64,000 nt of DNA from Akkermansia muciniphila (GTDB lineage: Bacteria > Verrucomicrobiota > Verrucomicrobiia > Verrucomicrobiales > Akkermansiaceae). Positions 1 through 64,000 of the stretch are shown here, one piece after another. Numbering within the stretch: the stretch's first letter is position 1; the number at the start of each line of letters is the position of its first letter. The stretch lies in NCBI GenBank assembly GCA_945874895.1, contig CAMCIC010000004.1, positions 62,001 through 126,000 of the forward strand. The letters run 5' to 3'. The notes below the pieces were generated by a model that was given only the letters and a program-made list of their open reading frames with translations, was not told the origin of the DNA and made no database searches. The position numbers were made by a program, and so were the translations under genes.

Positions 1-102
1 ACGGGCGTAAAAGGACAAGCTCCGGCGCATCACGTCAGCAAAGGTGGTTCTTTCCTCTGCCATGAATCGTATTGCCTGAGATTCCGTCCTGGCGCGCGGC
101 AT
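1..102 (-). CDS. Partial hypothetical protein running off the left edge
   Basis: An open frame enters from the left edge on the minus strand. The first 34 codons, beginning MPRARTESQA, are visible. I prefer the ATG at 100-102 because a GGAGG lies 8 bases upstream of it. An in-frame ATG at 130-132 would add ten residues, and one at 61-63 would shorten the product. The visible part is charged, with no signal peptide or recognisable motif, so no function can be given. It is divergent from the lipoprotein gene at 241. Confidence 0.4.
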   Translation of the reverse strand, partial: MPRARTESQAIRFMAEERTTFADVMRRSLSFYAR

Positions 103-240
103 TCCTGCGACCTCCAGTCGCCCACCAATCATACCGGATTCCGTTGCGTGAAGGATTTGTGAAGGGTCACGACAAAGCATGCCTCACAACGACAGTCGTC
201 TTGACATCGGTATAGGCATTCAGTCAGTCTTGCGCAGTTG

Positions 241-810
241 ATGAAATTCGCGCGCATGTGTCTTGTCCCATTGTTTGCTTTGCTAGGACAAGGTTGCGCT
301 TCGTTGTCGTCTCAAAACTCTTGGCAACAAGCCGTGCAGCGTCATGTGTCCCAACTAGGGTTTCGCAATTGGATCGTCATTGCTGAGGCTTCCTTTCCTG
401 CTTACAGTAGAACGGGCGTACATCAGATTGAAGCGCAAGGTGAAATCCCGGAAGTCATGGCGCAGGTCTTGCAAACCATCGATCAAACCCAGCATGTCAA
501 ACCGAACGTCTACCTCACGCGCGAATTGCGATCGATGGACAATAATACAGCGCCGGGAATCGATGAGTTGAAAAAGAAGAACGATCAAATTCTCGCAGGA
601 ATGGAAGTAGCAAGCTTGGATCAAGAATCTCTTATGAGTTTGGTCGCCGATGCCAACCGCAGCTTTGACGTGCTGGTCATTCGTACCACTTCACCCTTGC
701 CCTACAGTTCCGTTTTCCTCGAACTACAGCCCGGATATTGGGACTCTGATTCCGAACTTGAGTTGAGGAATCGAATCGAACGCGAGCGCAAAAACAAAAG
801 CAAATCATAG
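241..810 (+). CDS. Putative small lipoprotein, unknown function
   Basis: The 189-aa product starts MKFARMCLVPLFALL and has a hydrophobic signal segment ending in GQGC at about residues 16-19. The cysteine suggests a lipoprotein, but the -3 position is Gly instead of the usual Leu, so lipidation is uncertain. The rest is soluble, polar and alpha/beta-like, with no family I recognise. A TTG three bases earlier is also in frame; the ATG is the more likely start. A perfect TTGACA lies at 201-206, but I see no convincing -10 box at the right distance. The next gene starts only 9 bases after the stop, so the two are probably co-transcribed. Confidence 0.7.
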   Translation: MKFARMCLVPLFALLGQGCASLSSQNSWQQAVQRHVSQLGFRNWIVIAEASFPAYSRTGVHQIEAQGEIPEVMAQVLQTIDQTQHVKPNVYLTRELRSMDNNTAPGIDELKKKNDQILAGMEVASLDQESLMSLVADANRSFDVLVIRTTSPLPYSSVFLELQPGYWDSDSELELRNRIERERKNKSKS

Positions 811-819
811 ACATTCCCC

Positions 820-1116
820 ATGAATCAGAGCAAAGAACAACAGATCCGCGCGGAGCGGGAAAAAGCGTGGATTGGTGATGCGGTTCTATGCCTCTTCGCC
901 CGCAAATTCGTTTTGCGCGAGCGCCAATCCATGGATGCCGAGTGGTTTACGCATTTGACCTCCAATGGCTTCCTCAGTGCGCTAGGCAATCCCACCAGCG
1001 TTGAGGCGAAAATCGGCTCCATCTATGGCGAACAAGGACTGGAAGCAGCCTTTGCCTACATGGACGAGACCCTCGTGCCGCTCTTTCGCAAGCAGATCGC
1101 TAAAAAGAAGAAATGA
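820..1116 (+). CDS. RNase III-fold small protein (Mini-III-like)
   Basis: The 98-aa protein has the sequence WIGDAV at residues 17-22, matching the first acidic motif of Mini-RNase III (usually YIGDAV), with Asp20 as the catalytic candidate. Near residue 68 the segment VEAKIGSIYGEQGLEAA resembles the second RNase III motif (usually ADAFEAxxGAIY). The Asp of that second motif is replaced by Thr or Ser. RNase III enzymes process structured rRNA and other duplex RNA; with one metal ligand missing this copy may be weakly active or only RNA-binding. No dsRBD is present. It follows the lipoprotein gene by 9 bases. The fold assignment is fairly secure, the activity is not. Confidence 0.6.
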   Translation: MNQSKEQQIRAEREKAWIGDAVLCLFARKFVLRERQSMDAEWFTHLTSNGFLSALGNPTSVEAKIGSIYGEQGLEAAFAYMDETLVPLFRKQIAKKKK

Positions 1117-1127
1117 GACTCTGGGGT

Positions 1128-2006
1128 TCATTTACTGAATTCAAGGTAGTCTTTCATTTTTTCTAGTGTCTTGGCTCCGATACCCGGCACTCTCAGCAAA
1201 TCTTCGGCACGGCGATAGGGCCTGTGTTTCATGATTTCTTCGGCGCTTTTTTCCCCAATGCCCGGAATGGCAGTCAGTTCTGTTCGGGTAGCCGTATTCG
1301 GATTGATTCGTTTTCCTTGGGGGGCTTTGGCGGAGTCGATGCCAATTTGATCCATGGCTTCCTCTTCGCGCTGCATTTTCCTCTCCGCGGGCAGTTGGTC
1401 GCCATCGGTGATTGCCCAGACGCCGCGTTTGTTGATGGCAGCCTGCAGCTCCCGATCCGCAAGCCCTGCTGCATATTCGCGGGCAGAACGAGCAGGCTGG
1501 TGATAGGTTTCTCTGGTGACTCCGAACGCTCGTGCCAATCCCATGCGCACCAGTTCCTCCGCCACATCCTTGCCGTCCGACGTGACGACAAAAGCATAGA
1601 CGCGCTTGAAGTCGGCATCGCCCCGAGCATCGGACTCGGCAGTGTGAACGGTAAAAGGCTTTTCTAACATTTTCGCCACTTCGGCGGCAGCCTTGGCTCC
1701 ATATGACTTAGCGATTTCCGCCGCGCGTTGCGGGTCGGCATCCACATGAGTGATGCCGAAGTAACTGCGCTGGTGTCTCAGCCTACGACTATCTGTGGCG
1801 TCGCCGATGTGCCACTCGATACAGTCTGCAGCATACAAACGGACGGTGAATGGCTCTGCTCCGGGCGGACACACTTGAAAACTATCTCCATCCGCCCACG
1901 CGGTTTTTTGCAACACACATTGGCGATAGGTTTTCAGCGGTTTGCTTTGCGCGACGAGCGGGGTCTGCAGCAAGCACAGAAACGTGGCGAAAAGAAAATG
2001 TTTCAT
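1128..2006 (-). CDS. Secreted thermonuclease-like protein with C-terminal helix-hairpin-helix domain
   Basis: The 292-aa protein begins with a cleavable signal peptide (MKHFLFATFLCLLQTPLVAQ). Residues about 35-200 form a staphylococcal-nuclease-like domain: DGDSF, TVRLYAADCIEWH where the family usually has VRLxGIDAPE, and RGDADFKRVYAFV. The last 60 residues carry two ComEA-type helix-hairpin-helix motifs, IPGIGEKSAEEI and VPGIGAKTLEKM, which bind DNA non-specifically. The combination suggests an exported DNA-degrading or DNA-binding protein acting in the periplasm or outside. The active-site motif departs from the canonical one, so catalysis is inferred. It is the last gene of the operon that begins with gmk, 30 bases after the preceding gene. 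Confidence 0.8.
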   Translation of the reverse strand: MKHFLFATFLCLLQTPLVAQSKPLKTYRQCVLQKTAWADGDSFQVCPPGAEPFTVRLYAADCIEWHIGDATDSRRLRHQRSYFGITHVDADPQRAAEIAKSYGAKAAAEVAKMLEKPFTVHTAESDARGDADFKRVYAFVVTSDGKDVAEELVRMGLARAFGVTRETYHQPARSAREYAAGLADRELQAAINKRGVWAITDGDQLPAERKMQREEEAMDQIGIDSAKAPQGKRINPNTATRTELTAIPGIGEKSAEEIMKHRPYRRAEDLLRVPGIGAKTLEKMKDYLEFSK

Positions 2007-2036
2007 AGGTGGGTGGGGCAGAGTGCGGAAAAATGT

Positions 2037-2501
2037 TCACCCTTGGCCTGGTGGATGAATGGTGCGAAGGTGATCGATGCCATTGCGTTCGAATTCCGCC
2101 CAGTAGCGTTTTTCCCATTCTACGGTCTGGGCTCGGCGCTGTTCCTCGGTGAGTTGATTCCATGCGTCGAATCCGATGCGTTGCAGCAGATCACGGTCCG
2201 CCAAGCGGATGACCAGTTCTTCCCAGAAGCTTTCTTGGCGGAACTCCTCGTAGCAGGAGAAGAAAAACGATTTTTTCTGGAAATCGTCCGTAACTTGGTA
2301 ATGTTGCTCTGCTTCGTTGAACTCGATCATCTGATTCCACCCGGCGCAGTAAAGATGCTCAAAAATCTTATTTTCCAAACGGTTGATGGCCGCCATATGG
2401 TTTTGGAAAGCAGGGTGTTGATTCCACTCAGCGACCATGGTGGCAAGTGAAAGCAACTCGACGAGCGTCTGCAGTTCGTCATCAGAAAAACGGAAATTCA
2501 T
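2037..2501 (-). CDS. Conserved-looking hypothetical cytosolic protein
   Basis: The 154-aa protein is acidic, rich in aromatic residues (many Phe, Trp, Tyr) and predicted largely helical. There is no signal peptide, membrane segment or motif I recognise. It lies between coaC (23 bases upstream) and the nuclease gene (30 bases downstream), so it is probably translated from the gmk operon. The lack of an alternative overlapping frame of similar quality and the operon spacing support it as a real gene. I cannot assign a function. Confidence 0.65.
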   Translation of the reverse strand: MNFRFSDDELQTLVELLSLATMVAEWNQHPAFQNHMAAINRLENKIFEHLYCAGWNQMIEFNEAEQHYQVTDDFQKKSFFFSCYEEFRQESFWEELVIRLADRDLLQRIGFDAWNQLTEEQRRAQTVEWEKRYWAEFERNGIDHLRTIHPPGQG

Positions 2502-2524
2502 GGGAACGATCGTAGCGTGAGTGA

Positions 2525-3067
2525 TCAGCGATGGGGGAGTTTCGACTCGACAGCATCTAGTATGTCTGTGAGTTCGGCAAGCCTGCCAACACCCTGATAA
2601 CCACAGGCGAGGTCACCCGTGGCAGGCTCTACGAAATGAACGCCATCCGCCTTGAGGACGGCCACATTGCGTTGTGTGGCGGGATGATTCCACATTTTCC
2701 CATTCATAGCGGGAGCTACAATCACAGGAGTCGTTCGAGGAAGGGCAAGATAGGTCGACGTCAAAGGATCGGGAGCCAGTCCATTGGCAAATTCAGCGAG
2801 CAGAGAAGCCGTGGCGGGGGCTACCAAAAAAAGATCGGCCGAGTCTGCCAACTCAATGTGCCCCGGTTTCCAAGACTGGGTTTCATCCTCCCAGGAAACC
2901 AAAACCGGATGACGTGTCAATGTTTGTAGGGTGAGGGGAGTGACGAATTCGCAGGCGCTGTTCGTCATGAGACAACGCACCTGATGACCTCTTTTGACCA
3001 ATTGGGACGCGAGATCGGCCGCTTTGTAGGCGGCAATGGAACCGGAGATACCTAATACGATGTTCAT
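2525..3067 (-). CDS. coaC: Phosphopantothenoylcysteine decarboxylase (stand-alone flavoprotein)
   Basis: This FMN-dependent enzyme decarboxylates 4'-phosphopantothenoylcysteine in coenzyme A synthesis. The 180-aa product shows the HFCD-family marks: GISGSIAAYKA at 6-16, the catalytic His in GHIELADSAD (His70), PAMNGKMW at 119-126 and the substrate-clamp motif GDLACGYQGVGR with Cys155. The protein ends where the CoaB synthetase half of the usual bifunctional CoaBC would start, so it is a free-standing decarboxylase; the synthetase must be encoded elsewhere. Its ATG overlaps the gmk stop by four bases (ATGA, 3064-3067), indicating translational coupling. Confidence 0.85.
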   Translation of the reverse strand: MNIVLGISGSIAAYKAADLASQLVKRGHQVRCLMTNSACEFVTPLTLQTLTRHPVLVSWEDETQSWKPGHIELADSADLFLVAPATASLLAEFANGLAPDPLTSTYLALPRTTPVIVAPAMNGKMWNHPATQRNVAVLKADGVHFVEPATGDLACGYQGVGRLAELTDILDAVESKLPHR

Positions 3068-3681
3068 TTCTTTGGAAGACCATTAGCAGTATCGCGGGAG
3101 ACGCGCAAGCGTTCGGCCACAAGTAAGGACCTAAAGCGAGCGTAATCCTCTTCCCGGGTCGAGGATATGAGGCGGTATTGATACTCGCGCCAATGCGACA
3201 TTTCCCCGATGGCATTTTTCAGACGCAACGCGATGACTTCTTCGCTATCGGTATTGCGCCCCGTCAAACGCGCCACCAATTCCTCATCCGTAGGAGGCAT
3301 GACAAAAAGATCGATCAAGGCGCGACATATTTCCGGATCCTCACAAGAGCGAACCTGAGCTGCCCCTTGGACGTCAATGTCCATCACAACATCCATGCCC
3401 TTTTGGATGAATTGCAAAACCTCTGACTTGAGAGTGCCATACGAATTACCATGCACTGTTGCATATTCCAGAAAGTCGCCCCCATCGATTTTTTTGTCGA
3501 ATTCTTCACGACTGAGAAAAAAGTAATCTCTTCCATCTACTTCGCCCGGACGAGCAGCGCGCGTGGTGCATGAGATCGAGTAATGAGCCTCTCTATCGTC
3601 TGCCAAGCGGCGACAAAGCGTGGTTTTTCCTGACCCGGATGGGCCTGATACTAAAAGAAGGATGCCAGTGCGTGGGGGCAT
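3064..3681 (-). CDS. gmk: Guanylate kinase
   Basis: Guanylate kinase phosphorylates GMP to GDP with ATP in the cytosol. The 205-aa protein has the P-loop GPSGSGKTT near the N-terminus, the GMP-binding TTRAARPGEVDGRDYFF segment, DIDVQGAAQV and the lid arginine region RLTGRNTDSEE. The frame stays open 37 codons further upstream to 3792, but that part is unlike the family; the ATG at 3679-3681 (MPPRTGILLLVSG) gives the usual length. It heads a probable four-gene operon (gmk, coaC, unknown, nuclease). In many bacteria rpoZ lies between gmk and coaBC; it is absent here. Confidence 0.93.
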   Translation of the reverse strand: MPPRTGILLLVSGPSGSGKTTLCRRLADDREAHYSISCTTRAARPGEVDGRDYFFLSREEFDKKIDGGDFLEYATVHGNSYGTLKSEVLQFIQKGMDVVMDIDVQGAAQVRSCEDPEICRALIDLFVMPPTDEELVARLTGRNTDSEEVIALRLKNAIGEMSHWREYQYRLISSTREEDYARFRSLLVAERLRVSRDTANGLPKK

Positions 3682-3759
3682 GCGCGAATTGTGAACGAAG
3701 AACGCTAGCGATGGCAGAAAAAAATCGCCATGCCTCGCATAATCTGCTAGTTGATCGGA

Positions 3760-4443
3760 ATGCAAAACGAATTTTCTCAAGAACCTGCTCACAAAAAAGG
3801 CCTGTCCGCTTGGGCCTGGACTGGGATCGGATGCGGCACAGTGTTGTTGATCGGTCTCATCGTGATCGTCCTATTGCTCGGAGTATGCCATCGCAAATTC
3901 AAGGATTTCAAAAAGGATATGCAGCAGAATCCTGAACGCGCGGCGGCGGAGATGATCATCGAGATCCATCCGGATTTTTCCGTCGTGCACGCCAATGATG
4001 AAACCAAGCAGATGACCATTCGCGAGGACAAAACTGGCCAACAATCGACGTTCTCCTATCGTGACATCGCGGACGGAAAATTTGCCGCGAGCGAACCGGG
4101 GGGAGTGGAAATGAATCTCGGCAACTTCGATCTTTCTTCACTTCCGTCATGGATCGAACTTCCCGCCGATGCCCAAGCGCGCAGCGGTTATCAGTCTCAG
4201 AAATCCGGAAAAACAACTGGCGTAGTAGTCGTCACCACGGAGATGCCGGCGCGCGATGTGCAAAAACACTTTGAAAAATCGTGGGAACGATGGAAAAACT
4301 TTTATGGATCCTCGAACTCCATGACCATGAACGCGGTGGAGACCATTCACATGGAAAGAAAGTCCGATGCCAAATCGATCCATGCTGTGATTCAATCGAA
4401 CGCTGGTGTCACCACAGTGACGGTGACCTACAGTGAGAAGTGA
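3760..4443 (+). CDS. Single-pass membrane protein, unknown function
   Basis: The 227-aa product has a short cytoplasmic N-terminus with lysines, one hydrophobic helix at about residues 17-40 (WTGIGCGTVLLIGLIVIVLLL) and a soluble C-terminal part. The C-terminal region is beta-rich with no motif I recognise. A TTG at 3751 is in frame, but the ATG at 3760 is the better start. The gene is divergent from gmk with a 78-base gap, and convergent with pyc with one base between the two stop codons. No function is assigned. Confidence 0.7.
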   Translation: MQNEFSQEPAHKKGLSAWAWTGIGCGTVLLIGLIVIVLLLGVCHRKFKDFKKDMQQNPERAAAEMIIEIHPDFSVVHANDETKQMTIREDKTGQQSTFSYRDIADGKFAASEPGGVEMNLGNFDLSSLPSWIELPADAQARSGYQSQKSGKTTGVVVVTTEMPARDVQKHFEKSWERWKNFYGSSNSMTMNAVETIHMERKSDAKSIHAVIQSNAGVTTVTVTYSEK

Positions 4444-4450
4444 TTCACTT
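4438..4450. other. 13-base palindrome formed by two convergent stop codons
   Basis: The sequence AAGTGATTCACTT is a perfect inverted repeat around base 4444. Its arms contain the TGA of the plus-strand membrane protein (4441-4443) and the TGA of the minus-strand pyc (4445-4447). Both genes end Lys-stop. No U-tract follows on either strand, so this is not a classical intrinsic terminator. A similar arrangement occurs at 51940-51952. Confidence 0.5.
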
Positions 4451-7400
4451 GACCAAGCGCATCATAAGATCCTTGCTTTCCAGTGTCTGACCCACTTCCA
4501 CCAGAATCTCTTGCACGGTGCCATCGCAGGCTGCCGTAACCGTGGTGAACATTTTCATGGCTTCGAGAGTCAACAGTGGTTCGCCCTCCTTGACCTTGTG
4601 CCCAACACTGACTGCCATACTGGCTACCATGCCCGGCATAGGCGCGGCGATCTGCAAGGGATCTGAGGGATCCGCCTTGACACGAGCTGTGGTGGCCTTG
4701 GCAGCACTCTTGTCTTCTACCTGCACATGGCGGGGGTATCCATTCAGCTCGAATATCGCGGTGCGCTGTCCTGCCGCATCCACTTCCGTAATGTTGTGGA
4801 GTCGAATGAACAGCGTTTTGCCCGCCTCGAGATTGAGGGTTACTTCCTCCTTGGGCTTCAGACCATAAAAGAATGCGGGAGAGGGAAGCACCGCGAGATC
4901 ACTGAATGACTTGCGTGATTTGACGAAGTCCTTGAAGACCTGCGGATACATGAGATACGAGTATAGCTCGTCATCATTTGCCGTTTTGTGGCCAGTGACC
5001 TTCGCCACTTCTGCACGCGTCTTTTCGAGATCGACTTTTTCTGCGCGTTCTCCCGGACGATTGGTAAAGGGCTTCTTGTTGCCGAGAATGATTTTCTGAA
5101 TGTCTTTCGGCCATCCGCCGATCGGCTGACCGAGTCCACCTTGGAGCATGTCGATCACGCTCTCAGGAAAGTTCGTGCCGGGTGGCAGGGCGTGAAGGTA
5201 ATCGCGGGCATCTCCCGGTTTGACGCCTCTTGAAATGAGAAACATGCACATGTCACCAACAACCTTCGATGATGGTGTTACTTTTACGATGTCTCCGAAA
5301 AGCAAATTCACTTCGGCATACATGCGAGCGATTTCTATCCATCGATGGCCAATGCCCATGCTCTCGGCTTGCTCCTTCAGGTTGGTGTATTGCCCACCTG
5401 GCATCTCGTGAAGATAGACTTCCGCCGTACCGTGAGGTTCCGCGGTATCGAATGGTTTGTAGTAAGTGCGGACGTGAGCCCAGTAGTCGGAATACTCATT
5501 GAGAGCATCGAGATCGAGTTTGGTGTCGCGAGGATGATGCTGAAGTGCTGCTACGACGGAATTCAAATTGGGCTGCGAAGTGCATCCGCTCATGCTAGCG
5601 ATGGCCGCATCACAAATGTCCACACCAGTCTCGGCAGCCATGAGGATGGAGCTCGCATTGATGCCTGAGGTGTCGTGCGTATGAAAATGAATGGGGAGAC
5701 CGATTTCCTCTTTTAGAGCCTTCACCAGTTTTTTGGCGGCAAGAGGTCGGCACAAGCCCGCCATGTCCTTGATGCATAGCATGTGGGCTCCCATTCTCTC
5801 TAACTCCTTGGCGAGCTTGACGTAGTAGGTGAGATCATACTTGTCGCGTTTGGGATCGAGGATATTTCCGGTGTAGCAAATCGTCCCTTCACAAAGCGAT
5901 TGAGTCTCCTCGCGGACGGCCGTCATCGCCTCGGTAAGGTTGGGCAAGTAGTTCAAGCTGTCGAAAATGCGGAATATGTCCATGCCGTTTTCGGCAGAGT
6001 GCTTGATGAAACCGCGCACGACATTGTCAGGATAATTGGTGTACCCCACTGCATTGGAACCGCGGAATAGCATCTGGAAAAGAATGTTCGGCACGCGTTC
6101 GCGAAGTTGGCGCAGGCGCTCCCACGGGCATTCCTTGAGGAATCGCATGGCTGTGTCGAACGTAGCGCCGCCCCACATTTCCATGGAAAAAAGTTCTGGT
6201 GTGCGATGAGCCACGGCATCTGCCACAGCGAGCATATCAAAGGACCTCACACGTGTTGCCAAAAGCGACTGGTGTGCATCGCGCATGGTGGTATCCGTTA
6301 AGAGCAGTCGTTTTTGTTTAAGGATCCATTGTGCAAATTTCTCTGGACCCAATGCGGTCAGAAGTTGCTTGGTTCCATCAGCGGGTGGTGTGAGGTGATC
6401 GTAGTTCACACGGGGAGCGGGCGTAAACACGCGATCGCTGATGAAACCTTTGGTGTTGGGATTGCCGTTGACCGTGACATCAGCCAGATAGCTCAAGAGT
6501 TTTGTCGCACGATCCTTCTTCGAAGCGAATGTAAAAAGCTGGGGATTCGTGTCAATAAAACGGGTCGTGGCATCCCCCGCACGGAACTGCGGGTCTGCAA
6601 TCACATTCTCCAAGAAAGGAATGTTGGTCTTCACCCCGCGGATACGGAATTCACGCAAGGCGCGGTCCATGCGATCGAGCGCGATTTGGTAGGTGCGACC
6701 GAAAACCGTCACTTTCACGAGCATCGAATCGTAATATGGAGTGATCACTGCGTTTTGGGTGCCCAGAGCGCCGTCGAGACGAATGCCGAAACCTCCGGCA
6801 CTGCGGTAAGTGAGGATCTTTCCGAAATCGGGAGTGAAATGGTTTTCTGGATCTTCCGTGGTGATGCGGCACTGAATCGCAAAGCCGGATTTCTCCACCT
6901 GATCCTGCCTCGGCAGATCCATCACATCGTCATGCAGGCGATGCCCCATGGCGATCTGGATTTGCGATTGCACGATGTCAATCGCGGTAATTTCCTCTGT
7001 GACCGTATGCTCCACCTGAATGCGGGGATTCATTTCGATGAAATACCAGTCTCCGGAATCTACATCGACGAGGAACTCGACCGTACCTGCGTGGGTGTAG
7101 TTGACCTCACGAGCAATGGCGAGCGATGCGTTGCAAAGACCCTCAATGATGGATGGATCGATGCCATAACTCGGCGCCATCTCAATTACCTTCTGGTGAC
7201 GGCGCTGCACAGAGCAGTCACGCTCGTGCAAATGAAGCACATTGCCGTGTTTGTCGGCCAGAATTTGAACCTCAATGTGCTTGGCTCGTCCGACAAATTT
7301 TTCAAGGAACACAGCTCCGTTGCCGAAGGCTCGCTGGGCTTCCGTTTGCGCCTCTTCCAACAAGGGCTCCAGATCTTTTTCCTCACGCACAACACGCATT

Positions 7401-7924
7401 CCGCGACCGCCACCGCCGAAGGCCGCCTTGATGATCAGCGGAAACCCGATATTTTTGGCTGCCTTGATGGCTTCTTTTCGATCGCTCACCGGCTCGGGCG
7501 TGCCCTGAAGAGTAGGGACTTTCAGTTTTTCTGCGACGTTACGTGCCGCTGTCTTATCGCCCATGCGGTCAAGGATATCGGCGTCCGGGCCGATGAAGAT
7601 GATGCCATTTTTCTCACAAGCGCGGGCAAAGTCTGGGTTTTCGGAAAGGAATCCGTAGCCGGGGTGAATCGCATCGACACCCTTTTCCACAGCGAGTGCC
7701 ACAATGCCATCGACATCGAGATACGCACCGAGTGGACCTTTTTCCTGATTCAGTTGGTAGGCTTCGTCCGCCTTGAAACGATGAGGGCAGAAGCGATCTT
7801 CATAAGCGTAAATGGCAACCGTGCGAATGCCGAGTTCAGTGGCCGCTCGCATCACGCGAATCGCGATTTCAGAGCGGTTGGCGACAAGAAGTTTTTTGAT
7901 AGCGCGGGGCGCGGTTTTGGGCAT
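4445..7924 (-). CDS. pyc: Pyruvate carboxylase
   Basis: This is a full-length, 1159-aa single-chain pyruvate carboxylase. It converts pyruvate, bicarbonate and ATP to oxaloacetate, replenishing the TCA cycle and feeding gluconeogenesis. In order: biotin carboxylase with ATP-grasp (about 8-455; KLLVANRSEIAIRV, GGGGRGMRVV, FIEMNPRIQVEHTVTEE), carboxyltransferase (about 540-820; DTTMRDAHQSLLATR, FHTHDTSG), the conserved PYC/OADA region, and a C-terminal biotinyl domain with EAMKM where Lys1124 is the biotin site. Length and order match alpha4-type enzymes. The gene appears monocistronic, preceded by an 80-base gap after the small lipoprotein gene and convergent with the gene at 3760. Confidence 0.97.
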   Translation of the reverse strand: MPKTAPRAIKKLLVANRSEIAIRVMRAATELGIRTVAIYAYEDRFCPHRFKADEAYQLNQEKGPLGAYLDVDGIVALAVEKGVDAIHPGYGFLSENPDFARACEKNGIIFIGPDADILDRMGDKTAARNVAEKLKVPTLQGTPEPVSDRKEAIKAAKNIGFPLIIKAAFGGGGRGMRVVREEKDLEPLLEEAQTEAQRAFGNGAVFLEKFVGRAKHIEVQILADKHGNVLHLHERDCSVQRRHQKVIEMAPSYGIDPSIIEGLCNASLAIAREVNYTHAGTVEFLVDVDSGDWYFIEMNPRIQVEHTVTEEITAIDIVQSQIQIAMGHRLHDDVMDLPRQDQVEKSGFAIQCRITTEDPENHFTPDFGKILTYRSAGGFGIRLDGALGTQNAVITPYYDSMLVKVTVFGRTYQIALDRMDRALREFRIRGVKTNIPFLENVIADPQFRAGDATTRFIDTNPQLFTFASKKDRATKLLSYLADVTVNGNPNTKGFISDRVFTPAPRVNYDHLTPPADGTKQLLTALGPEKFAQWILKQKRLLLTDTTMRDAHQSLLATRVRSFDMLAVADAVAHRTPELFSMEMWGGATFDTAMRFLKECPWERLRQLRERVPNILFQMLFRGSNAVGYTNYPDNVVRGFIKHSAENGMDIFRIFDSLNYLPNLTEAMTAVREETQSLCEGTICYTGNILDPKRDKYDLTYYVKLAKELERMGAHMLCIKDMAGLCRPLAAKKLVKALKEEIGLPIHFHTHDTSGINASSILMAAETGVDICDAAIASMSGCTSQPNLNSVVAALQHHPRDTKLDLDALNEYSDYWAHVRTYYKPFDTAEPHGTAEVYLHEMPGGQYTNLKEQAESMGIGHRWIEIARMYAEVNLLFGDIVKVTPSSKVVGDMCMFLISRGVKPGDARDYLHALPPGTNFPESVIDMLQGGLGQPIGGWPKDIQKIILGNKKPFTNRPGERAEKVDLEKTRAEVAKVTGHKTANDDELYSYLMYPQVFKDFVKSRKSFSDLAVLPSPAFFYGLKPKEEVTLNLEAGKTLFIRLHNITEVDAAGQRTAIFELNGYPRHVQVEDKSAAKATTARVKADPSDPLQIAAPMPGMVASMAVSVGHKVKEGEPLLTLEAMKMFTTVTAACDGTVQEILVEVGQTLESKDLMMRLVK

Positions 7925-8004
7925 GCAAAAAATTGCTCGATCGTGCGGTGACGATCAAGTCGAAAATCTAGCATCTTTCTCGCTAGTCTAACAGGAAACG
8001 GGAA

Positions 8005-8169
8005 TCAATAGGTGGGTGCTCCGTAAGGATCTGCTGAGCCTCCGCCTCTTTTTTCCTGGATTTTGTTTTTCGTCCAAATCACGCCTTCTTTGGCATCACG
8101 ATACATTCCGATGGCGGTATTGCACGATACGAGCGACAGACAAAAGGCACACAAAGCAAAAATTTTCAT
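8005..8169 (-). CDS. Small lipoprotein, 54 aa (entericidin-like size)
   Basis: Reading the minus strand from the ATG at 8167-8169 gives a 54-residue protein starting MKIFALCAFCLSLVSC, a short signal peptide with a good lipobox (LVSC, Cys16). It continues NTAIGMYRDAKEGVIWTKNK and ends in a Gly/Pro/Tyr-rich tail before TGA at 8005-8007. The layout (tiny, lipidated, amphipathic helix after the Cys) resembles entericidin-type or other small envelope lipoproteins. It lies 80 bases upstream of pyc on the same strand. It falls below usual ORF length cut-offs. Function unknown. Confidence 0.6.
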   Translation of the reverse strand: MKIFALCAFCLSLVSCNTAIGMYRDAKEGVIWTKNKIQEKRGGGSADPYGAPTY

Positions 8170-8665
8170 CGCCAACAAAGTAGCAAAACACCCGATCCTA
8201 GCAATCGAAAAATGTTGGCACTGTGAGCAAAATGATCAAGCTAGGGAATCAGGTTCTGAATCTCAATATTCGAACATGTACACCATCATGAAGGCAAGAA
8301 ATACGACGAATTTCACGGATGGATGAGCCAGATGCCACGATCTCCATATCCAAGTTGAATCGAAATCATGCAATACTTCTGCATTTCCCCTCATTTCCGC
8401 CTCGATGTTTTCATCCGTAAATCCTCGTGAAATATCCGCTCTTGCTGAGCGTCATACGCGCTTGAGACGCAGAGAATCGTTCCCATTCCGCCGATCTCCA
8501 TGGACCTTTATCGGGGCAGGCGGATTTCTCCTGCATGACATCATTTTCCTCGCTGGATCGACGAGATTCCGTGAGTCGACCGATCCTGCGGACTCATGCC
8601 CCACATGGTATGCAGAAGCTGCGCATCTCTCATCAGTTTTATGACCCTTGTTTGCCGCAACTGGC
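8170..8665. other. Gene-poor stretch
   Basis: Apart from one possible 43-codon membrane peptide at 8263-8394, I see no convincing gene, RNA or repeat here. Several open frames on both strands have compositions unlike their neighbours and no features. One minus-strand frame runs into the TPR gene in another phase and is a shadow. Confidence 0.5.
8263..8394 (-). CDS. Possible 43-aa tail-anchored membrane peptide
   Basis: From the ATG at 8392-8394, preceded by GAGG, the frame reads MRGNAEVLHDFDSTWIWRSW and ends with the hydrophobic segment VKFVVFLAFMMVYMFEY and TGA at 8263-8265. The frame stays open and acidic for about 18 codons upstream but has no ATG there. A polar N-terminus and hydrophobic C-terminus fit a small tail-anchored protein, but with so little sequence this may be chance. 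Confidence 0.3.
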   Translation of the reverse strand: MRGNAEVLHDFDSTWIWRSWHLAHPSVKFVVFLAFMMVYMFEY

Positions 8666-9007
8666 TCAATGGTCACGCAAAACCTTGCCGCCCAATGATA
8701 GGATGCGCGCGTTTCCTTTGGCGGTTTCCGCTTCGGCGATTTGTCCGTCTCGCACATACATTTGGGAAAGTGCCGTCCATGCGAGTAAATCATTGGGCCT
8801 CAACGTGGTCGCCTGCAGTCCACAGCCGATGGCTTCCTTGATCTGCCCCAATTTCAAAAGACACATGCCCAAGGCGTGCCAAGCATCGAAATCATCAGGA
8901 TTCGCGCCTACACATTGACGATAGAGCGTCACCGCGGCTTCGAGATCACCCACCGCCAGATTGCCATTGGCTTCATCGAACCATTGATCGCGCTCCGAGG
9001 AGTCCAT
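8666..9007 (-). CDS. TPR-repeat protein
   Basis: The 113-aa protein contains about two and a half tetratricopeptide repeats: GDLEAAVTLYRQCVGANPDD, WHALGMCLLKLGQIKEAIGC and WTALSQMYVRDGQIAEAETA. These form a short helical protein-binding scaffold. There is no signal peptide. It starts 3 bases after the stop of the PpiD/SurA-like foldase gene and must be on the same transcript. A role as a partner of that foldase is inferred from position only. Confidence 0.8.
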   Translation of the reverse strand: MDSSERDQWFDEANGNLAVGDLEAAVTLYRQCVGANPDDFDAWHALGMCLLKLGQIKEAIGCGLQATTLRPNDLLAWTALSQMYVRDGQIAEAETAKGNARILSLGGKVLRDH

Positions 9008-9010
9008 CCT

Positions 9011-10642
9011 TTATTGGGAAACTTTGGATGAAGCACTGCGTTCTGACAACCATGATTGGAATGCCATCACACGCATTTGCTCCTGGTAACGCGAAAGTCC
9101 ACCCATGATCATGCTTTCGGTGTTGGGATCCTTTTCGATCTCGCGTTTGTCGACAACAGCGATCACGGCACCTTTGTCCGTGTTGATGATTTCTGTGAGG
9201 CTACCGGGATTGACGTATTGCGCCGCCGTGAAAATCGCCGAGGCTTCTGGTTTGCCTGCAGGGTTTTCACCATTGCGGATCGGTCCTACGCTGCTCGTTG
9301 TTTGACCCGCATCCTTCGCGGCGTCAGCAAATGACTTGCCACCCTTAACGGCTTCCTCGATTTTTTTCTTCAAGTCCTCGGCGGCGGCTTTTAGGGCTTC
9401 TTTGCCTTTCTCCTCGACCCATTGCTTGGTCACTTCTTCTTTGGCTTCTTCAAATGACTTCACACGCGATTCCTCTTCTGCATCGAGACGTGCGATGAAC
9501 CAATCCGCATCGCCAACGGGAAAACTGGAAGTAAATTTCGAGATGGGATCGGAGGTTGTCTTGAGGTCGAACAGCAACTGCGTCAACGTTTTGCTCGTTT
9601 TGCGTGGTGTCAACGGGAGCAGGGTATCCGGCACGGTGGATGCGGTGAACAAATCCGTCACGCGAATCTCCCAGCCCTCTTTTTTCACTGTATTTTCGAA
9701 ATCACCGCCCTTACTGGTTTCAATGGCGGCAAGAATATCATCCATCTTTGCGGCCACATCGAGCTCTGCCTTGCGTCGTTTTTCTAGAATGGCCTTGTCT
9801 TCCGCAGAAGGTTCTGGTGCTGGATCACCCTGCTTGGCGGGCTTGGGTGGTTCGGGGGCCTTTTCTGCACCTTGGGGATACTGGGGCTTACCAATCACAT
9901 AGGAAAACTTGCGACGTGTTTCGGTTTTGAAGCTGTCTTTGCGGATCTCCCAATATTCCTTGAGTTGCTCGTCCGTAGGCTTTTGTTTGGCTGTGAAATC
10001 CACAAGTGGGAGGCTCACATAGGTAGCTGCAATCTTTTGTGACATTGCCTGGTAGCTTTGTTTGACGGCATCAGGGCTCACTTCGATCGCACCGCCTAAC
10101 AGCGTCTGCAATTTCTCATAGGTCAGGAAATCCTTGATCAAGAGGAAAAGGTCAGCCTCCGTGAGCCCGCTTTTCCCCAGACCATTCATGATGAAGTTCT
10201 GGTAACTCTCCTGATTGAACTTCTTTACACTGCGACTGGTGGGATCGGAGTCAGTAAAGACCGATCGTTCGCGAACGTAAGCTTGAATCTCTGCATCGCC
10301 CGGCTGAATTCCGAACTCTCGACCTGCCTCTTGCAAAAACAGTCGATTGACGAAAAAGCTTTTCTCCATCGCGTCCTCCGTAGTCGACTTCGTGTCCGTA
10401 AGAGCATTGACGAAGCGATACAGATCGAGCGATTGATACGAGGAGAGTTGTTCTGCCAATTTCCGCGAGCTGGGACCGATGCGACGGAACTCGTTGATGT
10501 CATAGCTCACATCGTTCACCGAAATGCTATTAGCGCCCGATTGGCGGAAGAAGCGCTCAGAATCCATGAGCAGGAATCCGATGAACACAGCGACGAGAGC
10601 AGCGATAATGACGCCTGGGTATTTGCGAAGGTTTTCAATCAT
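9011..10642 (-). CDS. PpiD/SurA-like periplasmic folding factor
   Basis: The 543-aa protein has an N-terminal membrane anchor (IENLRKYPGVIIAALVAVFIGFLL) followed by a SurA-N/PpiD-like helical chaperone region (about 30-230). Beyond it lie a parvulin-like region and a Lys/Glu-rich stretch (EEAKEEVTKQWVEEKGKEAL). PpiD-type proteins are inner-membrane-anchored and help proteins leaving the Sec translocon to fold. The classical parvulin motif is not clear, so it may be a chaperone without isomerase activity. The frame is open 25 codons upstream, but MIENLRKYPG at 10642 fits the family. It is divergent from the ECF sigma gene at 10822. Confidence 0.75.
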   Translation of the reverse strand: MIENLRKYPGVIIAALVAVFIGFLLMDSERFFRQSGANSISVNDVSYDINEFRRIGPSSRKLAEQLSSYQSLDLYRFVNALTDTKSTTEDAMEKSFFVNRLFLQEAGREFGIQPGDAEIQAYVRERSVFTDSDPTSRSVKKFNQESYQNFIMNGLGKSGLTEADLFLLIKDFLTYEKLQTLLGGAIEVSPDAVKQSYQAMSQKIAATYVSLPLVDFTAKQKPTDEQLKEYWEIRKDSFKTETRRKFSYVIGKPQYPQGAEKAPEPPKPAKQGDPAPEPSAEDKAILEKRRKAELDVAAKMDDILAAIETSKGGDFENTVKKEGWEIRVTDLFTASTVPDTLLPLTPRKTSKTLTQLLFDLKTTSDPISKFTSSFPVGDADWFIARLDAEEESRVKSFEEAKEEVTKQWVEEKGKEALKAAAEDLKKKIEEAVKGGKSFADAAKDAGQTTSSVGPIRNGENPAGKPEASAIFTAAQYVNPGSLTEIINTDKGAVIAVVDKREIEKDPNTESMIMGGLSRYQEQMRVMAFQSWLSERSASSKVSQ

Positions 10643-10821
10643 GATGTGGTCAAAAAAAAGATTACCGCACAAGGCGGGGAGGGAAGTAAATCGGTTATTC
10701 CAGAGCATCGCAACCATAATTGCATGCCAGTCGTCGGTTTTTTCTTGAAAAAATTTCTAAGGTTTTTCTCGGCGCGGTGTCTTTATCTCTGTAACACCAT
10801 GGATTACTCCATTCGGCTCAG

Positions 10822-11397
10822 ATGAATCATCGATCTCCAAACGTTGTGCCACATGCTGCGACCCAAAAGTCTGCAGACGATGTGGGCGTTTCGGGTGAGC
10901 CCCTCAGCCTGCGATCCCTCTTCGACGCCGAGGAATCAGCCCTGCTCCGTTTTGCCTATGGAGTGGTGGGACATCTCGAAACCGCGCAAGACCTCGTGCA
11001 GGAGGCATTTTTGCGCCTGCACGAACACTGGCATGAGGTGGAGCATCCCAAGCCTTGGCTGTATCGATCGGTGCGAAACATGGCGATCAACTACCTCAGG
11101 GATCATCGCAAGGAGAGGCAAATCAGTGAAGGAGCCGACTGGGAGAGTGAGTCGCCCACGGCAGCACAGGTATTGGGACGCCACGAAGCAGTCGGCGTGC
11201 TCCGCATGCTAATGGCAGAAATGCCGACACAGGATCAGCAGCTGATTTCATGGAAATATCTGAACGGTCTTTCCTATGAGGAAATCAGCCGGCAATCGGG
11301 TCTATCGATCAGCAATGTGGGCTACAAACTGCATCATTTGCTCAAGTCACTGGCAGATGGCATGCGGCGCATGGGCGTGGAAAGCGGGGAAGGATAA
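10822..11397 (+). CDS. ECF-type RNA polymerase sigma factor
   Basis: The 191-aa protein has region 2 at about residues 39-100 (RFAYGVVGHLETAQDLVQEAFLRL, then KPWLYRSVRNMAINYLRDHRK) and region 4 at about 130-180 (NGLSYEEISRQSGLSISNVGYKLHHLLKSL, a helix-turn-helix). Regions 1 and 3 are absent, as in group 4 sigma factors. About 35 extra residues precede region 2. It redirects RNA polymerase to a small regulon, typically including its own operon. The next gene, 12 bases downstream, encodes a protein with an anti-sigma-like N-terminus and one TM, so the pair should form a membrane-linked sigma/anti-sigma switch. Confidence 0.9.
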   Translation: MNHRSPNVVPHAATQKSADDVGVSGEPLSLRSLFDAEESALLRFAYGVVGHLETAQDLVQEAFLRLHEHWHEVEHPKPWLYRSVRNMAINYLRDHRKERQISEGADWESESPTAAQVLGRHEAVGVLRMLMAEMPTQDQQLISWKYLNGLSYEEISRQSGLSISNVGYKLHHLLKSLADGMRRMGVESGEG

Positions 11398-11409
11398 AAT
11401 ATCACATCA

Positions 11410-13905
11410 ATGAATGAAGAATATTCACATTTGACAGCCACGGGTGACGAAGCCACGGAGGCAAGAATCATCGCTTGGGTGCTTGGAGAAACATCGGCCT
11501 TTGAGTCCGCCGAGTTGGAAAAACTTTGCTCAGATCAACCCGAGTGGAGGGTGTTTCAACGTCGTATGCACGTCTTGCACGATTGTCTCAGAGAGGCACA
11601 TACCGCGCAACCATCATCCGAGTGGACGTTGCCGGATGAGAAACGTCAGAAACTGAATGAAGTCATGGGGGGAGCGGAGAAGGCGAAGCCATCCATCAAG
11701 CACCCGCGTCGCCAGATATGGCGTAGGATTGTCGGCATGGCCGCTTGTCTGGGACTGCTGGTGGCGGTGATGAGTCTCATGACTGGCAAGTTCGAGACCC
11801 TGATCGATACAGCCATGAAAACAACGCAGGAGGCGGAAATCGCCGAATTTGCCTATGTTGAAGCAGACCCGCCGCCGATGACACGCATGGTCAGGAATCC
11901 CGTAAGAGCGGCAGATCGTGCAGAGGCTCCCGCTCATGACCTTCTGATGAAAGGCAAGAAGGAAGAAACTTTGACTGGCCAGATCGCCACGGTATCCAGT
12001 CTAAAACTTCCTACAGATGAGAATGCATATTACCCGCTCACGTCGTCAGATTTTGTAATGAATGAAGCGATCGCGGATGCTCAGCCCAGAAGCGGAAAAT
12101 GGGTAACGTCTGATACCTCTTCACGCGCTCAAACAATCGGATCATTGACCAATCCATCTTTGCAGCAGGCTGGAAAAGGTGAGGGTAGTAGTGCTGGCGG
12201 AGGCGGGTCACGCTTGCGTGAGGCCGAAGGATGGGCCATCACTGGGCAATCCGATGGATCGCAAACAGCCTATCAGTCTTCAATACGAGAAGCTTCCTCC
12301 CAAGTTCATGCGGGCCGAAAATCGGACATTGTCGACAACGATTTACAAGAAAATCGTCTCCGTGCCTATGATGGTGCCCGCGCAGAATGGGACACAGATA
12401 TCGACAAGTCGTTGGAACGGCAAGTCGCTGAGAAAAAAACAAAAGAGTCGACTCCCTCGTCTGTCGTCCCATCCGCGATGGCGGCGGACGGCGTTTTCGC
12501 CGGCAAATACATCGATGCTATTTCAGGCAAGATCTTGGATGAACTTCAAAAATCAGCCACTACCGCAGCCCCCACTCGATCGCCCCATCCGGAATTATGG
12601 GCTTCTCAGGAACCCTATTCCACCTTTTCACTGCGAGTCAGCGACAACTCATTCCGCATGGCTCAAGCTGCGATGGCTCAGAACGAGAAACCTGCTGCTG
12701 ACTCAATACGAGTTGAAGAGTTTTACAATGCTTTTGATTACGCCGATCCCATGCCCGCCGCCCAAGAACCTGTTGCGATATGCATGGAGCAATCATCTCA
12801 TCCCGTTCTGCCACAGCGTCAACTGCTCCGCATCGCCCTGCGCACTGCCTCAGCAGGACGCGATGCCTCTCAACCGCTCCATTTGACCTTGTTGGTGGAT
12901 CAGTCCGGATCCATGGCTCGTAGCGATCGCCACAAGACCCTGATGGAAGCAATCAAAGAACTAGGATCTCTGCTCCAAGCCCAGGATCAGATTTCGCTCA
13001 TTGGATTCTCTCGCACACCCCGATTGCTTGCAGAAAAAATCCCAGGAAACGAGATGCCACGCATTTTGGAACAACTCGCTCGAACCCCCAGTGACGGTGG
13101 CACCAATTTGGAAGAAGCACTGAAACTCGCTGAACTGGTTGCCAGTCGAAATCAAAACCCGACTTCAATCAACCGCATTATGCTTATGACTGATGGAGCT
13201 GCAAACCTCGGCAACGCAGACCCTCAGCGATTGTCCACTTGGGTAAAAGAACTGCGCCAGAAAAAGATCGCATTCGATGTCGCGGGAGTTGGCACCGATG
13301 GATTGAATGACCCGCTTTTGTTAGAAATCGCACGACACGGCAATGGTCGTTATTTTATCATGAGCGACGACACGCAAACACAGCAGTCATTTGCCACCCA
13401 ACTCGCCGGTGCTTTTCGCCCAGCAGCGGAAAATGTCAAAGTGCAAGTTGTGTTCAACCCTCGCAGGGTCGGTCGATACCAACTCATCGGTTTCGAAAAA
13501 GACCGTCTGCAACAGGAAGACTTTCGCAATGACAGCGTCGATGCTGCGGAAATGGCCGCGGCAGAAGCAGGTCAGGCACTGTATCAGTTGGAGATCCTGC
13601 CCGACGGCGTTGGGGAGATCGGTGAGGTCTTTGTTCGGTTCCGTGATGCTGCTTCAAAGCAGATGATGGAACGCAAATGGACCATCCGGCATGATGCTTC
13701 AGCACCAACCTTCGAACGAGCCTCTCCCACTCTCCAACTCGCTGGTCTCGCGATGCTCACCGCACAAAAACTGCAAGGTGGAGAAGGGGCCTCCATGGTG
13801 CGCTTTTCGGAAATGGCTGAGACCTGCCGACACGTCCAACAATCCTTCCCCCATAGCCAAAGAGTAGGCGAACTCATCGAAATGATCCAACAACTTCAAG
13901 ACTAA
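11410..13905 (+). CDS. VWA (YfbK-like) membrane protein with anti-sigma-like N-terminus
   Basis: The 831-aa protein has three parts. Residues 1-85 resemble the N-terminus of anti-sigma proteins (ARIIAWVLGETSAFESAELEKL). A membrane helix follows at about 105-122. The rest should be periplasmic: a Gly/Ser-rich linker, a YfbK-type N-terminal VWA domain (YSTFSLRVSDNSFRMAQAA, about 400-450), a von Willebrand factor A domain (about 490-670) with an intact MIDAS (DQSGSMARSD, TDGAANLG), and a DUF3520-like tail. VWA domains bind partners through a metal ion. The architecture suggests a receptor that releases the upstream sigma factor; this is inference. It is 12 bases after the sigma gene and 3 bases before the 2263-aa gene. 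Confidence 0.85.
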   Translation: MNEEYSHLTATGDEATEARIIAWVLGETSAFESAELEKLCSDQPEWRVFQRRMHVLHDCLREAHTAQPSSEWTLPDEKRQKLNEVMGGAEKAKPSIKHPRRQIWRRIVGMAACLGLLVAVMSLMTGKFETLIDTAMKTTQEAEIAEFAYVEADPPPMTRMVRNPVRAADRAEAPAHDLLMKGKKEETLTGQIATVSSLKLPTDENAYYPLTSSDFVMNEAIADAQPRSGKWVTSDTSSRAQTIGSLTNPSLQQAGKGEGSSAGGGGSRLREAEGWAITGQSDGSQTAYQSSIREASSQVHAGRKSDIVDNDLQENRLRAYDGARAEWDTDIDKSLERQVAEKKTKESTPSSVVPSAMAADGVFAGKYIDAISGKILDELQKSATTAAPTRSPHPELWASQEPYSTFSLRVSDNSFRMAQAAMAQNEKPAADSIRVEEFYNAFDYADPMPAAQEPVAICMEQSSHPVLPQRQLLRIALRTASAGRDASQPLHLTLLVDQSGSMARSDRHKTLMEAIKELGSLLQAQDQISLIGFSRTPRLLAEKIPGNEMPRILEQLARTPSDGGTNLEEALKLAELVASRNQNPTSINRIMLMTDGAANLGNADPQRLSTWVKELRQKKIAFDVAGVGTDGLNDPLLLEIARHGNGRYFIMSDDTQTQQSFATQLAGAFRPAAENVKVQVVFNPRRVGRYQLIGFEKDRLQQEDFRNDSVDAAEMAAAEAGQALYQLEILPDGVGEIGEVFVRFRDAASKQMMERKWTIRHDASAPTFERASPTLQLAGLAMLTAQKLQGGEGASMVRFSEMAETCRHVQQSFPHSQRVGELIEMIQQLQD

Positions 13906-13908
13906 ACT

Positions 13909-16900
13909 ATGATGAATCCATTCCTTCGATCCTTCCTCTCTTGCTTCCTTATAGGCTTGATGACATGGAGCCAAGCCCAACAAAGAGAGGAAGATGGTGT
14001 GATGTTCATCCCTACCACCAAGTCCATCAAAACTGTCGCCACCTTCTTCTCCGCCCATGCTGACACCATCATAAGTCGCCATTCCGAACGATTGGATACC
14101 GTTTCCACGGTTCGCTATGACCTTCACCAGGGACAAGGGGATCGACTCAGCTTGTCGATCACGGGACAAGGCGAGGTGACCGAAGTGACGGGAGACGGAT
14201 TGCTGGATTGGTCACTGCGGCGCGATGCTCAGGGGCAACGATTTTTAGACGTGAAGGTTCATACCGCAGATCCACTGCGCAAACAGTGGGTCATGCAAGT
14301 GAAGAGCCGATTGCTCCTGCGTGCCGAATCCAAATCCTGCGAGGTAGCACTCCTGGGGCAGGGTAATGCTGTGGGTTTTACGTCCCAAGTGACTTTTTCT
14401 TCTGATAATAACCTTGTGCCACGGGTGATCGAAGTAGAAAACCTTGCAGCTGTGGAAAAAGCCTTGCCGCTGAGGTTTGTGGGATCAGGCATGCCGAAAA
14501 TGCGCGTGGATGTATCGCCCTCCGATAACGATGTCACATTCCGTGACACTCGACTCACAGGAACGGTAGCAGCAGACCAACACTCGGTGTCCTTTTTGTT
14601 CCAAGCCAAGGCTCAAGTGAAGCGGGCTGGCGTGGCGATGGAGCTTTTTCGCGGCGCGGTCGCCATGCATGAGGCGACTTCCGGTGATGGCTGGCATGTG
14701 CGCCTGCGACAAGATCGGAGTGATTGCACCTTCGATTGGATTGCGGATCGCGAGGGAGAGATGAAGGTGGAGATTCGTTTCGAGGTTCCGGTCCAACGGA
14801 TCAACGAAATGTGGACCGTCGATTTTGTCGTTCCTGCAGGTGTAGTTGCCCCATTGTGGCTGGAGGGTCTTTCGACACGGGTGCAGTTCGACTCGCAAAA
14901 ACCCGTCGTGCCATCCCCGCAGGAAGGAAAGTGGCGGGGCTTTTTGCCCGCTGATGGCAAGGCCTGCTTTGCTTGGAAGGAAGGTCAGGACATGGCAGAA
15001 GGAGCCCTGTTTTTTTCTAGCGCGGAGATTTCAGACATTCGTGTTGGCAGCGGACTCCTGCGCCAGACGAGTCGATTGGATCTCCGTGTGCTGCAGGGCA
15101 AGCTTCCCTCGATCTCCCTCCAGTTGCACGGCGAAGGCGAGGTCTTGAGTGTGCAAGGTGATCAAGTTGTGGGATGGACGATCCATGAGAATCAAGCAGG
15201 GCGCATTCTCGCTGTTCAATTCAGTGGACCGATGACTGGCGCAGGTCGTTTATCTTTCGAATTTCAATCTCCTTTGGGGAATTTTCCCACCAAGTCCGAG
15301 GGCCTGAGATTGACTCCGATCGGATCACTCAGACACAGCGGATGGTTGCGCATTGCCAACGAGGGAGCTGTGAAAATCGAGGTGTCTGCCGCCAAGGACT
15401 TGATCCAGTTGTCGCCGGAGCAATTTCCGTTAGAAAATCAAAATCTTCGCCAGTCATTTGTCTACCGTTTTCCGAGTGCAGGATATGCTTATCAGATCAG
15501 TGCTGATCATGTATTGCCAGAAACCACAGTTCAGGAACTGACCCTATACGAACTCGCCGAAACGGATCGCCGCATTCATTGCGATTTGGAAATCGACATC
15601 CGTGAAGCGCCACTGCGTGAGTGGGAGTTTCTTGTCCCAGAAGATTACACCGTTGTGTCTTGCAGCGGCGCATCCGTCTCTGATTTTACCCTTGCCTCGA
15701 CGAAGAGCGGGGAATATCGAACACTGAAAATTCTATTTCGTGATGCAGTGAGAGACCGCCAGTTGATCCAATTGCGTTTGGAAAAAAATGAAGCGGCAAA
15801 GGCCGGTGGGTGGAAGCTTCCACGCCTCCACTTTCCTCATGCAAAGACTCATCGTGGATTCTTGGGCATCGCCTCCGTACCGGGATTTCGAATCAGCGCT
15901 GACGAGAGAAAAAATCTCAACGAGGTTCCGCTATCGTATTTCCCGAAACAATGGCAAGGACTGCAGCAAGCTTATCGCATGAAAGAATCTTCTTGGTCGG
16001 CGGAAATGAAAATCGAGACCCTCGGTCAAAGCATTCAGGCAGACGTTTTCCACTTATATTCCGTTAAAGAAGGCGCAGTGTATGGTTCGGTATTGTTTAA
16101 CTTTTTCGTTGTCGGCACTCCATCCAGTGAATGGCGTGTAAAGGTTCCAGAGAGCATCGGAAATATCGAGATCACGGGGCAGAACATCGGTCACGAATGG
16201 CGGCGGGAAGGCGATGAATTGGTAGTGCCTTTGTCCCGACCATTGCTCGGAGCGGCCACCATGCTGCTTTGTTTCGAACAGCCGATCAAGGCGGCAGGTG
16301 GTGAGATTTCTCCAGGGGAAATTCGTCCTGTGGGTGTGCAGAGTGAAAGCGGTTACATTCAAGTCGTGAGCCCTTTGCAGGTCGATTTTCAAGTCACCGA
16401 GAACAAGGGGAACATCTTGCCTTTGCTGGTCAACGAACTACCTGCCGATTATCGAGTATTGAGCACTGCTCCTACACTTTCCGCCTGGCAGTATACCGCC
16501 CGAGAATTTTCGATCCGGATGAAGTTCCAGTGGTTTCCATCCGGCGAAACCGTTGAGCAGGTAGTGGACTTTGTTCAACTCGGAAGCCAAGTTTCGCGTG
16601 ACGGACAAGTGGTGACCGAGGCGAAATTTTTTGTGAAATCGAAGCGTCGCGAGGCATTGCGCATGGTGTTGCATGAGGGAGCCATCTTGCTCGAAACCAA
16701 AGTCAACGGTGCGACTGCGAATCCACGCGTAGACAACAGCGAGATTGTCATTCCGCTACCGCAAAAAAACGATCTGAATCAAGCCGTAGAAGTACTTTTG
16801 CGGTATGGTTCTTCTTCATCGGGCGACTCTGCCATCACCTTGCAGGCACCGGTGCTGCAAGCGCCAACCGTCATTGGTGAGTGGAAGGTTACGGGCGATG

Positions 16901-19900
16901 AGGGAAGAATCCTTACCCCTGTGGGAGGCACGGCGGAAATCGTGCGCAAGCCGTTTTTGCCAGATGGTTTCGAATGGCTATCGAAGCATTCCAGCAGTGC
17001 GTGGATGCTAGTTGCTTTGCTTGCGCTCGCTTGGTTGCTATCCCGTCGCCCCAAGTATGCTTCGACACTATGGGTTCTTGGTGCAATCATGACAGGGTGG
17101 CTTTCATTTGATAGTTTTTCTCACAACATTTCTACGCCATCTGTTCTCGAATACGCCGCGCCTGTGGTCAACGCTGGGGCGCAGATGAACGTAATATTGG
17201 AGAACCATGGTGTATGGAGATCCGCGCTTACTCCAGGCTTCTGGTGCTTGTTGGCGCTGAGCATTCCTCTGCTCTACCGCGGTTGGCAGAAGTGCGACCG
17301 ACGGTTTCTGGGCGCGGCGCTGATGTCGATCGCGCTCGCACTGTTATTCCTGCGCAATGGGATCACAATCTTTTTCTCTGTTTTTTGTCTTTCATGCTTG
17401 ATCATGTGCATGATGCGAATTCGTGATGGGAGAATGCTTCGTCCTCGATCTTCAGCGATCGCACTCGTGCTGATTTCCCTGATTTTTTCAATGACCGGTT
17501 TCTCTGCGATGGCGCAGGATGGGCGGAGTGAAAAATTCCCCGAACAGTTGCTGTTTTCCTGTAAAATCCGTGAGCGAAGATTGACGGGAACGGTTCAAAT
17601 TGCGGTGCGCGCCGAACCCGGAGACCGTTTTGCACTTCTCCACGCTCCAGCAGTGCTAGGGGAATTTTTATCAGATGGTCTGAGAGTGGTGAGGGAAACA
17701 CGCGACGGTCAGTCCGAGTATGTGATGATCGCCGATCGGGCAGGCTCCTTATCCGCAAATGCACAATTTGAAATGTCTCTGCCAGAGGATCAGAAACCAT
17801 GGACCTTGCCCACGACCTCCGCAGCCGTTCGCAAACTATCTTTGCGCTCGAATCAAGCAGGATGGGACTGGTCGTCCGCCGCAGCTGTGCGACGCGATCC
17901 TTTGCCTGACCTAACGGAAAACGAAAGTGGTGCCTTGCTGCTGTTGCAACCCACGGCCGCGATTGAAATCGTGCCGCAACCGCGAGAACGAGATCTCAGC
18001 AAAGAAAAATCCGTCTATTTTGTTGAGTCATCACAATTATTCATTCCTTTTCCTGGAGTGGTGAACGGACTTCATTCGGTCAGTGTGCGTCCATCACAGG
18101 GACAGGTTGCAGACCTCGTCTTACGCGTGCCTAGTGGATTCACGGTCAGCGATGTCACCGACGGCCCCGTAAGAGTCTGGCGCTTCGAACCCGATCGCTC
18201 TGAATTGCGCGTCTCCTTCGAACCCGCGTTGCATAAGGCATTTTCATTTACCGTCCATACACAGCAAAGCACTCCCGCGTTGCCCTTGGATCTGAAGTTG
18301 GAACCCTTGCGAGTCATGGGCGCAGCCAGCGAAGTCGGCATTTTGGCATTGGCTTTCGGAAATGATGCTCAGCCGGATAAGGCATCGGTGCAAGGTCTCG
18401 TGGCGGTGAACCCTGAAGATTTCCCGCCCAAAATGTTGCCCTGCGACTCCCAAGGACGCCCCTTGGTAACACTGCATCAGGTCTATCGATTTGGCGCGGC
18501 ACAAGCCCTGCTCAACCTGCGCGTGGCGGCCGTGGCGCCAGAAATGCGAGCCGAGAGCTGGCATGTGCTTTCTCTGGGTGACGATCGCTTGGTGTTATCC
18601 ACCGAAATCACAGTATCCATCACTCGCGCAGGCATCTTCCGTTTGCTCCTAGAGGTTCCACGCGGTCTGGAGTTGGAGAGCGCTTCGGGGTCATCTCTGA
18701 GCCATTGGACTGAAGCAGAGTCCGAGGGCGGACGATTGATGACCTTGCACTTGCAGGGGCGCACGATGGGACAACAACAATTCCAACTCACATTTACCGG
18801 ACAATCTCCCGGCAATCAGGCGTCCTGGCAGATTCCGCGTTTGGCAGTTCGCGAAGCGACCCGAGAGTCGGGGTTGATGGTCGTCGTGCCGGAGCAGGGG
18901 ATGCGACTGGGAGTGGTTGAACGCGATCGAGTTTCCCCCGTAGATCCGCGGGATTTGAGCGATGCCCCCCAGGCACAATCTCGCGCCGCCATGCGAACGG
19001 GAGCCATTGCTTTTCGTTTGCTGCAGAAAGATTGGAAAGTCGCTCTGTCTGTGAATGAATTGGATCCGTGGGTCACCGCGCAGGTTTATCACGAAACAAC
19101 ACTGCGCGAAGGCCAACTCAACAGCAAGGTAAGCCTCAGCTATCAGATCGAAAATGCGACGATGAAACAAATTCGCATCCGATTGCCTGGGCTCAACGAT
19201 GTTGCCGCAGGCACGTTGCGCGCATCCGGCGACCATGTCGCAGATTTGCGCAAAGCCAGCGGTGAAACGGATGTGTGGGAAATCCGTTTCCAGCGTGGTG
19301 TGTCGGGCAGCACCGTGGTCGATCTGGAGTTTCAACAACAACTGAACGATCAACAATTTGTATCGTTGGAACCCGTTCGCGTATTGGATGCAAGACAGGT
19401 AGCGTATTTTTCCGCAGTTCGTTCGGGCGGTCGAATGGAATTGAGCGTGGATGGCCCCTTGCCTGAGGGATGGATCGCGCACGATTGGGCGGCGATTCAA
19501 TCATCCATCCCGAAACTCCGCACCATCGTCTCTCCTGCACTTTCCTTCAAGGTGACCAACCCCGAGCAGGCCTTGAAGCTGTCATTTCAACGCCACCAAT
19601 TGGCGGATGTGCAGAAAATGCGAGTCGAACAAGGACAACTGACCACCTTGATTTCATCGCGTGGCGCTGCTCTGACCGCGGTGCGCTTGCAAGTACAGGT
19701 TGCGGAAAAGGGCACTTTGCGTTTGCGCTTACCGAACGGTGCGGATCTGTACAACGTTCTGGTGAATGACGAAGGAGTGTCACTTGTCAGACAAGGTGAC
19801 GAATGGCTCTTCCACGTTTTCCCTGCCGCGGATGCGCGGGAACCGTCTTGCGTGCGCTTTGTCTACGCCTCCACGACTGGTGATAGCATGAAGCTCGAAG

Positions 19901-20700
19901 GTCCATCGCTGCATGTGCCCATGGAGAATTTGTCGTGGCAGGTATTGATTCCGGACGGATGGTCTCTGCGCGATTACCATGGAGATTTCAAATGGAAAAC
20001 GGAGAGTCATGTAGGATCTTTCCGATTGGAAAACTATCGTGACTACGTGAATGCACGAAAGGCGAACAGTTCGGCAGAAGCCATGGAATTGTTCGATCAA
20101 GCCAGCCATTGGATCAGCAAGGGGGATCAGGAAAAAGCCTCGATCGCTCTTGGCAATGCGGCTCGCAACGGCTTGCTCGATGAAGCATCGAACGAAGACG
20201 CGCGCGTGCAACTGCGCGAATTGCGAACCCAACAAGCTGTGCTAGGACTCAACACACGACGTCAAAAAATGTTTCTCGACAACAAGACTCAGTCGGGCAG
20301 CAACAACAAGCAACTCGAGCAGGCGGCGCTTGCCAACCCACTGTTGCAAGGCAAAGCCAACTATGACCCCACGCAGTTTGATCGTTTCATCGAAGGCAAC
20401 ACCGCTGATGAAAATGCTGCCTTGCAGGGGATAGCCCAGCGCATCGTAAGCCAGCAACTTGCGGTTGAACCAGCCCCTTCGGGTCTTGAAATCACTGTGC
20501 CTGAAAGAGGTTCCATGTTGACATTCACCCGCAGCATTCAAGTCGATGGCGGAAAATCAATGCATCTGCAGTTGTCACTGGAGCGCGAACAGAAGACCTC
20601 TTATGTTTTGGGCATAATGCTTTGTGCGTTGCTCGCATGGGGCATCACGCTTCCACGACTCAAAAAGCTGCAGGAAAATACCCACCAACCTCCTGCGTAA
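13909..20700 (+). CDS. Giant two-lobed membrane protein of the sigma-VWA operon, unknown
   Basis: The 2263-aa protein starts with a signal peptide (to about residue 24, WSQAQQ). A large beta-rich extracytoplasmic region follows to about 1025. Then come roughly five hydrophobic helices between 1030 and 1165, and a sixth at about 1182-1205 that ends FSAMAQDG, like a second signal peptide. A second large beta-rich lobe runs from 1205 to about 2040, followed by a helical TPR-like stretch (about 2050-2120) and one C-terminal TM (about 2231-2248) with a basic tail. The layout looks like two similar exported proteins joined through a membrane domain. I recognise no family. Being the last gene of the operon, it is probably the structural or sensory output of the ECF/VWA pair. 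Confidence 0.85.
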   Translation: MMNPFLRSFLSCFLIGLMTWSQAQQREEDGVMFIPTTKSIKTVATFFSAHADTIISRHSERLDTVSTVRYDLHQGQGDRLSLSITGQGEVTEVTGDGLLDWSLRRDAQGQRFLDVKVHTADPLRKQWVMQVKSRLLLRAESKSCEVALLGQGNAVGFTSQVTFSSDNNLVPRVIEVENLAAVEKALPLRFVGSGMPKMRVDVSPSDNDVTFRDTRLTGTVAADQHSVSFLFQAKAQVKRAGVAMELFRGAVAMHEATSGDGWHVRLRQDRSDCTFDWIADREGEMKVEIRFEVPVQRINEMWTVDFVVPAGVVAPLWLEGLSTRVQFDSQKPVVPSPQEGKWRGFLPADGKACFAWKEGQDMAEGALFFSSAEISDIRVGSGLLRQTSRLDLRVLQGKLPSISLQLHGEGEVLSVQGDQVVGWTIHENQAGRILAVQFSGPMTGAGRLSFEFQSPLGNFPTKSEGLRLTPIGSLRHSGWLRIANEGAVKIEVSAAKDLIQLSPEQFPLENQNLRQSFVYRFPSAGYAYQISADHVLPETTVQELTLYELAETDRRIHCDLEIDIREAPLREWEFLVPEDYTVVSCSGASVSDFTLASTKSGEYRTLKILFRDAVRDRQLIQLRLEKNEAAKAGGWKLPRLHFPHAKTHRGFLGIASVPGFRISADERKNLNEVPLSYFPKQWQGLQQAYRMKESSWSAEMKIETLGQSIQADVFHLYSVKEGAVYGSVLFNFFVVGTPSSEWRVKVPESIGNIEITGQNIGHEWRREGDELVVPLSRPLLGAATMLLCFEQPIKAAGGEISPGEIRPVGVQSESGYIQVVSPLQVDFQVTENKGNILPLLVNELPADYRVLSTAPTLSAWQYTAREFSIRMKFQWFPSGETVEQVVDFVQLGSQVSRDGQVVTEAKFFVKSKRREALRMVLHEGAILLETKVNGATANPRVDNSEIVIPLPQKNDLNQAVEVLLRYGSSSSGDSAITLQAPVLQAPTVIGEWKVTGDEGRILTPVGGTAEIVRKPFLPDGFEWLSKHSSSAWMLVALLALAWLLSRRPKYASTLWVLGAIMTGWLSFDSFSHNISTPSVLEYAAPVVNAGAQMNVILENHGVWRSALTPGFWCLLALSIPLLYRGWQKCDRRFLGAALMSIALALLFLRNGITIFFSVFCLSCLIMCMMRIRDGRMLRPRSSAIALVLISLIFSMTGFSAMAQDGRSEKFPEQLLFSCKIRERRLTGTVQIAVRAEPGDRFALLHAPAVLGEFLSDGLRVVRETRDGQSEYVMIADRAGSLSANAQFEMSLPEDQKPWTLPTTSAAVRKLSLRSNQAGWDWSSAAAVRRDPLPDLTENESGALLLLQPTAAIEIVPQPRERDLSKEKSVYFVESSQLFIPFPGVVNGLHSVSVRPSQGQVADLVLRVPSGFTVSDVTDGPVRVWRFEPDRSELRVSFEPALHKAFSFTVHTQQSTPALPLDLKLEPLRVMGAASEVGILALAFGNDAQPDKASVQGLVAVNPEDFPPKMLPCDSQGRPLVTLHQVYRFGAAQALLNLRVAAVAPEMRAESWHVLSLGDDRLVLSTEITVSITRAGIFRLLLEVPRGLELESASGSSLSHWTEAESEGGRLMTLHLQGRTMGQQQFQLTFTGQSPGNQASWQIPRLAVREATRESGLMVVVPEQGMRLGVVERDRVSPVDPRDLSDAPQAQSRAAMRTGAIAFRLLQKDWKVALSVNELDPWVTAQVYHETTLREGQLNSKVSLSYQIENATMKQIRIRLPGLNDVAAGTLRASGDHVADLRKASGETDVWEIRFQRGVSGSTVVDLEFQQQLNDQQFVSLEPVRVLDARQVAYFSAVRSGGRMELSVDGPLPEGWIAHDWAAIQSSIPKLRTIVSPALSFKVTNPEQALKLSFQRHQLADVQKMRVEQGQLTTLISSRGAALTAVRLQVQVAEKGTLRLRLPNGADLYNVLVNDEGVSLVRQGDEWLFHVFPAADAREPSCVRFVYASTTGDSMKLEGPSLHVPMENLSWQVLIPDGWSLRDYHGDFKWKTESHVGSFRLENYRDYVNARKANSSAEAMELFDQASHWISKGDQEKASIALGNAARNGLLDEASNEDARVQLRELRTQQAVLGLNTRRQKMFLDNKTQSGSNNKQLEQAALANPLLQGKANYDPTQFDRFIEGNTADENAALQGIAQRIVSQQLAVEPAPSGLEITVPERGSMLTFTRSIQVDGGKSMHLQLSLEREQKTSYVLGIMLCALLAWGITLPRLKKLQENTHQPPA

Positions 20701-20806
20701 CCATGCGCAGGATCATGGTGGCCCAAAAAAATGCAAATTGTTCTTGCCAATCCCTTGGAGAAAAGAGCAAGATTGCTGCCCGCGCTGCAAAGCGCTCAAA
20801 GGTAAT

Positions 20807-20883
<77 letters not shown>

Positions 20884-20886
20884 ATG

Positions 20887-20926
20887 AAAGCCGTTAATCC
20901 TCAAGGGTTAGCGGCTTTTGGTTTTT
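20887..20926 (+). terminator. Rho-independent terminator after tRNA-fMet
   Basis: AAAGCCGTTAATCC pairs with GGGTTAGCGGCTTTT across a TCAA loop; two of the pairs are G-U. A T-rich tract (TTTTGGTTTTT) follows. It starts 3 bases after the tRNA and almost certainly ends its transcript. Confidence 0.85.
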
Positions 20927-21036
20927 CGGTGCATAGCACAGTAAGCATACTGTTCAAGCAGAAAATCAAGTGTATGATTGCCTCCAAGGATAAGTTGATT
21001 GTTTTTTTGGTGAGTGATCGAAAGTGATTCGTCCCA

Positions 21037-22083
21037 ATGAACATCGCGCTGCTCACCAAGATCAGTGGAATTTTACGCGATACTTTCTCCCCAGCGGCGA
21101 CTGCTTGCCGTTCCAATTGGCGAGTGCTGTCCTTCATGTCATCTCGTCGATCGACACGGATGTCTAGATATTGGATCATGCCGACGGCCTTCCCGCGCCG
21201 GTGCCTGCAACGCCTCCTTTGTCATTGCCATCAGTGGAACGCTGCGCAGCCAGCTCATCGCCATCTACGGCAAGACCCTGCGTCATAGTTTTGACAACGC
21301 GGATCCCAGCACCAGCCTACACCTCATCAGCGCGTGGGCGGTTGACAACCAACTGACCCTCGGTCAGCTCGTCGTGGATGGAAAATCCAATGAAATCACC
21401 GCAATGCCCGAACTGATTGATCGACTGGATCTTGATGGTCACATCGTGAGTCTTGACGCCATGGGTTGCTAAAAGAACATTGCCCGCAAGCTCGATATGG
21501 CGCGTGCCGACTACTTGCTGGCCCTCAAGACCAATCATGGATCACTTCACAAACGGGCCGAGGAATTTTTTAGCAACCCAGGACACCTTCGCCACAACAA
21601 ACAGCAAGGCGAAACTCTCAGCACAGCGGACGAGAGCAACCGAGGGCATGGAAGGATCGAGAGGCGGGTGGTGCTGGTCACCGATAGCTTTTCGTGGATC
21701 GACAAACTGGAGCGACAAGAATGGCCAGGTCTGCGCTCGGTGGTCTGCGTCGAGTCTCATCTCGAGCAGATTGGCAGCGGGGAGAAGATCGTGCAAAAGC
21801 GCTACTACCTTACGATCCTCGCACCTGATGCATCGCGCCTGTTGCACTGATCCACCAACATTGCTCCATCGAAAACCAGTGCCATTGGGTGCTGGATTTG
21901 ACTTTTGACGAGGACCAATGCCGGGTTCGCAAAGACCACGCGGCGCTCAATCTGGCAATGCTGCGCAGGGTCTGCCTCTCACTGCTCAAACAGGATACAA
22001 CGTTCAAAGACTCCTTGAGAGGCAACCGATACAGGGCCGCTGGAGCGATATGATTTCGCCTCTGCAGCATTGTTTTTCATCCT
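21037..22083 (+). pseudogene. Broken ISAs1-family transposase
   Basis: The conserved body reads RSQLIAIYGKTLRHSFD, LHLISAWAVDNQLTLGQ, KSNEITAMPELIDRLDLDG, DAMGC, DYLLALKTNH, all typical of ISAs1 transposases (IDGKTxRxS, LVSAW, VDEKSNEITAIP, DAMGCQ). It is dead in several ways. A TAA at 21470-21472 replaces the residue after DAMGC. A frameshift near 21847 moves the next part (IENQCHW, LTFDEDQCRVRKDHAALNLA) to another frame, and the tail near 22050 is shifted again. The N-terminal part before about 21230 is hard to follow. I could not find terminal inverted repeats. Confidence 0.8.
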
Positions 22084-22147
22084 GTTCGTCATTGATCTTC
22101 TCTCGACACGTAAGTGATCAAGTGGTTCCTTTGTATGGATTTTTGCA

Positions 22148-22735
22148 ATGAAGCTCCCATGCCAATTCCTGATATTAGCTGCCGCCCTTTTGCCAATTCG
22201 CGCCGAGGTGGAGTGCCCGCCGGTATTTGGCTCCCACATGCTAATGCCGCGCGATCAACCAGTCCCCATGCGGGGTATTACGGTTGCGGGAGATATAGTC
22301 ACGGTGCAATTCGGCGGCGAAAAAACGCAGGCGACCGCAAGTCAGGACGGAGCACGGCAAGTAAAAATCCCTCTGTTTGTTGCTAGCGAGGAACCCCAGA
22401 CGCTTGTGGTGAGTTTCACCAAAGAACTCCGCTTCGATGACTTGCCAGTCGGTGCGGTCTGGCTTTGTTCCGGCCAATCAAATATGGAGAAAAAGCTTGG
22501 CAACGGCAGTGCGCAACGGCCGATGGAGCATGCCGATGAGGTGATCCTCAACGTGAACCACTCTCTGATCCGTCTTTTCCAGATGCCTCAGCGAGTGTCT
22601 CTCGAGTTGGTGGTCACTGTCTGCCGACTCACGGACTATGATGACAGCAGTTGGGTAATGATACTGGAGACGGGGCGATTGCGCGCGAAGAAATTTCGTC
22701 AGAATTTGCGAATGGCGGGAGTGATCTCTATATGA
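22148..22735 (+). pseudogene. Truncated sialate O-acetylesterase
   Basis: Residues 1-20 form a signal peptide. Residues 21-155 then match the N-terminal part of SASA-family esterases: PPVFGSHMLMPRDQPVPMRG, WLCSGQSNME with the nucleophile Ser, and IRLFQMPQRVSLE. After about residue 155 the match stops, and 40 unrelated residues lead to a stop. The family is normally about 500-650 aa and its catalytic Asp/His lie in the missing part, so this product should be inactive. Intact enzymes remove O-acetyl groups from sialic acids or related sugars. The break adjoins the start of the ECF sigma gene, pointing to a recombination junction near 22610-22750. Confidence 0.75.
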
Positions 22736-22751
22736 ACCCTCTCTTTCTGGA

Positions 22752-23291
22752 ATGAACGAGTCAGACTCTCCGCAGACGATTGATGCGCAATTCGTGACGC
22801 TCCTAGCGCGGCATGAACCGGTGGTCAGGGCGTATCTGCGTGCTCTGCTGCCCAGCGCCGCGGATGTGGATACCGTGATGCCTGAAGTGGCACTGGTGGC
22901 GTGGCGGAAGTTTGCGGAACTTGAGGATCCCGAGGCCTTCGGGCGATGGGCGTGTGTGATCGCGCGCTACGAAGTGCTGCGCTATCGGCGCGACAAGGCG
23001 AGGGATCGATTTCTGCTCGACGAGGAATTGCTCTCTCGAATCGCAGATGAAGGCGTCCCAGAAATCACGCGGCTCGATCGACAAATGGCCGCTCTGGAGT
23101 GTTGCCTCGAGAAGCTGCCAGCGTCGCGCCGGAAACTAGTGCTCGGATGTTACGCGCCTGGCGCTTCGATCCGTAAGATCGCGGCGCTTTCTGGGCAGAG
23201 CGAAGAAGGACTTTACCAATTGCTCCGGCGCATCCGCCTGAAGCTGCAACAATGTGTCGAAACCACCCTGAGCCAGGAGAACCTGTCATGA
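22752..23291 (+). CDS. ECF sigma factor (Rhodopirellula/Verrucomicrobium type)
   Basis: The 179-aa protein carries region 2 (VVRAYLRALLPSAADVDTVMPEVALVAWRKF, about 18-50, then WACVIARYEVLRYRRDK) and region 4 (LEKLPASRRKLVLGCYAPG, IRKIAALSGQSEEGLYQLL). Spacing and motifs resemble the large ECF group expanded in planctomycetes and verrucomicrobia. Its stop overlaps the start of the anti-sigma-like gene (ATGA at 23288-23291), so the two are translationally coupled. Likely targets are its own operon and perhaps the giant surface protein gene at 24500; this is inferred from position. Confidence 0.88.
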   Translation: MNESDSPQTIDAQFVTLLARHEPVVRAYLRALLPSAADVDTVMPEVALVAWRKFAELEDPEAFGRWACVIARYEVLRYRRDKARDRFLLDEELLSRIADEGVPEITRLDRQMAALECCLEKLPASRRKLVLGCYAPGASIRKIAALSGQSEEGLYQLLRRIRLKLQQCVETTLSQENLS

Positions 23292-24256
23292 CCCCACAAG
23301 AACACGAACTAATTCATGATTACCTACACGAACGGCTCGCGCCCGAGCGCGGAGTCGAACTAACTGCGCTGCTGGAAAGGTGCGCGGAAGCCAGGGAGTT
23401 TTTGCGGACCGAGGCGGCGATCGAGACGCATCTGCGCGAACTCTCTGCGAGTGAGATGTTGGAGACAGTAATCAAACCCACGCGTCCGGCGCCGAGTCGA
23501 TCCCGGGGTAGGGACGCTCCTATCGCTGCGGGGATCGTGCTGGGCTTAATGTTAGCGACGGCGACTTGGGCGAGTGTGACGGCGCTTCGGCGCGAACCGG
23601 AACCTGTGATTCTGCAGGTGGCAAACGGCGACTTTGAAACGCTTGGCGCGGTCAAGGTGGGCGGATTCCCAAAGATGCCGGGGCACTGGCGTGGCGACGC
23701 TGCGAAATGTGTCGGCGCAACCGCTGAGGTGCGACCGCACTCCGGCAATGGCATGCTCCGATTTCTGCGACCCGATGGAGCACACGCCTCGGACGCGCGT
23801 GGATTTACAGCCTGCGATCAATGGCAGCTACTCGACTTGTCGAAAGTCTCAGCGACCAGCGATGCTGGGCAGTGGATCGCGGAAGCGGATGTGTGGTTCA
23901 ACGGTCTAGCAACAGATCGCCAATCGGACAGTTTTTGCCATCTCACCGTCTATGCGATCGACGTGCAGCATCCAAAGGAACTCAACTCGATCAGCTCGGT
24001 CTGGCTTCGGCAATCGAGTGCGGTGCTTGCTGTGGGAAATCGCCGTATCCTGTGCGACGCCGACCCCGCGACGTGGGAACGAGTCGCGGTGACACTTCCG
24101 TTGCCGGCTCGCACAAAATTTTTGCTCATCCAGCTCTTTGCCGGAACACCGCCGGACACTAGCAAGGCCACGCCTTTTCCCGGCCCATTTGCTGACTCCT
24201 CATCGATGAAACTGCGGCGAATCCCTCGCACGCAGGAAGCCCTCACGACAAAATAA
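23288..24256 (+). CDS. Membrane anti-sigma-like protein with exported sugar-binding-like domain
   Basis: The 322-aa product has a short cytoplasmic part (MTPQEHELIHDYLHERLAPE, about 1-75) typical of anti-sigma partners and one membrane helix at about 83-103 (AAGIVLGLMLATATWASV). The remaining 220 residues are extracytoplasmic. That part begins VANGDFETLG, a start often seen in jelly-roll carbohydrate-binding modules. The frame is open 12 codons upstream, but the coupled ATG at 23288 is the better start. It probably holds the sigma factor at the membrane until the outer domain senses a ligand, perhaps a glycan. Binding specificity cannot be read from sequence. Confidence 0.75.
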   Translation: MTPQEHELIHDYLHERLAPERGVELTALLERCAEAREFLRTEAAIETHLRELSASEMLETVIKPTRPAPSRSRGRDAPIAAGIVLGLMLATATWASVTALRREPEPVILQVANGDFETLGAVKVGGFPKMPGHWRGDAAKCVGATAEVRPHSGNGMLRFLRPDGAHASDARGFTACDQWQLLDLSKVSATSDAGQWIAEADVWFNGLATDRQSDSFCHLTVYAIDVQHPKELNSISSVWLRQSSAVLAVGNRRILCDADPATWERVAVTLPLPARTKFLLIQLFAGTPPDTSKATPFPGPFADSSSMKLRRIPRTQEALTTK

Positions 24257-24345
24257 TGTCGTATCAAGGTCAGTTACTTAATAAGGGCACATATGAGTTA
24301 TCGCCTAGCCATCGGATCCATGTTCCTCGTTAGCATCGAAGTCGC

Positions 24346-24480
24346 AATCGACGCGTTTGCACGGACGGGAACTGGTCTCACGAAGGAGTCGCCAACCTTC
24401 TCGATTACGTCCTAGCCATCCCAACTGGTAAGCTCTTCGGCTGCCTCCGCGCCAACTGCGAGATCCGGTCCGCCACCTGA
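24346..24480 (+). pseudogene. Relic of a secreted-protein C-terminus
   Basis: In the 243-base gap before the giant gene, one frame reads TDGNWSHEGVANLLDYVLA and then IPTGKLFGC up to a TGA at 24478-24480. This resembles the DGDGVANLLEYALG motif near the C-termini of many verrucomicrobial exported proteins, but no start or upstream coding sequence remains. The rest of the gap shows nothing I can support. Confidence 0.35.
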
Positions 24481-24499
24481 AGAAAAAACCTTTGTTACC

Positions 24500-27400
24500 G
24501 TGAAAAACCAAACTTCCCAAACTTCCCAAACTTCCCAAACTTCCCAAACTTCCCAAACTTCCCGTGCATTCCGTGCTGCGTTCCTCTCCGCGTTATGTCT
24601 CTCCATGTTGGCGATTTGTGCAAGCACCTTGGAGGCCGCCGTCATCCATTGGGGCGCGCCACGTGACATCGCGGGCGATACCGACGTCAGTACTAACGGC
24701 GTGCTGGTGAAAGCCATCGCCAAGTCCGGAAACGAATATCCCACCGTCAATGGCGTCACCTTTTGTCCGGCCTACGGAAACGACACGGTCTCCGGCACGA
24801 ACGCTAGCAACTACGCCACGGGCAGCCTGCCGGTCGGCGGTGGCATCAGCCAGAGTTACGCCACGCTGTTGAGCAAGAACGACTATAATACAGGGACCGG
24901 CTCAACCGTCACCCTGACGATCAACGGGCTGAAAACGGGCTACCACTACGAGATCCAGGTGTGGATGAACGACTCGAGCGCGTCGGGTCAGGGAACTCTC
25001 ACCGTAAAATCTTCGGGCGGCGCGGACCCATGGGTGCAGCTCGACGCCAACAAGACCGGAACCACCGGTGGGCTCGGCCAGCATGCCATTGGCACTTTCA
25101 CCGCGGACGGAGCCAGCCAGACGGTGACTTTCAAAGGCAGCGTCAACGGCATGATCCAGGCCTATCAGGTCCGCCGGGTGCCCGCTCCTCTCGCCGCGGT
25201 GGCGTGGGGCGCATGGAAGGAAATCACCGGCAACACGGACGTGAACACGAATGGCTCGGCGGTGAAGGCCTATGTCTTCGGTTCGGCGTCTCCGGCGGCG
25301 GCCATCAACGGGGTGACCTTCACCCGCTTCGCGGCGCAGTCTGTGGACACCTTGTCCGGTTTCACCACGTCGAGTTCTGATGTGTTTGGTTCGAGCAGCG
25401 CGCCGTATTCGGGCTTCACGAGCGACTACAAGAAGATCCTCGGCAGCGGGGCTTACGGCGGGAGAAACGCATCGATGACTTTGAACAGCCTGACGCCCGG
25501 CCAGTGGTATGAGGTGCAGGTCTGGGTGAACGATTCGCGGGCGCTCGCTGGCGGCCGCACCGTGCGCATCAACGGCTCTGCATTTCTAAACCATAACCCC
25601 GGCGGACCGAGCGACAACCTGGCCTACGAGGGAAACACGGGCCATCACATGACCGGCACGTTCAGAGCCAGCGCGGCCAGCCAGCGGTTTGATTTCGTGG
25701 CAAGCTCCTCGGCGCAAATCAACGGCCTGCAACTGCGCTCGATCCCGGTGGTGGATTCGCTGGCGTTCGATGCGATGCAACGCCGCCAGTTCACGATCAA
25801 CAGCTTCATTGACGGGAAAATGAGCACCACGCAGCGCTTCGAGAAGGTCCACCTCCTTTTCGGCACGGGGCAGATCGCCACGGCGAAAACGGAGGCGCGT
25901 TCCGCCTCGCTATGGTGGGGCGCCGGCAATGAATACACCTTCGATGGGTATCCGGCGATCGACATGGTGATCCGCTGGAAGAAGTATATCGACACCACAT
26001 CACGCAACGCCATCAAGGGCCGGCTGCCGTCCATCAACTATGTGACGCCCGGCACGTCCAATTTGCAGAAGCTGGCGTGGACCATGCGTTTTCTGGGATC
26101 GGAGGAATTCGGTGAGGAAGCATTCCAGCATCCCAGGAATGATTACCGCGCCAGTGACCCGAATTGTCGCAAGACTCTGCTGCAGAGGCTGAAGGACGAG
26201 GCGAACTATGGCTGTCGGGAATTCGCATCCAATGACTACAGCATCCTGAACATCCTGCCTTCTTTGAGCATTGCACAGCTCGCCAAGGACCCTGAGCTGC
26301 GCGCCCATGCCACGGCCAGCTTCCCCGCCATGCTGGCGCAGATGGCCGCCGTGTGGCAACCGAAGGACAATTACATCGGAGTCTGGAGTTGGCGCGATTA
26401 CGAGGACCAGAACGGGAAACTTGGGGTTTTCGGTAGTATGCTGTGGCAGACCTTCGGCAGTTATGTGCGCAGCGGCGAAGCCAAGGCGATGGCACTCCTT
26501 GCGGCCAGCGACTACCGCGTGCCGACGCCGATTCTCCACGCCGCGAATCAACGCTCCACGGTTTACACCTCCCGTCTGTATGGCGGAAGCGCCTCTCAAA
26601 CCGGGTTTGTGAGCGGTGACGATTACATTCTCTTCAGCGCCTGCGACAACGACAACGAGAACAACAACTGGAGCCACCCGTATGGCGTGCGCTGGAGTGG
26701 CATGACAAGCTACTTCTGGCTTGGTGCCTGCTCCTCGGACTACGCGGAGGACATCAGAGACGCCAAGAACCACGGCACCAACAGCTATAACATGGGAACG
26801 GTGCAACACCGCGATTCCGTGCTGTATGCCTTTGACTTCACAGGTCCTTACCCCGCAGCCACCAATGTGCCGTATGCGCAGAGCCAGGTGCCCGGTAGCT
26901 ACACGGCCATGATCAATGATTCCGCCACCGGGCGGATCTATCTGCACTATGGAAGAGTGATGATCGCGGTGACCTCCAGCATTCCATTCAATTGGAATCC
27001 GAACTCGGGCATCTGGTCGGCGCGCCACACTCCCTCTCCCGGTGATTCCGAGTTCCGCGTGGCGGTGGGCGGTGTGGGATATCCGTTGGTTGCTGGGAAC
27101 CCGGCTTACAAGTCCACGATAGACAACGCCAACAACCGCTTTGCCATGGCCATCGAGACGGCGAATCCCACCGAATACGCCGGCGCAACCGCCGCCGAGC
27201 AGCTGGCGGCCTTCAAGGCGGACATTGTGGCGAGCACCAGCATCAGCCATCTCAACGCCTACCCCGCCACCGGCTATTACACCAACCGCCACGGGGACAC
27301 CCTGCAAAAGCAAAGCTATGACGCGTCCGGCACACGCAGACCGGGCTACATCAATGGCGTCTCGGTGGACTACAACAACTGGCCGATCCTCGAGAATCCC

Positions 27401-30400
27401 TGGATGAAGCAGGCCGAAAACAGCGGGCTGGCGACCATCACCGCCGGCGGCCGGCAGACCGTGCTCAATTTTAACAGCGGCGGCATGACCCACAGCGCAG
27501 TCACACCCACCGGTGGACCGCTGCCGCAAGTGGGTTCCGATCCAGCGACCAGCGTCACAACCAACTCGGCGGTGTGCAACGGGCTGTTGGTCTCCCCCGG
27601 ATCAAGTGCGGCCACCGTGACACTCTACTGGGGAACCACGGACGGTGGCGACAACCCCGCCGCCTGGGCTAACAACCAATCGCTCGGCACTCCGGTGGCA
27701 GGCGCATTGGCGACCACGATCTCCGGACTGGCGGGTGGCACGACCTATTACTACCGGCACTTTACGTCCAACACTGAGGGCGATGTCTGGTCCAACTGTT
27801 CCACCTCCTTTCAAACCCTCATCCCACAGACGGTGACCGCCCCTCCCGGAGTTCCAGCTTTGCCCACCACCATCCTCACCGTCGGCTCCGTGCCACTGAC
27901 CTGGGCTGCGGTTGCGGATGCGACGAGCTATAACATCAAACGCGCCACCACCAGTGGCGGACCCTACACTACCATCAAGACCGCCCAGGCCACGGCCAGC
28001 TACACGGATACTACGGCGGTCAACGGCACCGTTTATTACTACGTCGTTTCCGCCGTGAATGCGGGCGGGGAAAGCGTGAACTCCGGGGAGTTGAAAGCCA
28101 CCTCGGCGGTCGTGCCCGCTGCTCCCACCGGTGTGGCGACGTCCATGGGCTACATGTATGCCCGCATTTCCTGGACCGCCACGCCCTGGGCCGCGACTTA
28201 CACGGTGAAGCGCTCGCCAACCAGTGGCGGACCCTACACTGTGATTGCCTCCGGATTGACGAGTCCCGTTTACGATGATCCGACGGCGGTGAACCTGAGC
28301 ACTTACTACTACGTCGTCTCGGCCACGAACGTCGCGGGCGAGGGAGCGAACTCCAGCCAGGTTTCCATCACCGTGAACGTGGCCAGTTATATCAACCAGC
28401 TCTCAGGAAACTGGAGCACGAACACTTGGTATCCAAATCCTCCGGGAACTCCGGTCTCCGGCACCACCACGATCATCGATTTTGGAAACAGCGCGGCGAT
28501 TTCCAGCAACAACGACATGGGGAGCTTCACTATCAACAAGCTTCGTTTCATGGATCAAGGCGTGACCCTCAACGGCAATGCCCTGCTCTTCAGCGGGAGC
28601 AACCCCACGGTGTCCAGTTTCAACAACGTGGCCAGCAGCATCGCCAACGCCCTCACGCTGGGCGCGACCACCACCTTCGATGTGGCGACCAACGTGCTCA
28701 CGGTCAACGGAGTCATCAGCGGCACCGGCGGACTGATCAAGACCGGCAATGGCACGCTGGTGCTGGGCGGCATCAACACTTACACCGGCAACACGACCAT
28801 GGGCAGCGGCACGCTTTCCCTGACAGCCAATGCGCCCGGACTGAAGAGCCTCATCTTTGGCGCGGCTCAGGCCAGCCCCAATACCGCCACCCTGATTGTC
28901 TCGGCAGACGCCACCGCCACCAGCCTCACCGCCTGGACGAACACCACCGCATCCAACTCCCTCTACATCGGAGCAGGCAAAACCCTGACCGTGAATGGCG
29001 CGGTGAACATCCACACCACCGGCTCAACCGGCACGAGGCTGGTCTTCAACCGGACTGGTGCCGTGCCCACATCCGCATTCACCGTCAATAACAGCGCCGC
29101 CGATTTCCTCTTCGCTCAGGCTACGGATACCGCTTCCACACGCATCAACACTCTCGACATGCGCAATGTCGGCACCTTCACCGCGAACGTCGCCAACTTC
29201 CGGAACGGCTGGTCCACGACAGTCAACTACGCAACGCCCGGCACGAACACTCTGTATCTTGCCACCAACAACACCATCACCACCGCAAGTGGCGGCACCC
29301 TGAGCGTGGGCGACACGAACATGAGCGGCGGTGGTGGCGGGGCCAGCACCCTCTATCTGGGCAGCGGTAACAACACGATCCAGTCCAATACCATCGCGGT
29401 CGGACGGAGCATGACCATTGATGGCTCCACGCCCACCGGCCGGATTCTTTTCAACGGCACAACAGGCAACCTCACCTTGCGCGGTTCCGCCGGTGGCTCC
29501 ACCGCCGTCACGAACTTCTACGTCGGCATGCACACGGACACGGGCTCGGCGCACCCGGACTCCAAACGCATCGGCCTCGTGGACCTCACCGATGGCACGA
29601 CGACCGGAGCCATCACCAACCTTTATTTGGGTTACAACACCCAGAACACGAACGCGGCAGGCGATGCCGAAGGAACCTTCCTGCTGGGAGGCAGAGCCAG
29701 CAGCCTGTCGGTTTCAAATCTCTATCTCGGCTATTCCACTGTCGCATCCAGTACCAATTACTACGCCAAAGGTGAACTCGATCTCAGCGACGGCACGTTG
29801 AATGTCACCGGCAATATCACCATGGCCTACGACGGTGCCTCTGGTGCCGCCGCGGGCATGGGCGGCACGCTCCTCCTCAGCGGCGGCACACTCACGGTGG
29901 GCGGAAACATCGTCGCTGGTGGTGCCAGCGGGGTTTCTTCCCTCACGCTGAATGGCGGCACGCTCGACATGACCGGCGGAGCCATCGGCAGCGCCACCAA
30001 CCCGGTGGACTCCCTCGTCTTTCAAAGCGGCACACTCCAGAATGTCGCCTCCATCAATGGCAGCGCGGGCCTTACCCAAACGGAAGCGGGCATGCTCGTC
30101 CTCAGCGGCAACAATACCTATGCCGGAAGGACCACCGTCGCGGGCGATACCGTGCAAGTCACCGGCACGCTGAGCGGCCCGGTCACGGTGAATGCCGGGG
30201 CCACCCTTTCCGGCAGCGGCACCATCGGCGGCGCTGTCATCGCCAATGGCGAACTGGCACCCGGCATCAATGGCGTCGGCAGACTGCAAATCAACAATGC
30301 GCTGACACTCGGATCCGCCAGCACCACCACAGTCTTCACAAACCGCACGGCATCCCCTAACAGCACGGGAGTCGGCGGGCTCACTACGATCACCTATGGC

Positions 30401-33400
30401 GGCACTCTCATAGTGTCGGATCTCGGTGGCGGGCTTGCCGTGGGGGACACTTTTGTCCTCTTCTCTTCCGGCAGCTATGCGGGTTCGTTCTCAGCCTTGG
30501 ATCTCCCAGCCTTGGGCGCGGGTCTGGTTTGGGATACCCGCAAGCTCTCGGTGAACGGCAGCATCGCAGTCTCTGTTGCGCCCGTCGTGACAGCGGTTGC
30601 CGGAACCGCCCAAGTCACCTTGAATTGGACCGCCATCCCCGGCGCGACCAGCTACAACATCAAGAGGTCATTGGTGAGCGGCGGCCCCTACACCCTCATC
30701 GCTTCCGGCGTGACGACGACCAGTTATACCGACACCAACCTCGATCCCTCCACCACCTATTACTACACCGTTTCCGCGGTGATCGCGGCCGTGGAAGGCG
30801 TCGATTCAAACGAGGTTTCCGCAGCCACCGCCGCCGGATCGATCGCCCGATACTGGGACACGAGCAGCACCGCCGGACTTCAGGGCGGAGCCGGCACCTG
30901 GAACACCGCCACCGCGGCATGGAGCAATGGCACTGGTGGAAACAGCCTGCTCCTGACCTGGCGTGACAACGTACCCGCCCTGTTCCAAAGCGGAACCAAC
31001 ACGGTCACGGTAAGCGGAACGATCGCTGTGGGCTCCATCGCCCAGTCACTCAACGGCACCAGCACCACCATCAACGGCGGCACCTTGCAACTCAACGGCA
31101 CGGGCGGAATCAGCAACGGAGTCTCCAGTGGAAACCAGTCGCTCACCATCAGCTCCGCGCTGGTCCTCAACTCTGCCACTTTCCCGGTCAACACCCAGCA
31201 GCCGATCAATCTGAACGGCGCGATGAGTGGATCCGCTGACTTGATCAAGACCGGTCCTTCCACCCTCACTCTTGGTGGAGCAAACACGGTCGCTGGCGAT
31301 GTGGTTCTCGACGCCGGCACGCTTTCCTATGGAAACAGCGCTTCCAAGGTGGAGGCGCTAACCTTCGGCGCGGCTCTGGGAAGCACCAACTCCAGCACCC
31401 TCAATCTGGCAGGAAATGTTACCGCCACCAGTCTCTCCGTGCGAAACAACAGCGTCGCCAACAACGTCATCTCCATCGCGTCCGGCAAGGTCCTCGCGAT
31501 CAACGGCGGTCTGACCATGAACACCGTGAGCGGCGGCACCGCCAACCTGGTCGTCAGCGGCGCGGGAGCGATGACGATCAGCAACCCCGCCGCCACCATC
31601 CTCATCGGCGCGACGAGTGATGCGAATACCCGCACCTTCAACCTGGACATGAGCGGACTGACCGGCGGCTTCACCACCCAGGTCGCGAACTTCTACGTCG
31701 GCAGGGCTACGGCCAGTGCCAACAGTGTTCCTAATGCCACGGTCAAACTCGCACCCAGCAGCAATATCTCCGCAGTCAACTTCAGCATCGGCGACGACAA
31801 CGGCAACGGCGGCAACGGCGGTGGTCAATCCACCACCGTGACGCTGGCCGGCGGCACGAATTTCTTCAAAACGACCACCCTCACGGTCGGGCGCATCAAA
31901 TCCGGTACCCAAACGCTGAACTTCGCCTCCGGCGGCGGCACTCTCGCCCTATCCGGCACGACCAGCGGCGCACTCGGAACGATGTATGTCGGCTACAAAC
32001 CTCACACCGGCAGCAGCAGCAACGTCACTGGTGTTGCGGATTTCTCCAACGGCACGGTCACGGGATCCATCGGCAATCTCTACGTCGGCCACATGACCTC
32101 ATCCCAAGGCAGCAACACTCCGAAAGCGGTCGGCACCTTCACGCTTGGAACAAGCTCCGCCAACAACCTGACGGTGACCAACCTGAACATCGGCACCTTC
32201 GTCGGCACCACTGTGCCGACATCCACCAAATATTCCGACGGCACGGTGAACCTCAAGGGCGGACAGTGGACGGTCACCACGGTGGACATGACCTCCGAGC
32301 AGTATAGCTTCGCCCGGCTCAATATTACCGGCGGCTCGATGGCCGTCTCCAACGTCATTACCGGCGGCCCCGGTGGCAATGAAGCGCTCACGCTTAACGG
32401 CGGCACGCTCGACATGACCGGCGGTGCCATCGGCGACGCCACCAACACCGTCACCACGCTCAATTTCCAAAGCGGAACTCTGAAGAACGTCACCACGATC
32501 AATGGAACCGCAGGCCTCACCAAAACGACGGCTGGCACGCTCACCCTAGATGGCACCATGGGATACACCGGTGTCACGACCATCAGCGCAGGCACCTTGC
32601 GGGTCGGCGCGGCGAGCGGCACGAATACCACCACCTCGCTCGCCACTTCCAGCAGCATCGTCAACAATGCCACGCTCATCCTCCGCCGCACCGATGCCGC
32701 CGAAGTCGATGTCGCAGGCAGCATCAGCGGCACAGGCAGCGTCCTTTACGAAGGCAGCGGCACCATAAACCAAAGCCGCTACACCGGTGACAGCGCCAGC
32801 ACCTACAGCGGCGCTACGTCAATCAGCAATGCCCGCGTGAACCTGACCACCGCCACAGGTTTCGGCAGTGGTGCCGTCACCATCAACAGCGGTGCCACCG
32901 CCTTCATCAACGGCGCAGGCACCGTGGCGAACCCCTTCACCCTCGCCGGCAACGGTTGGATCGAAACCGCCGGACAACTCGGTGCCCTACGACTGGCCGC
33001 CGGCAGCGTTTTGACCGGAGCCATCACCCTCGCCGGCAACACCCGCATCGCGGTCAACACCGCGGGCACCGCCACCATCAGCAGCCCCATCAGCGGTGCC
33101 TTCGACCTCGAAGTCGGCGAAGACTCGGCCGCCGGTATGCTCATTCTCACCGGCGCGCACACCTACACCGGCAACACCACCATCAGTGCGGGCACACTTG
33201 TAGTCGATGGCGTTCTTGCCTCGGGTGGCGGCGCGGTGACGGTAGGCGGGTCGGGAGTTCTCACCGGCACCGGTACGATCTATCGTCCGGTCATCATCAA
33301 CGGCCGTCTGGTCAACGGCATCGGAGGTGCAGGATCACTGGTTTTTTCCAACACGCTCACCCTGGCGGCGGGCAGCAGCACCACGATTTCCCTCAACCGC

Positions 33401-35131
33401 ACGGCCACTCCGAACTGCAGCCAACTCAGCAGCAGCGGTGCGATAACCTTCAGCGGCACCCTCAACGTGACCAACGCCGGAGAAACCTTGCAACTCGGTG
33501 ATCGCTTCGTGCTCTTCCCGACCGGCGGTCACTCGGGTTCGTTCAGTGCGATCAACCTGCCTTTGCTGGACTCGGGTTTCGTTTGGGACACCAGCAAGCT
33601 TTACGTGGACGGCAGCATCGAGGTGAAACGCGGCCTCGTGATCAACGCCAATCTCAAGCTGCATTTGGACGCCTCGAATCCATCCTCCCTGGTATTGGAT
33701 TCAAACAACCGGGTCAGACGCTGGAACGATGCCAACGGCGGCGCGAACTATGTCGCGCAGGATTCAGGCGCACAACAACCCACGTTAGTGGTCGCCCCCA
33801 CGCTCGGCCGGAAAATTATGGACTTCGGTCCTTTTGTGGCGGGATCCACCGGACAATGGCTCCAGTTCAAGGATGGCACGGGTGCCAACCTGAACCTTTC
33901 GAGCATCCGGTCGGTTTTCATCGTCATGAAGGGCGGCAATCACATGCTGGGCGACGACAATAATTACCACTTCCACCGGGCTCCTGACTATGCGTCAGCC
34001 ACCTGCCCTCTCTGGAGAAGCAGTTCTGCATCGGCAAATATCAGAAACGGCCAAACCTACCTGAATGGTGGTGCAGCGCCGATCGACGGGACCACGACGC
34101 CAATGCCCTCTGGCTATTGGCTGGCGAGCGTCATCACAAGCGGACCGGTCGAGGCGAGCCGACTGGCCTGTGACAGGAACGGCCGGACCGGCGGACAGCA
34201 AATTGCCGAGTTGCTGATCTACGACCGGGTCCTGACGGACAGTGAACGCCAAAGCACCGAAGCCTACCTGATGGCCAAGTGGTTTTCCGCAAACACGCCG
34301 CCAGTGATCACCGTGCCGCCAGCCATGACCGTGGAAGCGACGGGAACCAATGGAGCCGTCGTAAACTTTGCCACGACCGCAGTGGACCATACCGGCGGAT
34401 CCATCGCCACGGTGAACAGCCCGCCCTCTGGATCCACCTTCCCGATCGGCTCCACCCCGGTGACCGTCACCGCGACCGATGCCGAGAGATACTCTGCAAT
34501 CACGACGATGACCGTCACAGTTCAAGACAGCATCGCTCCGTCCATCACCGTGCCACAGAACATCACCGTGGGGGCAAGCGGTCCGGTTGGAGCAGTCGTG
34601 ACCTTCACAACCTCCGCCATCGACACGGTGAGCGGAAACTGCACCACGTCAAACACCCCGGCCTCCGGATCGACCTTTCCAGTCGGCACGACCACGGTGA
34701 GCGTAACGTCCAGCGACGTGGCGAACAACAGCGCGAGCAGCTCCTTCACGGTGACCGTCACGCCCATCGTCTCCGGCTACGCCACCTGGCAATCGGCCAA
34801 TGGGGCGGGCGGCCAGACCGTAGATCAGGACCACGACAACGATGGTGTGAAAAACGGGATCGAATACTTCATGGGCGCATCCGGCACCACCTTCACCGCG
34901 AATCCATGCGTCGTCAACGGAGCCATCACCTGGCCGATGGGAGCCACCTACACCGGCACCTACGGCACCCACTACATCGTCCAGACCTCCACTGACCTCA
35001 TCAACTGGACCCCCGCCACCGTCGGCGTGGGAGCCGGGTTTGTTGCTATCACTCCGGCCACCTCTGTCTCCTACACCCTTCCAGCAGCTGCCGGCAATCT
35101 GTTCATCCGTCTGCTCGTCAATCCGAACTGA
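24500..35131 (+). CDS. Giant exported multidomain protein with beta-strand repeats (3543 aa)
   Basis: The GTG start at 24500 leads into six QTS repeats, a signal peptide ending TLEAA (about residue 47), and two related beta domains (47-230 and 231-414). Residues about 415-1000 form a helix-rich region that looks enzymatic but matches no family I can name. Three fibronectin-III-like domains follow (about 1000-1295). Next come long tracts of autotransporter-associated beta-strand repeats (KTGNGTLVLGGINTYTGNTT), interrupted by another FN3 (about 2024-2112). The C-terminal part has a LamG-like domain (about 3047-3265), two HYR domains (3265-3424), an Asp-rich motif DQDHDNDGVKNGIEY (about 3442) and a terminal beta domain. 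No autotransporter barrel or PEP-CTERM anchor is visible. It probably acts at the cell surface on polysaccharide. GC content is clearly above that of genes outside the island. Confidence 0.88.
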   Translation: MKNQTSQTSQTSQTSQTSQTSRAFRAAFLSALCLSMLAICASTLEAAVIHWGAPRDIAGDTDVSTNGVLVKAIAKSGNEYPTVNGVTFCPAYGNDTVSGTNASNYATGSLPVGGGISQSYATLLSKNDYNTGTGSTVTLTINGLKTGYHYEIQVWMNDSSASGQGTLTVKSSGGADPWVQLDANKTGTTGGLGQHAIGTFTADGASQTVTFKGSVNGMIQAYQVRRVPAPLAAVAWGAWKEITGNTDVNTNGSAVKAYVFGSASPAAAINGVTFTRFAAQSVDTLSGFTTSSSDVFGSSSAPYSGFTSDYKKILGSGAYGGRNASMTLNSLTPGQWYEVQVWVNDSRALAGGRTVRINGSAFLNHNPGGPSDNLAYEGNTGHHMTGTFRASAASQRFDFVASSSAQINGLQLRSIPVVDSLAFDAMQRRQFTINSFIDGKMSTTQRFEKVHLLFGTGQIATAKTEARSASLWWGAGNEYTFDGYPAIDMVIRWKKYIDTTSRNAIKGRLPSINYVTPGTSNLQKLAWTMRFLGSEEFGEEAFQHPRNDYRASDPNCRKTLLQRLKDEANYGCREFASNDYSILNILPSLSIAQLAKDPELRAHATASFPAMLAQMAAVWQPKDNYIGVWSWRDYEDQNGKLGVFGSMLWQTFGSYVRSGEAKAMALLAASDYRVPTPILHAANQRSTVYTSRLYGGSASQTGFVSGDDYILFSACDNDNENNNWSHPYGVRWSGMTSYFWLGACSSDYAEDIRDAKNHGTNSYNMGTVQHRDSVLYAFDFTGPYPAATNVPYAQSQVPGSYTAMINDSATGRIYLHYGRVMIAVTSSIPFNWNPNSGIWSARHTPSPGDSEFRVAVGGVGYPLVAGNPAYKSTIDNANNRFAMAIETANPTEYAGATAAEQLAAFKADIVASTSISHLNAYPATGYYTNRHGDTLQKQSYDASGTRRPGYINGVSVDYNNWPILENPWMKQAENSGLATITAGGRQTVLNFNSGGMTHSAVTPTGGPLPQVGSDPATSVTTNSAVCNGLLVSPGSSAATVTLYWGTTDGGDNPAAWANNQSLGTPVAGALATTISGLAGGTTYYYRHFTSNTEGDVWSNCSTSFQTLIPQTVTAPPGVPALPTTILTVGSVPLTWAAVADATSYNIKRATTSGGPYTTIKTAQATASYTDTTAVNGTVYYYVVSAVNAGGESVNSGELKATSAVVPAAPTGVATSMGYMYARISWTATPWAATYTVKRSPTSGGPYTVIASGLTSPVYDDPTAVNLSTYYYVVSATNVAGEGANSSQVSITVNVASYINQLSGNWSTNTWYPNPPGTPVSGTTTIIDFGNSAAISSNNDMGSFTINKLRFMDQGVTLNGNALLFSGSNPTVSSFNNVASSIANALTLGATTTFDVATNVLTVNGVISGTGGLIKTGNGTLVLGGINTYTGNTTMGSGTLSLTANAPGLKSLIFGAAQASPNTATLIVSADATATSLTAWTNTTASNSLYIGAGKTLTVNGAVNIHTTGSTGTRLVFNRTGAVPTSAFTVNNSAADFLFAQATDTASTRINTLDMRNVGTFTANVANFRNGWSTTVNYATPGTNTLYLATNNTITTASGGTLSVGDTNMSGGGGGASTLYLGSGNNTIQSNTIAVGRSMTIDGSTPTGRILFNGTTGNLTLRGSAGGSTAVTNFYVGMHTDTGSAHPDSKRIGLVDLTDGTTTGAITNLYLGYNTQNTNAAGDAEGTFLLGGRASSLSVSNLYLGYSTVASSTNYYAKGELDLSDGTLNVTGNITMAYDGASGAAAGMGGTLLLSGGTLTVGGNIVAGGASGVSSLTLNGGTLDMTGGAIGSATNPVDSLVFQSGTLQNVASINGSAGLTQTEAGMLVLSGNNTYAGRTTVAGDTVQVTGTLSGPVTVNAGATLSGSGTIGGAVIANGELAPGINGVGRLQINNALTLGSASTTTVFTNRTASPNSTGVGGLTTITYGGTLIVSDLGGGLAVGDTFVLFSSGSYAGSFSALDLPALGAGLVWDTRKLSVNGSIAVSVAPVVTAVAGTAQVTLNWTAIPGATSYNIKRSLVSGGPYTLIASGVTTTSYTDTNLDPSTTYYYTVSAVIAAVEGVDSNEVSAATAAGSIARYWDTSSTAGLQGGAGTWNTATAAWSNGTGGNSLLLTWRDNVPALFQSGTNTVTVSGTIAVGSIAQSLNGTSTTINGGTLQLNGTGGISNGVSSGNQSLTISSALVLNSATFPVNTQQPINLNGAMSGSADLIKTGPSTLTLGGANTVAGDVVLDAGTLSYGNSASKVEALTFGAALGSTNSSTLNLAGNVTATSLSVRNNSVANNVISIASGKVLAINGGLTMNTVSGGTANLVVSGAGAMTISNPAATILIGATSDANTRTFNLDMSGLTGGFTTQVANFYVGRATASANSVPNATVKLAPSSNISAVNFSIGDDNGNGGNGGGQSTTVTLAGGTNFFKTTTLTVGRIKSGTQTLNFASGGGTLALSGTTSGALGTMYVGYKPHTGSSSNVTGVADFSNGTVTGSIGNLYVGHMTSSQGSNTPKAVGTFTLGTSSANNLTVTNLNIGTFVGTTVPTSTKYSDGTVNLKGGQWTVTTVDMTSEQYSFARLNITGGSMAVSNVITGGPGGNEALTLNGGTLDMTGGAIGDATNTVTTLNFQSGTLKNVTTINGTAGLTKTTAGTLTLDGTMGYTGVTTISAGTLRVGAASGTNTTTSLATSSSIVNNATLILRRTDAAEVDVAGSISGTGSVLYEGSGTINQSRYTGDSASTYSGATSISNARVNLTTATGFGSGAVTINSGATAFINGAGTVANPFTLAGNGWIETAGQLGALRLAAGSVLTGAITLAGNTRIAVNTAGTATISSPISGAFDLEVGEDSAAGMLILTGAHTYTGNTTISAGTLVVDGVLASGGGAVTVGGSGVLTGTGTIYRPVIINGRLVNGIGGAGSLVFSNTLTLAAGSSTTISLNRTATPNCSQLSSSGAITFSGTLNVTNAGETLQLGDRFVLFPTGGHSGSFSAINLPLLDSGFVWDTSKLYVDGSIEVKRGLVINANLKLHLDASNPSSLVLDSNNRVRRWNDANGGANYVAQDSGAQQPTLVVAPTLGRKIMDFGPFVAGSTGQWLQFKDGTGANLNLSSIRSVFIVMKGGNHMLGDDNNYHFHRAPDYASATCPLWRSSSASANIRNGQTYLNGGAAPIDGTTTPMPSGYWLASVITSGPVEASRLACDRNGRTGGQQIAELLIYDRVLTDSERQSTEAYLMAKWFSANTPPVITVPPAMTVEATGTNGAVVNFATTAVDHTGGSIATVNSPPSGSTFPIGSTPVTVTATDAERYSAITTMTVTVQDSIAPSITVPQNITVGASGPVGAVVTFTTSAIDTVSGNCTTSNTPASGSTFPVGTTTVSVTSSDVANNSASSSFTVTVTPIVSGYATWQSANGAGGQTVDQDHDNDGVKNGIEYFMGASGTTFTANPCVVNGAITWPMGATYTGTYGTHYIVQTSTDLINWTPATVGVGAGFVAITPATSVSYTLPAAAGNLFIRLLVNPN
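24509..24562 (+). repeat. Six tandem copies of a 9-base unit in the signal peptide
   Basis: CAAACTTCC is repeated six times without error and encodes (QTS)6 just before the hydrophobic part of the signal peptide. Because the unit is nine bases, gain or loss of copies keeps the frame and only lengthens or shortens the N-terminal region. Confidence 0.9.
29942..30001 (+). repeat. Copy 1 of a 60-base intragenic repeat
   Basis: These 60 bases, encoding LTLNGGTLDMTGGAIGSATN, match 32387-32446 with 55 identities. The repeat is part of a larger duplication at protein level inside the beta-strand repeat region. Confidence 0.8.
32387..32446 (+). repeat. Copy 2 of a 60-base intragenic repeat
   Basis: This segment encodes LTLNGGTLDMTGGAIGDATN and corresponds to 29942-30001, 2.4 kb upstream. 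Recombination between the copies would delete one block in frame. Confidence 0.8.
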
Positions 35132-35268
35132 GCACATCAGTCGATCCCGATCCACTATCAAAAAGAACAAAAACTGAAGGGCATGAACACCGGGCGAGGC
35201 TACTGCTGCCTCACTCACCTGTTCGAGTAGTAGACACCCCGCGGGGACTAATCGAACCAACGAACCAG

Positions 35269-35685
35269 ATGGAATTGACGTGCCGGATTCCGCCATTAGC
35301 GGCAGAATCCCCCGACCGTTCAGTCCCTTTCCGCTCCATCCGCCAGCAGCGCTTTTCGGCGGGTTTGGCATACAAATTAAAACGGCCGACCGTCTCCGAG
35401 TTCCGCGTCATTGAATCCGGACCGACCACTGCGGAAATCCAAATCGCAGAAGGCTCGGATCATGCGGTGGAGAATGGGACTTTCATTTGGAAGGGAGACT
35501 GGGGCCGCGGCCAGCTGCTCGCACAGGAAGCCTATCCCGCCGAAAGGCGCTGTTGGCGGTCAAATGTATCCCGCGTTTGGGACAGCAAGGGCCAGAAGGA
35601 AGCCAAGACCACGGATTTGGGGAAAGCCAGGATCCGCCTTGAGTATTCTTCCGAAGGTACCGGACTGAAGAAGGATTATCAATAA
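35269..35685 (+). pseudogene. Fragment of a secreted glycosidase-like protein
   Basis: The frame includes FRVIESGPTTAEIQIAEGSD, FIWKGDWGRGQLLAQEAYPA and ERRCWRSNVSRVW, which read like part of a real beta-rich enzyme, possibly an alpha-galactosidase-type (GH110-like) beta-helix protein. There is no signal peptide, and the first 30 residues look unrelated to the rest. At 138 aa it is far too short for such an enzyme. I treat it as a remnant at the distal end of the island. The family is a guess. Confidence 0.4.
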
Positions 35686-36045
35686 CAGTTGCGCCATATG
35701 TTGAGAGACCGGGTGGTAGTGCACAACACCCGCAGCAAATTCATTTCTTAGTTCTGTCATCGAATTAGAGCTCGAAGAAAAAATTCGGGGAGTCGGAAGA
35801 AATCATCAAGAAACACAAGGGAGGCAAAGTTATCAAAATCCTTTCTTGATCAACATGCAGGCTCATCATTCCGCGTTGGCGAGACCAGAGGTTCAAATCC
35901 TTCTTCCGCAACCCATTCAAAAAACGTTCATCCTCATTGGTTTATGGTTAATTTTTTGGTTTTTTCTGAAGGATCGAGATGCATTGCGTAAATCGCCAAG
36001 TTTGCTTGTAAGATTTCCTCTCATGGGACATTATCATGGTCGACG
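35686..36045. other. Gene-free end of the island
   Basis: No credible gene is visible. The stretch holds the tRNA-like repeat at 35890-35913 and AT-rich sequence (about 35920-36045) that probably contains the promoter of the DUF6797 gene starting at 36046. Confidence 0.5.
35890..35913 (+). repeat. Imperfect copy of the tRNA-fMet 3' end (candidate attachment site)
   Basis: The segment matches the T arm and acceptor end of tRNA-fMet (20859-20882) at 22 of 24 bases. A 9-base match to its anticodon arm (CAGGCTCAT, 35858-35866) lies just upstream. No 5' half exists, so it cannot be a functional tRNA. It is in the same orientation as the tRNA and about 15 kb away. Confidence 0.6.
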
Positions 36046-38331
36046 ATGAAAAAATCATTTTTGTTCTCTCTTGCAGTCGCCCTGTTGCCTTGCAGTGCCG
36101 CACCTTGGTTTGAAGAAATGCAATTCGGGCCAGCATGGTCCAACACATTTGGTGATCACTACCAGGGGAAGACACGCATTGCCGCCTACAAGGGAGTCCT
36201 TGTTGATCTTGGCGGTCGCAAGCAGTGCGCTCTTTTTGATACCGAGACACTTCGCTGGGTCAGTGCTTACGCAGGTTTCGTAAAGTGGGGTGGGACTCCC
36301 TGGACCGGCGTGCACGGTCAACTGGTGACTCTTCATGACCAGTCACCCGTTTTTGTTACCGACTCCACAAGTGGATACGCCGACTCCAGTGGTTCCTTTG
36401 ATGATAAACGTTCCATCAAAGGCTATGGCAATCTTCCGGCGGATCATGGTCGTTATGTCGGTTACTACAAAAGCGGCAATACGATCGTCTTCGCATCGGA
36501 AGTATTGGGAGCCACAGTGTGGGAGTCGACCAGCGCTGATAGCCATGGAGACGAACTTGATGCCATCCGACGTCACTGGCAAATCGGTGCTCGTGGCAAG
36601 GATTTGCTGATCCTTCTCGCCGATGAAAGCGGAGACTTCGAGATCAGCGCGGGGGGCAAGTCCGCCAAAAGCTCCAGCGGATTGTTCGTAGAACTGGGCA
36701 GTTCCCTTGCTGGAATTTCGCTTGGAACAGCCGAGGGGCGAAACAACCGCCTCGTTTTGCGCGTTCCAGCTGGCAAGAATCCGGTGAAATGTCAAGCCGT
36801 TTTGGCACGCGGTCGTCAAGTCGCCGCCGCGGAACCTCTTGACCTATCGGATCTGACCAAAGGCGGTTCCCCGCAGTATCCTCAGACGCTTCCCTCCTCA
36901 GGCACTTTGGGCAACCCCGATGAAGGATCCGCTTGGGCCGTCGATCAAATTTCCCTGCCGGCGAACAATCCGTGGAAATCCAATCTTCGGTTCGGCGGAT
37001 TCGATTTCCTCGATGAGAACACCGCCGTGGTATCATCATGGAACGGCGACGTGTGGACCGTCAGTGGTTTTCAGCAGGATATCACCAAACTGACTTGGCG
37101 TCGGATCGCGAGCGGACTGTTTGAAACGCTAGGTGTGAAAGTGGTGAACGGAGCCATCTACGTCAACGGACGCGATCAGATCACACGCTTGCATGATTTG
37201 AACAAGGACGGTGAGATGGATTACTTCGAGGCTTTCAATCGCGATGTCATCATTAGCAGCAACTTTCACGAATTTACTTTTGATCTTCAGACCGATTCGC
37301 AAGGGAATTTCTATTTTTGCAAAGGCTCACCGGTGAAAGGTGGGGGCAGGGGATTTGATCAAATCCTTCCTCATCATGGAATCGTTGCGAAAATTTCCCC
37401 AGATGGCAAAAAGTTTGAAGTCATTGCTTCAGGTCTGCGTGCCCCCGGGGGGCTGGCCGTGGGGCCTGAAGGTCAGGTCACCACTGGAGAAAACGAAGGC
37501 ACTTGGCAACCTTGCTGCAAAATCAATTACTTTACACCCTCCCAAGCTCCGGCATTTCTGGGTACTGAACCGAGCCGACATGACATCGGCAAGGACAAGC
37601 CCTTTCATGAGCCGATTTGCTATTTGCCTATGAGTGTGGACAACAGTGGAGGCTCTCAGGTTTGGGTGCCACCCCATGCAGAGTTCGGACTCAAGACTGG
37701 GGAGCTCATTCATCTTTCCTACGGTCAATCTACCCTCTATCGTGTGCTGCCAAGCCATGCGGGTGACACCTTGCAAGGCGGCGTGGTGAAAATCCCTGCC
37801 AAGCTGCAATCCTCCGCCATGCGCGCGCGATTCCACAAAGATGGATCTTTGTTTGTGTTAGGTTTTCGTGGATGGCAAACCAACGCCCCCACCGAATGCG
37901 CCTTTCAGCGCGTTCGTTTTGTGAAAGACCAAGCCGTATTGATTCCCAGTGCTCAAAAAATCACGAACAAAGGAGTGATTCTGACATTTGACAAAGAGCT
38001 CGATGAAGAACTCGCCACCGATCCCAGCAGCTTCTCCATCGAGCGCTGGAACTATGTGCGTGGACCGCAGTATGGTTCAGGCGAATTTTCCGTCGATCAT
38101 CCTGATGCTGCAGCTCTCGATAACGCACTCAAAGCCGAAACCAAAAACACCCGTGTGCACGATAAAGTCGAGGTTTTGTCAGCAAAGCTGTCCGCCGATG
38201 GCAGATCGGTCGAACTCGAACTCAAGGACATGAAGCCATGCATGACTCTCAAGATCGGCTACGACCTCGAATCCAGCGACGGCAAGGTCATGATCGGCAC
38301 CACCTACAGCACCGTCAAAAAGCTGCCTTGA
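36046..38331 (+). CDS. Secreted DUF6797-type protein
   Basis: The 761-aa protein has a signal peptide (MKKSFLFSLAVALLPCSAAP) followed by the pattern of DUF6797 proteins: AAYKGVLVDLGGRKQCALFDTETLRWVSAYAGFVKW, then blade-like repeats that suggest a beta-propeller. Later segments (LRAPGGLAVGPEGQVTTGENEGTWQ) are like PQQ/glucose-dehydrogenase-type propellers. These proteins occur widely in verrucomicrobia and planctomycetes, often fused to cytochrome c domains; no CxxCH is present here. The substrate is unknown. The gene stands just outside the island and converges with the GH99-like gene. Confidence 0.75.
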   Translation: MKKSFLFSLAVALLPCSAAPWFEEMQFGPAWSNTFGDHYQGKTRIAAYKGVLVDLGGRKQCALFDTETLRWVSAYAGFVKWGGTPWTGVHGQLVTLHDQSPVFVTDSTSGYADSSGSFDDKRSIKGYGNLPADHGRYVGYYKSGNTIVFASEVLGATVWESTSADSHGDELDAIRRHWQIGARGKDLLILLADESGDFEISAGGKSAKSSSGLFVELGSSLAGISLGTAEGRNNRLVLRVPAGKNPVKCQAVLARGRQVAAAEPLDLSDLTKGGSPQYPQTLPSSGTLGNPDEGSAWAVDQISLPANNPWKSNLRFGGFDFLDENTAVVSSWNGDVWTVSGFQQDITKLTWRRIASGLFETLGVKVVNGAIYVNGRDQITRLHDLNKDGEMDYFEAFNRDVIISSNFHEFTFDLQTDSQGNFYFCKGSPVKGGGRGFDQILPHHGIVAKISPDGKKFEVIASGLRAPGGLAVGPEGQVTTGENEGTWQPCCKINYFTPSQAPAFLGTEPSRHDIGKDKPFHEPICYLPMSVDNSGGSQVWVPPHAEFGLKTGELIHLSYGQSTLYRVLPSHAGDTLQGGVVKIPAKLQSSAMRARFHKDGSLFVLGFRGWQTNAPTECAFQRVRFVKDQAVLIPSAQKITNKGVILTFDKELDEELATDPSSFSIERWNYVRGPQYGSGEFSVDHPDAAALDNALKAETKNTRVHDKVEVLSAKLSADGRSVELELKDMKPCMTLKIGYDLESSDGKVMIGTTYSTVKKLP

Positions 38332-38394
38332 TCATTTGCGCTTCGCAAAATCACCTCATACGGAAGCGGTCAAATCAAAAACCTCGCCTCGACT

Positions 38395-39504
38395 TCACGG
38401 TGTAGTGGGAATGGTGAACATCACACCTTTCCATTCCGCCAAAATCCTCAAGTATTGATAGGGATCTGGCCATGATGATGAGGGCTCAATCACTGTGGAT
38501 TCGGGCCACTCGTTCCAGCTGGTGACCATGATATAATCAGCACCAGCATCTGTGGCAGCACGGAGGAAATCTTTTAGCGTTTGTCCATTGCGCCGTGGCA
38601 TGACATAGGGATCATTCCTGAAAAATGAGTTGTCGTGTCCAGGGTGGACAGGAAGAAGCATTTTTTTTCCTGCGTCATGGGCGAGCTTGGTGAGGGAGCG
38701 GTATCTTCCTATGAGTGAGTCATACTCGTGAGCACGGAAGTTGGAAAACGTGCTGTAAAATCCAAAGCAGTCGACTCCATCAACCGCGAGCCATTCATGG
38801 GGGATGCATTTCTCGCGATCGATATCACCGGCACGAGACGCTTCGTGATTGTGGGCAATCTTATCAACAATCCAATAAACCGGCCCTACCGCAGTTTCTA
38901 CCTGTTGTTTCAACTGTGGAAATTCTGCAGCAGTAAGACCGGGTGCCGCGGCAACTTGATAGAGATAGACGACAGGCTTTCCCTCGATGCGTAGATAGCA
39001 GGGATGATCCTTGTAGCGCTTGAGGGAACGAGCCAGCATCGTGCGATATTCGTGCGGTTTCTGATGAAACTGAGCGCGTTCATCAAGCAATGCGAACTTG
39101 AATCCTATTTTCTCAACGGCCGCTACAATGCCTCGATCAACATTTTCATCGAGTGCGTTATGGGTGTCCCACCAGTCCACGAGAAATGCATCTATGCCCG
39201 CAGACTTTGCGAGGTTCACATGCCACTCTGCGATCTTCGGATCCGCGCTATCATAAAGACCTACCAAGGGGCGCCACACACTATTGGGCGCAGGTTCCGC
39301 GGGCTTTTGGGCTTTTTTCGCCATAGCGATTCCGTCCGATGAAGGATAGGTCCAATGCAGAAATGGCTGTTTGAGATGCTGACCGCTATGATACCAGCAG
39401 TAATAATTGGCGAATAGCAACGGACGATCTTTGGGGGGCTCTTCGGCCAAGATGAAGCTGGAAAAAATCCACAGCAATGATTGGATCAAACGTGTGCATT
39501 GCAT
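38395..39504 (-). CDS. Secreted GH99/GH71-like glycoside hydrolase
   Basis: The 369-aa protein has a signal peptide (to about residue 20, FILAEE). The body matches the GH71/99-like group: LLFANYYCWYHSG (29-41), IDAFLVDWWDT (104-114) and the C-terminal VTSWNEWPESTVIEPS (327-342) carrying the likely catalytic acids. Members of this group include endo-alpha-mannosidases and uncharacterised proteins common in verrucomicrobia and Bacteroidetes. An alpha-mannan-type substrate is possible but not proven. It stands alone on the minus strand between a convergent DUF6797 gene and the UspA gene. Confidence 0.8.
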   Translation of the reverse strand: MQCTRLIQSLLWIFSSFILAEEPPKDRPLLFANYYCWYHSGQHLKQPFLHWTYPSSDGIAMAKKAQKPAEPAPNSVWRPLVGLYDSADPKIAEWHVNLAKSAGIDAFLVDWWDTHNALDENVDRGIVAAVEKIGFKFALLDERAQFHQKPHEYRTMLARSLKRYKDHPCYLRIEGKPVVYLYQVAAAPGLTAAEFPQLKQQVETAVGPVYWIVDKIAHNHEASRAGDIDREKCIPHEWLAVDGVDCFGFYSTFSNFRAHEYDSLIGRYRSLTKLAHDAGKKMLLPVHPGHDNSFFRNDPYVMPRRNGQTLKDFLRAATDAGADYIMVTSWNEWPESTVIEPSSSWPDPYQYLRILAEWKGVMFTIPTTP

Positions 39505-39624
39505 GACGAGGAGTTACCACAAGGATACATTTTTTGCACGATAAATCATTCCCCTCACGAGAGAGGTAGGGGCTGGCATTTCAGACACCAGCCTGACCAT
39601 TGTTTCCCATCAAATGACAAGAAT

Positions 39625-40077
39625 TCAGGAGGGGATAGGGCAAGGAATGACAAGAGTAGGACAGATGGCCTTGCGCACCAAGCCCTCCGCCACACTACCG
39701 ATCAGCAGTGCGGCAACAGCACCGTGACCGTGCGTGCCGATGACCACCAGATCCACGGATTTGTCTTTGACGTAATCGATGATAGCATGGAGTGGAGATC
39801 CCATCATCAGTTCCGTGCGCACATCAGCAACTTGCCCCCGCGCAGTCGACAAAGCCTCTTTTAATTTGGCTTCGGCGCGCTTCTGGGATTCCTCTTGAAA
39901 CAATTGAATGGCAGGAAATTCTTCGGGAGTCATACCATAGGCAGTGTAGCTCGGTTGGGGCTCCAATACATGAACAATGTGCAGTGTGGCTTGCAGAGAG
40001 ACAGCCATAGCCATGGCGGCATTCAATACAGCATCGGAAGCATCAGAAAAATCAAGGGCCGTGACGATTTGTTTCAT
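39625..40077 (-). CDS. Universal stress protein (UspA family)
   Basis: The 150-aa protein has the single-domain Usp fold: an N-terminal strand with Asp (IVTALDFSDAS), a middle helix and MMGSPLHAIIDYVK. The nucleotide-binding C-terminal motif G-2x-G-9x-G(S) appears as GTHGHGAVAALLIGSVAE. This indicates the ATP-binding subgroup. Such proteins act in the cytosol during stress and often dimerise. It is divergent from the metal ATPase gene (144-base gap), suggesting but not proving shared control. Two short inverted repeats lie downstream, without U-tracts. Confidence 0.92.
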   Translation of the reverse strand: MKQIVTALDFSDASDAVLNAAMAMAVSLQATLHIVHVLEPQPSYTAYGMTPEEFPAIQLFQEESQKRAEAKLKEALSTARGQVADVRTELMMGSPLHAIIDYVKDKSVDLVVIGTHGHGAVAALLIGSVAEGLVRKAICPTLVIPCPIPS

Positions 40078-40221
40078 AAGGTGTCAATCATGCATCAATC
40101 GGAACGACAAAGCAAGCATTCTCGAACGACTGTCAAATGATGCATAGCATTGGCAAAAATACGATGACTCTGCCGCGAAATCCTGCTGGCTGAAAAAGGG
40201 CATCAATGATTCAATCGGCTC

Positions 40222-42120
40222 ATGGAAGCTGCGACTGATCATCAAGAACCGCACTGGAAATGGTTGCTTTTATCGGCCGCATCTTGCGGTCTTTTTTTGT
40301 GCATGGCTCTTTGGATGCAGAGACAACCCGCGCTCGCTTCGATGGCGGTGACTTTTTATCTATTCTCCTACCTCGCGGGCGGATGGGATGCAGCGGTGGA
40401 TACCTGGCGCAACCTGCGTCGCGGCACATTGGAGATTCACTTCCTGATGTTGGCCGTGGCAGTAGGCGCCGCCATCATCGGTGCTTGGTGGGAGGGCGCG
40501 GTTCTGCTGTTTTTGTTTTCTCTCAGTGGGGCTTTGGAAGCAATGGCCATGGCTCGAACGGAGAAGGAAATTCGTTCCTTGTTTCGTGACTCACCCAAAA
40601 TCGCTTGGGTAGTGACTGAGTCCGGGGCGACGGTGGAAACTCCCGTGGATTCACTCACGTTGGGTCAAATCGTTCGCATTCTTCCCGGATCCCAGTTTCC
40701 CGTGGATGCAAAAATTGTCAGTGGTCAAACTTCCGCGGATGAGTCCATGCTGACGGGTGAGTCATTGCCCGTGGACAAACACGCGGGTGATTGTGTTTTT
40801 GGCGGAACACTCAATACCTGGGGCCCCGTGGATGCGGAAGTCTTGCGCCTGCCTGCTGAGAGCGCCCATGCGAAAATCATACGCCTGATCCGCGAGGCTC
40901 AAGCGAGCAAAGCCCCATCGCAAAAGTTCACGGATCGATTCAGCACACCCTACACACTGGGAATTTTGCTTTTAAGCGCATTGGCATTTTGTTGGTGGCA
41001 CTGGGGGGCAGGCTTACCCGCTTGGTCATCCGATGGCAGTGAGCCATCCGCTCTCTATCGGGCCATGACATTGCTCGTGGTAAGTTCACCCTGTGCGCTG
41101 GTCATCTCCATTCCCAGCGCGATTCTGGCGGGAATTGCTTCCGCCGCGAGGCAGGGGATTTTATTTCGCGGCGGAATTGCCTTGGAAAACCTTGCTACCA
41201 TTGATCGGCTCGCGGTGGATAAAACGGGCACTCTGACGGAGGGCGAATTTCAGATCGTGTCCATCCAGACATCGCCTGATGGAAAAGAGGATGAGGTGTT
41301 GCGATGGTCTGCCGCCTTATCCCAGCAATCCACTCATCCTCTCTCCCGGGCGATTTCGAGCGCTGGACTCAAGAAGTTTCCCCATTTGGATCGCGTGATG
41401 CGAGCGGAATCCATTACCGGCAAAGGACTGCGTGGTGAGGTGGCAGGGCAGAGTCTGACGCAAGGACGTCGCAGCCTTTTTCCAGATGCCGAGTGGTTGT
41501 CCCACTTCCCCGATCCTGCGCCCGGCCTCACCGAAGTATTGATTGAGGGGCGCGAAGTTGTGGGAAGAATCTTGCTCAGAGATGCCCCGCGTTTATCAAG
41601 CAAGCCGCTGGTGAGACAATTGCAGCAGTGGGGGATTCGCGTTGCCATGCTCACAGGTGATCGACCTGAGTCGGCAACAATGCTCGCTGAGGAACTCGGT
41701 CTCGATGAAGCTCGCGCTAGCATGACCCCAGAAAGCAAAGTAGACGCCATCAGAGAATGGAAGAGCAGGGGAGAAATCGTGGCAATGGTGGGCGATGGTG
41801 TGAATGACGCTCCTTCGCTCGCAGTGGCAGATGTGTCGATCGGCATGGGATTGAGGGGATCCGATGCGGTATTAGAACAAGCGGATGTCATATTGCTGAA
41901 TGATCAACTGGAAAAAGTTCTCATCGCTTACCGCTTGAGCAAGACCTGTCGCTCGATCATTCGGCAGAACCTCGCGATTTCCCTGGGTGTCCTCATTCTG
42001 CTGGCCATTGGATCTCTTGGCTTTGCTTTGCCACTGCCACTGGGTGTTCTCGGGCACGAAGGATCCACCGTCATCGTGGTGATGAACTCCCTGCGTCTCT
42101 TATTTCTCCGCAAAGAATAA
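40222..42120 (+). CDS. P1B-4-type heavy-metal ATPase
   Basis: The 632-aa ATPase exports transition metal ions across the inner membrane. It has TGES in the actuator domain (178-181), the metal-site motif SPC (about 288-290) in a membrane helix, the phosphorylated Asp333 in DKTGT, GDGVNDAP (524-531), and HEGST (about 612) in the last membrane helix. SPC together with HEG[S/T] defines the P1B-4 group (CoaT/CtpD/PfeT), which moves Co, Fe or Zn. There is no N-terminal CxxC metal-binding domain, as expected for that group. About six membrane helices can be seen. No metal-responsive regulator is adjacent. Confidence 0.9.
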   Translation: MEAATDHQEPHWKWLLLSAASCGLFLCMALWMQRQPALASMAVTFYLFSYLAGGWDAAVDTWRNLRRGTLEIHFLMLAVAVGAAIIGAWWEGAVLLFLFSLSGALEAMAMARTEKEIRSLFRDSPKIAWVVTESGATVETPVDSLTLGQIVRILPGSQFPVDAKIVSGQTSADESMLTGESLPVDKHAGDCVFGGTLNTWGPVDAEVLRLPAESAHAKIIRLIREAQASKAPSQKFTDRFSTPYTLGILLLSALAFCWWHWGAGLPAWSSDGSEPSALYRAMTLLVVSSPCALVISIPSAILAGIASAARQGILFRGGIALENLATIDRLAVDKTGTLTEGEFQIVSIQTSPDGKEDEVLRWSAALSQQSTHPLSRAISSAGLKKFPHLDRVMRAESITGKGLRGEVAGQSLTQGRRSLFPDAEWLSHFPDPAPGLTEVLIEGREVVGRILLRDAPRLSSKPLVRQLQQWGIRVAMLTGDRPESATMLAEELGLDEARASMTPESKVDAIREWKSRGEIVAMVGDGVNDAPSLAVADVSIGMGLRGSDAVLEQADVILLNDQLEKVLIAYRLSKTCRSIIRQNLAISLGVLILLAIGSLGFALPLPLGVLGHEGSTVIVVMNSLRLLFLRKE

Positions 42121-42123
42121 AAA

Positions 42124-42152
42124 ACGGGTTTGTCGCAGATCGACAAACCCGT
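42124..42152 (-). terminator. Strong hairpin terminator, minus strand
   Basis: ACGGGTTTGTCG pairs perfectly with CGACAAACCCGT around a 5-base loop. On the minus strand it is followed by TTTTTT, giving a full intrinsic terminator for the gene ending at 42176. On the plus strand it sits 3 bases after the ATPase stop but is followed by AGGGGGG, so it would work less well in that direction. Confidence 0.85.
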
Positions 42153-42175
42153 AGGGGGGAGAGAAGGGAAATGAT

Positions 42176-42928
42176 TTACGGAGCTGTACCAGTAGGGGAG
42201 TATTGTCCGATGCTGGCGTAGTTTGAGTAACCATCAGTCAATGCATCGCCACGACCGGAACCCGCTACACGCAAGTAATACGTCCCTGCAGCAACGGTGG
42301 CGCTGATCGAGGCGTTTGTCAGAGTATCAGGATTGGCCGAGGCGATCACGATGCCATTGGAGCCAATCAGTTCGAGCGATACGTCGACATTTTGACTTAC
42401 CGCATCCCCGGATGCGCTGAATGAGCAAACTCCACCAACCGTCGTGAAACTATAGACATCTAGGTCGCCTGTCGTTTCGAGGATACCAGAGGCAGACAAA
42501 GATCCTGATACTTGGGTGAGGGGGGCGGCGCCGGCGATCGTGTTCGATACGGCATCGGTTCGATAGCCGAAACCATTGAGTGTCGTAATGCGGTTCAAAT
42601 CATTTTCCATATTGTTGGCACTGAGATATTCACCGCGCGACCACTGAACGAGGAGTTTGTAGTAGCCTACGCCCATGATGGGAGCCCATCCCACTTCTCC
42701 TGATCCATGTCCTTGGTAATAGGCCTCTGCTGGGGAAAGTGGACGATGGGGAACTCGTCGAGCTTGTGGTTGGTAACGATGTTTTGCTCCACTGGAACAC
42801 TGCGAGAGCACCCAGCAAAGATACGGATGGGACAACATAACGATCCTATTCATATTTTGCATTTTGAGCGATATCAAAACTGCATCATGAAAGCAAGTCG
42901 TTTTGTCAAAAAAGCGCAAAAATTGCAC
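42176..42928 (-). pseudogene. C-terminal remnant of a secreted metalloprotease with PPC domain
   Basis: From about residue 68 the frame reads AYYQGHGSGEVGWAPIMGVG, then YYKLLVQWSRGEYLSANNME. This is the segment that follows the HExxH zinc site in reprolysin-like proteases of verrucomicrobia. A complete pre-peptidase C-terminal (PPC) domain follows (about 130-250). The zinc site itself and everything before it are absent; the first 65 residues look unrelated. The product would lack catalysis. The retained strong terminator downstream indicates that the 3' end of the original gene is intact. It lies 12 bases downstream of the ftsY stop. Confidence 0.7.
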
Positions 42929-42940
42929 AAATCCACAAGA

Positions 42941-43789
42941 TCAGATCATCTCGTTCACAAATGCTTCGGCATCAAACGGCGCGAAAGCCTTCGCCTCCTC
43001 GCCAGTGCCCACAAATGCCGTGGGGATTTTCAATTGCTCGTGAATGGCCACAATGATCCCACCTCTGCCTGACCCATCGAGCTTCGTGACGATGAGACCA
43101 TCGAGCGGACAGGCCTTGTGAAATTCCTTGGCCTGTTGCAATGCGTTGGAACCAGTTGTCGCATCGACAACAAGCAGTGTGACGTGCGGAGCAGATTCAT
43201 CGTTCTTAGCGATGACGCGTCGGATTTTGGCGAGTTCCTCCATGAGGTTGTGACGCGTGTGCAATCGCCCAGCGGTATCACAAATCAGAAAGTCGGTTTT
43301 TTGCGCAATCGCTTTTTGATGGGCTGTGAAGCAGACCGAAGAGGGATCCGCATTCACGTTGCCGCGAACCACAGGGATATCGATTTTTTCGCCCCATCGT
43401 TCGAGTTGCTCCACTGCAGCAGCGCGGAAGGTATCCGCAGCAGCCAGCAAAACCGAGTGACCCTGATTCTTCATCCAGAGCGCCAACTTGGCCGATGATG
43501 TCGTTTTCCCCACTCCATTCACCCCTACGACTAAAATCACACATGGCTTGCCGTCCGTTCGCTTTTGCGGAAGGGGACATGTCTTGGGAAGACGCTGGGC
43601 GATATGCTTGCGGGCCGCATCGATCACATCTTCCGCAGTGATCTTTCGTCCCAGGTCTTTCAGTTCATCGACAATCTCCATCGCGCCACGAACACCCAGA
43701 TCTGCTGCAATCAGATCGGCCTCGATGACATCCCAATCGATTTCCGCGCGGTTGGTGATTTTATGGAAGAGAGATTTGAAAAAACCCAT
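42941..43789 (-). CDS. ftsY: Signal recognition particle receptor FtsY
   Basis: FtsY is the GTPase docking SRP-ribosome complexes at the membrane for co-translational insertion. The 282-aa protein is the bare NG core: N-domain helices (about 1-75), G1 GVNGVGKTTSSAKLA (about 89-103), DTFRAAAVEQL, G3 DTAGR, G4 TKLDGSGRGG and the closing GTGEEAKAFAPFDAEAFV. The acidic A domain found in enterobacteria is missing, as in many bacteria. It starts 31 bases after the DUF1080 gene. Confidence 0.95.
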   Translation of the reverse strand: MGFFKSLFHKITNRAEIDWDVIEADLIAADLGVRGAMEIVDELKDLGRKITAEDVIDAARKHIAQRLPKTCPLPQKRTDGKPCVILVVGVNGVGKTTSSAKLALWMKNQGHSVLLAAADTFRAAAVEQLERWGEKIDIPVVRGNVNADPSSVCFTAHQKAIAQKTDFLICDTAGRLHTRHNLMEELAKIRRVIAKNDESAPHVTLLVVDATTGSNALQQAKEFHKACPLDGLIVTKLDGSGRGGIIVAIHEQLKIPTAFVGTGEEAKAFAPFDAEAFVNEMI

Positions 43790-43820
43790 GAGGAGAGGGA
43801 TGGTAAAGTTTACAAATCAA

Positions 43821-44498
43821 TCAAAGCTCCTTGATCTGGAGGTTGCGCCAGCGGACGTGGCAGGATTTTCCAGCATGCACTTGGAGGGCAAAAAATCCCT
43901 CGGGAGTAAAATCTTTTCCTTCGTCCGTATAGTCGACTCGCACTTCTCCGTTCAACCAAATTTGAATATGGCGGCCTTCGCAGCGGATGCGCACCTGATT
44001 CCATTCGTCCCAACGCATGATTTTCTGCCCCTGTGCAGTGAAGGCTTTTTGTGCCGTTTTTTGCTCGGTAGTGTTTTGAGTCTTGGACGCTGAAGGCATG
44101 AGCCAACCGCGGCGGGCTTCGTCATACAATCCCGCTGTCCACGCCCGAGCTTTGCCGTTGTCGTGCTCGCATTGATACCCATGCACTCGCCCGTCTTTTC
44201 CCGGTTTCTGCAAGCCACGAAACATCACGCCCGAATTGCCACTGAGATCATCAAACTTCATTTCGAAGCGAAAATCAAAGTTCTTGTATGTTTGATCCGT
44301 GCGCAAAAATGTGTTCGACTTGAGATTGATACCGCTGCCAACGATGGTATCCCCATCGACGGCGAACTTGCCCGCACCGTTTACCACTGACCAGCCGGTA
44401 AGATCCTTGCCATTGAAGAGTGGAACAAAGCCGTCTTCAGAGTGCAGCGGCCATATGCAAAGACAGCAAGCCATCCATGTAGAAACCATTTTTTTCAT
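43821..44498 (-). CDS. Secreted DUF1080 (3-keto-disaccharide hydrolase-like) protein
   Basis: The 225-aa protein starts with a signal peptide (MKKMVSTWMACCLCIWPLHS); five codons upstream there is another ATG, but the lysine-rich start is preferred. The body shows the DUF1080 pattern: FVPLFNGKDLTGWSVVNGAG, FDFRFEMKFDDLSGNSGVMFRG, WNQVRIRCEGRHIQIWLNGE and GFFALQVHAG near the end. It forms a LamG-like jelly roll. Some members hydrolyse 3-keto-sugars; most are untested. It lies in line with bioF and ftsY, but a functional link with them is unlikely. Confidence 0.88.
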   Translation of the reverse strand: MKKMVSTWMACCLCIWPLHSEDGFVPLFNGKDLTGWSVVNGAGKFAVDGDTIVGSGINLKSNTFLRTDQTYKNFDFRFEMKFDDLSGNSGVMFRGLQKPGKDGRVHGYQCEHDNGKARAWTAGLYDEARRGWLMPSASKTQNTTEQKTAQKAFTAQGQKIMRWDEWNQVRIRCEGRHIQIWLNGEVRVDYTDEGKDFTPEGFFALQVHAGKSCHVRWRNLQIKEL

Positions 44499-44568
44499 AA
44501 CGCGCCCAGACATTGCTCAGATTCGCCCCAAAAGGCAAGCGATGTTACAAATGCCTCTCAGGGAAAAT

Positions 44569-45726
44569 TCATCGATTGATGCCGCTGGGTGGCAACTGCT
44601 CCAAGAGCGAGCGAAGACGCAATAGGGATTCTACAGAGTGTCGCGCCGACACAGACACGCGCAAACGAGCGCTGTTGCGCGGCACGGTAGGGTAGCGGAT
44701 CGCAGGAACGAGGAATCCTTGGGCATGCAATTGCGAGGAAACCTCCATGGTAGTGGCATTTGATCCTAAGATGATAGGCACGATGGGCGTGCGATGATTC
44801 TCGCAGTTGGTTCCCTCGGTAAAAATCCTGATGTTGTTTCGCAACGTAGCTCGGAGTTGATCGCCAAGCGATGAACGAATCAATTCGACAGATGTTCTCG
44901 CCGCATGAGCCAATGCGGGTGATGGCGCGGTGGAGTAGATGAACGAACGTGCCCGGTTGATGAGAAGATCGATCAAATCCTGCGATCCAGCGATAAATCC
45001 GCCCGCAAGCCCCGCGGACTTGCTCAAGGTTCCCATTTGCAGGTCCACGCGCGATTGCAAATTTTCTTCCTCGCATACACCTCCGCCGCGTGGCCCGAAG
45101 ATACCGAATCCGTGTGCCTCATCCACAAGCAGCAGGGCTTCGTAACGGTCTTTGAGATCGACCAACCCGCGCAGAGGTGCCGTGTCTCCATCCATACTGA
45201 AAACCGACTCTGTGATCACAAGAATGCGCGGAGCGGAACCATGCTTGGCTCGGATGGTACGCAGAAGGTTTTCTAACTTATCCACGTGATTGTGAGGAAA
45301 TACCCGCAGCGTGGCACCGCTAAGTTTTGCTGCATCGATCAGACAGGCATGGCTTAGTTTGTCGACGACCACCACATCGCCCTTGCCCACGAGTGCTGGG
45401 ATGGTGCCCATGGCGGCAGCATAACCTGATGAAAAAGTAAGGCAACGATCACAGCCTTTCAATTCCGCAAGTTCAGCTTCCAATAACACATGTTCTTGAC
45501 TCGTGCCGCAGACCAAACGGGATGAGGCGGCGCCGTGACCGAAAACCTTCAATCCTCGATGATAGGCTTCCGCAATGGTGGGATCCGACGCTAAGCCCAG
45601 GTAATCATTGCTGGCGAATGATATTTTTCCTGCTGAATCAAAAGCCCCCATGAACTCCTGAGGCTGCAGTGATCTCCACAGTCCCGCCTCGCGGATATTG
45701 TTCAGTTCCTCTTGAAAGCTACTCAT
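44569..45726 (-). CDS. bioF: 8-amino-7-oxononanoate synthase (BioF-like)
   Basis: BioF condenses pimeloyl-ACP/CoA with alanine in biotin synthesis, using PLP. The 385-aa protein shows the alpha-oxoamine synthase features: FASNDYLGLASDP, GHGAASSRLVCGTS, LVDEAHGFGIFGPRGGG and the PLP lysine in GTLSKSAGLAGG. The near relatives Kbl and serine palmitoyltransferase share these motifs, so the substrate is inferred; length and the GHGAASSR segment favour BioF. No other biotin gene is adjacent, though the cell clearly needs biotin for the pyruvate carboxylase at 4445. The ATG at 45726 is preferred to a TTG four codons upstream. Confidence 0.8.
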   Translation of the reverse strand: MSSFQEELNNIREAGLWRSLQPQEFMGAFDSAGKISFASNDYLGLASDPTIAEAYHRGLKVFGHGAASSRLVCGTSQEHVLLEAELAELKGCDRCLTFSSGYAAAMGTIPALVGKGDVVVVDKLSHACLIDAAKLSGATLRVFPHNHVDKLENLLRTIRAKHGSAPRILVITESVFSMDGDTAPLRGLVDLKDRYEALLLVDEAHGFGIFGPRGGGVCEEENLQSRVDLQMGTLSKSAGLAGGFIAGSQDLIDLLINRARSFIYSTAPSPALAHAARTSVELIRSSLGDQLRATLRNNIRIFTEGTNCENHRTPIVPIILGSNATTMEVSSQLHAQGFLVPAIRYPTVPRNSARLRVSVSARHSVESLLRLRSLLEQLPPSGINR

Positions 45727-45880
45727 GTGCCGCCGCAATCTAGCACGAAGAGAGCTCGATGCCAGATATTCCTTAACCAGCGCGAGTGGTCCTGTATTGC
45801 TAAAAAATACTTTTTTGATGGATGGTGATCTTAATCGCCTGATGAATTCATAGAAATATCTAGGAAATCGTAGGATTATC

Positions 45881-45898
45881 GGAAATTTTGAAATTTCC
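45881..45898. promoter_or_regulatory. 18-base palindrome in the bioF / Verru_Chthon A divergent region
   Basis: GGAAATTT-TG-AAATTTCC is a perfect 8-base inverted repeat with a 2-base centre. It lies in the AT-rich 253-base gap between two divergent genes, about 80 bases upstream of the start at 45980. Size and symmetry fit a dimeric repressor site, but no regulator gene is nearby. Confidence 0.35.
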
Positions 45899-45979
45899 CA
45901 ACTAGGGCGAAGTGGATTTTTTGTATTTACATCGTGCGTATTCCAATTATTGTTTGATGCGTCATCCCGCCACTCCAGT

Positions 45980-48900
45980 ATGAATCATCCTTCATATTTA
46001 CGTGTTTCCGCCCTAAAAACCCGCCAGCACAAAGGCTTTACGTTGATCATCACGATCAGCCTGCTGGTTCTATTAACTTTAGTAGCGATCGGCTTGTTGT
46101 CCCTGTCCACGGTCACCTTGCGCACTTCATCGCAGGGATACGCGATGTCGATCGCTCGCAGCAATGCTCGTATGGCTTTGATGTTAGCGCTGGGCGAGTT
46201 ACAGAAATCAATGGGGCCAGACCGCGCGATTTCCGCCACTTCCGAAATTCTTTCGACGAATCCTGCGAAGCCCAACTTGATGGGAGTTTGGGATTCCTGG
46301 GACTCGAATCCTAACACCTCGTTGAACTACAACACCGAAAAAACCTCCCGATTTCGTCGATGGCTCGTATCCGATGCTGACCCGATGGCGACCACAGCGC
46401 GCAACTACGCCACGACTGGAACCACCAGCAATGCCATCACTCTCGTGGACAACGGAACTCTGGGATCAGGAGTCACGGATGCCGATAAGGTGAGAGCAGG
46501 CTTGGTGCCGATCAGCCCGAATGGCAACCGTGAGGGATCCTACGCATGGCACGTCTCTGACGAATCCGTGAAGGCTCGCATCAACAGCTATCGCGATCTC
46601 GCGCAAAATGATACTCTGGCGAAACGACGCGCTCTGCTGGCAGGTCACCGCCCTGATTCACGTTTGATCAAGTCTCGCGACGGCAGCCTCCTGAGCTTTT
46701 TGCCTAACGATCAAAATGCAGCTGGTTTGGTCACGGCTCGTGCCGCCGAGGGCAAACTCGTTGACCTGAATCAAGCGGACCTACTGGGTAAAAGTCGGCA
46801 GACGGGCAAGTTCCGCAATATCGTGACCCCCTATTCGATGGGGCTCTTGACCGATGTGCGCAACGGTGGACTGAAGCAGGACCTTTCGGCACTATTTGAG
46901 ATGGCCACAATGCCATCTGAATACAATGGTCGGCGTCTGTATGAAACCACGCACCGTATCACAGGCGTGTCGGATCCTTACTGGTCTTCCTTGCAGTCAT
47001 ACTACTCCATCTATCGCGATGTCACATCGAGCGATGCATCTCCCACCTATTATCGTCCACCCCAGGAATCCGTTGCTCCGGGTTCTTACAGCGTTCCAAG
47101 ACGATTTTTTCCCGCACCTGTCATTGCCAAAGTAGAAATTCTCTTCAGCTACATCACGCGCGACTCCCATTCCAACTGGGTCAGCAGTCTGAAAACAGTG
47201 AGTCCGGAACACACACGCATGGGGCACTTGCTCTACACTCCTCTTGTCACCTTGCACAATCCCTACAACATCAATCTACAATTCGATGAAATGCAGGTGG
47301 TGATTCGCAACGTGCCCGTGGCATTCAATTTTTATGTAAACAATCAGCCGCAGAGCCGCGATTTGGTCTCCATCAACGAGATGTTTGTCAATAGCAGTCA
47401 GAAAGGAGAAAAATCCTTCGCTTTGAATATCGCGAATTGGACCAGTCCGACCTCACGCGATTCGACGCCCATTACGTTGCGACCAGGGCAGACCCTAGTG
47501 TGTGGGCCCTTTATCTCGGCTGCTTCGAGCTTCTCTAACTCTCAAGGCACGCCGATTTTCGATTGGCAAAACAACCTCACCGGTGTGGATCAGAATGGCA
47601 GCGTCACCACTCCCGTTCCCTCCAAACCCGGCTTTCTTGGCAAAGGCGTTGGTTTTGACATCGACTGGATCACACCACCTGATTTCAACGGCGGACAGTC
47701 TACGGACAACAACATGGGCGTGCTTGGTCTGAAAGATACCGACCTCGTTCATATGGAATACGCCATCAGACAACCGAGTCGTGGTCAGCGCGATCGCTTT
47801 GATGTGCAGGCTATGATCACATCGAGAGGAAGACAGATGTCTTATGGTGGACTTACGTTTGTTTACAATGACTCCTCGACCTTAGGTCGATACTTCAATG
47901 CTGTGCATCGGTTTCCGCGCACCGGAGCTTTTCCTGCGGCACAGGCTTATCACTCGAATACCACCCCCATTTCGGCTCAAGGAAATGTCTTATCCGTAGG
48001 GCTCTTTTCCGCCTATGCGAGAACCACCAATGGAGGCGTCTATGAAACCAATCAACGCACTCCCGCGGGTGGTGCTTTGAACGTATTGAGAGACGGTCGC
48101 CTCGCTGGAAAACCCATGATGCACCACAATCCTGCACGTCCAGTGGTCATGATGGACTACCGGACTGAAGTGCCGGGGATGCAGTCGCACGAATTGAACT
48201 TTGTCCCCTTGCCGGGCCATGTCGACGATATCTTTGAAATTGATGCCGCCAATCGCAACAATGTGCTATCCGGCAACACCACCCAGCGGGGTGTAAAGTC
48301 AGGGGTTTATCTCGAACTGCCAACCGGTCCCATGCTGACCATTGCAGATTTCCGTCGTTCGAATGCACTGACCTCAGCCTACTTGCCGAACTTTGTGCAA
48401 CCCATAGCGAACTCGAGTGTGTCGCCTTTCATGAGCACTTCAAAGGTTTTGGAAACAGGCGTCACTTCGTATGCGCTGTTGGATCACAGTGTTTTGGCAA
48501 ACTATGCTCTGTATGACCGTTTTTATTTCTCCAGCATTGTGCCCGTCGGTTCCAAACAAGCCAACACGGTGTTGACTGACTTCCTCGACAATCGTGTGCC
48601 TCTGCCGAACCAGGCTTTCGCTCCCTACCTGCCTGCTGGGAAGTCCAAAAATGATGCGATAACTGACCTCCTCGCAACTGGTCGTCCGTCCGCCAATGCC
48701 TATCGCCTCGCCGCGGAATATCAGATGGTCAAAGGAGCCTTCAACGTCAACTCGACATCTGTATCCGCATGGGCCGCAGTGCTGGGTTCGATGCGCAATA
48801 CGCCCGTCCCCGTGATGTGGTCCCGTAACGGTCAGATGGAGACCAAAAACACCACGAACAACCCGATCGCTCCGATGTCTTTGACCAATGGTGCTCTCGC

Positions 48901-49540
48901 AACGGATGCGGCGGTAAATATCGCACAGACGGACAATTCCCGCACCAACCAATGGAATGGTTTCCGTGAACTGACCGATGCGCAAATCGAGGGTCTTGCG
49001 CAAAATATTGTCGATCAAGTCCGCACACGTGGTCCGTTTTTGTCGATGCATGAATTTGTCAATCGTCAGATCGGTGCTAACTCCGCCCTGACTCGTATGG
49101 GGACCCTGCAAGCCGCTTTGGAGAATTCCCAAGTCAACAATCTGGTGTTCAACACCCAAGTCCCCATCGCCTCCGCTAACGTGACTGACGCATCGCTCTA
49201 TCGCAATCGCACGGTCGAGGCAAATCTAGGCAACCCCGCGGAAGGAGCCCCGGGATGGATTACGCAGGGGGATCTCATGCGAATCATCGAGCCACTTGCC
49301 ACCGTGCGTTCCGATACCTTTGTCATCCGCGTCTGTGGAGAAGCATTCAACGCGAATGGCGTGGTCAGTGCGAGAGCCTTCGCCGAAGCAGTCATACAAA
49401 GACTCCCCGAGTATCTGAATCCCGTTGATCGCCCCTCGGTCAATGTCTACAGTGTTGCCACGGCCCATCCGACCAATCGTGCTTTCGGACGTAGGCTCGC
49501 TGTGGTATCTTTCCGCTGGATCTCGCAAGAGGAAGTTTAA
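45980..49540 (+). CDS. Verru_Chthon cassette protein A-like pseudopilin giant
   Basis: The 1186-aa protein has a prepilin-like N-terminus: KGFTLIITISLLVLLTLVAI, then ArAlm-type text RSNARMALMLALGELQKSMG. This matches the Verru_Chthon cassette protein A family found only in some verrucomicrobia. Cleavage after the Gly of KGFTLI is expected, but the Glu at +5 of true type IV pilins is Ile here. The remaining 1100 residues are polar and exported. Protein A normally belongs to a four-gene cassette (A-D) of pilin-like proteins; no other prepilin motif follows here. The ATG at 45980 is preferred to a TTG at 45950. Confidence 0.82.
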   Translation: MNHPSYLRVSALKTRQHKGFTLIITISLLVLLTLVAIGLLSLSTVTLRTSSQGYAMSIARSNARMALMLALGELQKSMGPDRAISATSEILSTNPAKPNLMGVWDSWDSNPNTSLNYNTEKTSRFRRWLVSDADPMATTARNYATTGTTSNAITLVDNGTLGSGVTDADKVRAGLVPISPNGNREGSYAWHVSDESVKARINSYRDLAQNDTLAKRRALLAGHRPDSRLIKSRDGSLLSFLPNDQNAAGLVTARAAEGKLVDLNQADLLGKSRQTGKFRNIVTPYSMGLLTDVRNGGLKQDLSALFEMATMPSEYNGRRLYETTHRITGVSDPYWSSLQSYYSIYRDVTSSDASPTYYRPPQESVAPGSYSVPRRFFPAPVIAKVEILFSYITRDSHSNWVSSLKTVSPEHTRMGHLLYTPLVTLHNPYNINLQFDEMQVVIRNVPVAFNFYVNNQPQSRDLVSINEMFVNSSQKGEKSFALNIANWTSPTSRDSTPITLRPGQTLVCGPFISAASSFSNSQGTPIFDWQNNLTGVDQNGSVTTPVPSKPGFLGKGVGFDIDWITPPDFNGGQSTDNNMGVLGLKDTDLVHMEYAIRQPSRGQRDRFDVQAMITSRGRQMSYGGLTFVYNDSSTLGRYFNAVHRFPRTGAFPAAQAYHSNTTPISAQGNVLSVGLFSAYARTTNGGVYETNQRTPAGGALNVLRDGRLAGKPMMHHNPARPVVMMDYRTEVPGMQSHELNFVPLPGHVDDIFEIDAANRNNVLSGNTTQRGVKSGVYLELPTGPMLTIADFRRSNALTSAYLPNFVQPIANSSVSPFMSTSKVLETGVTSYALLDHSVLANYALYDRFYFSSIVPVGSKQANTVLTDFLDNRVPLPNQAFAPYLPAGKSKNDAITDLLATGRPSANAYRLAAEYQMVKGAFNVNSTSVSAWAAVLGSMRNTPVPVMWSRNGQMETKNTTNNPIAPMSLTNGALATDAAVNIAQTDNSRTNQWNGFRELTDAQIEGLAQNIVDQVRTRGPFLSMHEFVNRQIGANSALTRMGTLQAALENSQVNNLVFNTQVPIASANVTDASLYRNRTVEANLGNPAEGAPGWITQGDLMRIIEPLATVRSDTFVIRVCGEAFNANGVVSARAFAEAVIQRLPEYLNPVDRPSVNVYSVATAHPTNRAFGRRLAVVSFRWISQEEV

Positions 49541-49552
49541 TTGTTGTTTATT

Positions 49553-50260
49553 ATGATTCGTGTTTTTTTCATGATGCTGTGCCTGCCGCTCGTAGGTTTT
49601 TCTCAAGATGCAGGCGTTGCGCTTACCATACGCGCCGCTTATCACAATCCCGTAAAACCCCTTGCGGAACTTTTCATTGCGGATCAAACGGGGGCGATCG
49701 TGCCGCTGAACTTGGTGGGGGAAATGCTGTCCTACCCTCAGGTCACCGTTGCCACGAATGGCAATCTCGTGCTCTATAAGGAGAAGATGGTTGACCCCAA
49801 GAATCCACAGGCATCAGTGGCCGCCACTGCCAAGATTCCCGCAGATTGGAAAAAAGTGATCGCTTTGATTTTTCCGGCTGCAGCCGCTGGTGATGAGTCA
49901 TCCTATCGCATGCTGCTCATCAATGATGCTCCGACCGCATTCAAAAAAGGGGAATCACGCATTGTCAATTTGACTCAAGTCGAAACAGCAGTGCAAGCGG
50001 GCGAGCACAAGGTGCCCGTTCCATCTGGCAAAGTGACCGACCTGCCCGCCGTAAAACAAGTCAATGATTTCAATATGGCGCAAACCAATTTTTACTACAA
50101 GGATTCCGATCAGTGGATTCCTTTCACTGAACGTCAATTGCAGTTTCTGGATTCAACCAAACGAATTTTCCTCATTTACTTGACTCCGGGCTCAACCCAA
50201 CCCTTCGTCACCACCTTAGTGGACAATACACCAGTGCAGGTTCCACCACCTTCTCGCTGA
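49553..50260 (+). CDS. Secreted protein of unknown function, 235 aa
   Basis: A signal peptide (MIRVFFMMLCLPLVGFSQ) is followed by a mature part of about 215 residues. It contains ALTIRAAYHNPVKPLAELFI and ends TLVDNTPVQVPPPSR. The composition is beta-strand-like, with no Cys and no motif I recognise. The start lies 12 bases after the Verru_Chthon A stop, so it is co-transcribed with it. A role as periplasmic partner of that protein is a reasonable guess. A TTG at 49541 is in frame but less likely as start. Confidence 0.75.
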   Translation: MIRVFFMMLCLPLVGFSQDAGVALTIRAAYHNPVKPLAELFIADQTGAIVPLNLVGEMLSYPQVTVATNGNLVLYKEKMVDPKNPQASVAATAKIPADWKKVIALIFPAAAAGDESSYRMLLINDAPTAFKKGESRIVNLTQVETAVQAGEHKVPVPSGKVTDLPAVKQVNDFNMAQTNFYYKDSDQWIPFTERQLQFLDSTKRIFLIYLTPGSTQPFVTTLVDNTPVQVPPPSR

Positions 50261-50297
50261 TCCATTTGCGAAGGGAAAACGAATTTTTTCTCGCAGA

Positions 50298-50325
50298 TTG
50301 ATCAATCCATGCGATAGTCTACATT
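50298..50325 (+). promoter_or_regulatory. Possible promoter for the subtilase gene
   Basis: TTGATC (50298-50303) and TACATT (50320-50325) lie 16 bases apart, each matching four of six sigma-70 consensus bases, with the subtilase ATG 21 bases downstream. The match is moderate and the gap (86 bases) could also be read through from upstream. Confidence 0.3.
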
Positions 50326-50346
50326 ACTCATTGTTGAGTCACTTCT

Positions 50347-51945
50347 ATGCCCACACGCATAAATCCATGGATGATCGGTTTCGGGCTCATGCTGGCCATT
50401 GTGGTCGGTTGGATGCTCGGTCGATCGCCCTGGGATGATGAAACGAAGCCCGTTTCAGGTGAACTCGTTGTTCGTAATGAACCGCTGGTGGAACGCGAGT
50501 GGGGCGAACTGACTTCCTCTTCGACTCAAAGGTCGGGATATCAGACTGACGAAGAAGCCATTTCCGAAGGAGCTTTGCCAGGGCAGCGAACATTGCGTTT
50601 CACAACTGCGGAGGAGATGATGTCCTTCATCGCAAGGGTAGGGGATCGCATTCGCGTGATGGATCGAATCGACTCTCTATTCACGCTGCGTGTCGGCTTT
50701 CTGGATCACGATGAGTTGCGTGATCTGCTGAATGGCTCAGAGCAAGAGGGATTCATTTTCCCTGCCTACACGCCAAATCCATCAGGCGGCATGGTACAAG
50801 CGGATGCGATCCCATTGGGCAACCAATTGTCGCAATGGTTGGGATTGAAACAACTGGATCTCAATCTGGGCAAAGGAGTGAAAATCGCCATACTTGATAC
50901 AGGTGTCGTCCCTCATCCTGCCTATGGCAGTGTCAAAAATGTTTTCATCGTTCCGGCATCGGACAATTATGGCGAATGGAATGGACACGGCACGGCAGCT
51001 GCGTCACTCATCTTGGGCAATTCCAGCACGGTGCCCGGCGCTGCACCCGGTGCTACGCTGACGTCATGGCGTGTCGCGGATGACTCGGGATCATCGGACA
51101 GTTGGAGGATAGCCCAAGCTATCATTCAGGCTGCTGATTCGGGACACCAGATCATCTCCCTTTCCATGGGTTCCTACGGTGATAGCCTCATGCTGCGTGA
51201 TGCGGTTCAATACGCACAGAACAAAAATGTGTTACTCATTGCCTCTAGCGGCAACGATGGGTTAACGCAATCTGCCTATCCTGCCGGTTATCCCCATGTG
51301 CTCTCCGCCGTGGCGGTTGACGCACAAAACAATCATCTGCTTTTTTCGAATCAATCCGAGCCCTCGGCTCTCGCAGCGCCGGGCTGGGGTGTTACGGCCG
51401 CCTATCCTGGAGAAAAGGTCACTTCGTTTTCCGGCACAAGTGCCTCCGCTCCCATATTGGCGGGCACTGTCGCTGCCGTAATGTCCGCCAAAGGATACTC
51501 TGCGCAACAGGCGCTCGCAGCAATCTATCAAATGACCAACGAAGCCGGTGCGGCAGGTCCCGATCGCTATACCGGTTCTGGTGCTGTGAATCTCGGTCGT
51601 ATTTTGCAAAGTGACAACGCCCCGATCACTGATGCAGCAGCGGCATCCAACTACATCACACCTCCGCAGGCCGGCGCTGTCGCTCAGGTGCAGGTCAACA
51701 TCCAAAATCAAGGAACCACCACTCTGAGCAATGTCCCTGTTACGGTTACGACTCCGACTGGTGTGACTCAACTCACCGTTTCCTCATTGGCTCCAGGTGC
51801 TGTGAAAAGTTACAACATCGGATTGTCGAATGCGTTGTTTGCCAACGGAAAATCGGTGCAAGTCACAACTCAGATCGGCAGTGCCGATGCCGTCCCATTC
51901 AACAACCTTCGCACGACAACCTACAGCCCATCGCCGGCACCCTGA
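50347..51945 (+). CDS. Membrane-anchored subtilisin-like serine protease (S8)
   Basis: The 532-aa protease has an N-terminal anchor (MIGFGLMLAIVVGWMLG, about 8-25) and a propeptide-like region. The S8 catalytic domain follows, with Asp184 in AILDTGV, His214 in NGHGTAAASLI, the oxyanion Asn in SSGNDG and Ser365 in GTSASAPILAG. All triad residues are present. The C-terminal part (about 430-530) is a CARDB-like beta domain (VNIQNQGTTTLSNVPVTVTTP). It should act outside the inner membrane. Position suggests it may process the Verru_Chthon A protein or other exported products; this is inference. It converges with the PpiC gene with one base between stops. Confidence 0.92.
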   Translation: MPTRINPWMIGFGLMLAIVVGWMLGRSPWDDETKPVSGELVVRNEPLVEREWGELTSSSTQRSGYQTDEEAISEGALPGQRTLRFTTAEEMMSFIARVGDRIRVMDRIDSLFTLRVGFLDHDELRDLLNGSEQEGFIFPAYTPNPSGGMVQADAIPLGNQLSQWLGLKQLDLNLGKGVKIAILDTGVVPHPAYGSVKNVFIVPASDNYGEWNGHGTAAASLILGNSSTVPGAAPGATLTSWRVADDSGSSDSWRIAQAIIQAADSGHQIISLSMGSYGDSLMLRDAVQYAQNKNVLLIASSGNDGLTQSAYPAGYPHVLSAVAVDAQNNHLLFSNQSEPSALAAPGWGVTAAYPGEKVTSFSGTSASAPILAGTVAAVMSAKGYSAQQALAAIYQMTNEAGAAGPDRYTGSGAVNLGRILQSDNAPITDAAAASNYITPPQAGAVAQVQVNIQNQGTTTLSNVPVTVTTPTGVTQLTVSSLAPGAVKSYNIGLSNALFANGKSVQVTTQIGSADAVPFNNLRTTTYSPSPAP

Positions 51946-51952
51946 ATCAGGG
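51940..51952. other. Second palindrome built on convergent stop codons
   Basis: CCCTGAATCAGGG is a perfect inverted repeat centred on 51946. It contains the TGA of the subtilase (51943-51945) and the TGA of the PpiC-type gene on the other strand (51947-51949). Both proteins end Pro-stop. The arrangement is the same as at 4438-4450. Confidence 0.5.
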
Positions 51953-53008
51953 CATGGCATCTAACACGGCAGGATAAAGATGGATTTCTTGCCGATGGTT
52001 TTCGCGCATCGTGGAAAGTATTTTTTGCAAGGCAGTTGGACGTTTTTGATCTGACAACGCTTGGCGAATTTCTTCACGGCATTCTTCCAGCGTTCGTACG
52101 ACGAGCGGACGGTGATCCATCACTTCCGCGAGATGCCAACCCCATTTTGTTTGAAAGAGCGTCGCTTGGTTCTTGGGCATGGCAAAGACAGGCTCGGCAA
52201 AATCGGAGGGCATTCGCATGCGGGACATCCAACCAAGTTGTCCGCCCGTCGCCTTAGTCCGCTCGTCCTCACTGCTTTCCTGAACGATCTGTTCAAAGGT
52301 TTTTTCTTTCTTCTGTAGGCTGGCCAGCGCCGCATCCGCTTGATTCTTGATGACTGCGGCATCCTTGCCCAGAGTCGACCAGAATGCATGTCGCACCTGT
52401 TTCATCTCAGGCATGACCCATTCATTCTGGTGCTTCCGATAGGACTCGGCGATTTCTTCCTCGCTCACTTTCAACAACGGTTGCAGATGTCGATCCAGAT
52501 ACTTCTCCATCTCGATGACCGCCGCCACGCGCAATCTCAGTTCTTCCTCACTGGCTATTCCCTGATTTTTCATCGACTCCTCCATCTCGCTGCGCGAAGG
52601 AAATCGTGCGAGCCATTGACGCAACCGCTCACTGATTTCGCCATCCGTCGCTCGTTGCGCTTCTTGATCAGCGGCGATCAAAGTGCGGATCAGTTGATGA
52701 TCCACCAATTCCGTCAGAGCGGCCATTCTGATGGAACGACGTTGCTCGACACTTGTTTCCTGCCATTCTTTGCCCTCAAGCCACAGTTTTTCTCTCGCCG
52801 CACGATCGACTTGGGTTTTGGTGAGTGGTCGACCTAACACAATCGCAACGATACCCTCTTTCTTGGCATGTTCGATGGACTCTTCACTGGTAGGATTGCG
52901 ACGATTGATGACTTTTCTCAAAGGACCAGTATACGCAAAAAGATCAATGATCACATACACGATCAACACGGAACAGATGGTAAGAAGCGCGCGATGGGAG
53001 ATTTTCAT
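51947..53008 (-). CDS. Membrane-anchored PpiC/parvulin-type peptidyl-prolyl isomerase
   Basis: The 353-aa protein has an N-terminal membrane helix (about 7-26), a helical SurA-like chaperone region (about 50-190) and a parvulin-like domain (about 200-310). That domain shows QVRHAFWST, FEQIVQESSEDERTKATGGQLGWMSR, FAEPVFAMPKNQ and TKWGWHLAEV, close to the rotamase consensus. It probably helps fold exported proteins at the membrane surface. Its ATG overlaps the cutC stop (ATGA, 53005-53008), so it is the last gene of a four-gene operon. It is the second foldase of this kind in the window. Confidence 0.85.
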   Translation of the reverse strand: MKISHRALLTICSVLIVYVIIDLFAYTGPLRKVINRRNPTSEESIEHAKKEGIVAIVLGRPLTKTQVDRAAREKLWLEGKEWQETSVEQRRSIRMAALTELVDHQLIRTLIAADQEAQRATDGEISERLRQWLARFPSRSEMEESMKNQGIASEEELRLRVAAVIEMEKYLDRHLQPLLKVSEEEIAESYRKHQNEWVMPEMKQVRHAFWSTLGKDAAVIKNQADAALASLQKKEKTFEQIVQESSEDERTKATGGQLGWMSRMRMPSDFAEPVFAMPKNQATLFQTKWGWHLAEVMDHRPLVVRTLEECREEIRQALSDQKRPTALQKILSTMRENHRQEIHLYPAVLDAMP

Positions 53009-53754
53009 GAATGTTGGGAAAGAGATGAGAGTAGCATGTGCAATTGCGCGGGATCCGTTACTTGGCGAATGGATTCGGGAGTCGTTCGAGACGATCCCAT
53101 GGCGATATCATCCCGCTGGAACATCATGGGACTGGGGACGGAATGACGGGCGGATAGATGACACTCCTTCACCCCAGTGGCCTCGATCAACTCATTGATA
53201 CGCCGTGCCGTCACACCACCTCCCGGTAAGACGACAATTCTTCCCGCCGCCTGCTCGTTGAGGTCACGGAGTCGAGGCAGCCCCTGCCATACGTCCGCCT
53301 CTCCGCCACTGGTTAAAACCCGGGGAATGCCCAGGCCGATGAGCGTTTCCAGTGAACTCACCAAGTCCCGCGTCACATCAAAGGCACGATGAAAAGTGAC
53401 ATCCAGTTGCTGCGACACATCCAGTAATTTCATGGTTTTCTCGCGATCAATCACTCCCGTCGTATTCAGACAACCAAAGACCACACCATCTGCACCGAGA
53501 TTTGCGGCGCATCGTATGTCGTCCTTCATGATCTCCATCTCCTCATCAGAATACAAAAAATCACCCGACCGTGGGCGAATCATCATCATCACTTTACCAG
53601 GGAAAATCTTACGTGCGGTTCGTAAAAATCCGTGTGATGGAGTCAGACCGCCCTCGCTCAGGGCAGAGCATAACTCAATGCGATCCACTCCTGCGTCAGC
53701 GCAGACCTGCACCGATTCCAAGCAATCCACGCAAATTTCAATCACGGCCTTCAT
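53005..53754 (-). CDS. cutC: CutC-family protein
   Basis: The 249-aa TIM-barrel protein matches CutC: IEICVDCLESVQVCADAGVD, RIELCSALSEGGLTPSHGF, MIRPRSGDFLYSDEE, TFHRAFD and LTSGGEADVWQGL. CutC was linked to copper homeostasis in E. coli, but its biochemical role remains unsettled. The ATG overlaps the phosphoesterase stop by four bases (53751-53754) and its own stop overlaps the next start, so three genes are translationally coupled. Confidence 0.92.
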   Translation of the reverse strand: MKAVIEICVDCLESVQVCADAGVDRIELCSALSEGGLTPSHGFLRTARKIFPGKVMMMIRPRSGDFLYSDEEMEIMKDDIRCAANLGADGVVFGCLNTTGVIDREKTMKLLDVSQQLDVTFHRAFDVTRDLVSSLETLIGLGIPRVLTSGGEADVWQGLPRLRDLNEQAAGRIVVLPGGGVTARRINELIEATGVKECHLSARHSVPSPMMFQRDDIAMGSSRTTPESIRQVTDPAQLHMLLSSLSQHS

Positions 53755-54965
53755 ACAGGGTGGATCGTGACATCGTGCAAGACGGCACCATCAAGACGAG
53801 ACATCGTAATGCGCAAGTGTCTTTCGTCCGCCACGGCATGCATGATGGTAGCTCTCTCCAGTTGAGGGCCGCCGCCCACCATCTGCGCAATGGGTCTTTG
53901 GTCAGTGACGGGAAGATACGCAGGCTCATGAGTGTGTCCAGAAAGGATCATCTGGATCCCACCCTTGCGCAAAAGATCCTGCCATGCCATGCGACAAGGC
54001 TTGTGGCAATTGTAGTATTCTCGGTTCGGATCATCGACAGTCCACCAGAGAGGAATGTGACAGAACAGCAACTTGTAGGGAGCGCTGCGAAACCATGGTT
54101 CCTCCATCACCTTTGCGAGCCACTGGGTTTGCCGCGCACGCATCGCATCAAAGTGGACCATGCCCTGAAAGACAGGATGGGAATCGGGTTTGTCTTCTCC
54201 TGTATCCATAGTCAAGCAGGCCACAGGCCCAGAACGGAAAGCATGGGAAAAGTCATCGCCTGGGCAGTGAGTAAAGTCCTCCACATAACGTGCAGCAGGT
54301 CCACGTACATCGTGATTTCCCCGAAGATAGGCGAGGGGATAATGCGCCGCAATTCCCAGTCCGGCGGGGCAAACGTATTGGTTTGCCATTTTCTCGACGG
54401 CGTAGACATCGTTGGTTTGATCACCATTCCAGAGCAAAAAGTCCGGTTTCAACGCGCTGGTTTTTTGATGCAAGGCATCGATGGTTTTCGCATTCTCATG
54501 AGTATCATTCCACACAACAAACTGTGTCGTTTTGCGAGTCGGATCGAGGCAACGAATCAGGTATTCGACGGATGTGGCATGAGGGCCGCGCTGGATTTTG
54601 TAGGCACTCGCATACTGAACGGAATACACCGTAACCTTATAACGCAATTCCGCGCCCGCGGGCAGCGGCGGCAACCGAAATTTTAGCACATGCGATTCGA
54701 AGGCCACCATGCCCTGTTTCTCTGGCAATACTTTTTGCCATTCACCACGGTTGATGGAAATTTCGATGTATCCGCTGGCAGGACCGGACAAAGCTTGCAA
54801 AATGGCGAGATTGCCTGAATCGGGACCGGCCACAAGTGGTTCTCCGACTGTCAGTGACGGAGGAACTGCTGCATCAGCCGCATGGACATTTTGATGGAAC
54901 TCCGTTGCTGCGAGACTTCCTGCGATCAAACTGCGTGAGAGAAATTGTCGGCGCTTCATTTGCAT
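53751..54965 (-). CDS. Exported calcineurin-like metallophosphoesterase
   Basis: The N-terminus MKRRQFLSRSLIAGSLAATE is a twin-arginine-like signal, so the folded enzyme is probably exported by Tat. A beta-sandwich (about 35-135) precedes the catalytic domain (about 145-390), which has all five metal motifs: WNDTHEN, WNGDQTND, GNHDVRG, FCHIPLWW and SGHTHEPAY. The layout resembles purple-acid-type phosphatases. The phosphoester substrate is unknown. A second in-frame ATG at 54959 gives two residues fewer. It is 17 bases after the LOG gene and coupled to cutC. Confidence 0.88.
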   Translation of the reverse strand: MQMKRRQFLSRSLIAGSLAATEFHQNVHAADAAVPPSLTVGEPLVAGPDSGNLAILQALSGPASGYIEISINRGEWQKVLPEKQGMVAFESHVLKFRLPPLPAGAELRYKVTVYSVQYASAYKIQRGPHATSVEYLIRCLDPTRKTTQFVVWNDTHENAKTIDALHQKTSALKPDFLLWNGDQTNDVYAVEKMANQYVCPAGLGIAAHYPLAYLRGNHDVRGPAARYVEDFTHCPGDDFSHAFRSGPVACLTMDTGEDKPDSHPVFQGMVHFDAMRARQTQWLAKVMEEPWFRSAPYKLLFCHIPLWWTVDDPNREYYNCHKPCRMAWQDLLRKGGIQMILSGHTHEPAYLPVTDQRPIAQMVGGGPQLERATIMHAVADERHLRITMSRLDGAVLHDVTIHPV

Positions 54966-54982
54966 AGAGATACGAGATTTTC

Positions 54983-55834
54983 TTACGATTTGCGCACCAA
55001 ATTTTTCTCACCCAACATTCGCATGCTTTTGGGAGTGAGCTTACGGCGCAGGGCAAATTGCCTGACCGCGTGGCGTTGGATGTGTGATGCCGCTTCCTCT
55101 ACGTCATCCGTGAAAAAGATCAGGTCTGGGTCTTCTGGGCTGATCATTCCCTCATCTACCATGCGATAAATCATATCCATGAGCGGAGCCCAGTAGTCCT
55201 TGCCCATGAGAACAATGGGGAAATTTCTGACTTTGCCAGTCTGGATCAAGGTCATGGTTTCAAACATCTCGTCAAGAGTTCCCGCACCTCCGGGCATAAC
55301 AACAAAGGCATAAGAATATTTCACCAAGACGGTCTTACGCGTGAAAAAGTATCGCATCGTAACTTCGCGATCCACGTAGGGATTGCCATGTTGTTCAAAG
55401 GGCAACTGGATGTTCACACCCACACTGCGCCCGCCACTTTCGAAAGCACCACGATTGCCCGCCTCCATGATGCCGGGTCCGCCTCCCGTCATCACGGTAA
55501 AACCCATCTGCGCCATGCGGGCACCCATCGCGCGCGCCATCTCGTAATAGGTCGTTCCTTGGGGTGTTCGAGCCGAACCAAAGATTGTCACACAGGGCCC
55601 GACAAAGTGCAGGACACGGAATGCGCGAATGAAATCCAGTGACACTTTGAACAAAGTAGCCAGATCCGAAAGACGCGATCGAGGCCCCGATAGAAAGGAA
55701 CGCTCCGGCAATTCCAATTCATAGCGCATTTGCTCATCGATGGCCTGTTGATCAACATCTTGTTCCGGAGTTACTTTGGGACAGTCAGGGCATTCAGGTG
55801 CAGTCATCGGAATCATGATACCAGATGATCTCAT
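54983..55834 (-). CDS. LOG-family Rossmann-fold protein
   Basis: The 283-aa protein carries the LOG/TIGR00730 signature: VMTGGGPGIMEAGNRGAFES followed by VMPGGAGTLDEMFETMTLIQ. These are the nucleotide-binding PGGxGTxxE and GGGxGxM motifs. Plant LOG enzymes release cytokinin bases from their nucleotides; bacterial members cleave nucleoside monophosphates or have unknown roles. The first 60 residues include a CPDC pair. Later in-frame starts are possible (MTAPECPDC at 55807). It heads the operon with the phosphoesterase, cutC and the PpiC-type isomerase, and is divergent from the LolC-like gene. Confidence 0.88.
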   Translation of the reverse strand: MRSSGIMIPMTAPECPDCPKVTPEQDVDQQAIDEQMRYELELPERSFLSGPRSRLSDLATLFKVSLDFIRAFRVLHFVGPCVTIFGSARTPQGTTYYEMARAMGARMAQMGFTVMTGGGPGIMEAGNRGAFESGGRSVGVNIQLPFEQHGNPYVDREVTMRYFFTRKTVLVKYSYAFVVMPGGAGTLDEMFETMTLIQTGKVRNFPIVLMGKDYWAPLMDMIYRMVDEGMISPEDPDLIFFTDDVEEAASHIQRHAVRQFALRRKLTPKSMRMLGEKNLVRKS

Positions 55835-55958
55835 TTTACCAATGTCAAAAGCATTGGATCATGCGCGACCCCGCTGCGCATCGAATCATGGATTTCTCGC
55901 AATTCTGCGGTTTACTCGTGACCGCTTTTGCTCTAGCTATGGGCGCGCCGCAAGTAGC

Positions 55959-57575
55959 ATGAAAAAATCATTCAGTCTGATGCTCGCCTGGCGGTATCTC
56001 AATCCGCGTAGGGCTTGGATTTCTTCGATCACCATGATTTCGGTGTTGGGAGTCCTTCTTGGCGTTCTGGTGCTCGTCGTAGTGATGGCGGTGTTTGCGG
56101 GACTTGAAATGGAGCAAAAAAAACGTTTGCTCGGTTTTTCTCCCCACTTGCTGCTGCAGTATACTGAGACAGGCGAACGTTTCAACGAAATCGGGGATTG
56201 GGGAGCGGTGGTCGAGCGGATGCAGCGCATTCCTGGTGTGGTAGCCAGTTACCCGCACATTGAGGACAACGCCGTGCTGGATTCCTCTGATCTGCAACGT
56301 CCAGTGAACTATCAGGCCGTCGATACGCAGGACGCGCTGCAAATGAAGGGAGTCGAGGAAATTCTCGATCACGAAAACTTTCCCGGGTCATCGGCGGATC
56401 TGGGACTCGATGCCAGAGCAGTGGTATCCTCGCTGATGGCCGATCAGTTCCATTGGCAGTTGGGGGATAAAATCAATCTCTATTCGACAAGAAATTTCCA
56501 GGAAGTTCTCAGCGCCTACAAAACGACTGAGCAAGCGTTGACACGCGACCGCTTCGCCGCAGACATCTCCGCGTTGAAAAAATTGATCGTCGATGAATGG
56601 AAAGAAGAATCTAACGGATTTGTGATGTCGCGTGCTCAGGCCGATGTTTTGAACCGATTGTATCCCATCTATGAGACCGATGACCTGCGGGAGCCGGAAC
56701 GCAAAGCCATCGAAAGCATCCTCTCGGTCTATGATCGTGCGGAACATCGCCCCGCAACCGATACCTTTTTGTTTGCCACCGGCACAAAGGCCGAGTGCAA
56801 GTCACATCTCGATACTCTGATGAATGCAGACAAGGACCAGCTTGATGCGGATGTGCTTAAAAACATCAAGAGCATCATTCTTCCTCGCGAAGTCGAAATT
56901 GTGGGTGTGTTTCAAGCCTCTCAAATGGTCAAGATGCCTGATTTGTTTGTGCCTCTCCCACTCGCGCAAAGTTTGTCGGGGTTGGGGGACGGCGTGCAGG
57001 GTGTCGCCTTACGCATTGATGACGCCTATCAGGCCGATGCTTTTCTTTCCCGCATATTGCCACAGTTGGAGCAAGGTTGGGTAGCATTCACATGGGCGGA
57101 CCAGTATGCTCAGTTCTTTTCACTCATTAGCCAGCAACGATTGATGATGTATTTCGTGCTGAGTTTTATTGTTCTGATTTCGGCCTTTTCCATGATGGCG
57201 GTGATGTTCACGGTAACCATTCAGAAGAAAAAAGAGATCGGAGTGATGAAGGCTCTCGGCGCCACCCCGGGACAAATCATGCGTGTCTTTCTCTACCAAG
57301 GCACTCTACTTGGGATCGCCGGTTCTATGTTAGGAGTGTTGCTCGGTCGGCTTGTGATTCATGGGAGGGGAGGGCTTCAGGAAGCCTTACGCCACTTGGG
57401 ATTCGATCCCTTTTCCTCAAGGCTCACTGGATTCAAGGTCCTACCTGCCTACATGGACCTGCGTGAGCAACTTTTCATTGGCTGCATGGGACTCGTTCTG
57501 TGCATGTTGGCTTCATTGGTGCCTGCGTTTTTCGCTTCCCGCCATGATGCCGCTAAATCCCTTCGCAATCTTTGA
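55959..57575 (+). CDS. LolC/LolE-type ABC permease with enlarged periplasmic domain
   Basis: The 538-aa protein has the FtsX-like layout: an N-terminal helix (about 22-46), a large periplasmic region, and three C-terminal helices. It keeps the family marks LAWRYLNPRRAWISSITMISVLGV and KKKEIGVMKALGATPGQIMRVF. LolC/E proteins extract lipoproteins from the inner membrane. They are normally near 410 aa; here a helical insertion of roughly 125 residues (about 170-300) enlarges the periplasmic part. No LolD ATPase is adjacent. The frame is open 61 codons upstream; the ATG at 55959 (MKKSFSLMLAWRY) fits the family. Confidence 0.85.
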   Translation: MKKSFSLMLAWRYLNPRRAWISSITMISVLGVLLGVLVLVVVMAVFAGLEMEQKKRLLGFSPHLLLQYTETGERFNEIGDWGAVVERMQRIPGVVASYPHIEDNAVLDSSDLQRPVNYQAVDTQDALQMKGVEEILDHENFPGSSADLGLDARAVVSSLMADQFHWQLGDKINLYSTRNFQEVLSAYKTTEQALTRDRFAADISALKKLIVDEWKEESNGFVMSRAQADVLNRLYPIYETDDLREPERKAIESILSVYDRAEHRPATDTFLFATGTKAECKSHLDTLMNADKDQLDADVLKNIKSIILPREVEIVGVFQASQMVKMPDLFVPLPLAQSLSGLGDGVQGVALRIDDAYQADAFLSRILPQLEQGWVAFTWADQYAQFFSLISQQRLMMYFVLSFIVLISAFSMMAVMFTVTIQKKKEIGVMKALGATPGQIMRVFLYQGTLLGIAGSMLGVLLGRLVIHGRGGLQEALRHLGFDPFSSRLTGFKVLPAYMDLREQLFIGCMGLVLCMLASLVPAFFASRHDAAKSLRNL

Positions 57576-57577
57576 TC

Positions 57578-58429
57578 ATGAAAGTTTGGATCATTCAAAA
57601 CGGTGAAAAAACCGGTCCCTACGAAATCTCTCAAGTCGTGCGCAAGCTCGAGTCTGGCGAGTGGGATGCAGAAACATACGGATGGCTAGAGGGCATGAAG
57701 GATTGGCAACCGCTCTCCACCATACCTGCGTTCACTGAGGCCACCGATCGTTCTCACGTCGATCCTGAGTTGACCTTGCCCGCATCCGATTGCGCGGAAC
57801 CCGCTCAAGAGGCACCATCAACCGCAGCGCCCGCCGCGAGATCGGGTAGCGTTGCTGTACTCATGCGCAGATTCTTCGCCCGCTGGTTCGATCTGCTACT
57901 CTGGTCCAGCATCTACATGTGCGCCATGCAGTTGTCGGGCGCGAATTTGAAACAATTGATGATGAGTTTCTGGTTCAATTATTTGATGATGGTTGTCTGG
58001 ATCATCATGGAGGCAGCGATGATCCACGTCTGGGGATTGACCCCGGGGAAATGGCTTTTGGGGTTGCGCGTGTCGCGTGTCGATGGTTCAGCATTGCCTG
58101 TGGGCCTGAGCTTGCTTCGCTCGATTCGTGTTTACCTGATGGGGATGGGCATGAGCCACCCGATATTGCTTTTGCTGTGTCATGGATTTTCTTGGTGGTT
58201 TGTTCGCAAGCACGGCTCCGCGTTATGGGACGGCGCCAGCGGCCTACTCGTGAAAGCCCAATCCTTTTCTCCCTGGCGCTGGCTGGCTTTTTCCTTTGCT
58301 TCCTTTATGGTGATGAATCTAAGCGGAATGATCCTCGAACCCGTATCGAGAGAATTGATCCGTGAGATGTTCCCAGAGCAGGCGCAATGGCTCGATTCTC
58401 CGAAACAATCAACCAGTCCTATCAAATGA
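57578..58429 (+). CDS. GYF_2 and RDD-family membrane protein
   Basis: The 283-aa protein has an N-terminal GYF_2 domain (WIIQNGEKTGPYEISQVVRK, about 1-50), a Pro/Ala linker and an RDD domain (about 90-240) with RRFFARWFDLLLWSSIYM, TPGKWLLGLRVSR and several membrane helices. GYF_2 domains bind proline-rich peptides; RDD proteins are thought to be transporters or channels of unclear substrate. It starts 2 bases after the LolC-like stop and is coupled to the esterase by ATGA. Confidence 0.88.
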   Translation: MKVWIIQNGEKTGPYEISQVVRKLESGEWDAETYGWLEGMKDWQPLSTIPAFTEATDRSHVDPELTLPASDCAEPAQEAPSTAAPAARSGSVAVLMRRFFARWFDLLLWSSIYMCAMQLSGANLKQLMMSFWFNYLMMVVWIIMEAAMIHVWGLTPGKWLLGLRVSRVDGSALPVGLSLLRSIRVYLMGMGMSHPILLLLCHGFSWWFVRKHGSALWDGASGLLVKAQSFSPWRWLAFSFASFMVMNLSGMILEPVSRELIREMFPEQAQWLDSPKQSTSPIK

Positions 58430-59556
58430 AATTTGCCGTTCTTTTCCTGCTTTGGGTCATTCCTTGCTTGGGCGAAGAGGTTCATCTGAGCCGTGTCGCC
58501 GCGGAATCAATGATTCGCGAAAAATGGCAACAGAAACTCCAAGCTCTGCGAAAAGAGCGTGCGGCAGAGATGGAGACAAAGCGTATCGTCATCGGCAACA
58601 AAACATTGCGTTTTTTGCAGCGCGAAATCGGTAGCGCTCCCACGAATGGTCGGCCACTCGTGATTTCCCTGCACGGGGGAGGTGGAGCGCCATCCGAGGT
58701 CAACGATGCGCAGTGGCAAAATCAAATCAGACTCTACGAACCCGAAGGCGCATTGTATATCGCGCCACGTGCCCCGACCGATACATGGAATCTCTGGCAT
58801 GAGGCGCATATCGATGGCCTCTTCGATCGCCTGATCGAAAACAGCATCGCCATTCATGGCGTCAATCCCGATCGCATCTATGTCATGGGATATTCAGCCG
58901 GGGGGGATGGAGTCTATCAGATCGGCCCCCGCATGGCGGATCGCTGGGCGGCAGCCGCGATGATGGCGGGCCATCCCAATGAAGCCCAGCCCTACAATCT
59001 CCGCAACCTACCATTTGCCATTCAAGTGGGGGGAAAAGACACGGCTTACAAGCGCTCCGAGGTCTGTCAGCAGTGGGCGAATCAGTTGGACGCATTGGCC
59101 GAAGCCCACCAAGGGTCGTATCTCCATTTTTTTAAATCCTACCCGCAATATGGTCACTGGATGAATCGTGAAGATGCCATCGCTGTGCCATGGATGCTGA
59201 AGTTTTCACGTCAGGCATGGCCCAAGTCCATTGCATGGCATCAGGATGACGTGGTTGCCACCCGATTTTACTGGCTTGCTGTCAATGCCTCGCTCGCTAA
59301 GAAAGAGCAAAAGATCGAAGCGCACTGCAAAGGCCAGACGATCATGATTCAAGCAGATGATCCTCACACCATCACCCTGCGTCTCTCTGACTCGCTGGTC
59401 AATCTGGATCAGACAATAAACGTCATTTGGAACGGCAAACAGATCTACAGCGGGATCGTAAAACGCAGTGCGTCTGCCATCGATCAATCCCTCAACGAGC
59501 GCGCGGACCCATCCACGATCGCCACTGCTTTGCTGGAAGTGAAGGCTGGTTCTTGA
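58426..59556 (+). CDS. Secreted alpha/beta-hydrolase esterase
   Basis: The 376-aa protein has a signal peptide (MKFAVLFLLWVIPCLGEE). It is followed by an esterase domain with the oxyanion motif HGGGGAP, the nucleophile Ser157 in MGYSAGGDG, the acid in QVGGKDTAY and the His in QYGHWMN. This resembles PHB-depolymerase or feruloyl-esterase-like (LpqC) hydrolases. The last 100 residues form a separate beta-rich tail. The start overlaps the RDD stop (58426-58429); the longer open frame upstream is less likely. The substrate is probably an ester of a polysaccharide or polyester. Confidence 0.85.
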   Translation: MKFAVLFLLWVIPCLGEEVHLSRVAAESMIREKWQQKLQALRKERAAEMETKRIVIGNKTLRFLQREIGSAPTNGRPLVISLHGGGGAPSEVNDAQWQNQIRLYEPEGALYIAPRAPTDTWNLWHEAHIDGLFDRLIENSIAIHGVNPDRIYVMGYSAGGDGVYQIGPRMADRWAAAAMMAGHPNEAQPYNLRNLPFAIQVGGKDTAYKRSEVCQQWANQLDALAEAHQGSYLHFFKSYPQYGHWMNREDAIAVPWMLKFSRQAWPKSIAWHQDDVVATRFYWLAVNASLAKKEQKIEAHCKGQTIMIQADDPHTITLRLSDSLVNLDQTINVIWNGKQIYSGIVKRSASAIDQSLNERADPSTIATALLEVKAGS

Positions 59557-59570
59557 TTTTGCGGGTGCAT

Positions 59571-60344
59571 TCAAGTGCCGGCATCACGATAGAGAACCCC
59601 CATACGTGAAAGGCCATTTTCCTCACTGCCATAGAGACTGTGTGCCTTCCCTTTGCCGGGCTCGAAGTAAGCATAGCGCTCAATGGATTTCTCACGCTCC
59701 AAAAAGCGCAGGGCATCTTTGAGGAAATCATAATTGTCTCGCTCGGTGCCGCTCCAACCATTGAACTCCGTGAGCCAAACCGGCATCCTGTGCGATCGAG
59801 ATAGGCCTGAAAGGAAATTTGCGAAATCAACTGCATCGCGACTGCGATACCAATGCACCGCAATGAAATCGACACGCAATTTTTCTTTTTTGATCCGCCT
59901 CATGAATTCTTCTAACCATTTCACACCCTTGCCGTCAGAAGACGGCGCGGGACTGCCCAAAGGAATGTTTTTCGCCTCGGCGATCGCTTGCAACTTCGGC
60001 CAATGCTTGATCGCATCGTCAACTGTTAGATTGCCCTGATCCAAGCGCTCAGGCTCGTTGTAGCCCAGCAGGTGACGTATGTTCGTCATCGACTTGACCT
60101 GATCCAGCGCTTCACCTCCTTCCACGTCCTTGCGTCTTTTGATCATGGGCACGAACTCGATGTCAGAATTGTGATTTTCCCCATACCACCAGGTGTAATA
60201 CCAATGCGCGCCAAAAAGCTTGTGTGCATTGCGATCTGCGCCCGCCCAACCTTTTTTGTTTGTGACAGGCTTACCGCCAGCCGCCCAAGTTTGTGAAAGG
60301 AGGAGGGACGAGCTGAGTGCACGGAGAAGATTGCGACGGTTCAT
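59571..60344 (-). CDS. Secreted GH128-like glycoside hydrolase
   Basis: The 257-aa protein has an N-terminal export signal with two arginines (MNRRNLLRALSSSLLLSQTW). The catalytic part has GAHWYYTWWYG, LLGYNEPER with acid/base Glu97, DFIAVHWYR and the nucleophile Glu193 in VWLTEFNGW. This is the pattern of GH128/Asl1-like beta-1,3-glucanases. Both catalytic glutamates are present. It probably hydrolyses beta-1,3-glucan outside the cytosol. It begins 33 bases after the DMT exporter stop, on the same strand. Confidence 0.85.
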   Translation of the reverse strand: MNRRNLLRALSSSLLLSQTWAAGGKPVTNKKGWAGADRNAHKLFGAHWYYTWWYGENHNSDIEFVPMIKRRKDVEGGEALDQVKSMTNIRHLLGYNEPERLDQGNLTVDDAIKHWPKLQAIAEAKNIPLGSPAPSSDGKGVKWLEEFMRRIKKEKLRVDFIAVHWYRSRDAVDFANFLSGLSRSHRMPVWLTEFNGWSGTERDNYDFLKDALRFLEREKSIERYAYFEPGKGKAHSLYGSEENGLSRMGVLYRDAGT

Positions 60345-60377
60345 CGGAAATCGTTATAACGCATTTTCCACCCTATC

Positions 60378-61385
60378 TCAACCGATTGTTCTATCAACAT
60401 CGTCTTCCTTGGGAAGCTGCGTGCGGACGCGAACGGGTTGCCTCTGCAAATTCAAAATGGCTAAGGTGATCAATGATCCGCCTCCGACAAGGGACATGCT
60501 CAATCGTTCATTGGGGATTGAGTGCCCCATCCACAAGCCCATCCATGCGGGAGCGAAAAGCGCTAGGATACTGGTAAAGACCGGCTCAGCGCAATAAATC
60601 AACCCGGCTTCCACCGAGCTGACGCATGCTTGCCAACGATTCATGAGAACGAATGCGCAAATGCTGCATAAAACGGCCAATGTCGTGATGATCATCCAAG
60701 CAGCAGAAGATGAAATCGCCACAAAACATTGACTAGGCTCAGAAGCCATCGCAAAAGCACAGGGAGTGGAGACCAGGCTAATGCCCACAAACATGATCCA
60801 TGTGATGGGAACGCTTCGATTCTGACGAAAACGCGGATGTTCCAAGCACAAGATCTGCGCGGTAAACAATAGAGCGGCAAGTAGTGTTTCCCACTCGCCC
60901 CGTCCCAGACCGAAGTCAGTCACTTTCACTCCTGATAACCACGCCATTCCTATCACCACCATGATGACCGAAACGACAGTGGCTATGCCAGGCAACCTGC
61001 GGTGGCGACACATTTGATAGAGAGGCAGAAAGACGCAATACCCCTGAGTGATGAAGGCACAGGTCGAGGCCTTGGTGAAGGCGAGTGCGTCAGCTTGCAA
61101 CCACATACCCACTCCGCCAAACAAAGCCAAAATCAAACCTTGCTGCCACTCGAGACGCGTAAATTCACGCACACGGAAGATGGCCCAAGGCAACAAAATC
61201 AACCACGCCACCGTAAAACGAGCTACCATCAACAGAGTAGAAAGAAACAAAACGCTGGCGTTGGGCAAGAGGGCACGCTGCTCCACATAAAGCACCTGAA
61301 CAAACGGAAAACTCACCGCCCAGAACAAGGTAGCAAACAAGAGCCCAACCATGGCTCGGCGGTGATGAGAGTGACGCATCGGCAT
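60378..61385 (-). CDS. EamA/DMT-family exporter
   Basis: The 335-aa membrane protein has about ten hydrophobic helices and the DMT start GLLFATLFWAVSFPFVQVLY. Duplicated EamA halves can be followed, the second ending SVEAGLIYCAEPVFTSILAL. Such proteins export amino acids, nucleotides or other metabolites; the substrate cannot be read here. The start was taken at the ATG at 61385, two codons inside a TTG. It is divergent from the gene at 61470. Confidence 0.88.
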   Translation of the reverse strand: MPMRHSHHRRAMVGLLFATLFWAVSFPFVQVLYVEQRALLPNASVLFLSTLLMVARFTVAWLILLPWAIFRVREFTRLEWQQGLILALFGGVGMWLQADALAFTKASTCAFITQGYCVFLPLYQMCRHRRLPGIATVVSVIMVVIGMAWLSGVKVTDFGLGRGEWETLLAALLFTAQILCLEHPRFRQNRSVPITWIMFVGISLVSTPCAFAMASEPSQCFVAISSSAAWMIITTLAVLCSICAFVLMNRWQACVSSVEAGLIYCAEPVFTSILALFAPAWMGLWMGHSIPNERLSMSLVGGGSLITLAILNLQRQPVRVRTQLPKEDDVDRTIG

Positions 61386-61469
61386 GGCCAATCTGTCAGT
61401 TTAGTCCGCCCGTGGCAAGCGCAGCGCTTTTCATTTGATCTGAGCGCAGGCTCGACGATACTGCCACCG

Positions 61470-61952
61470 ATGTCGCACTTGCCAACACCTCCGAAACTGA
61501 TGGAACAATTCGAGAAAGGGTTGATCGATCGCGACGAGTTGCATGCCATGATGGCCCTTCACGCCCGAGCCCTGATTTCGGAAATGGAACTGGAATGGGA
61601 ATACCCTCTCGAAACCAGACTCGAGCAGTGGCGAAACCGACACCATGCATCGCGCCTCGCCGCCAAACACGGTGAGATGCGGGTGCGGGAAGTGTTTCAT
61701 GCGCTGGGTGAGTTGGAGAATTTCCCGCCCGCAACATTGTTGTGGAATGCGGGTCACAGGCATGTGCCCTTGCATTGCTTCATTCGCACCAAACGAGCGC
61801 CTTTGTTTCGCGTAAAAAAAATGAATTCTACCGCAGTGAGCGCCACGATCTGGGTAGAATACAACGAGGGCGAGGGCAGGGAGCTGGTGCAGGAAAAATT
61901 CCACCTCGTTCGCAATCGCCGCTGGATGCTAGAGGTTGTGAATCGGGAATAG
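61470..61952 (+). CDS. Conserved-looking hypothetical protein, 160 aa
   Basis: The frame is open back to 61002, but the upstream part runs antisense through the DMT gene. The ATG at 61470 (MSHLPTPPKLMEQFEKGLID) is the likely start. The product is soluble, with a helical N-terminal half (KLMEQFEKGLIDRDELHAMM, rich in Glu and Arg) and a beta-rich C-terminal half ending RNRRWMLEVVNRE. I recognise no family. It sits between the divergent DMT gene and convergent argS. Confidence 0.6.
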   Translation: MSHLPTPPKLMEQFEKGLIDRDELHAMMALHARALISEMELEWEYPLETRLEQWRNRHHASRLAAKHGEMRVREVFHALGELENFPPATLLWNAGHRHVPLHCFIRTKRAPLFRVKKMNSTAVSATIWVEYNEGEGRELVQEKFHLVRNRRWMLEVVNRE

Positions 61953-62009
61953 ATGGGCAACAACGAACGGCCTCCCTACCGATTGCCGATTCGGCGGCCG
62001 CCATCACAC

Positions 62010-63761
62010 TTACATCCGTTCTGGCACGGCAATGCCGAGCAGGGCCAGTCCTTTTTCTAGGGTTTTCGCCGTGACATCGCAGATCGTAAGGCGCGTATAA
62101 CGAGTCATGCCATCCGACTTCAGCACTGGACATGCTTCGAAGAAGCTGTGAAAGGCGCGCGCCACTTCCAAGAGATATGTGGTGAGGATGTTAGGTCGAC
62201 AGTCATCCAGAACGGCAGGCACCACCTCTGCAAAGCGCGAAAGCAAACGGGCCAGATGGATCTCCGCTTCCTCGGTCAATTCGATCGCGTCACCCGGTGT
62301 GAAAGTTTCTTCCAACTTACGGAAGATCGATCGCGAGCGCACGAAGCTATAAAAAAGATAAGGAGCAGTATCGCCCTCCAGTGTAACCATTTTATCCAGA
62401 TCAAACACGTAATCGGACAATCGGTGATGAGCGAGCTCTGTGAATTTCACAGCACTGATCCCGATCAATTCAGCCAATGCTGCGCGCTCCTCCTCCGTTT
62501 CCAATCGACTGCGCTCCTCCACGGTCTTGCGCGAGGCGGTCACAGCATCGTCCAATACATCGGCGAGTTGCGGCAAATCACCCGCGCGCGTTTTAAGCGG
62601 CTTGCCGTCGGTGCCCAGGATGGTGCCAAATGCGATGTGACGCAGATCCATCGAGTCGAGCCCCAGACGTGCCGCTACAGTGAAAAGTTGCTGAAAGTGC
62701 GAGGACTGGCGATGATCTACGACATACCAAACCGAATCCGCATGCCATTCCTCGTGACGGAATTCCAAAGTAGCAATATCGGTTGTGGCGTAGTTGAAAC
62801 CGCCATCGCTCTTGCGGATCATCATAGGAAAATCTGTCCACTCACCATCACGACGGATCAAAAACGGATCCTTGGTGGGATCGTCCACCGAACCATCAGA
62901 GAAAATGCAAACCGCGCCGTCGCTTTCACGAGCCAGTTCTTGATCGAGTAGTTTTGCGACCAGCGGCGCAAGCCGATCGTTGTAAGCGCTCTCGCCCAGC
63001 CAGTGGTCGAAGGAAACATCGAGGCGCCGGTAGATTTGCTGCAAACCCTGCTTCGACAACTCCAGACAGCGTGTCCAGATGGCCAAGTTTTCGGCATCAC
63101 CTTGCTGGAGTTTGACCAATTCCAATCGGCAGGACTCACGAATGCTTTCATCGGATTTTGAGGCATCGCTCGCATGACGATAGAGACGCAACAACTCCGC
63201 CAGGGGATTGGCGAGGAGCGCAGCCTCATCGAGCACATGCTTCCATGCCCAAGTCACCATACCAAACTGCGTTCCCCAGTCCCCGATGTGATTGTCTGTA
63301 ATCACATGATGCCCCAGAAAGCGAGCGATGCGCGATAGGCTATCGCCGAGAATCGTCGAACGGATATGCCCGATGTGCATGGGCTTTGCCACGTTCGGCG
63401 CGGAGAAATCCAATGCGATGGTGCGCGCCTGAGAGACCGTTGTCACCGCCAGTCGATCATCCGTTGCCGCGACCTGCATGCGATGTGCATAGACTTTGGT
63501 GCGAACGCGAAAATTGATAAAGCCCGGCCCCGCGATTTCAGCCGTGGCGATCGCGTCTGCAGGCCATGCGGCGATGATCTGTTCCGCGAGTGCACGTGGA
63601 TTCATTTTGTTGGCTTTTGCCAATACCATTGCCGCATTCGACTGGTAATCTCCGAAGCGGAGATCATTCGCAGGAGTGACGACGGGCGAAGCGGATAGGC
63701 CGATCCTTTCTGCAAGAACGGTGGCGAGAGTGGTTTCGAGTTGTTGGCTAAGTGTCATCAT
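62010..63761 (-). CDS. argS: Arginyl-tRNA synthetase
   Basis: The 583-aa class I synthetase attaches arginine to tRNA-Arg. It has the Add1 N-terminal domain (about 1-90), the HIGH motif in VAKPMHIGHIRSTILGD, the WGTQFGM segment, GTDGKPLKTRAGD near the KMSKS position, and the C-terminal anticodon-binding helices with DALR-type sequence (LLEVARAFHSFFEACPV). Length and order are normal. Two tandem ATGs occur at the start. Confidence 0.97.
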   Translation of the reverse strand: MMTLSQQLETTLATVLAERIGLSASPVVTPANDLRFGDYQSNAAMVLAKANKMNPRALAEQIIAAWPADAIATAEIAGPGFINFRVRTKVYAHRMQVAATDDRLAVTTVSQARTIALDFSAPNVAKPMHIGHIRSTILGDSLSRIARFLGHHVITDNHIGDWGTQFGMVTWAWKHVLDEAALLANPLAELLRLYRHASDASKSDESIRESCRLELVKLQQGDAENLAIWTRCLELSKQGLQQIYRRLDVSFDHWLGESAYNDRLAPLVAKLLDQELARESDGAVCIFSDGSVDDPTKDPFLIRRDGEWTDFPMMIRKSDGGFNYATTDIATLEFRHEEWHADSVWYVVDHRQSSHFQQLFTVAARLGLDSMDLRHIAFGTILGTDGKPLKTRAGDLPQLADVLDDAVTASRKTVEERSRLETEEERAALAELIGISAVKFTELAHHRLSDYVFDLDKMVTLEGDTAPYLFYSFVRSRSIFRKLEETFTPGDAIELTEEAEIHLARLLSRFAEVVPAVLDDCRPNILTTYLLEVARAFHSFFEACPVLKSDGMTRYTRLTICDVTAKTLEKGLALLGIAVPERM

Positions 63762-63850
63762 CGAGTAGAGCGGGAAGCCATGTGTAGAGCGAGAAACCGC
63801 GAAATTCCACTAAAATGCACCAATACGGTTTTTTCTTTCATCACCGATCC

Positions 63851-64000
63851 ATGCATGAACCGAGCAAAATTCTCTTTAGTGAAAAAAATTCATACTTTGT
63901 GAGCAAGTTGGCGCGATTTCTGCTTACTAAATCTCGAGATACTGATATTTCGCAAATTTCACTCGCAAGTTTGTTTGATTTGTCCAATATCCGCTCGCCT
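63851..64000 (+). CDS. Possible partial gene at the right edge
   Basis: From an ATG at 63851 a frame stays open for 50 codons to the window edge (MHEPSKILFSEKNSYFVSKL, then LARFLLTKSRDTDISQISL). The region is AT-rich, no Shine-Dalgarno site is visible and no family is recognised. It is divergent from argS, with an 89-base gap holding presumably both promoters. Confidence 0.3.
   Translation, partial: MHEPSKILFSEKNSYFVSKLARFLLTKSRDTDISQISLASLFDLSNIRSP

Follow-up and report, generated by a model that had tools for sequence, protein, structure and literature searches.

Layout and distribution of the three-gene unit

The window, by which we mean the whole 64,000-nucleotide stretch of Akkermansia muciniphila DNA analysed here, contains three tightly spaced genes on the forward strand, separated by 12 bases (SIG/VWA) and 3 bases (VWA/GIA), as an earlier sequence-only reading of this DNA had described. 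SIG (10822..11397) encodes a 191-aa ECF sigma factor, an assignment of the same reading that Pfam bears out: Sigma70_r2 (PF04542, residues 33-97, 8e-15) and Sigma70_r4_2 (PF08281, residues 127-177, 4e-11) are present, and no further Pfam domain lies above cut-off. SIG thus consists of sigma regions 2 and 4 only, with the short linker typical of ECF group IV, and the co-encoded anti-sigma factor expected of ECF systems is represented by VWA, directly 3′ of SIG in about 100 loci. VWA (11410..13905) encodes an 831-aa membrane protein that combines a predicted anti-sigma domain, a transmembrane (TM) segment, a variable linker and the domains vWF_A, VWA (with MIDAS) and YfbK_C. GIA (13909..20700) encodes a 2263-aa two-lobed membrane protein.

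GIA was found in 27 of the 60 genomes of the family (one of them with a remnant only), in 49/236 genomes of the class and in 61/289 of the phylum. The sequence-only reading had proposed searching verrucomicrobial and planctomycete genomes for the same three-gene order, and would have been abandoned had the homologues not co-occurred. Every one of the 26 family genomes counted as having GIA also has the long VWA protein, and the SIG-VWA-GIA order recurs in Verrucomicrobiota and in some planctomycete genomes. It was observed in 24 of the 25 family loci for which flanks were fetched (the remaining one ends at a contig end), in 16 class loci, in 10 loci from other classes and in 51/76 named-genome loci, nearly all others of which end at a contig end. 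The resulting figure of about 100 loci is redundant, because the named and unnamed locus sets overlap; conservation of the order on this scale nevertheless argues against chance. The unit ranges over the Verrucomicrobiota and a few Planctomycetota, its carriers including Luteolibacter, Haloferula, Opitutaceae and Rubritalea, as well as Rhodopirellula maiorica SM1 and a Rubripirellula, so that the joint occurrence of the three genes spans different genera, families and classes and two phyla. Exceptions to the order are deep GIA relatives that lack both SIG and VWA (L098, L099, L102, L104 and L132). Rubritalea profundi (L193) is a further exception, its VWA gene being divided into a 377-aa ORF for the anti-sigma/TM part and a 730-aa ORF for the VWA part, and its GIA gene into ORFs of 525 and 1775 aa; these splits may be real or may reflect sequencing error.

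Of the 60 family genomes, the 26 with the long VWA protein are precisely those with full GIA, and six family genomes contain SIG orthologues (E<=1e-25) without GIA. In three such loci (L118, L119 and L120), the gene after SIG encodes a protein of 317-442 aa that has an anti-sigma domain and a TM segment and lacks the VWA domain. In another (L144), the contig ends within the anti-sigma domain that follows SIG, and in G058/L143 SIG is kept without any neighbouring anti-sigma gene. At L145, in a genome of the same genus as the window, SIG is truncated and lies beside a SurA-like gene, the same neighbour as in the window. The losses are scattered over several genera. Since three GIA-less genomes keep SIG with a VWA-less anti-sigma protein, SIG and the anti-sigma domain stay together as one unit, and the VWA ectodomain is tied to GIA in a second.

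Anti-sigma and VWA domains of the middle protein

The sequence-only reading had described the middle protein as an anti-sigma-like cytoplasmic part, one TM segment and an exported VWA domain with intact MIDAS, an architecture that Pfam, hydropathy and the orthologues uphold. Its first ~95 residues (11410..11694) align across all orthologues. In the six most distant orthologues, which belong to other classes, the motif H-x3-C-x2-C is invariant (alignment A8); four of these pass the zf-HC2 cut-off, one falls just below it and one matches weakly. An intermediate without the cysteines (L092) also scores above the cut-off. The motif is absent from the window lineage, where the zinc ligands have been lost, and the window's own N-terminus has no Pfam match. 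Zinc ASDIs (class I anti-sigma domains) are defined by Hx3Cx2C, and zinc and non-zinc forms are intermixed in one tree; the fold comprises three bundled helices and a helix 4, and about 44% of ASDIs lack the motif (PMC7406223). For this reason, the missing motif does not exclude the window lineage from the ASDIs.

Profile-profile comparisons connected the window lineage to intermediates (6e-18) and the intermediates to the zinc set (8e-10), the two ends also matching directly (5e-6). The first PDB matches of a joint profile (A6) were RslA (E 2.4e-4), RsiW (0.0076), DdvA and ChrR, two of them below 0.01. Homology to known ASDIs depends on the distant orthologues in this profile, as the close-lineage profile alone matched no solved anti-sigma factor in the PDB. 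A structural model of SIG with the anti-sigma domain reached a mean pLDDT of 81.5 and a pTM of 0.70, with anti-sigma helices 1-3 above 90. This model, scored by pLDDT and pTM, was made from an artificial fusion in which one TAA was read as Gln (code 6); the modelled helices (210-220, 226-238, 240-261 and 272-286 of the joined construct) form a three-helix bundle and a linked helix 4, i.e. a class I anti-sigma fold. A fold search with the same model was uninformative on the placement of the anti-sigma domain, because only the sigma part aligned. Structure prediction of this region with the sigma factor had been suggested in the sequence-only reading, for which the lack of a sigma-binding fold in the N-terminal 85 residues would have been fatal; the confident four-helix model and the chain of profiles instead support a class I anti-sigma domain, predicted to bind and inhibit SIG.

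The unit resembles the class I anti-sigma pairs RsiW-SigW, RslA-SigL, RskA-SigK and ChrR (PMC7406223), in which an ECF sigma factor is followed by a membrane protein with an N-terminal three-helix bundle and helix 4. Hx3Cx2C is shared by the distant members of the unit, the window lineage being non-zinc, and autoregulation is a likely further similarity. It differs from these pairs in its exported part, a YfbK-type VWA domain with MIDAS, in the giant third gene nearly always attached and in its upstream motif, CYAAG-N15-GNGTC[T] rather than the textbook AAC / CGT.

Beyond the cytoplasmic N-terminus, hydropathy indicates a single TM segment at residues ~103-125 (11716..11784), followed by the variable linker. 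PF12450, PF13519/PF00092 and PF12034 then occur in YfbK order, all above cut-off, the YfbK_C match being partial (~58 of 184 positions). The VWA domain (residues 492-660; 12883..13389) contains the MIDAS D497xSxS501, T565 and D595. Because D497, S499, S501 and D595 are invariant in 27/27 orthologues and T565 is mostly kept (22/27), the metal site has been retained. The VWA half thus matches the YfbK family (vWF_A, VWA and YfbK_C; PF12450/PF12034), from which the protein is distinguished by its N-terminal anti-sigma domain and TM segment and by its partnership with an ECF sigma factor and GIA.

Most family genomes contain a second, paralogous YfbK-type VWA gene, with an ECF sigma gene directly 5′ in 21/22 loci. 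These paralogous pairs (L292-L311, L117 and L147) share with the unit the ECF sigma factor directly 5′ of a YfbK-type VWA protein; they differ in a shorter N-terminus of another type ('DALLKEHAR...FL..LE') and lack a SIG-type sigma factor and the giant partner. The sequence-only reading had considered both a metal-binding VWA domain as the sensing part and a giant partner to be unusual in signalling. Judging by the paralogues, the VWA sensor is less singular than first thought; what stands is the oddity of GIA, and since the ECF-VWA pairing is recurrent in the family, GIA is the special addition.

Outside these families, the Bat system also combines VWA membrane proteins (BatA/BatB) with a large beta-rich periplasmic partner (BatD). 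We know of no sigma factor in Bat operons, and the unit differs in having one; GIA had no BatD match in Pfam.

The giant protein GIA

GIA gave no Pfam or NCBIfam match at E<=0.1, in keeping with the initial impression that the third protein lies outside known families. Its two-lobed nature was also borne out: residues 212-999 (lobe 1 core, 14542..16905) and ~1221-2017 (lobe 2 core, 17569..19959) are homologous (BLASTP 3e-28, hhalign 9e-38), GIA having arisen by internal duplication. Between the lobes, the consensus hydropathy of 58 orthologues reveals a multi-TM segment (residues 1028-1200; 16990..17508), and a C-terminal TM segment (residues 2232-2250; 20602..20658) is present in 57/58 orthologues. 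Given these segments and a signal-peptide-like N-terminus, both lobes would most simply be placed outside the membrane.

Lobe 2 was modelled as a set of beta-domains with a pLDDT of 87 and a pTM of 0.45, so that each domain can be trusted by itself, but not the way in which the domains are arranged. The best match of this lobe was ribophorin I/Ost1 (Foldseek E 6e-10 to 8b6l_O). Superposition on Ost1 was poor (VIA Z 15.6, rmsd ~20 over 311 aa; overall Z ~15, rmsd at least ~20 over 300-430 aa), and the likeness is therefore limited to single domains. The last domain of the predicted model (residues 1900-2225; 19606..20583) resembles the M1-aminopeptidase N-domain (VIA-align Z 13.7, rmsd 2.9 over 145 aa) and contains a conserved helical insert at residues 2040-2186. 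The M1/Ost1 beta-saddle comparison concerns mostly this domain of lobe 2. As modelled, lobe 2 resembles ribophorin I/Ost1 and M1 aminopeptidase N-domains in its beta-domain fold, at an identity of only ~8-12%; in contrast to the M1 enzymes, no catalytic peptidase domain was seen in GIA. Integrin matches of lobe 2 (TM at most ~0.16) were set aside as generic beta-sandwich similarity, and a search of a viral fold library returned mostly long beta-protein noise.

The existence of deep relatives without SIG or VWA (L098, L099, L102 and L104) indicates that GIA has a function of its own. In other lineages, single-lobe relatives of ~1150-1240 aa occur beside two-lobe ones, likewise without SIG or VWA. 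At L108, L109, L110, L137 and L139-L142, a single-lobe relative adjoins a larger GIA relative (two-lobe where complete), and several of these loci show a 'YVPYEEL/LPYEEF'-like N-terminal motif.

Promoter-like motif and a possible envelope response

A promoter-like motif, TTCTAAGGTTT-N11-GTGTC (CYAAG-N15-GNGTC[T]), lies on the forward strand at 10755..10781, 65 bases 5′ of the SIG start. It was first noticed by eye and then counted: CYAAG-N15-GNGTCT occurs 5′ of SIG in at least 43 of 95 non-redundant sequences, all at one spacing, where 0.08 is expected from mononucleotide shuffles and 13 other spacings gave one match in total. Another 32/95 upstream sequences have weaker forms, some of them by chance, and were not relied on. 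Textbook ECF promoter patterns (GGAAC/CGTC etc.) were mostly at chance level, G[AC]AACC-N15-17-CGT being slightly above it (5 vs 0.7 expected). SIG may recognise this conserved motif and so regulate its own operon.

In the window's own genome, TCYAAGR-N14-GKGTC has three matches: SIG, an alpha-2-macroglobulin gene and a doubtful site for which no downstream gene was found. The alpha-2-macroglobulin gene (G000:C18:16500-24500, L289) encodes a 2007-aa protein with MG2, A2M and bMG10 domains, and the motif is directly upstream of it. Nine of 16 orthologues carry the motif at the same spacing (0.03 expected), with none at other spacings. In a stricter scan of the 60 family genomes, 14 had a match and all but one of these carry SIG. 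The alpha-2-macroglobulin gene of G040, a genome scored as SIG-negative, has the motif, and another sigma factor may therefore share it. In the search for a wider regulon, many other matches were inside coding sequence or lacked a downstream gene; among other motif-linked genes, mostly for secreted proteins, no recurrence was seen except for alpha-2-macroglobulin.

Our preferred reading, to which we assign a probability of roughly 0.5, is that the three genes form an autoregulated envelope-response operon built on an ECF sigma factor and its anti-sigma factor, with the release of SIG controlled by the VWA domain, probably via a metal-dependent contact with GIA. Homology, modelling and conservation speak for the sigma factor and the anti-sigma domain, for the link through the membrane and the metal site, for the motif and for VWA and GIA being kept together; we infer that SIG recognises the motif and that VWA touches GIA, as well as which way the signal runs, what the stimulus is and how SIG is released. 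At rest, the VWA domain would use its metal to hold on to an acidic site of GIA, and SIG would stay bound. Envelope damage, or GIA that is scarce or mis-assembled, would break this contact, and SIG would be freed by cleavage or conformational change. Freed SIG would raise its own operon, which includes GIA and the brake, as well as alpha-2-macroglobulin, and would do so until VWA and GIA were in contact again; GIA would thus be both the monitored thing and the main product. Some observations weigh against this reading, namely the window-lineage anti-sigma profile that alone matches no solved anti-sigma factor, the deep GIA relatives without SIG or VWA, the motif-bearing alpha-2-macroglobulin gene of G040 and the solitary SIG of G058/L143. 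Moreover, VWA and GIA would be lost together just as well if the two took part in some other process, and a part for the giant protein in signalling is something that we infer.

In a rather unlikely alternative, the VWA domain would act in the assembly of GIA, and the anti-sigma tail would report unassembled GIA, which would then be purely an output (an envelope scaffold or adhesin) and not a sensor. The polycistronic order with GIA last, the presence of the motif mainly at the operon itself and the GIA relatives that stand alone elsewhere are all consistent with such a role. Loss of the VWA ectodomain together with GIA, while the sigma/anti-sigma pair stays, fits this model and the preferred one alike and does not separate them. 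Direct sensing of a ligand or divalent metal by the VWA domain, with GIA as a co-regulated envelope protein that makes no contact with VWA, appears less probable again: the MIDAS is intact, and the paralogues show that an ECF sigma gene can have a VWA-bearing neighbour in the absence of GIA (21 of 22 loci), but in the SIG system the VWA part is kept exactly when GIA is kept and lost when GIA is lost. Already disfavoured, and in our view highly improbable, is the reading in which no sigma/anti-sigma unit exists, the N-terminus being a helical stretch of other origin in a coincidental neighbourhood, as its lack of a Pfam match in the window and of a PDB anti-sigma match for the close-lineage profile might suggest. 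Against it stand the chain of profiles that leads to zinc anti-sigma domains, the Hx3Cx2C motif of the distant orthologues, the confident four-helix model and the conserved adjacency.

We tentatively suggest a previously undescribed form of envelope surveillance in the PVC group, in which a MIDAS-bearing VWA anti-sigma receptor would read a giant, duplicated, ribophorin/M1-N-domain-like inner-membrane protein, and release of the ECF sigma factor would rebuild the giant and arm the periplasm with alpha-2-macroglobulin. The sigma/anti-sigma principle is already known; what is new is the VWA ectodomain and the near-constant giant partner. No description of the SIG-VWA-GIA unit was found in the literature searched, which covered the field in part and did not include the main ECF classification paper. 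The analysis places a conserved, unnamed family of ~2300-aa proteins of the Verrucomicrobiota in a context that can be tested, ties a metal-binding VWA domain to the control of a sigma factor and offers a candidate promoter motif, together with a small set of candidate regulon members, for a phylum in which little is known about envelope signalling. Cultured members of Luteolibacter, Haloferula and Rubritalea, together with Rhodopirellula maiorica, make the unit testable.

Directly 3′ of GIA, the window continues with a tRNA-Met gene (20807-20883) and apparently broken transposase and esterase ORFs (21065-22735), where three ORFs tested had no Pfam match. A second ECF sigma gene (22752-23291) overlaps a gene for a 334-aa protein with one hydrophobic stretch, and the two are followed by a 3543-aa protein with PATR, HYR and fn3 domains (24500-35131). 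The segment 22752-35131 has a GC content of ~0.60, compared with 0.52 around it.

Follow-up and report, generated by a model that had tools for sequence, protein, structure and literature searches.

GspK (XcpX) is the minor pseudopilin at the tip of the T2SS. Passages of PMC5207764 describe the pilins of its family as larger than their sister minor pilins, as having a pilin sheet into which a helical domain is inserted, and as lacking Glu5, an absence that fits the first filament position only. According to a portion of PMC6211770, the T2SS tip complex of P. aeruginosa binds substrates. In the Akkermansiaceae, a pilus-like system is proposed to attach to glycans, namely the MUL2 type IV-like pilus (Amuc_1098-1102); the portion of PMC13174399 that deals with it describes no giant pseudopilin. 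A second large pseudopilin without Glu5 is known from the Verrucomicrobiota as Verru_Chthon protein A and is defined by the curated model TIGR02600. The literature searched contains no mention of Verru_Chthon or of TIGR02600/02598/02596/02599.

The locus described here lies within a 64,000-nucleotide stretch of DNA (the window), from the first letter of which all positions are counted. Its three co-directional ORFs are situated where the preliminary description had placed them: 45980–49540 (A), 49541–50260 (P), and 50347–51945 (a subtilase). The conserved unit is the giant GspK-type pseudopilin together with P and excludes the subtilase. The best explanation, to which we assign a probability of about 60%, is that A is a filament tip of the GspK class, that P is its dedicated partner, and that the six such pairs of this genome are exchangeable tips.

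Protein A, GspK, and Verru_Chthon A

A is a giant GspK-type pseudopilin of 1186 residues (45980–49540, + strand), an assignment based on its ORF, its cleavage motif, a structural model, and the residue at position +5. It starts with ATG 45980, while the ORF itself opens at TTG 45950. The prepilin motif, G|FTLIITISLL, has its predicted cleavage site at residues 19/20 and Ile at +5; together with the N-terminal helix it spans residues 19–78 (46034–46213, + strand), as delimited by the sequence, the DSSP assignment of the model, and hhalign. In alignment A4, which comprises 82 A proteins from the window genome and from 80 fetched stretches drawn from 150 listed A matches (fragments excluded), −1 is Gly and +1 is Phe or Tyr in 82 of 82 sequences. 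The residue at +5 varies among Ile, Val, Ala, Ser, and Leu and is Glu in 0 of 82. The preliminary description had singled out the missing +5 Glu. The observation stands, but it is not odd: because the GspK class is large and without Glu5, as stated in passages of PMC5207764, the absence is the rule and is to be expected in A.

The model of A, built with 82 sequences (pLDDT 89.7, pTM 0.88), consists of a helix at residues 21–78 and one large ectodomain of ~1100 residues (DSSP). A plain Foldseek search with this model gives no PDB match at E ≤ 0.001. When Foldseek's 1000 top chains are aligned with VIA-align, one match is outstanding, that to GspK of the ETEC GspK-GspI-GspJ complex (3ci0_K, Z 11.0), in which 243 of 280 residues align with an rmsd of 3.4 and 15% identity over model residues 48–1186, the last of the chain. 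The second-best row has a Z of 3.8. As the match covers nearly the whole of GspK, the extra mass of A would be made up of insertions. The match comes from VIA-align alone, on a predicted model, which counts against the GspK reading. The earlier view of A as a large pseudopilin is supported.

The most variable part of A, by block conservation, is a middle that is beta-rich in secondary structure (residues 521–720; 47540–48139, + strand), in which the mean share of the commonest residue is 0.19–0.28. The four best-conserved blocks, with mean shares of 0.60–0.62, are located at both ends of the protein, and the conserved C-terminal region (48680–49537, + strand; FNVNST ... RGPFLS ... RSDTF) constitutes profile A3. 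On the model, residues 521–720 are predicted to be an insert in a GspK-type core. Conserved ends combined with a variable middle fit an arrangement in which the ends dock in a common machine and the middle meets differing partners.

At the level of sequence, the N-terminus of A matches Verrucomicrobial GspK (hhalign E 1.7e-8, probability 95.4), and beyond it no significant similarity to GspK is found (best E about 0.02). A profile search of A against PDB sequences returns chance-level rows only. The NCBIfam T2SS_GspK model gives weak N-terminal matches to two of the five other paralogues in the genome (E 0.0021 and 0.0051) and to one canonical Verru_Chthon A protein (E 2.1e-4). Window A has no match at E ≤ 1 to NF037980 (cut-off 130 bits) or to Pfam T2SSK, and the five other paralogues reach at most 17.7 bits with the curated GspK model (cut-off 130). 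With the fold and without a match to the curated models, A resembles GspK and may share its function, but it lies outside the curated T2SS GspK family. It shares with GspK/XcpX the fold, the large size, the lack of Glu5, and the N-terminal profile match. It differs in its length, which is roughly fourfold that of GspK and includes an extended variable insertion, in occurring in six copies, and in being encoded beside a secreted partner and outside any gspH-I-J-K cluster.

The same evidence bears on the proposal that A has no place in a filament and is a periplasmic scaffold or enzyme held in the inner membrane, with P as its subunit. A conserved ectodomain of ~1100 residues could indeed act alone, and no matching pilin gene is found nearby, but the invariant −1 Gly with +1 Phe/Tyr and the structural match to GspK argue for prepilin processing and placement at a tip, and this proposal is improbable.

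The preliminary description had identified A as Verru_Chthon protein A. Curated membership is rejected: TIGR02600 matches window A with E 9.6e-4 and 17.8 bits over the first 59 model positions only, and the best of the six genome paralogues scores 25.2 bits, against a cut-off of 332.3. A scan of window A alone against NCBIfam gives no match at E ≤ 1. True members of TIGR02600 score above the cut-off, up to 1704.5 bits, in 7 of 288 genomes of the phylum, and in most of 14 stretches around these canonical genes, one to three small prepilins adjoin. In the same seven genomes, no A of the window family is found at E ≤ 1e-10 among the matches listed. In profile-profile comparison with 11 canonical Verru_Chthon A proteins, the A set matches over the first 73 columns (E 1e-12, probability 97.8) and at a motif in the middle (E 3.8e-6, probability 87), and a weak C-terminal motif is not significant (E 0.0095, probability 4). 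Because of the similarity at the N-terminus and in the middle, the two look like distant relatives. Of the idea that the locus is a divergent version of the Verru_Chthon system, what survives is this distant homology, while the curated cut-off is failed. Glu5 is missing in canonical Verru_Chthon A too (10 of 11 proteins, those with a readable motif). The GspK reading, which explains this absence in A, is suggested for Verru_Chthon A as well.

Verru_Chthon protein A had been expected in a four-gene cassette with proteins B, C, and D, of which only A was seen. This holds for the vicinity, as no cassette genes are found near A in 85 loci, where most stretches span about 6 kb downstream and 1 kb upstream of A, but not for the genome, which contains six A paralogues. 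None of the five further paralogues lies beside cassette genes, and a hidden, complete cassette with another A elsewhere in the genome is rejected. Across the 85 loci, no small Glu5-type pilin occurs within 7 kb of the A start, the nearest being at least 7.5 kb away. A TIGR02598 search of the genome gives no match, and neither does its control. In place of B, C, and D, A has the partner P.

Partner protein P and the A-P unit

P (239 residues; 49541–50260, + strand) is a predicted secreted protein of two beta-sandwich domains, on the basis of its model and a signal peptide-like N-terminus. Its start is TTG 49541 or, alternatively, ATG 49553. TTG 49541 abuts the stop codon of A and is closely preceded by the purine-rich AGAGGAAG; the abutment and the upstream AGAGGAAG suggest that translation of A and P is coupled. 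In a scan for promoters and terminators, the counts are near those of shuffled sequence.

Neither Pfam nor NCBIfam has a family that P matches at E ≤ 1, in agreement with its earlier designation as a signal-peptide protein of unknown family, and a profile search against PDB sequences returns only chance-level rows. Its model (pLDDT 92.2) is closest among solved folds to the extracellular domains of the mammalian peptide transporters PepT1 and PepT2 (PepT2, Z 13.1 over 187 residues), and single AlgF domains align with Z values of 9.2 and 7.7. The likeness to these proteins consists of the two-beta-sandwich fold only; P has no sequence similarity to them and is no transporter.

Searched at full length, the window genome yields six long A relatives and no more, and P lies directly downstream of A in all six. 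The P family of this genome is divergent (230–317 residues), with four invariant alignment columns among the six copies (M1, F9, N143, and P231 of the window copy). In the order, the A C-terminal profile is found in 50 of 142 genomes and the P profile in 29 of 142. Each is present in up to 18 copies per genome, and in many genomes the counts are nearly equal (12/12, 13/13, 18/18).

By coordinates, a listed P is directly downstream and on the same strand in 111 of the 150 A matches listed. Genus g2 contributes 19 of the 150, none of which is paired; outside g2, 111 of 131 are paired, and 11 of the remaining 20 unpaired rows reveal a weaker P once the sequence is fetched. In named genomes, P is present at 72 of 80 loci and lacking at 5, and at the other 3 the stretch ends early. 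The named contigs with A-P belong to the Akkermansiaceae (Haloferula, Luteolibacter, Roseibacillus, and lake MAGs), and outside family f1, 29 of 58 listed A matches adjoin a listed P.

Across the phylum, 89 of 387 genomes contain A and 65 contain P; 63 have both, 26 have A alone, and 2 have P alone. P is thus present in 63 of 89 A-positive genomes versus 2 of 298 A-negative ones, and A-P is a phylum-wide two-gene unit. The 26 genomes with A and without recognizable P (E ≤ 1e-5) comprise 14 of genus g2 and 12 others; A can therefore exist without a recognizable P, which counts against the best explanation. Placement in the GspK class gives a structural identity to an expanded, phylum-wide family that has carried no informative name.

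Filament machinery and the proposed role of the pairs

The window genome encodes one T2SS GspK among the matches listed, with adjoining pseudopilin-like genes, as well as five T2SSE-type assembly ATPases. The preliminary description had advised a search for a prepilin peptidase, and one is present at L026:8057-9220 with both domains. Its catalytic domain scores 25.8 bits, just under Pfam's 26.5. As an ordinary GspK is present, A is extra to GspK and not its replacement; by the same token, A is not needed for the GspK role, which counts against the best explanation. T2SS GspK is found in 118 of 142 genomes of the order and does not discriminate. In genus g2, A is found in 20 of 23 genomes listed and PF21687 GspK in 0 of 20 genomes listed.

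If A is a GspK-class tip, the prepilin peptidase of the genome would cut A, which would then be inserted as the first subunit of a T2SS pseudopilus or of a type IV pilus-like filament, with a conserved GspK-like frame supporting its large and variable middle. P would be exported via its signal peptide and most likely bind A, either in the periplasm or at the tip of the filament, as a dedicated cap or adaptor. With six A-P pairs available, a single filament machine, or a small number of them, could take up different tips for different substrates, which would probably be glycans or glycan-processing proteins. The pair would then be a candidate for the end that binds substrates in the pilus-like systems by which the Akkermansiaceae are thought to catch complex glycans.

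A more far-reaching and only tentative extension is that the Verrucomicrobiota possess a shared pseudopilus or type IV pilus machine on which tips of the giant GspK type, between 1 and 18 in a genome, are exchanged, each with its own P and each recognizing a different polysaccharide or glycoprotein. If true, filaments would serve the Verrucomicrobiota as the SusCD repertoire serves the Bacteroidota, which would explain how the former seize large glycans for uptake.

The genes adjoining the pairs are mixed and not uniformly glycan-related, which counts against the glycan reading. Among 44 co-directional third genes, a set that includes L237 and L239, added as subtilase loci, S8 proteases are commonest (7), followed by cytochrome c (5) and DUF1080 (4, one conserved locus). 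The 42 control ORFs, from 151 in other loci, contain fewer glycan-type families; as the sets are neither large nor independent, no weight is put on this comparison.

The subtilase

The third gene of the window locus (50347–51945, + strand) encodes a membrane-anchored S8 subtilase of 532 residues. It was previously called an anchored S8 protease, with which its N-terminal hydrophobic stretch and its match to PF00082 (E 1.9e-34, 119.7 bits, cut-off 21.8) agree, placing it in Peptidase S8. The catalytic Asp184, His214, and Ser365 are kept in 5 of 5 aligned orthologues. The catalytic domain resembles that of the mycosin-type S8 subtilases of the T7SS (TIGR03921, E 1.6e-40, 139.3 bits), with a score under that model's cut-off of 278.75, such that the protein is not a member.

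In the window genome, the subtilase has one homologue only at E ≤ 1e-40 and follows the window pair alone, five of the six pairs being without it. Its homologue group has 31 matches in 24 of 36 genomes, and the neighborhoods of 25 were covered, all but those of G095, G123, G135, G096, G125, and the second match in G074. Among the 25, the order A-P-subtilase occurs in 7, the subtilase lies just upstream of A in 2, and for the other 16 the fetched stretch contains neither A nor P. The three-gene order that the preliminary description proposed to look for in relatives does recur in other genera (g1, g3, and g4), but it is lacking in the five other copies of the genome and in the close relative G134, where A (79% identical) is paired with P and the subtilase (75% identical) is encoded elsewhere. 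The G134 subtilase gene lies 1.8 kb from a contig end. Overall, 9 of 80 named loci carry the subtilase. It is rejected as a member of the core unit, on account of the five pairs without it and the 16 of 25 homologues found elsewhere.

All nine A-P-linked subtilases fall within one group of 14, one of two groups, and all A proteins linked to a subtilase fall within one clade of 19 (FastTree). The linkage label changes 5 times on the A tree versus 8.7 times in shuffles, and 0 of 500 shuffles are as low. This clustering in both trees argues that the link between subtilase and pair is real and probably inherited, with absence or loss in several lineages. The support for the two-group subtilase split is 94/94, just under the tool's star.

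A rival reading makes the pair a T2SS substrate adaptor, in which A would take the place of GspK at the tip and, together with P, bring in the neighboring gene's product, here the subtilase, for export. The reported binding of T2SS substrates by tip complexes (a portion of PMC6211770), the adjacency of an A-P pair to 9 of the 25 covered subtilase homologues, and the position of one pair near a T2SS minor pseudopilin cluster in the window genome (L024) are in keeping with it. Nonetheless, it is unlikely, given the N-terminal membrane anchor of the subtilase, which is unlike typical T2SS cargo, the homologues without A or P in the fetched stretch, and the cytoplasmic enzymes, e.g., PEPCK and DAHP synthase, among the third genes of other pairs.

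The preliminary description had instead envisaged a maturation protease that processes the large pseudopilin; P could be its substrate as well. The retained active site, the recurrent gene order in three genera, and the clustering of linked proteins in both trees all suit such a protease. However, with one homologue for six pairs the processing cannot be general, and G134 keeps pair and subtilase in separate places; cleavage of the pseudopilin is thus conceivable but unsupported, and a dedicated maturation role has a low probability. Under the reading of A as a GspK-class tip with P as its partner, the subtilase is best regarded as an accessory gene of one pair, the product of which may trim something at the window locus. 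The gene that follows it (51947–53008) is on the opposite strand.

Third genes and arrangements of the A–P pair

The two-gene unit comprises A, the giant GspK-type pseudopilin, and P, its small secreted partner. In four genomes, one such pair is followed by a gene for a 1200-aa DUF1080-type protein (stretches L099, L108, L120, and L123), which is another conserved third gene.

Stretch L146 (genome G009, contig C13) harbors a tandem A-P-A-P array, possibly the product of a duplication. Stretch L142 (G103:C51:7798–8649) encodes an A with 57% identity to the window copy but lacking P, followed by a 507-aa ORF that, judged from its start, reads like a sulfatase. The T2SS GspK of this genome is encoded on the same contig as this P-less A.

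T2SS pseudopilins and A-like proteins

In the window's genome, a T2SS minor pseudopilin cluster (L024:1478–5516, contig C2), consisting of H-, J-, and K-like genes and a subsequent 414-aa ORF, lies ~3.5 kb from one A–P pair. Its GspK matches PF21687 (E 4.1e-13).

Among the matches listed, genomes of genus g2 (e.g., L162–L166) encode 1–4 copies of A-like proteins, for which a profile search mostly found no recognizable P; PF21687 GspK was likewise not found in these genomes among the matches listed. A may be the sole K-type pseudopilin in g2.

Very long reading frames

Very large ORFs (800–2100 aa) often adjoin canonical Verru_Chthon cassettes (L186–L199) and may encode cassette substrates or surface proteins. 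The window itself contains two very long ORFs, at 13909–20700 and 24500–35131 (2263 and 3543 aa, respectively), the former preceded by ORFs for what we would guess, from sequence alone, to be a sigma factor and a regulator.
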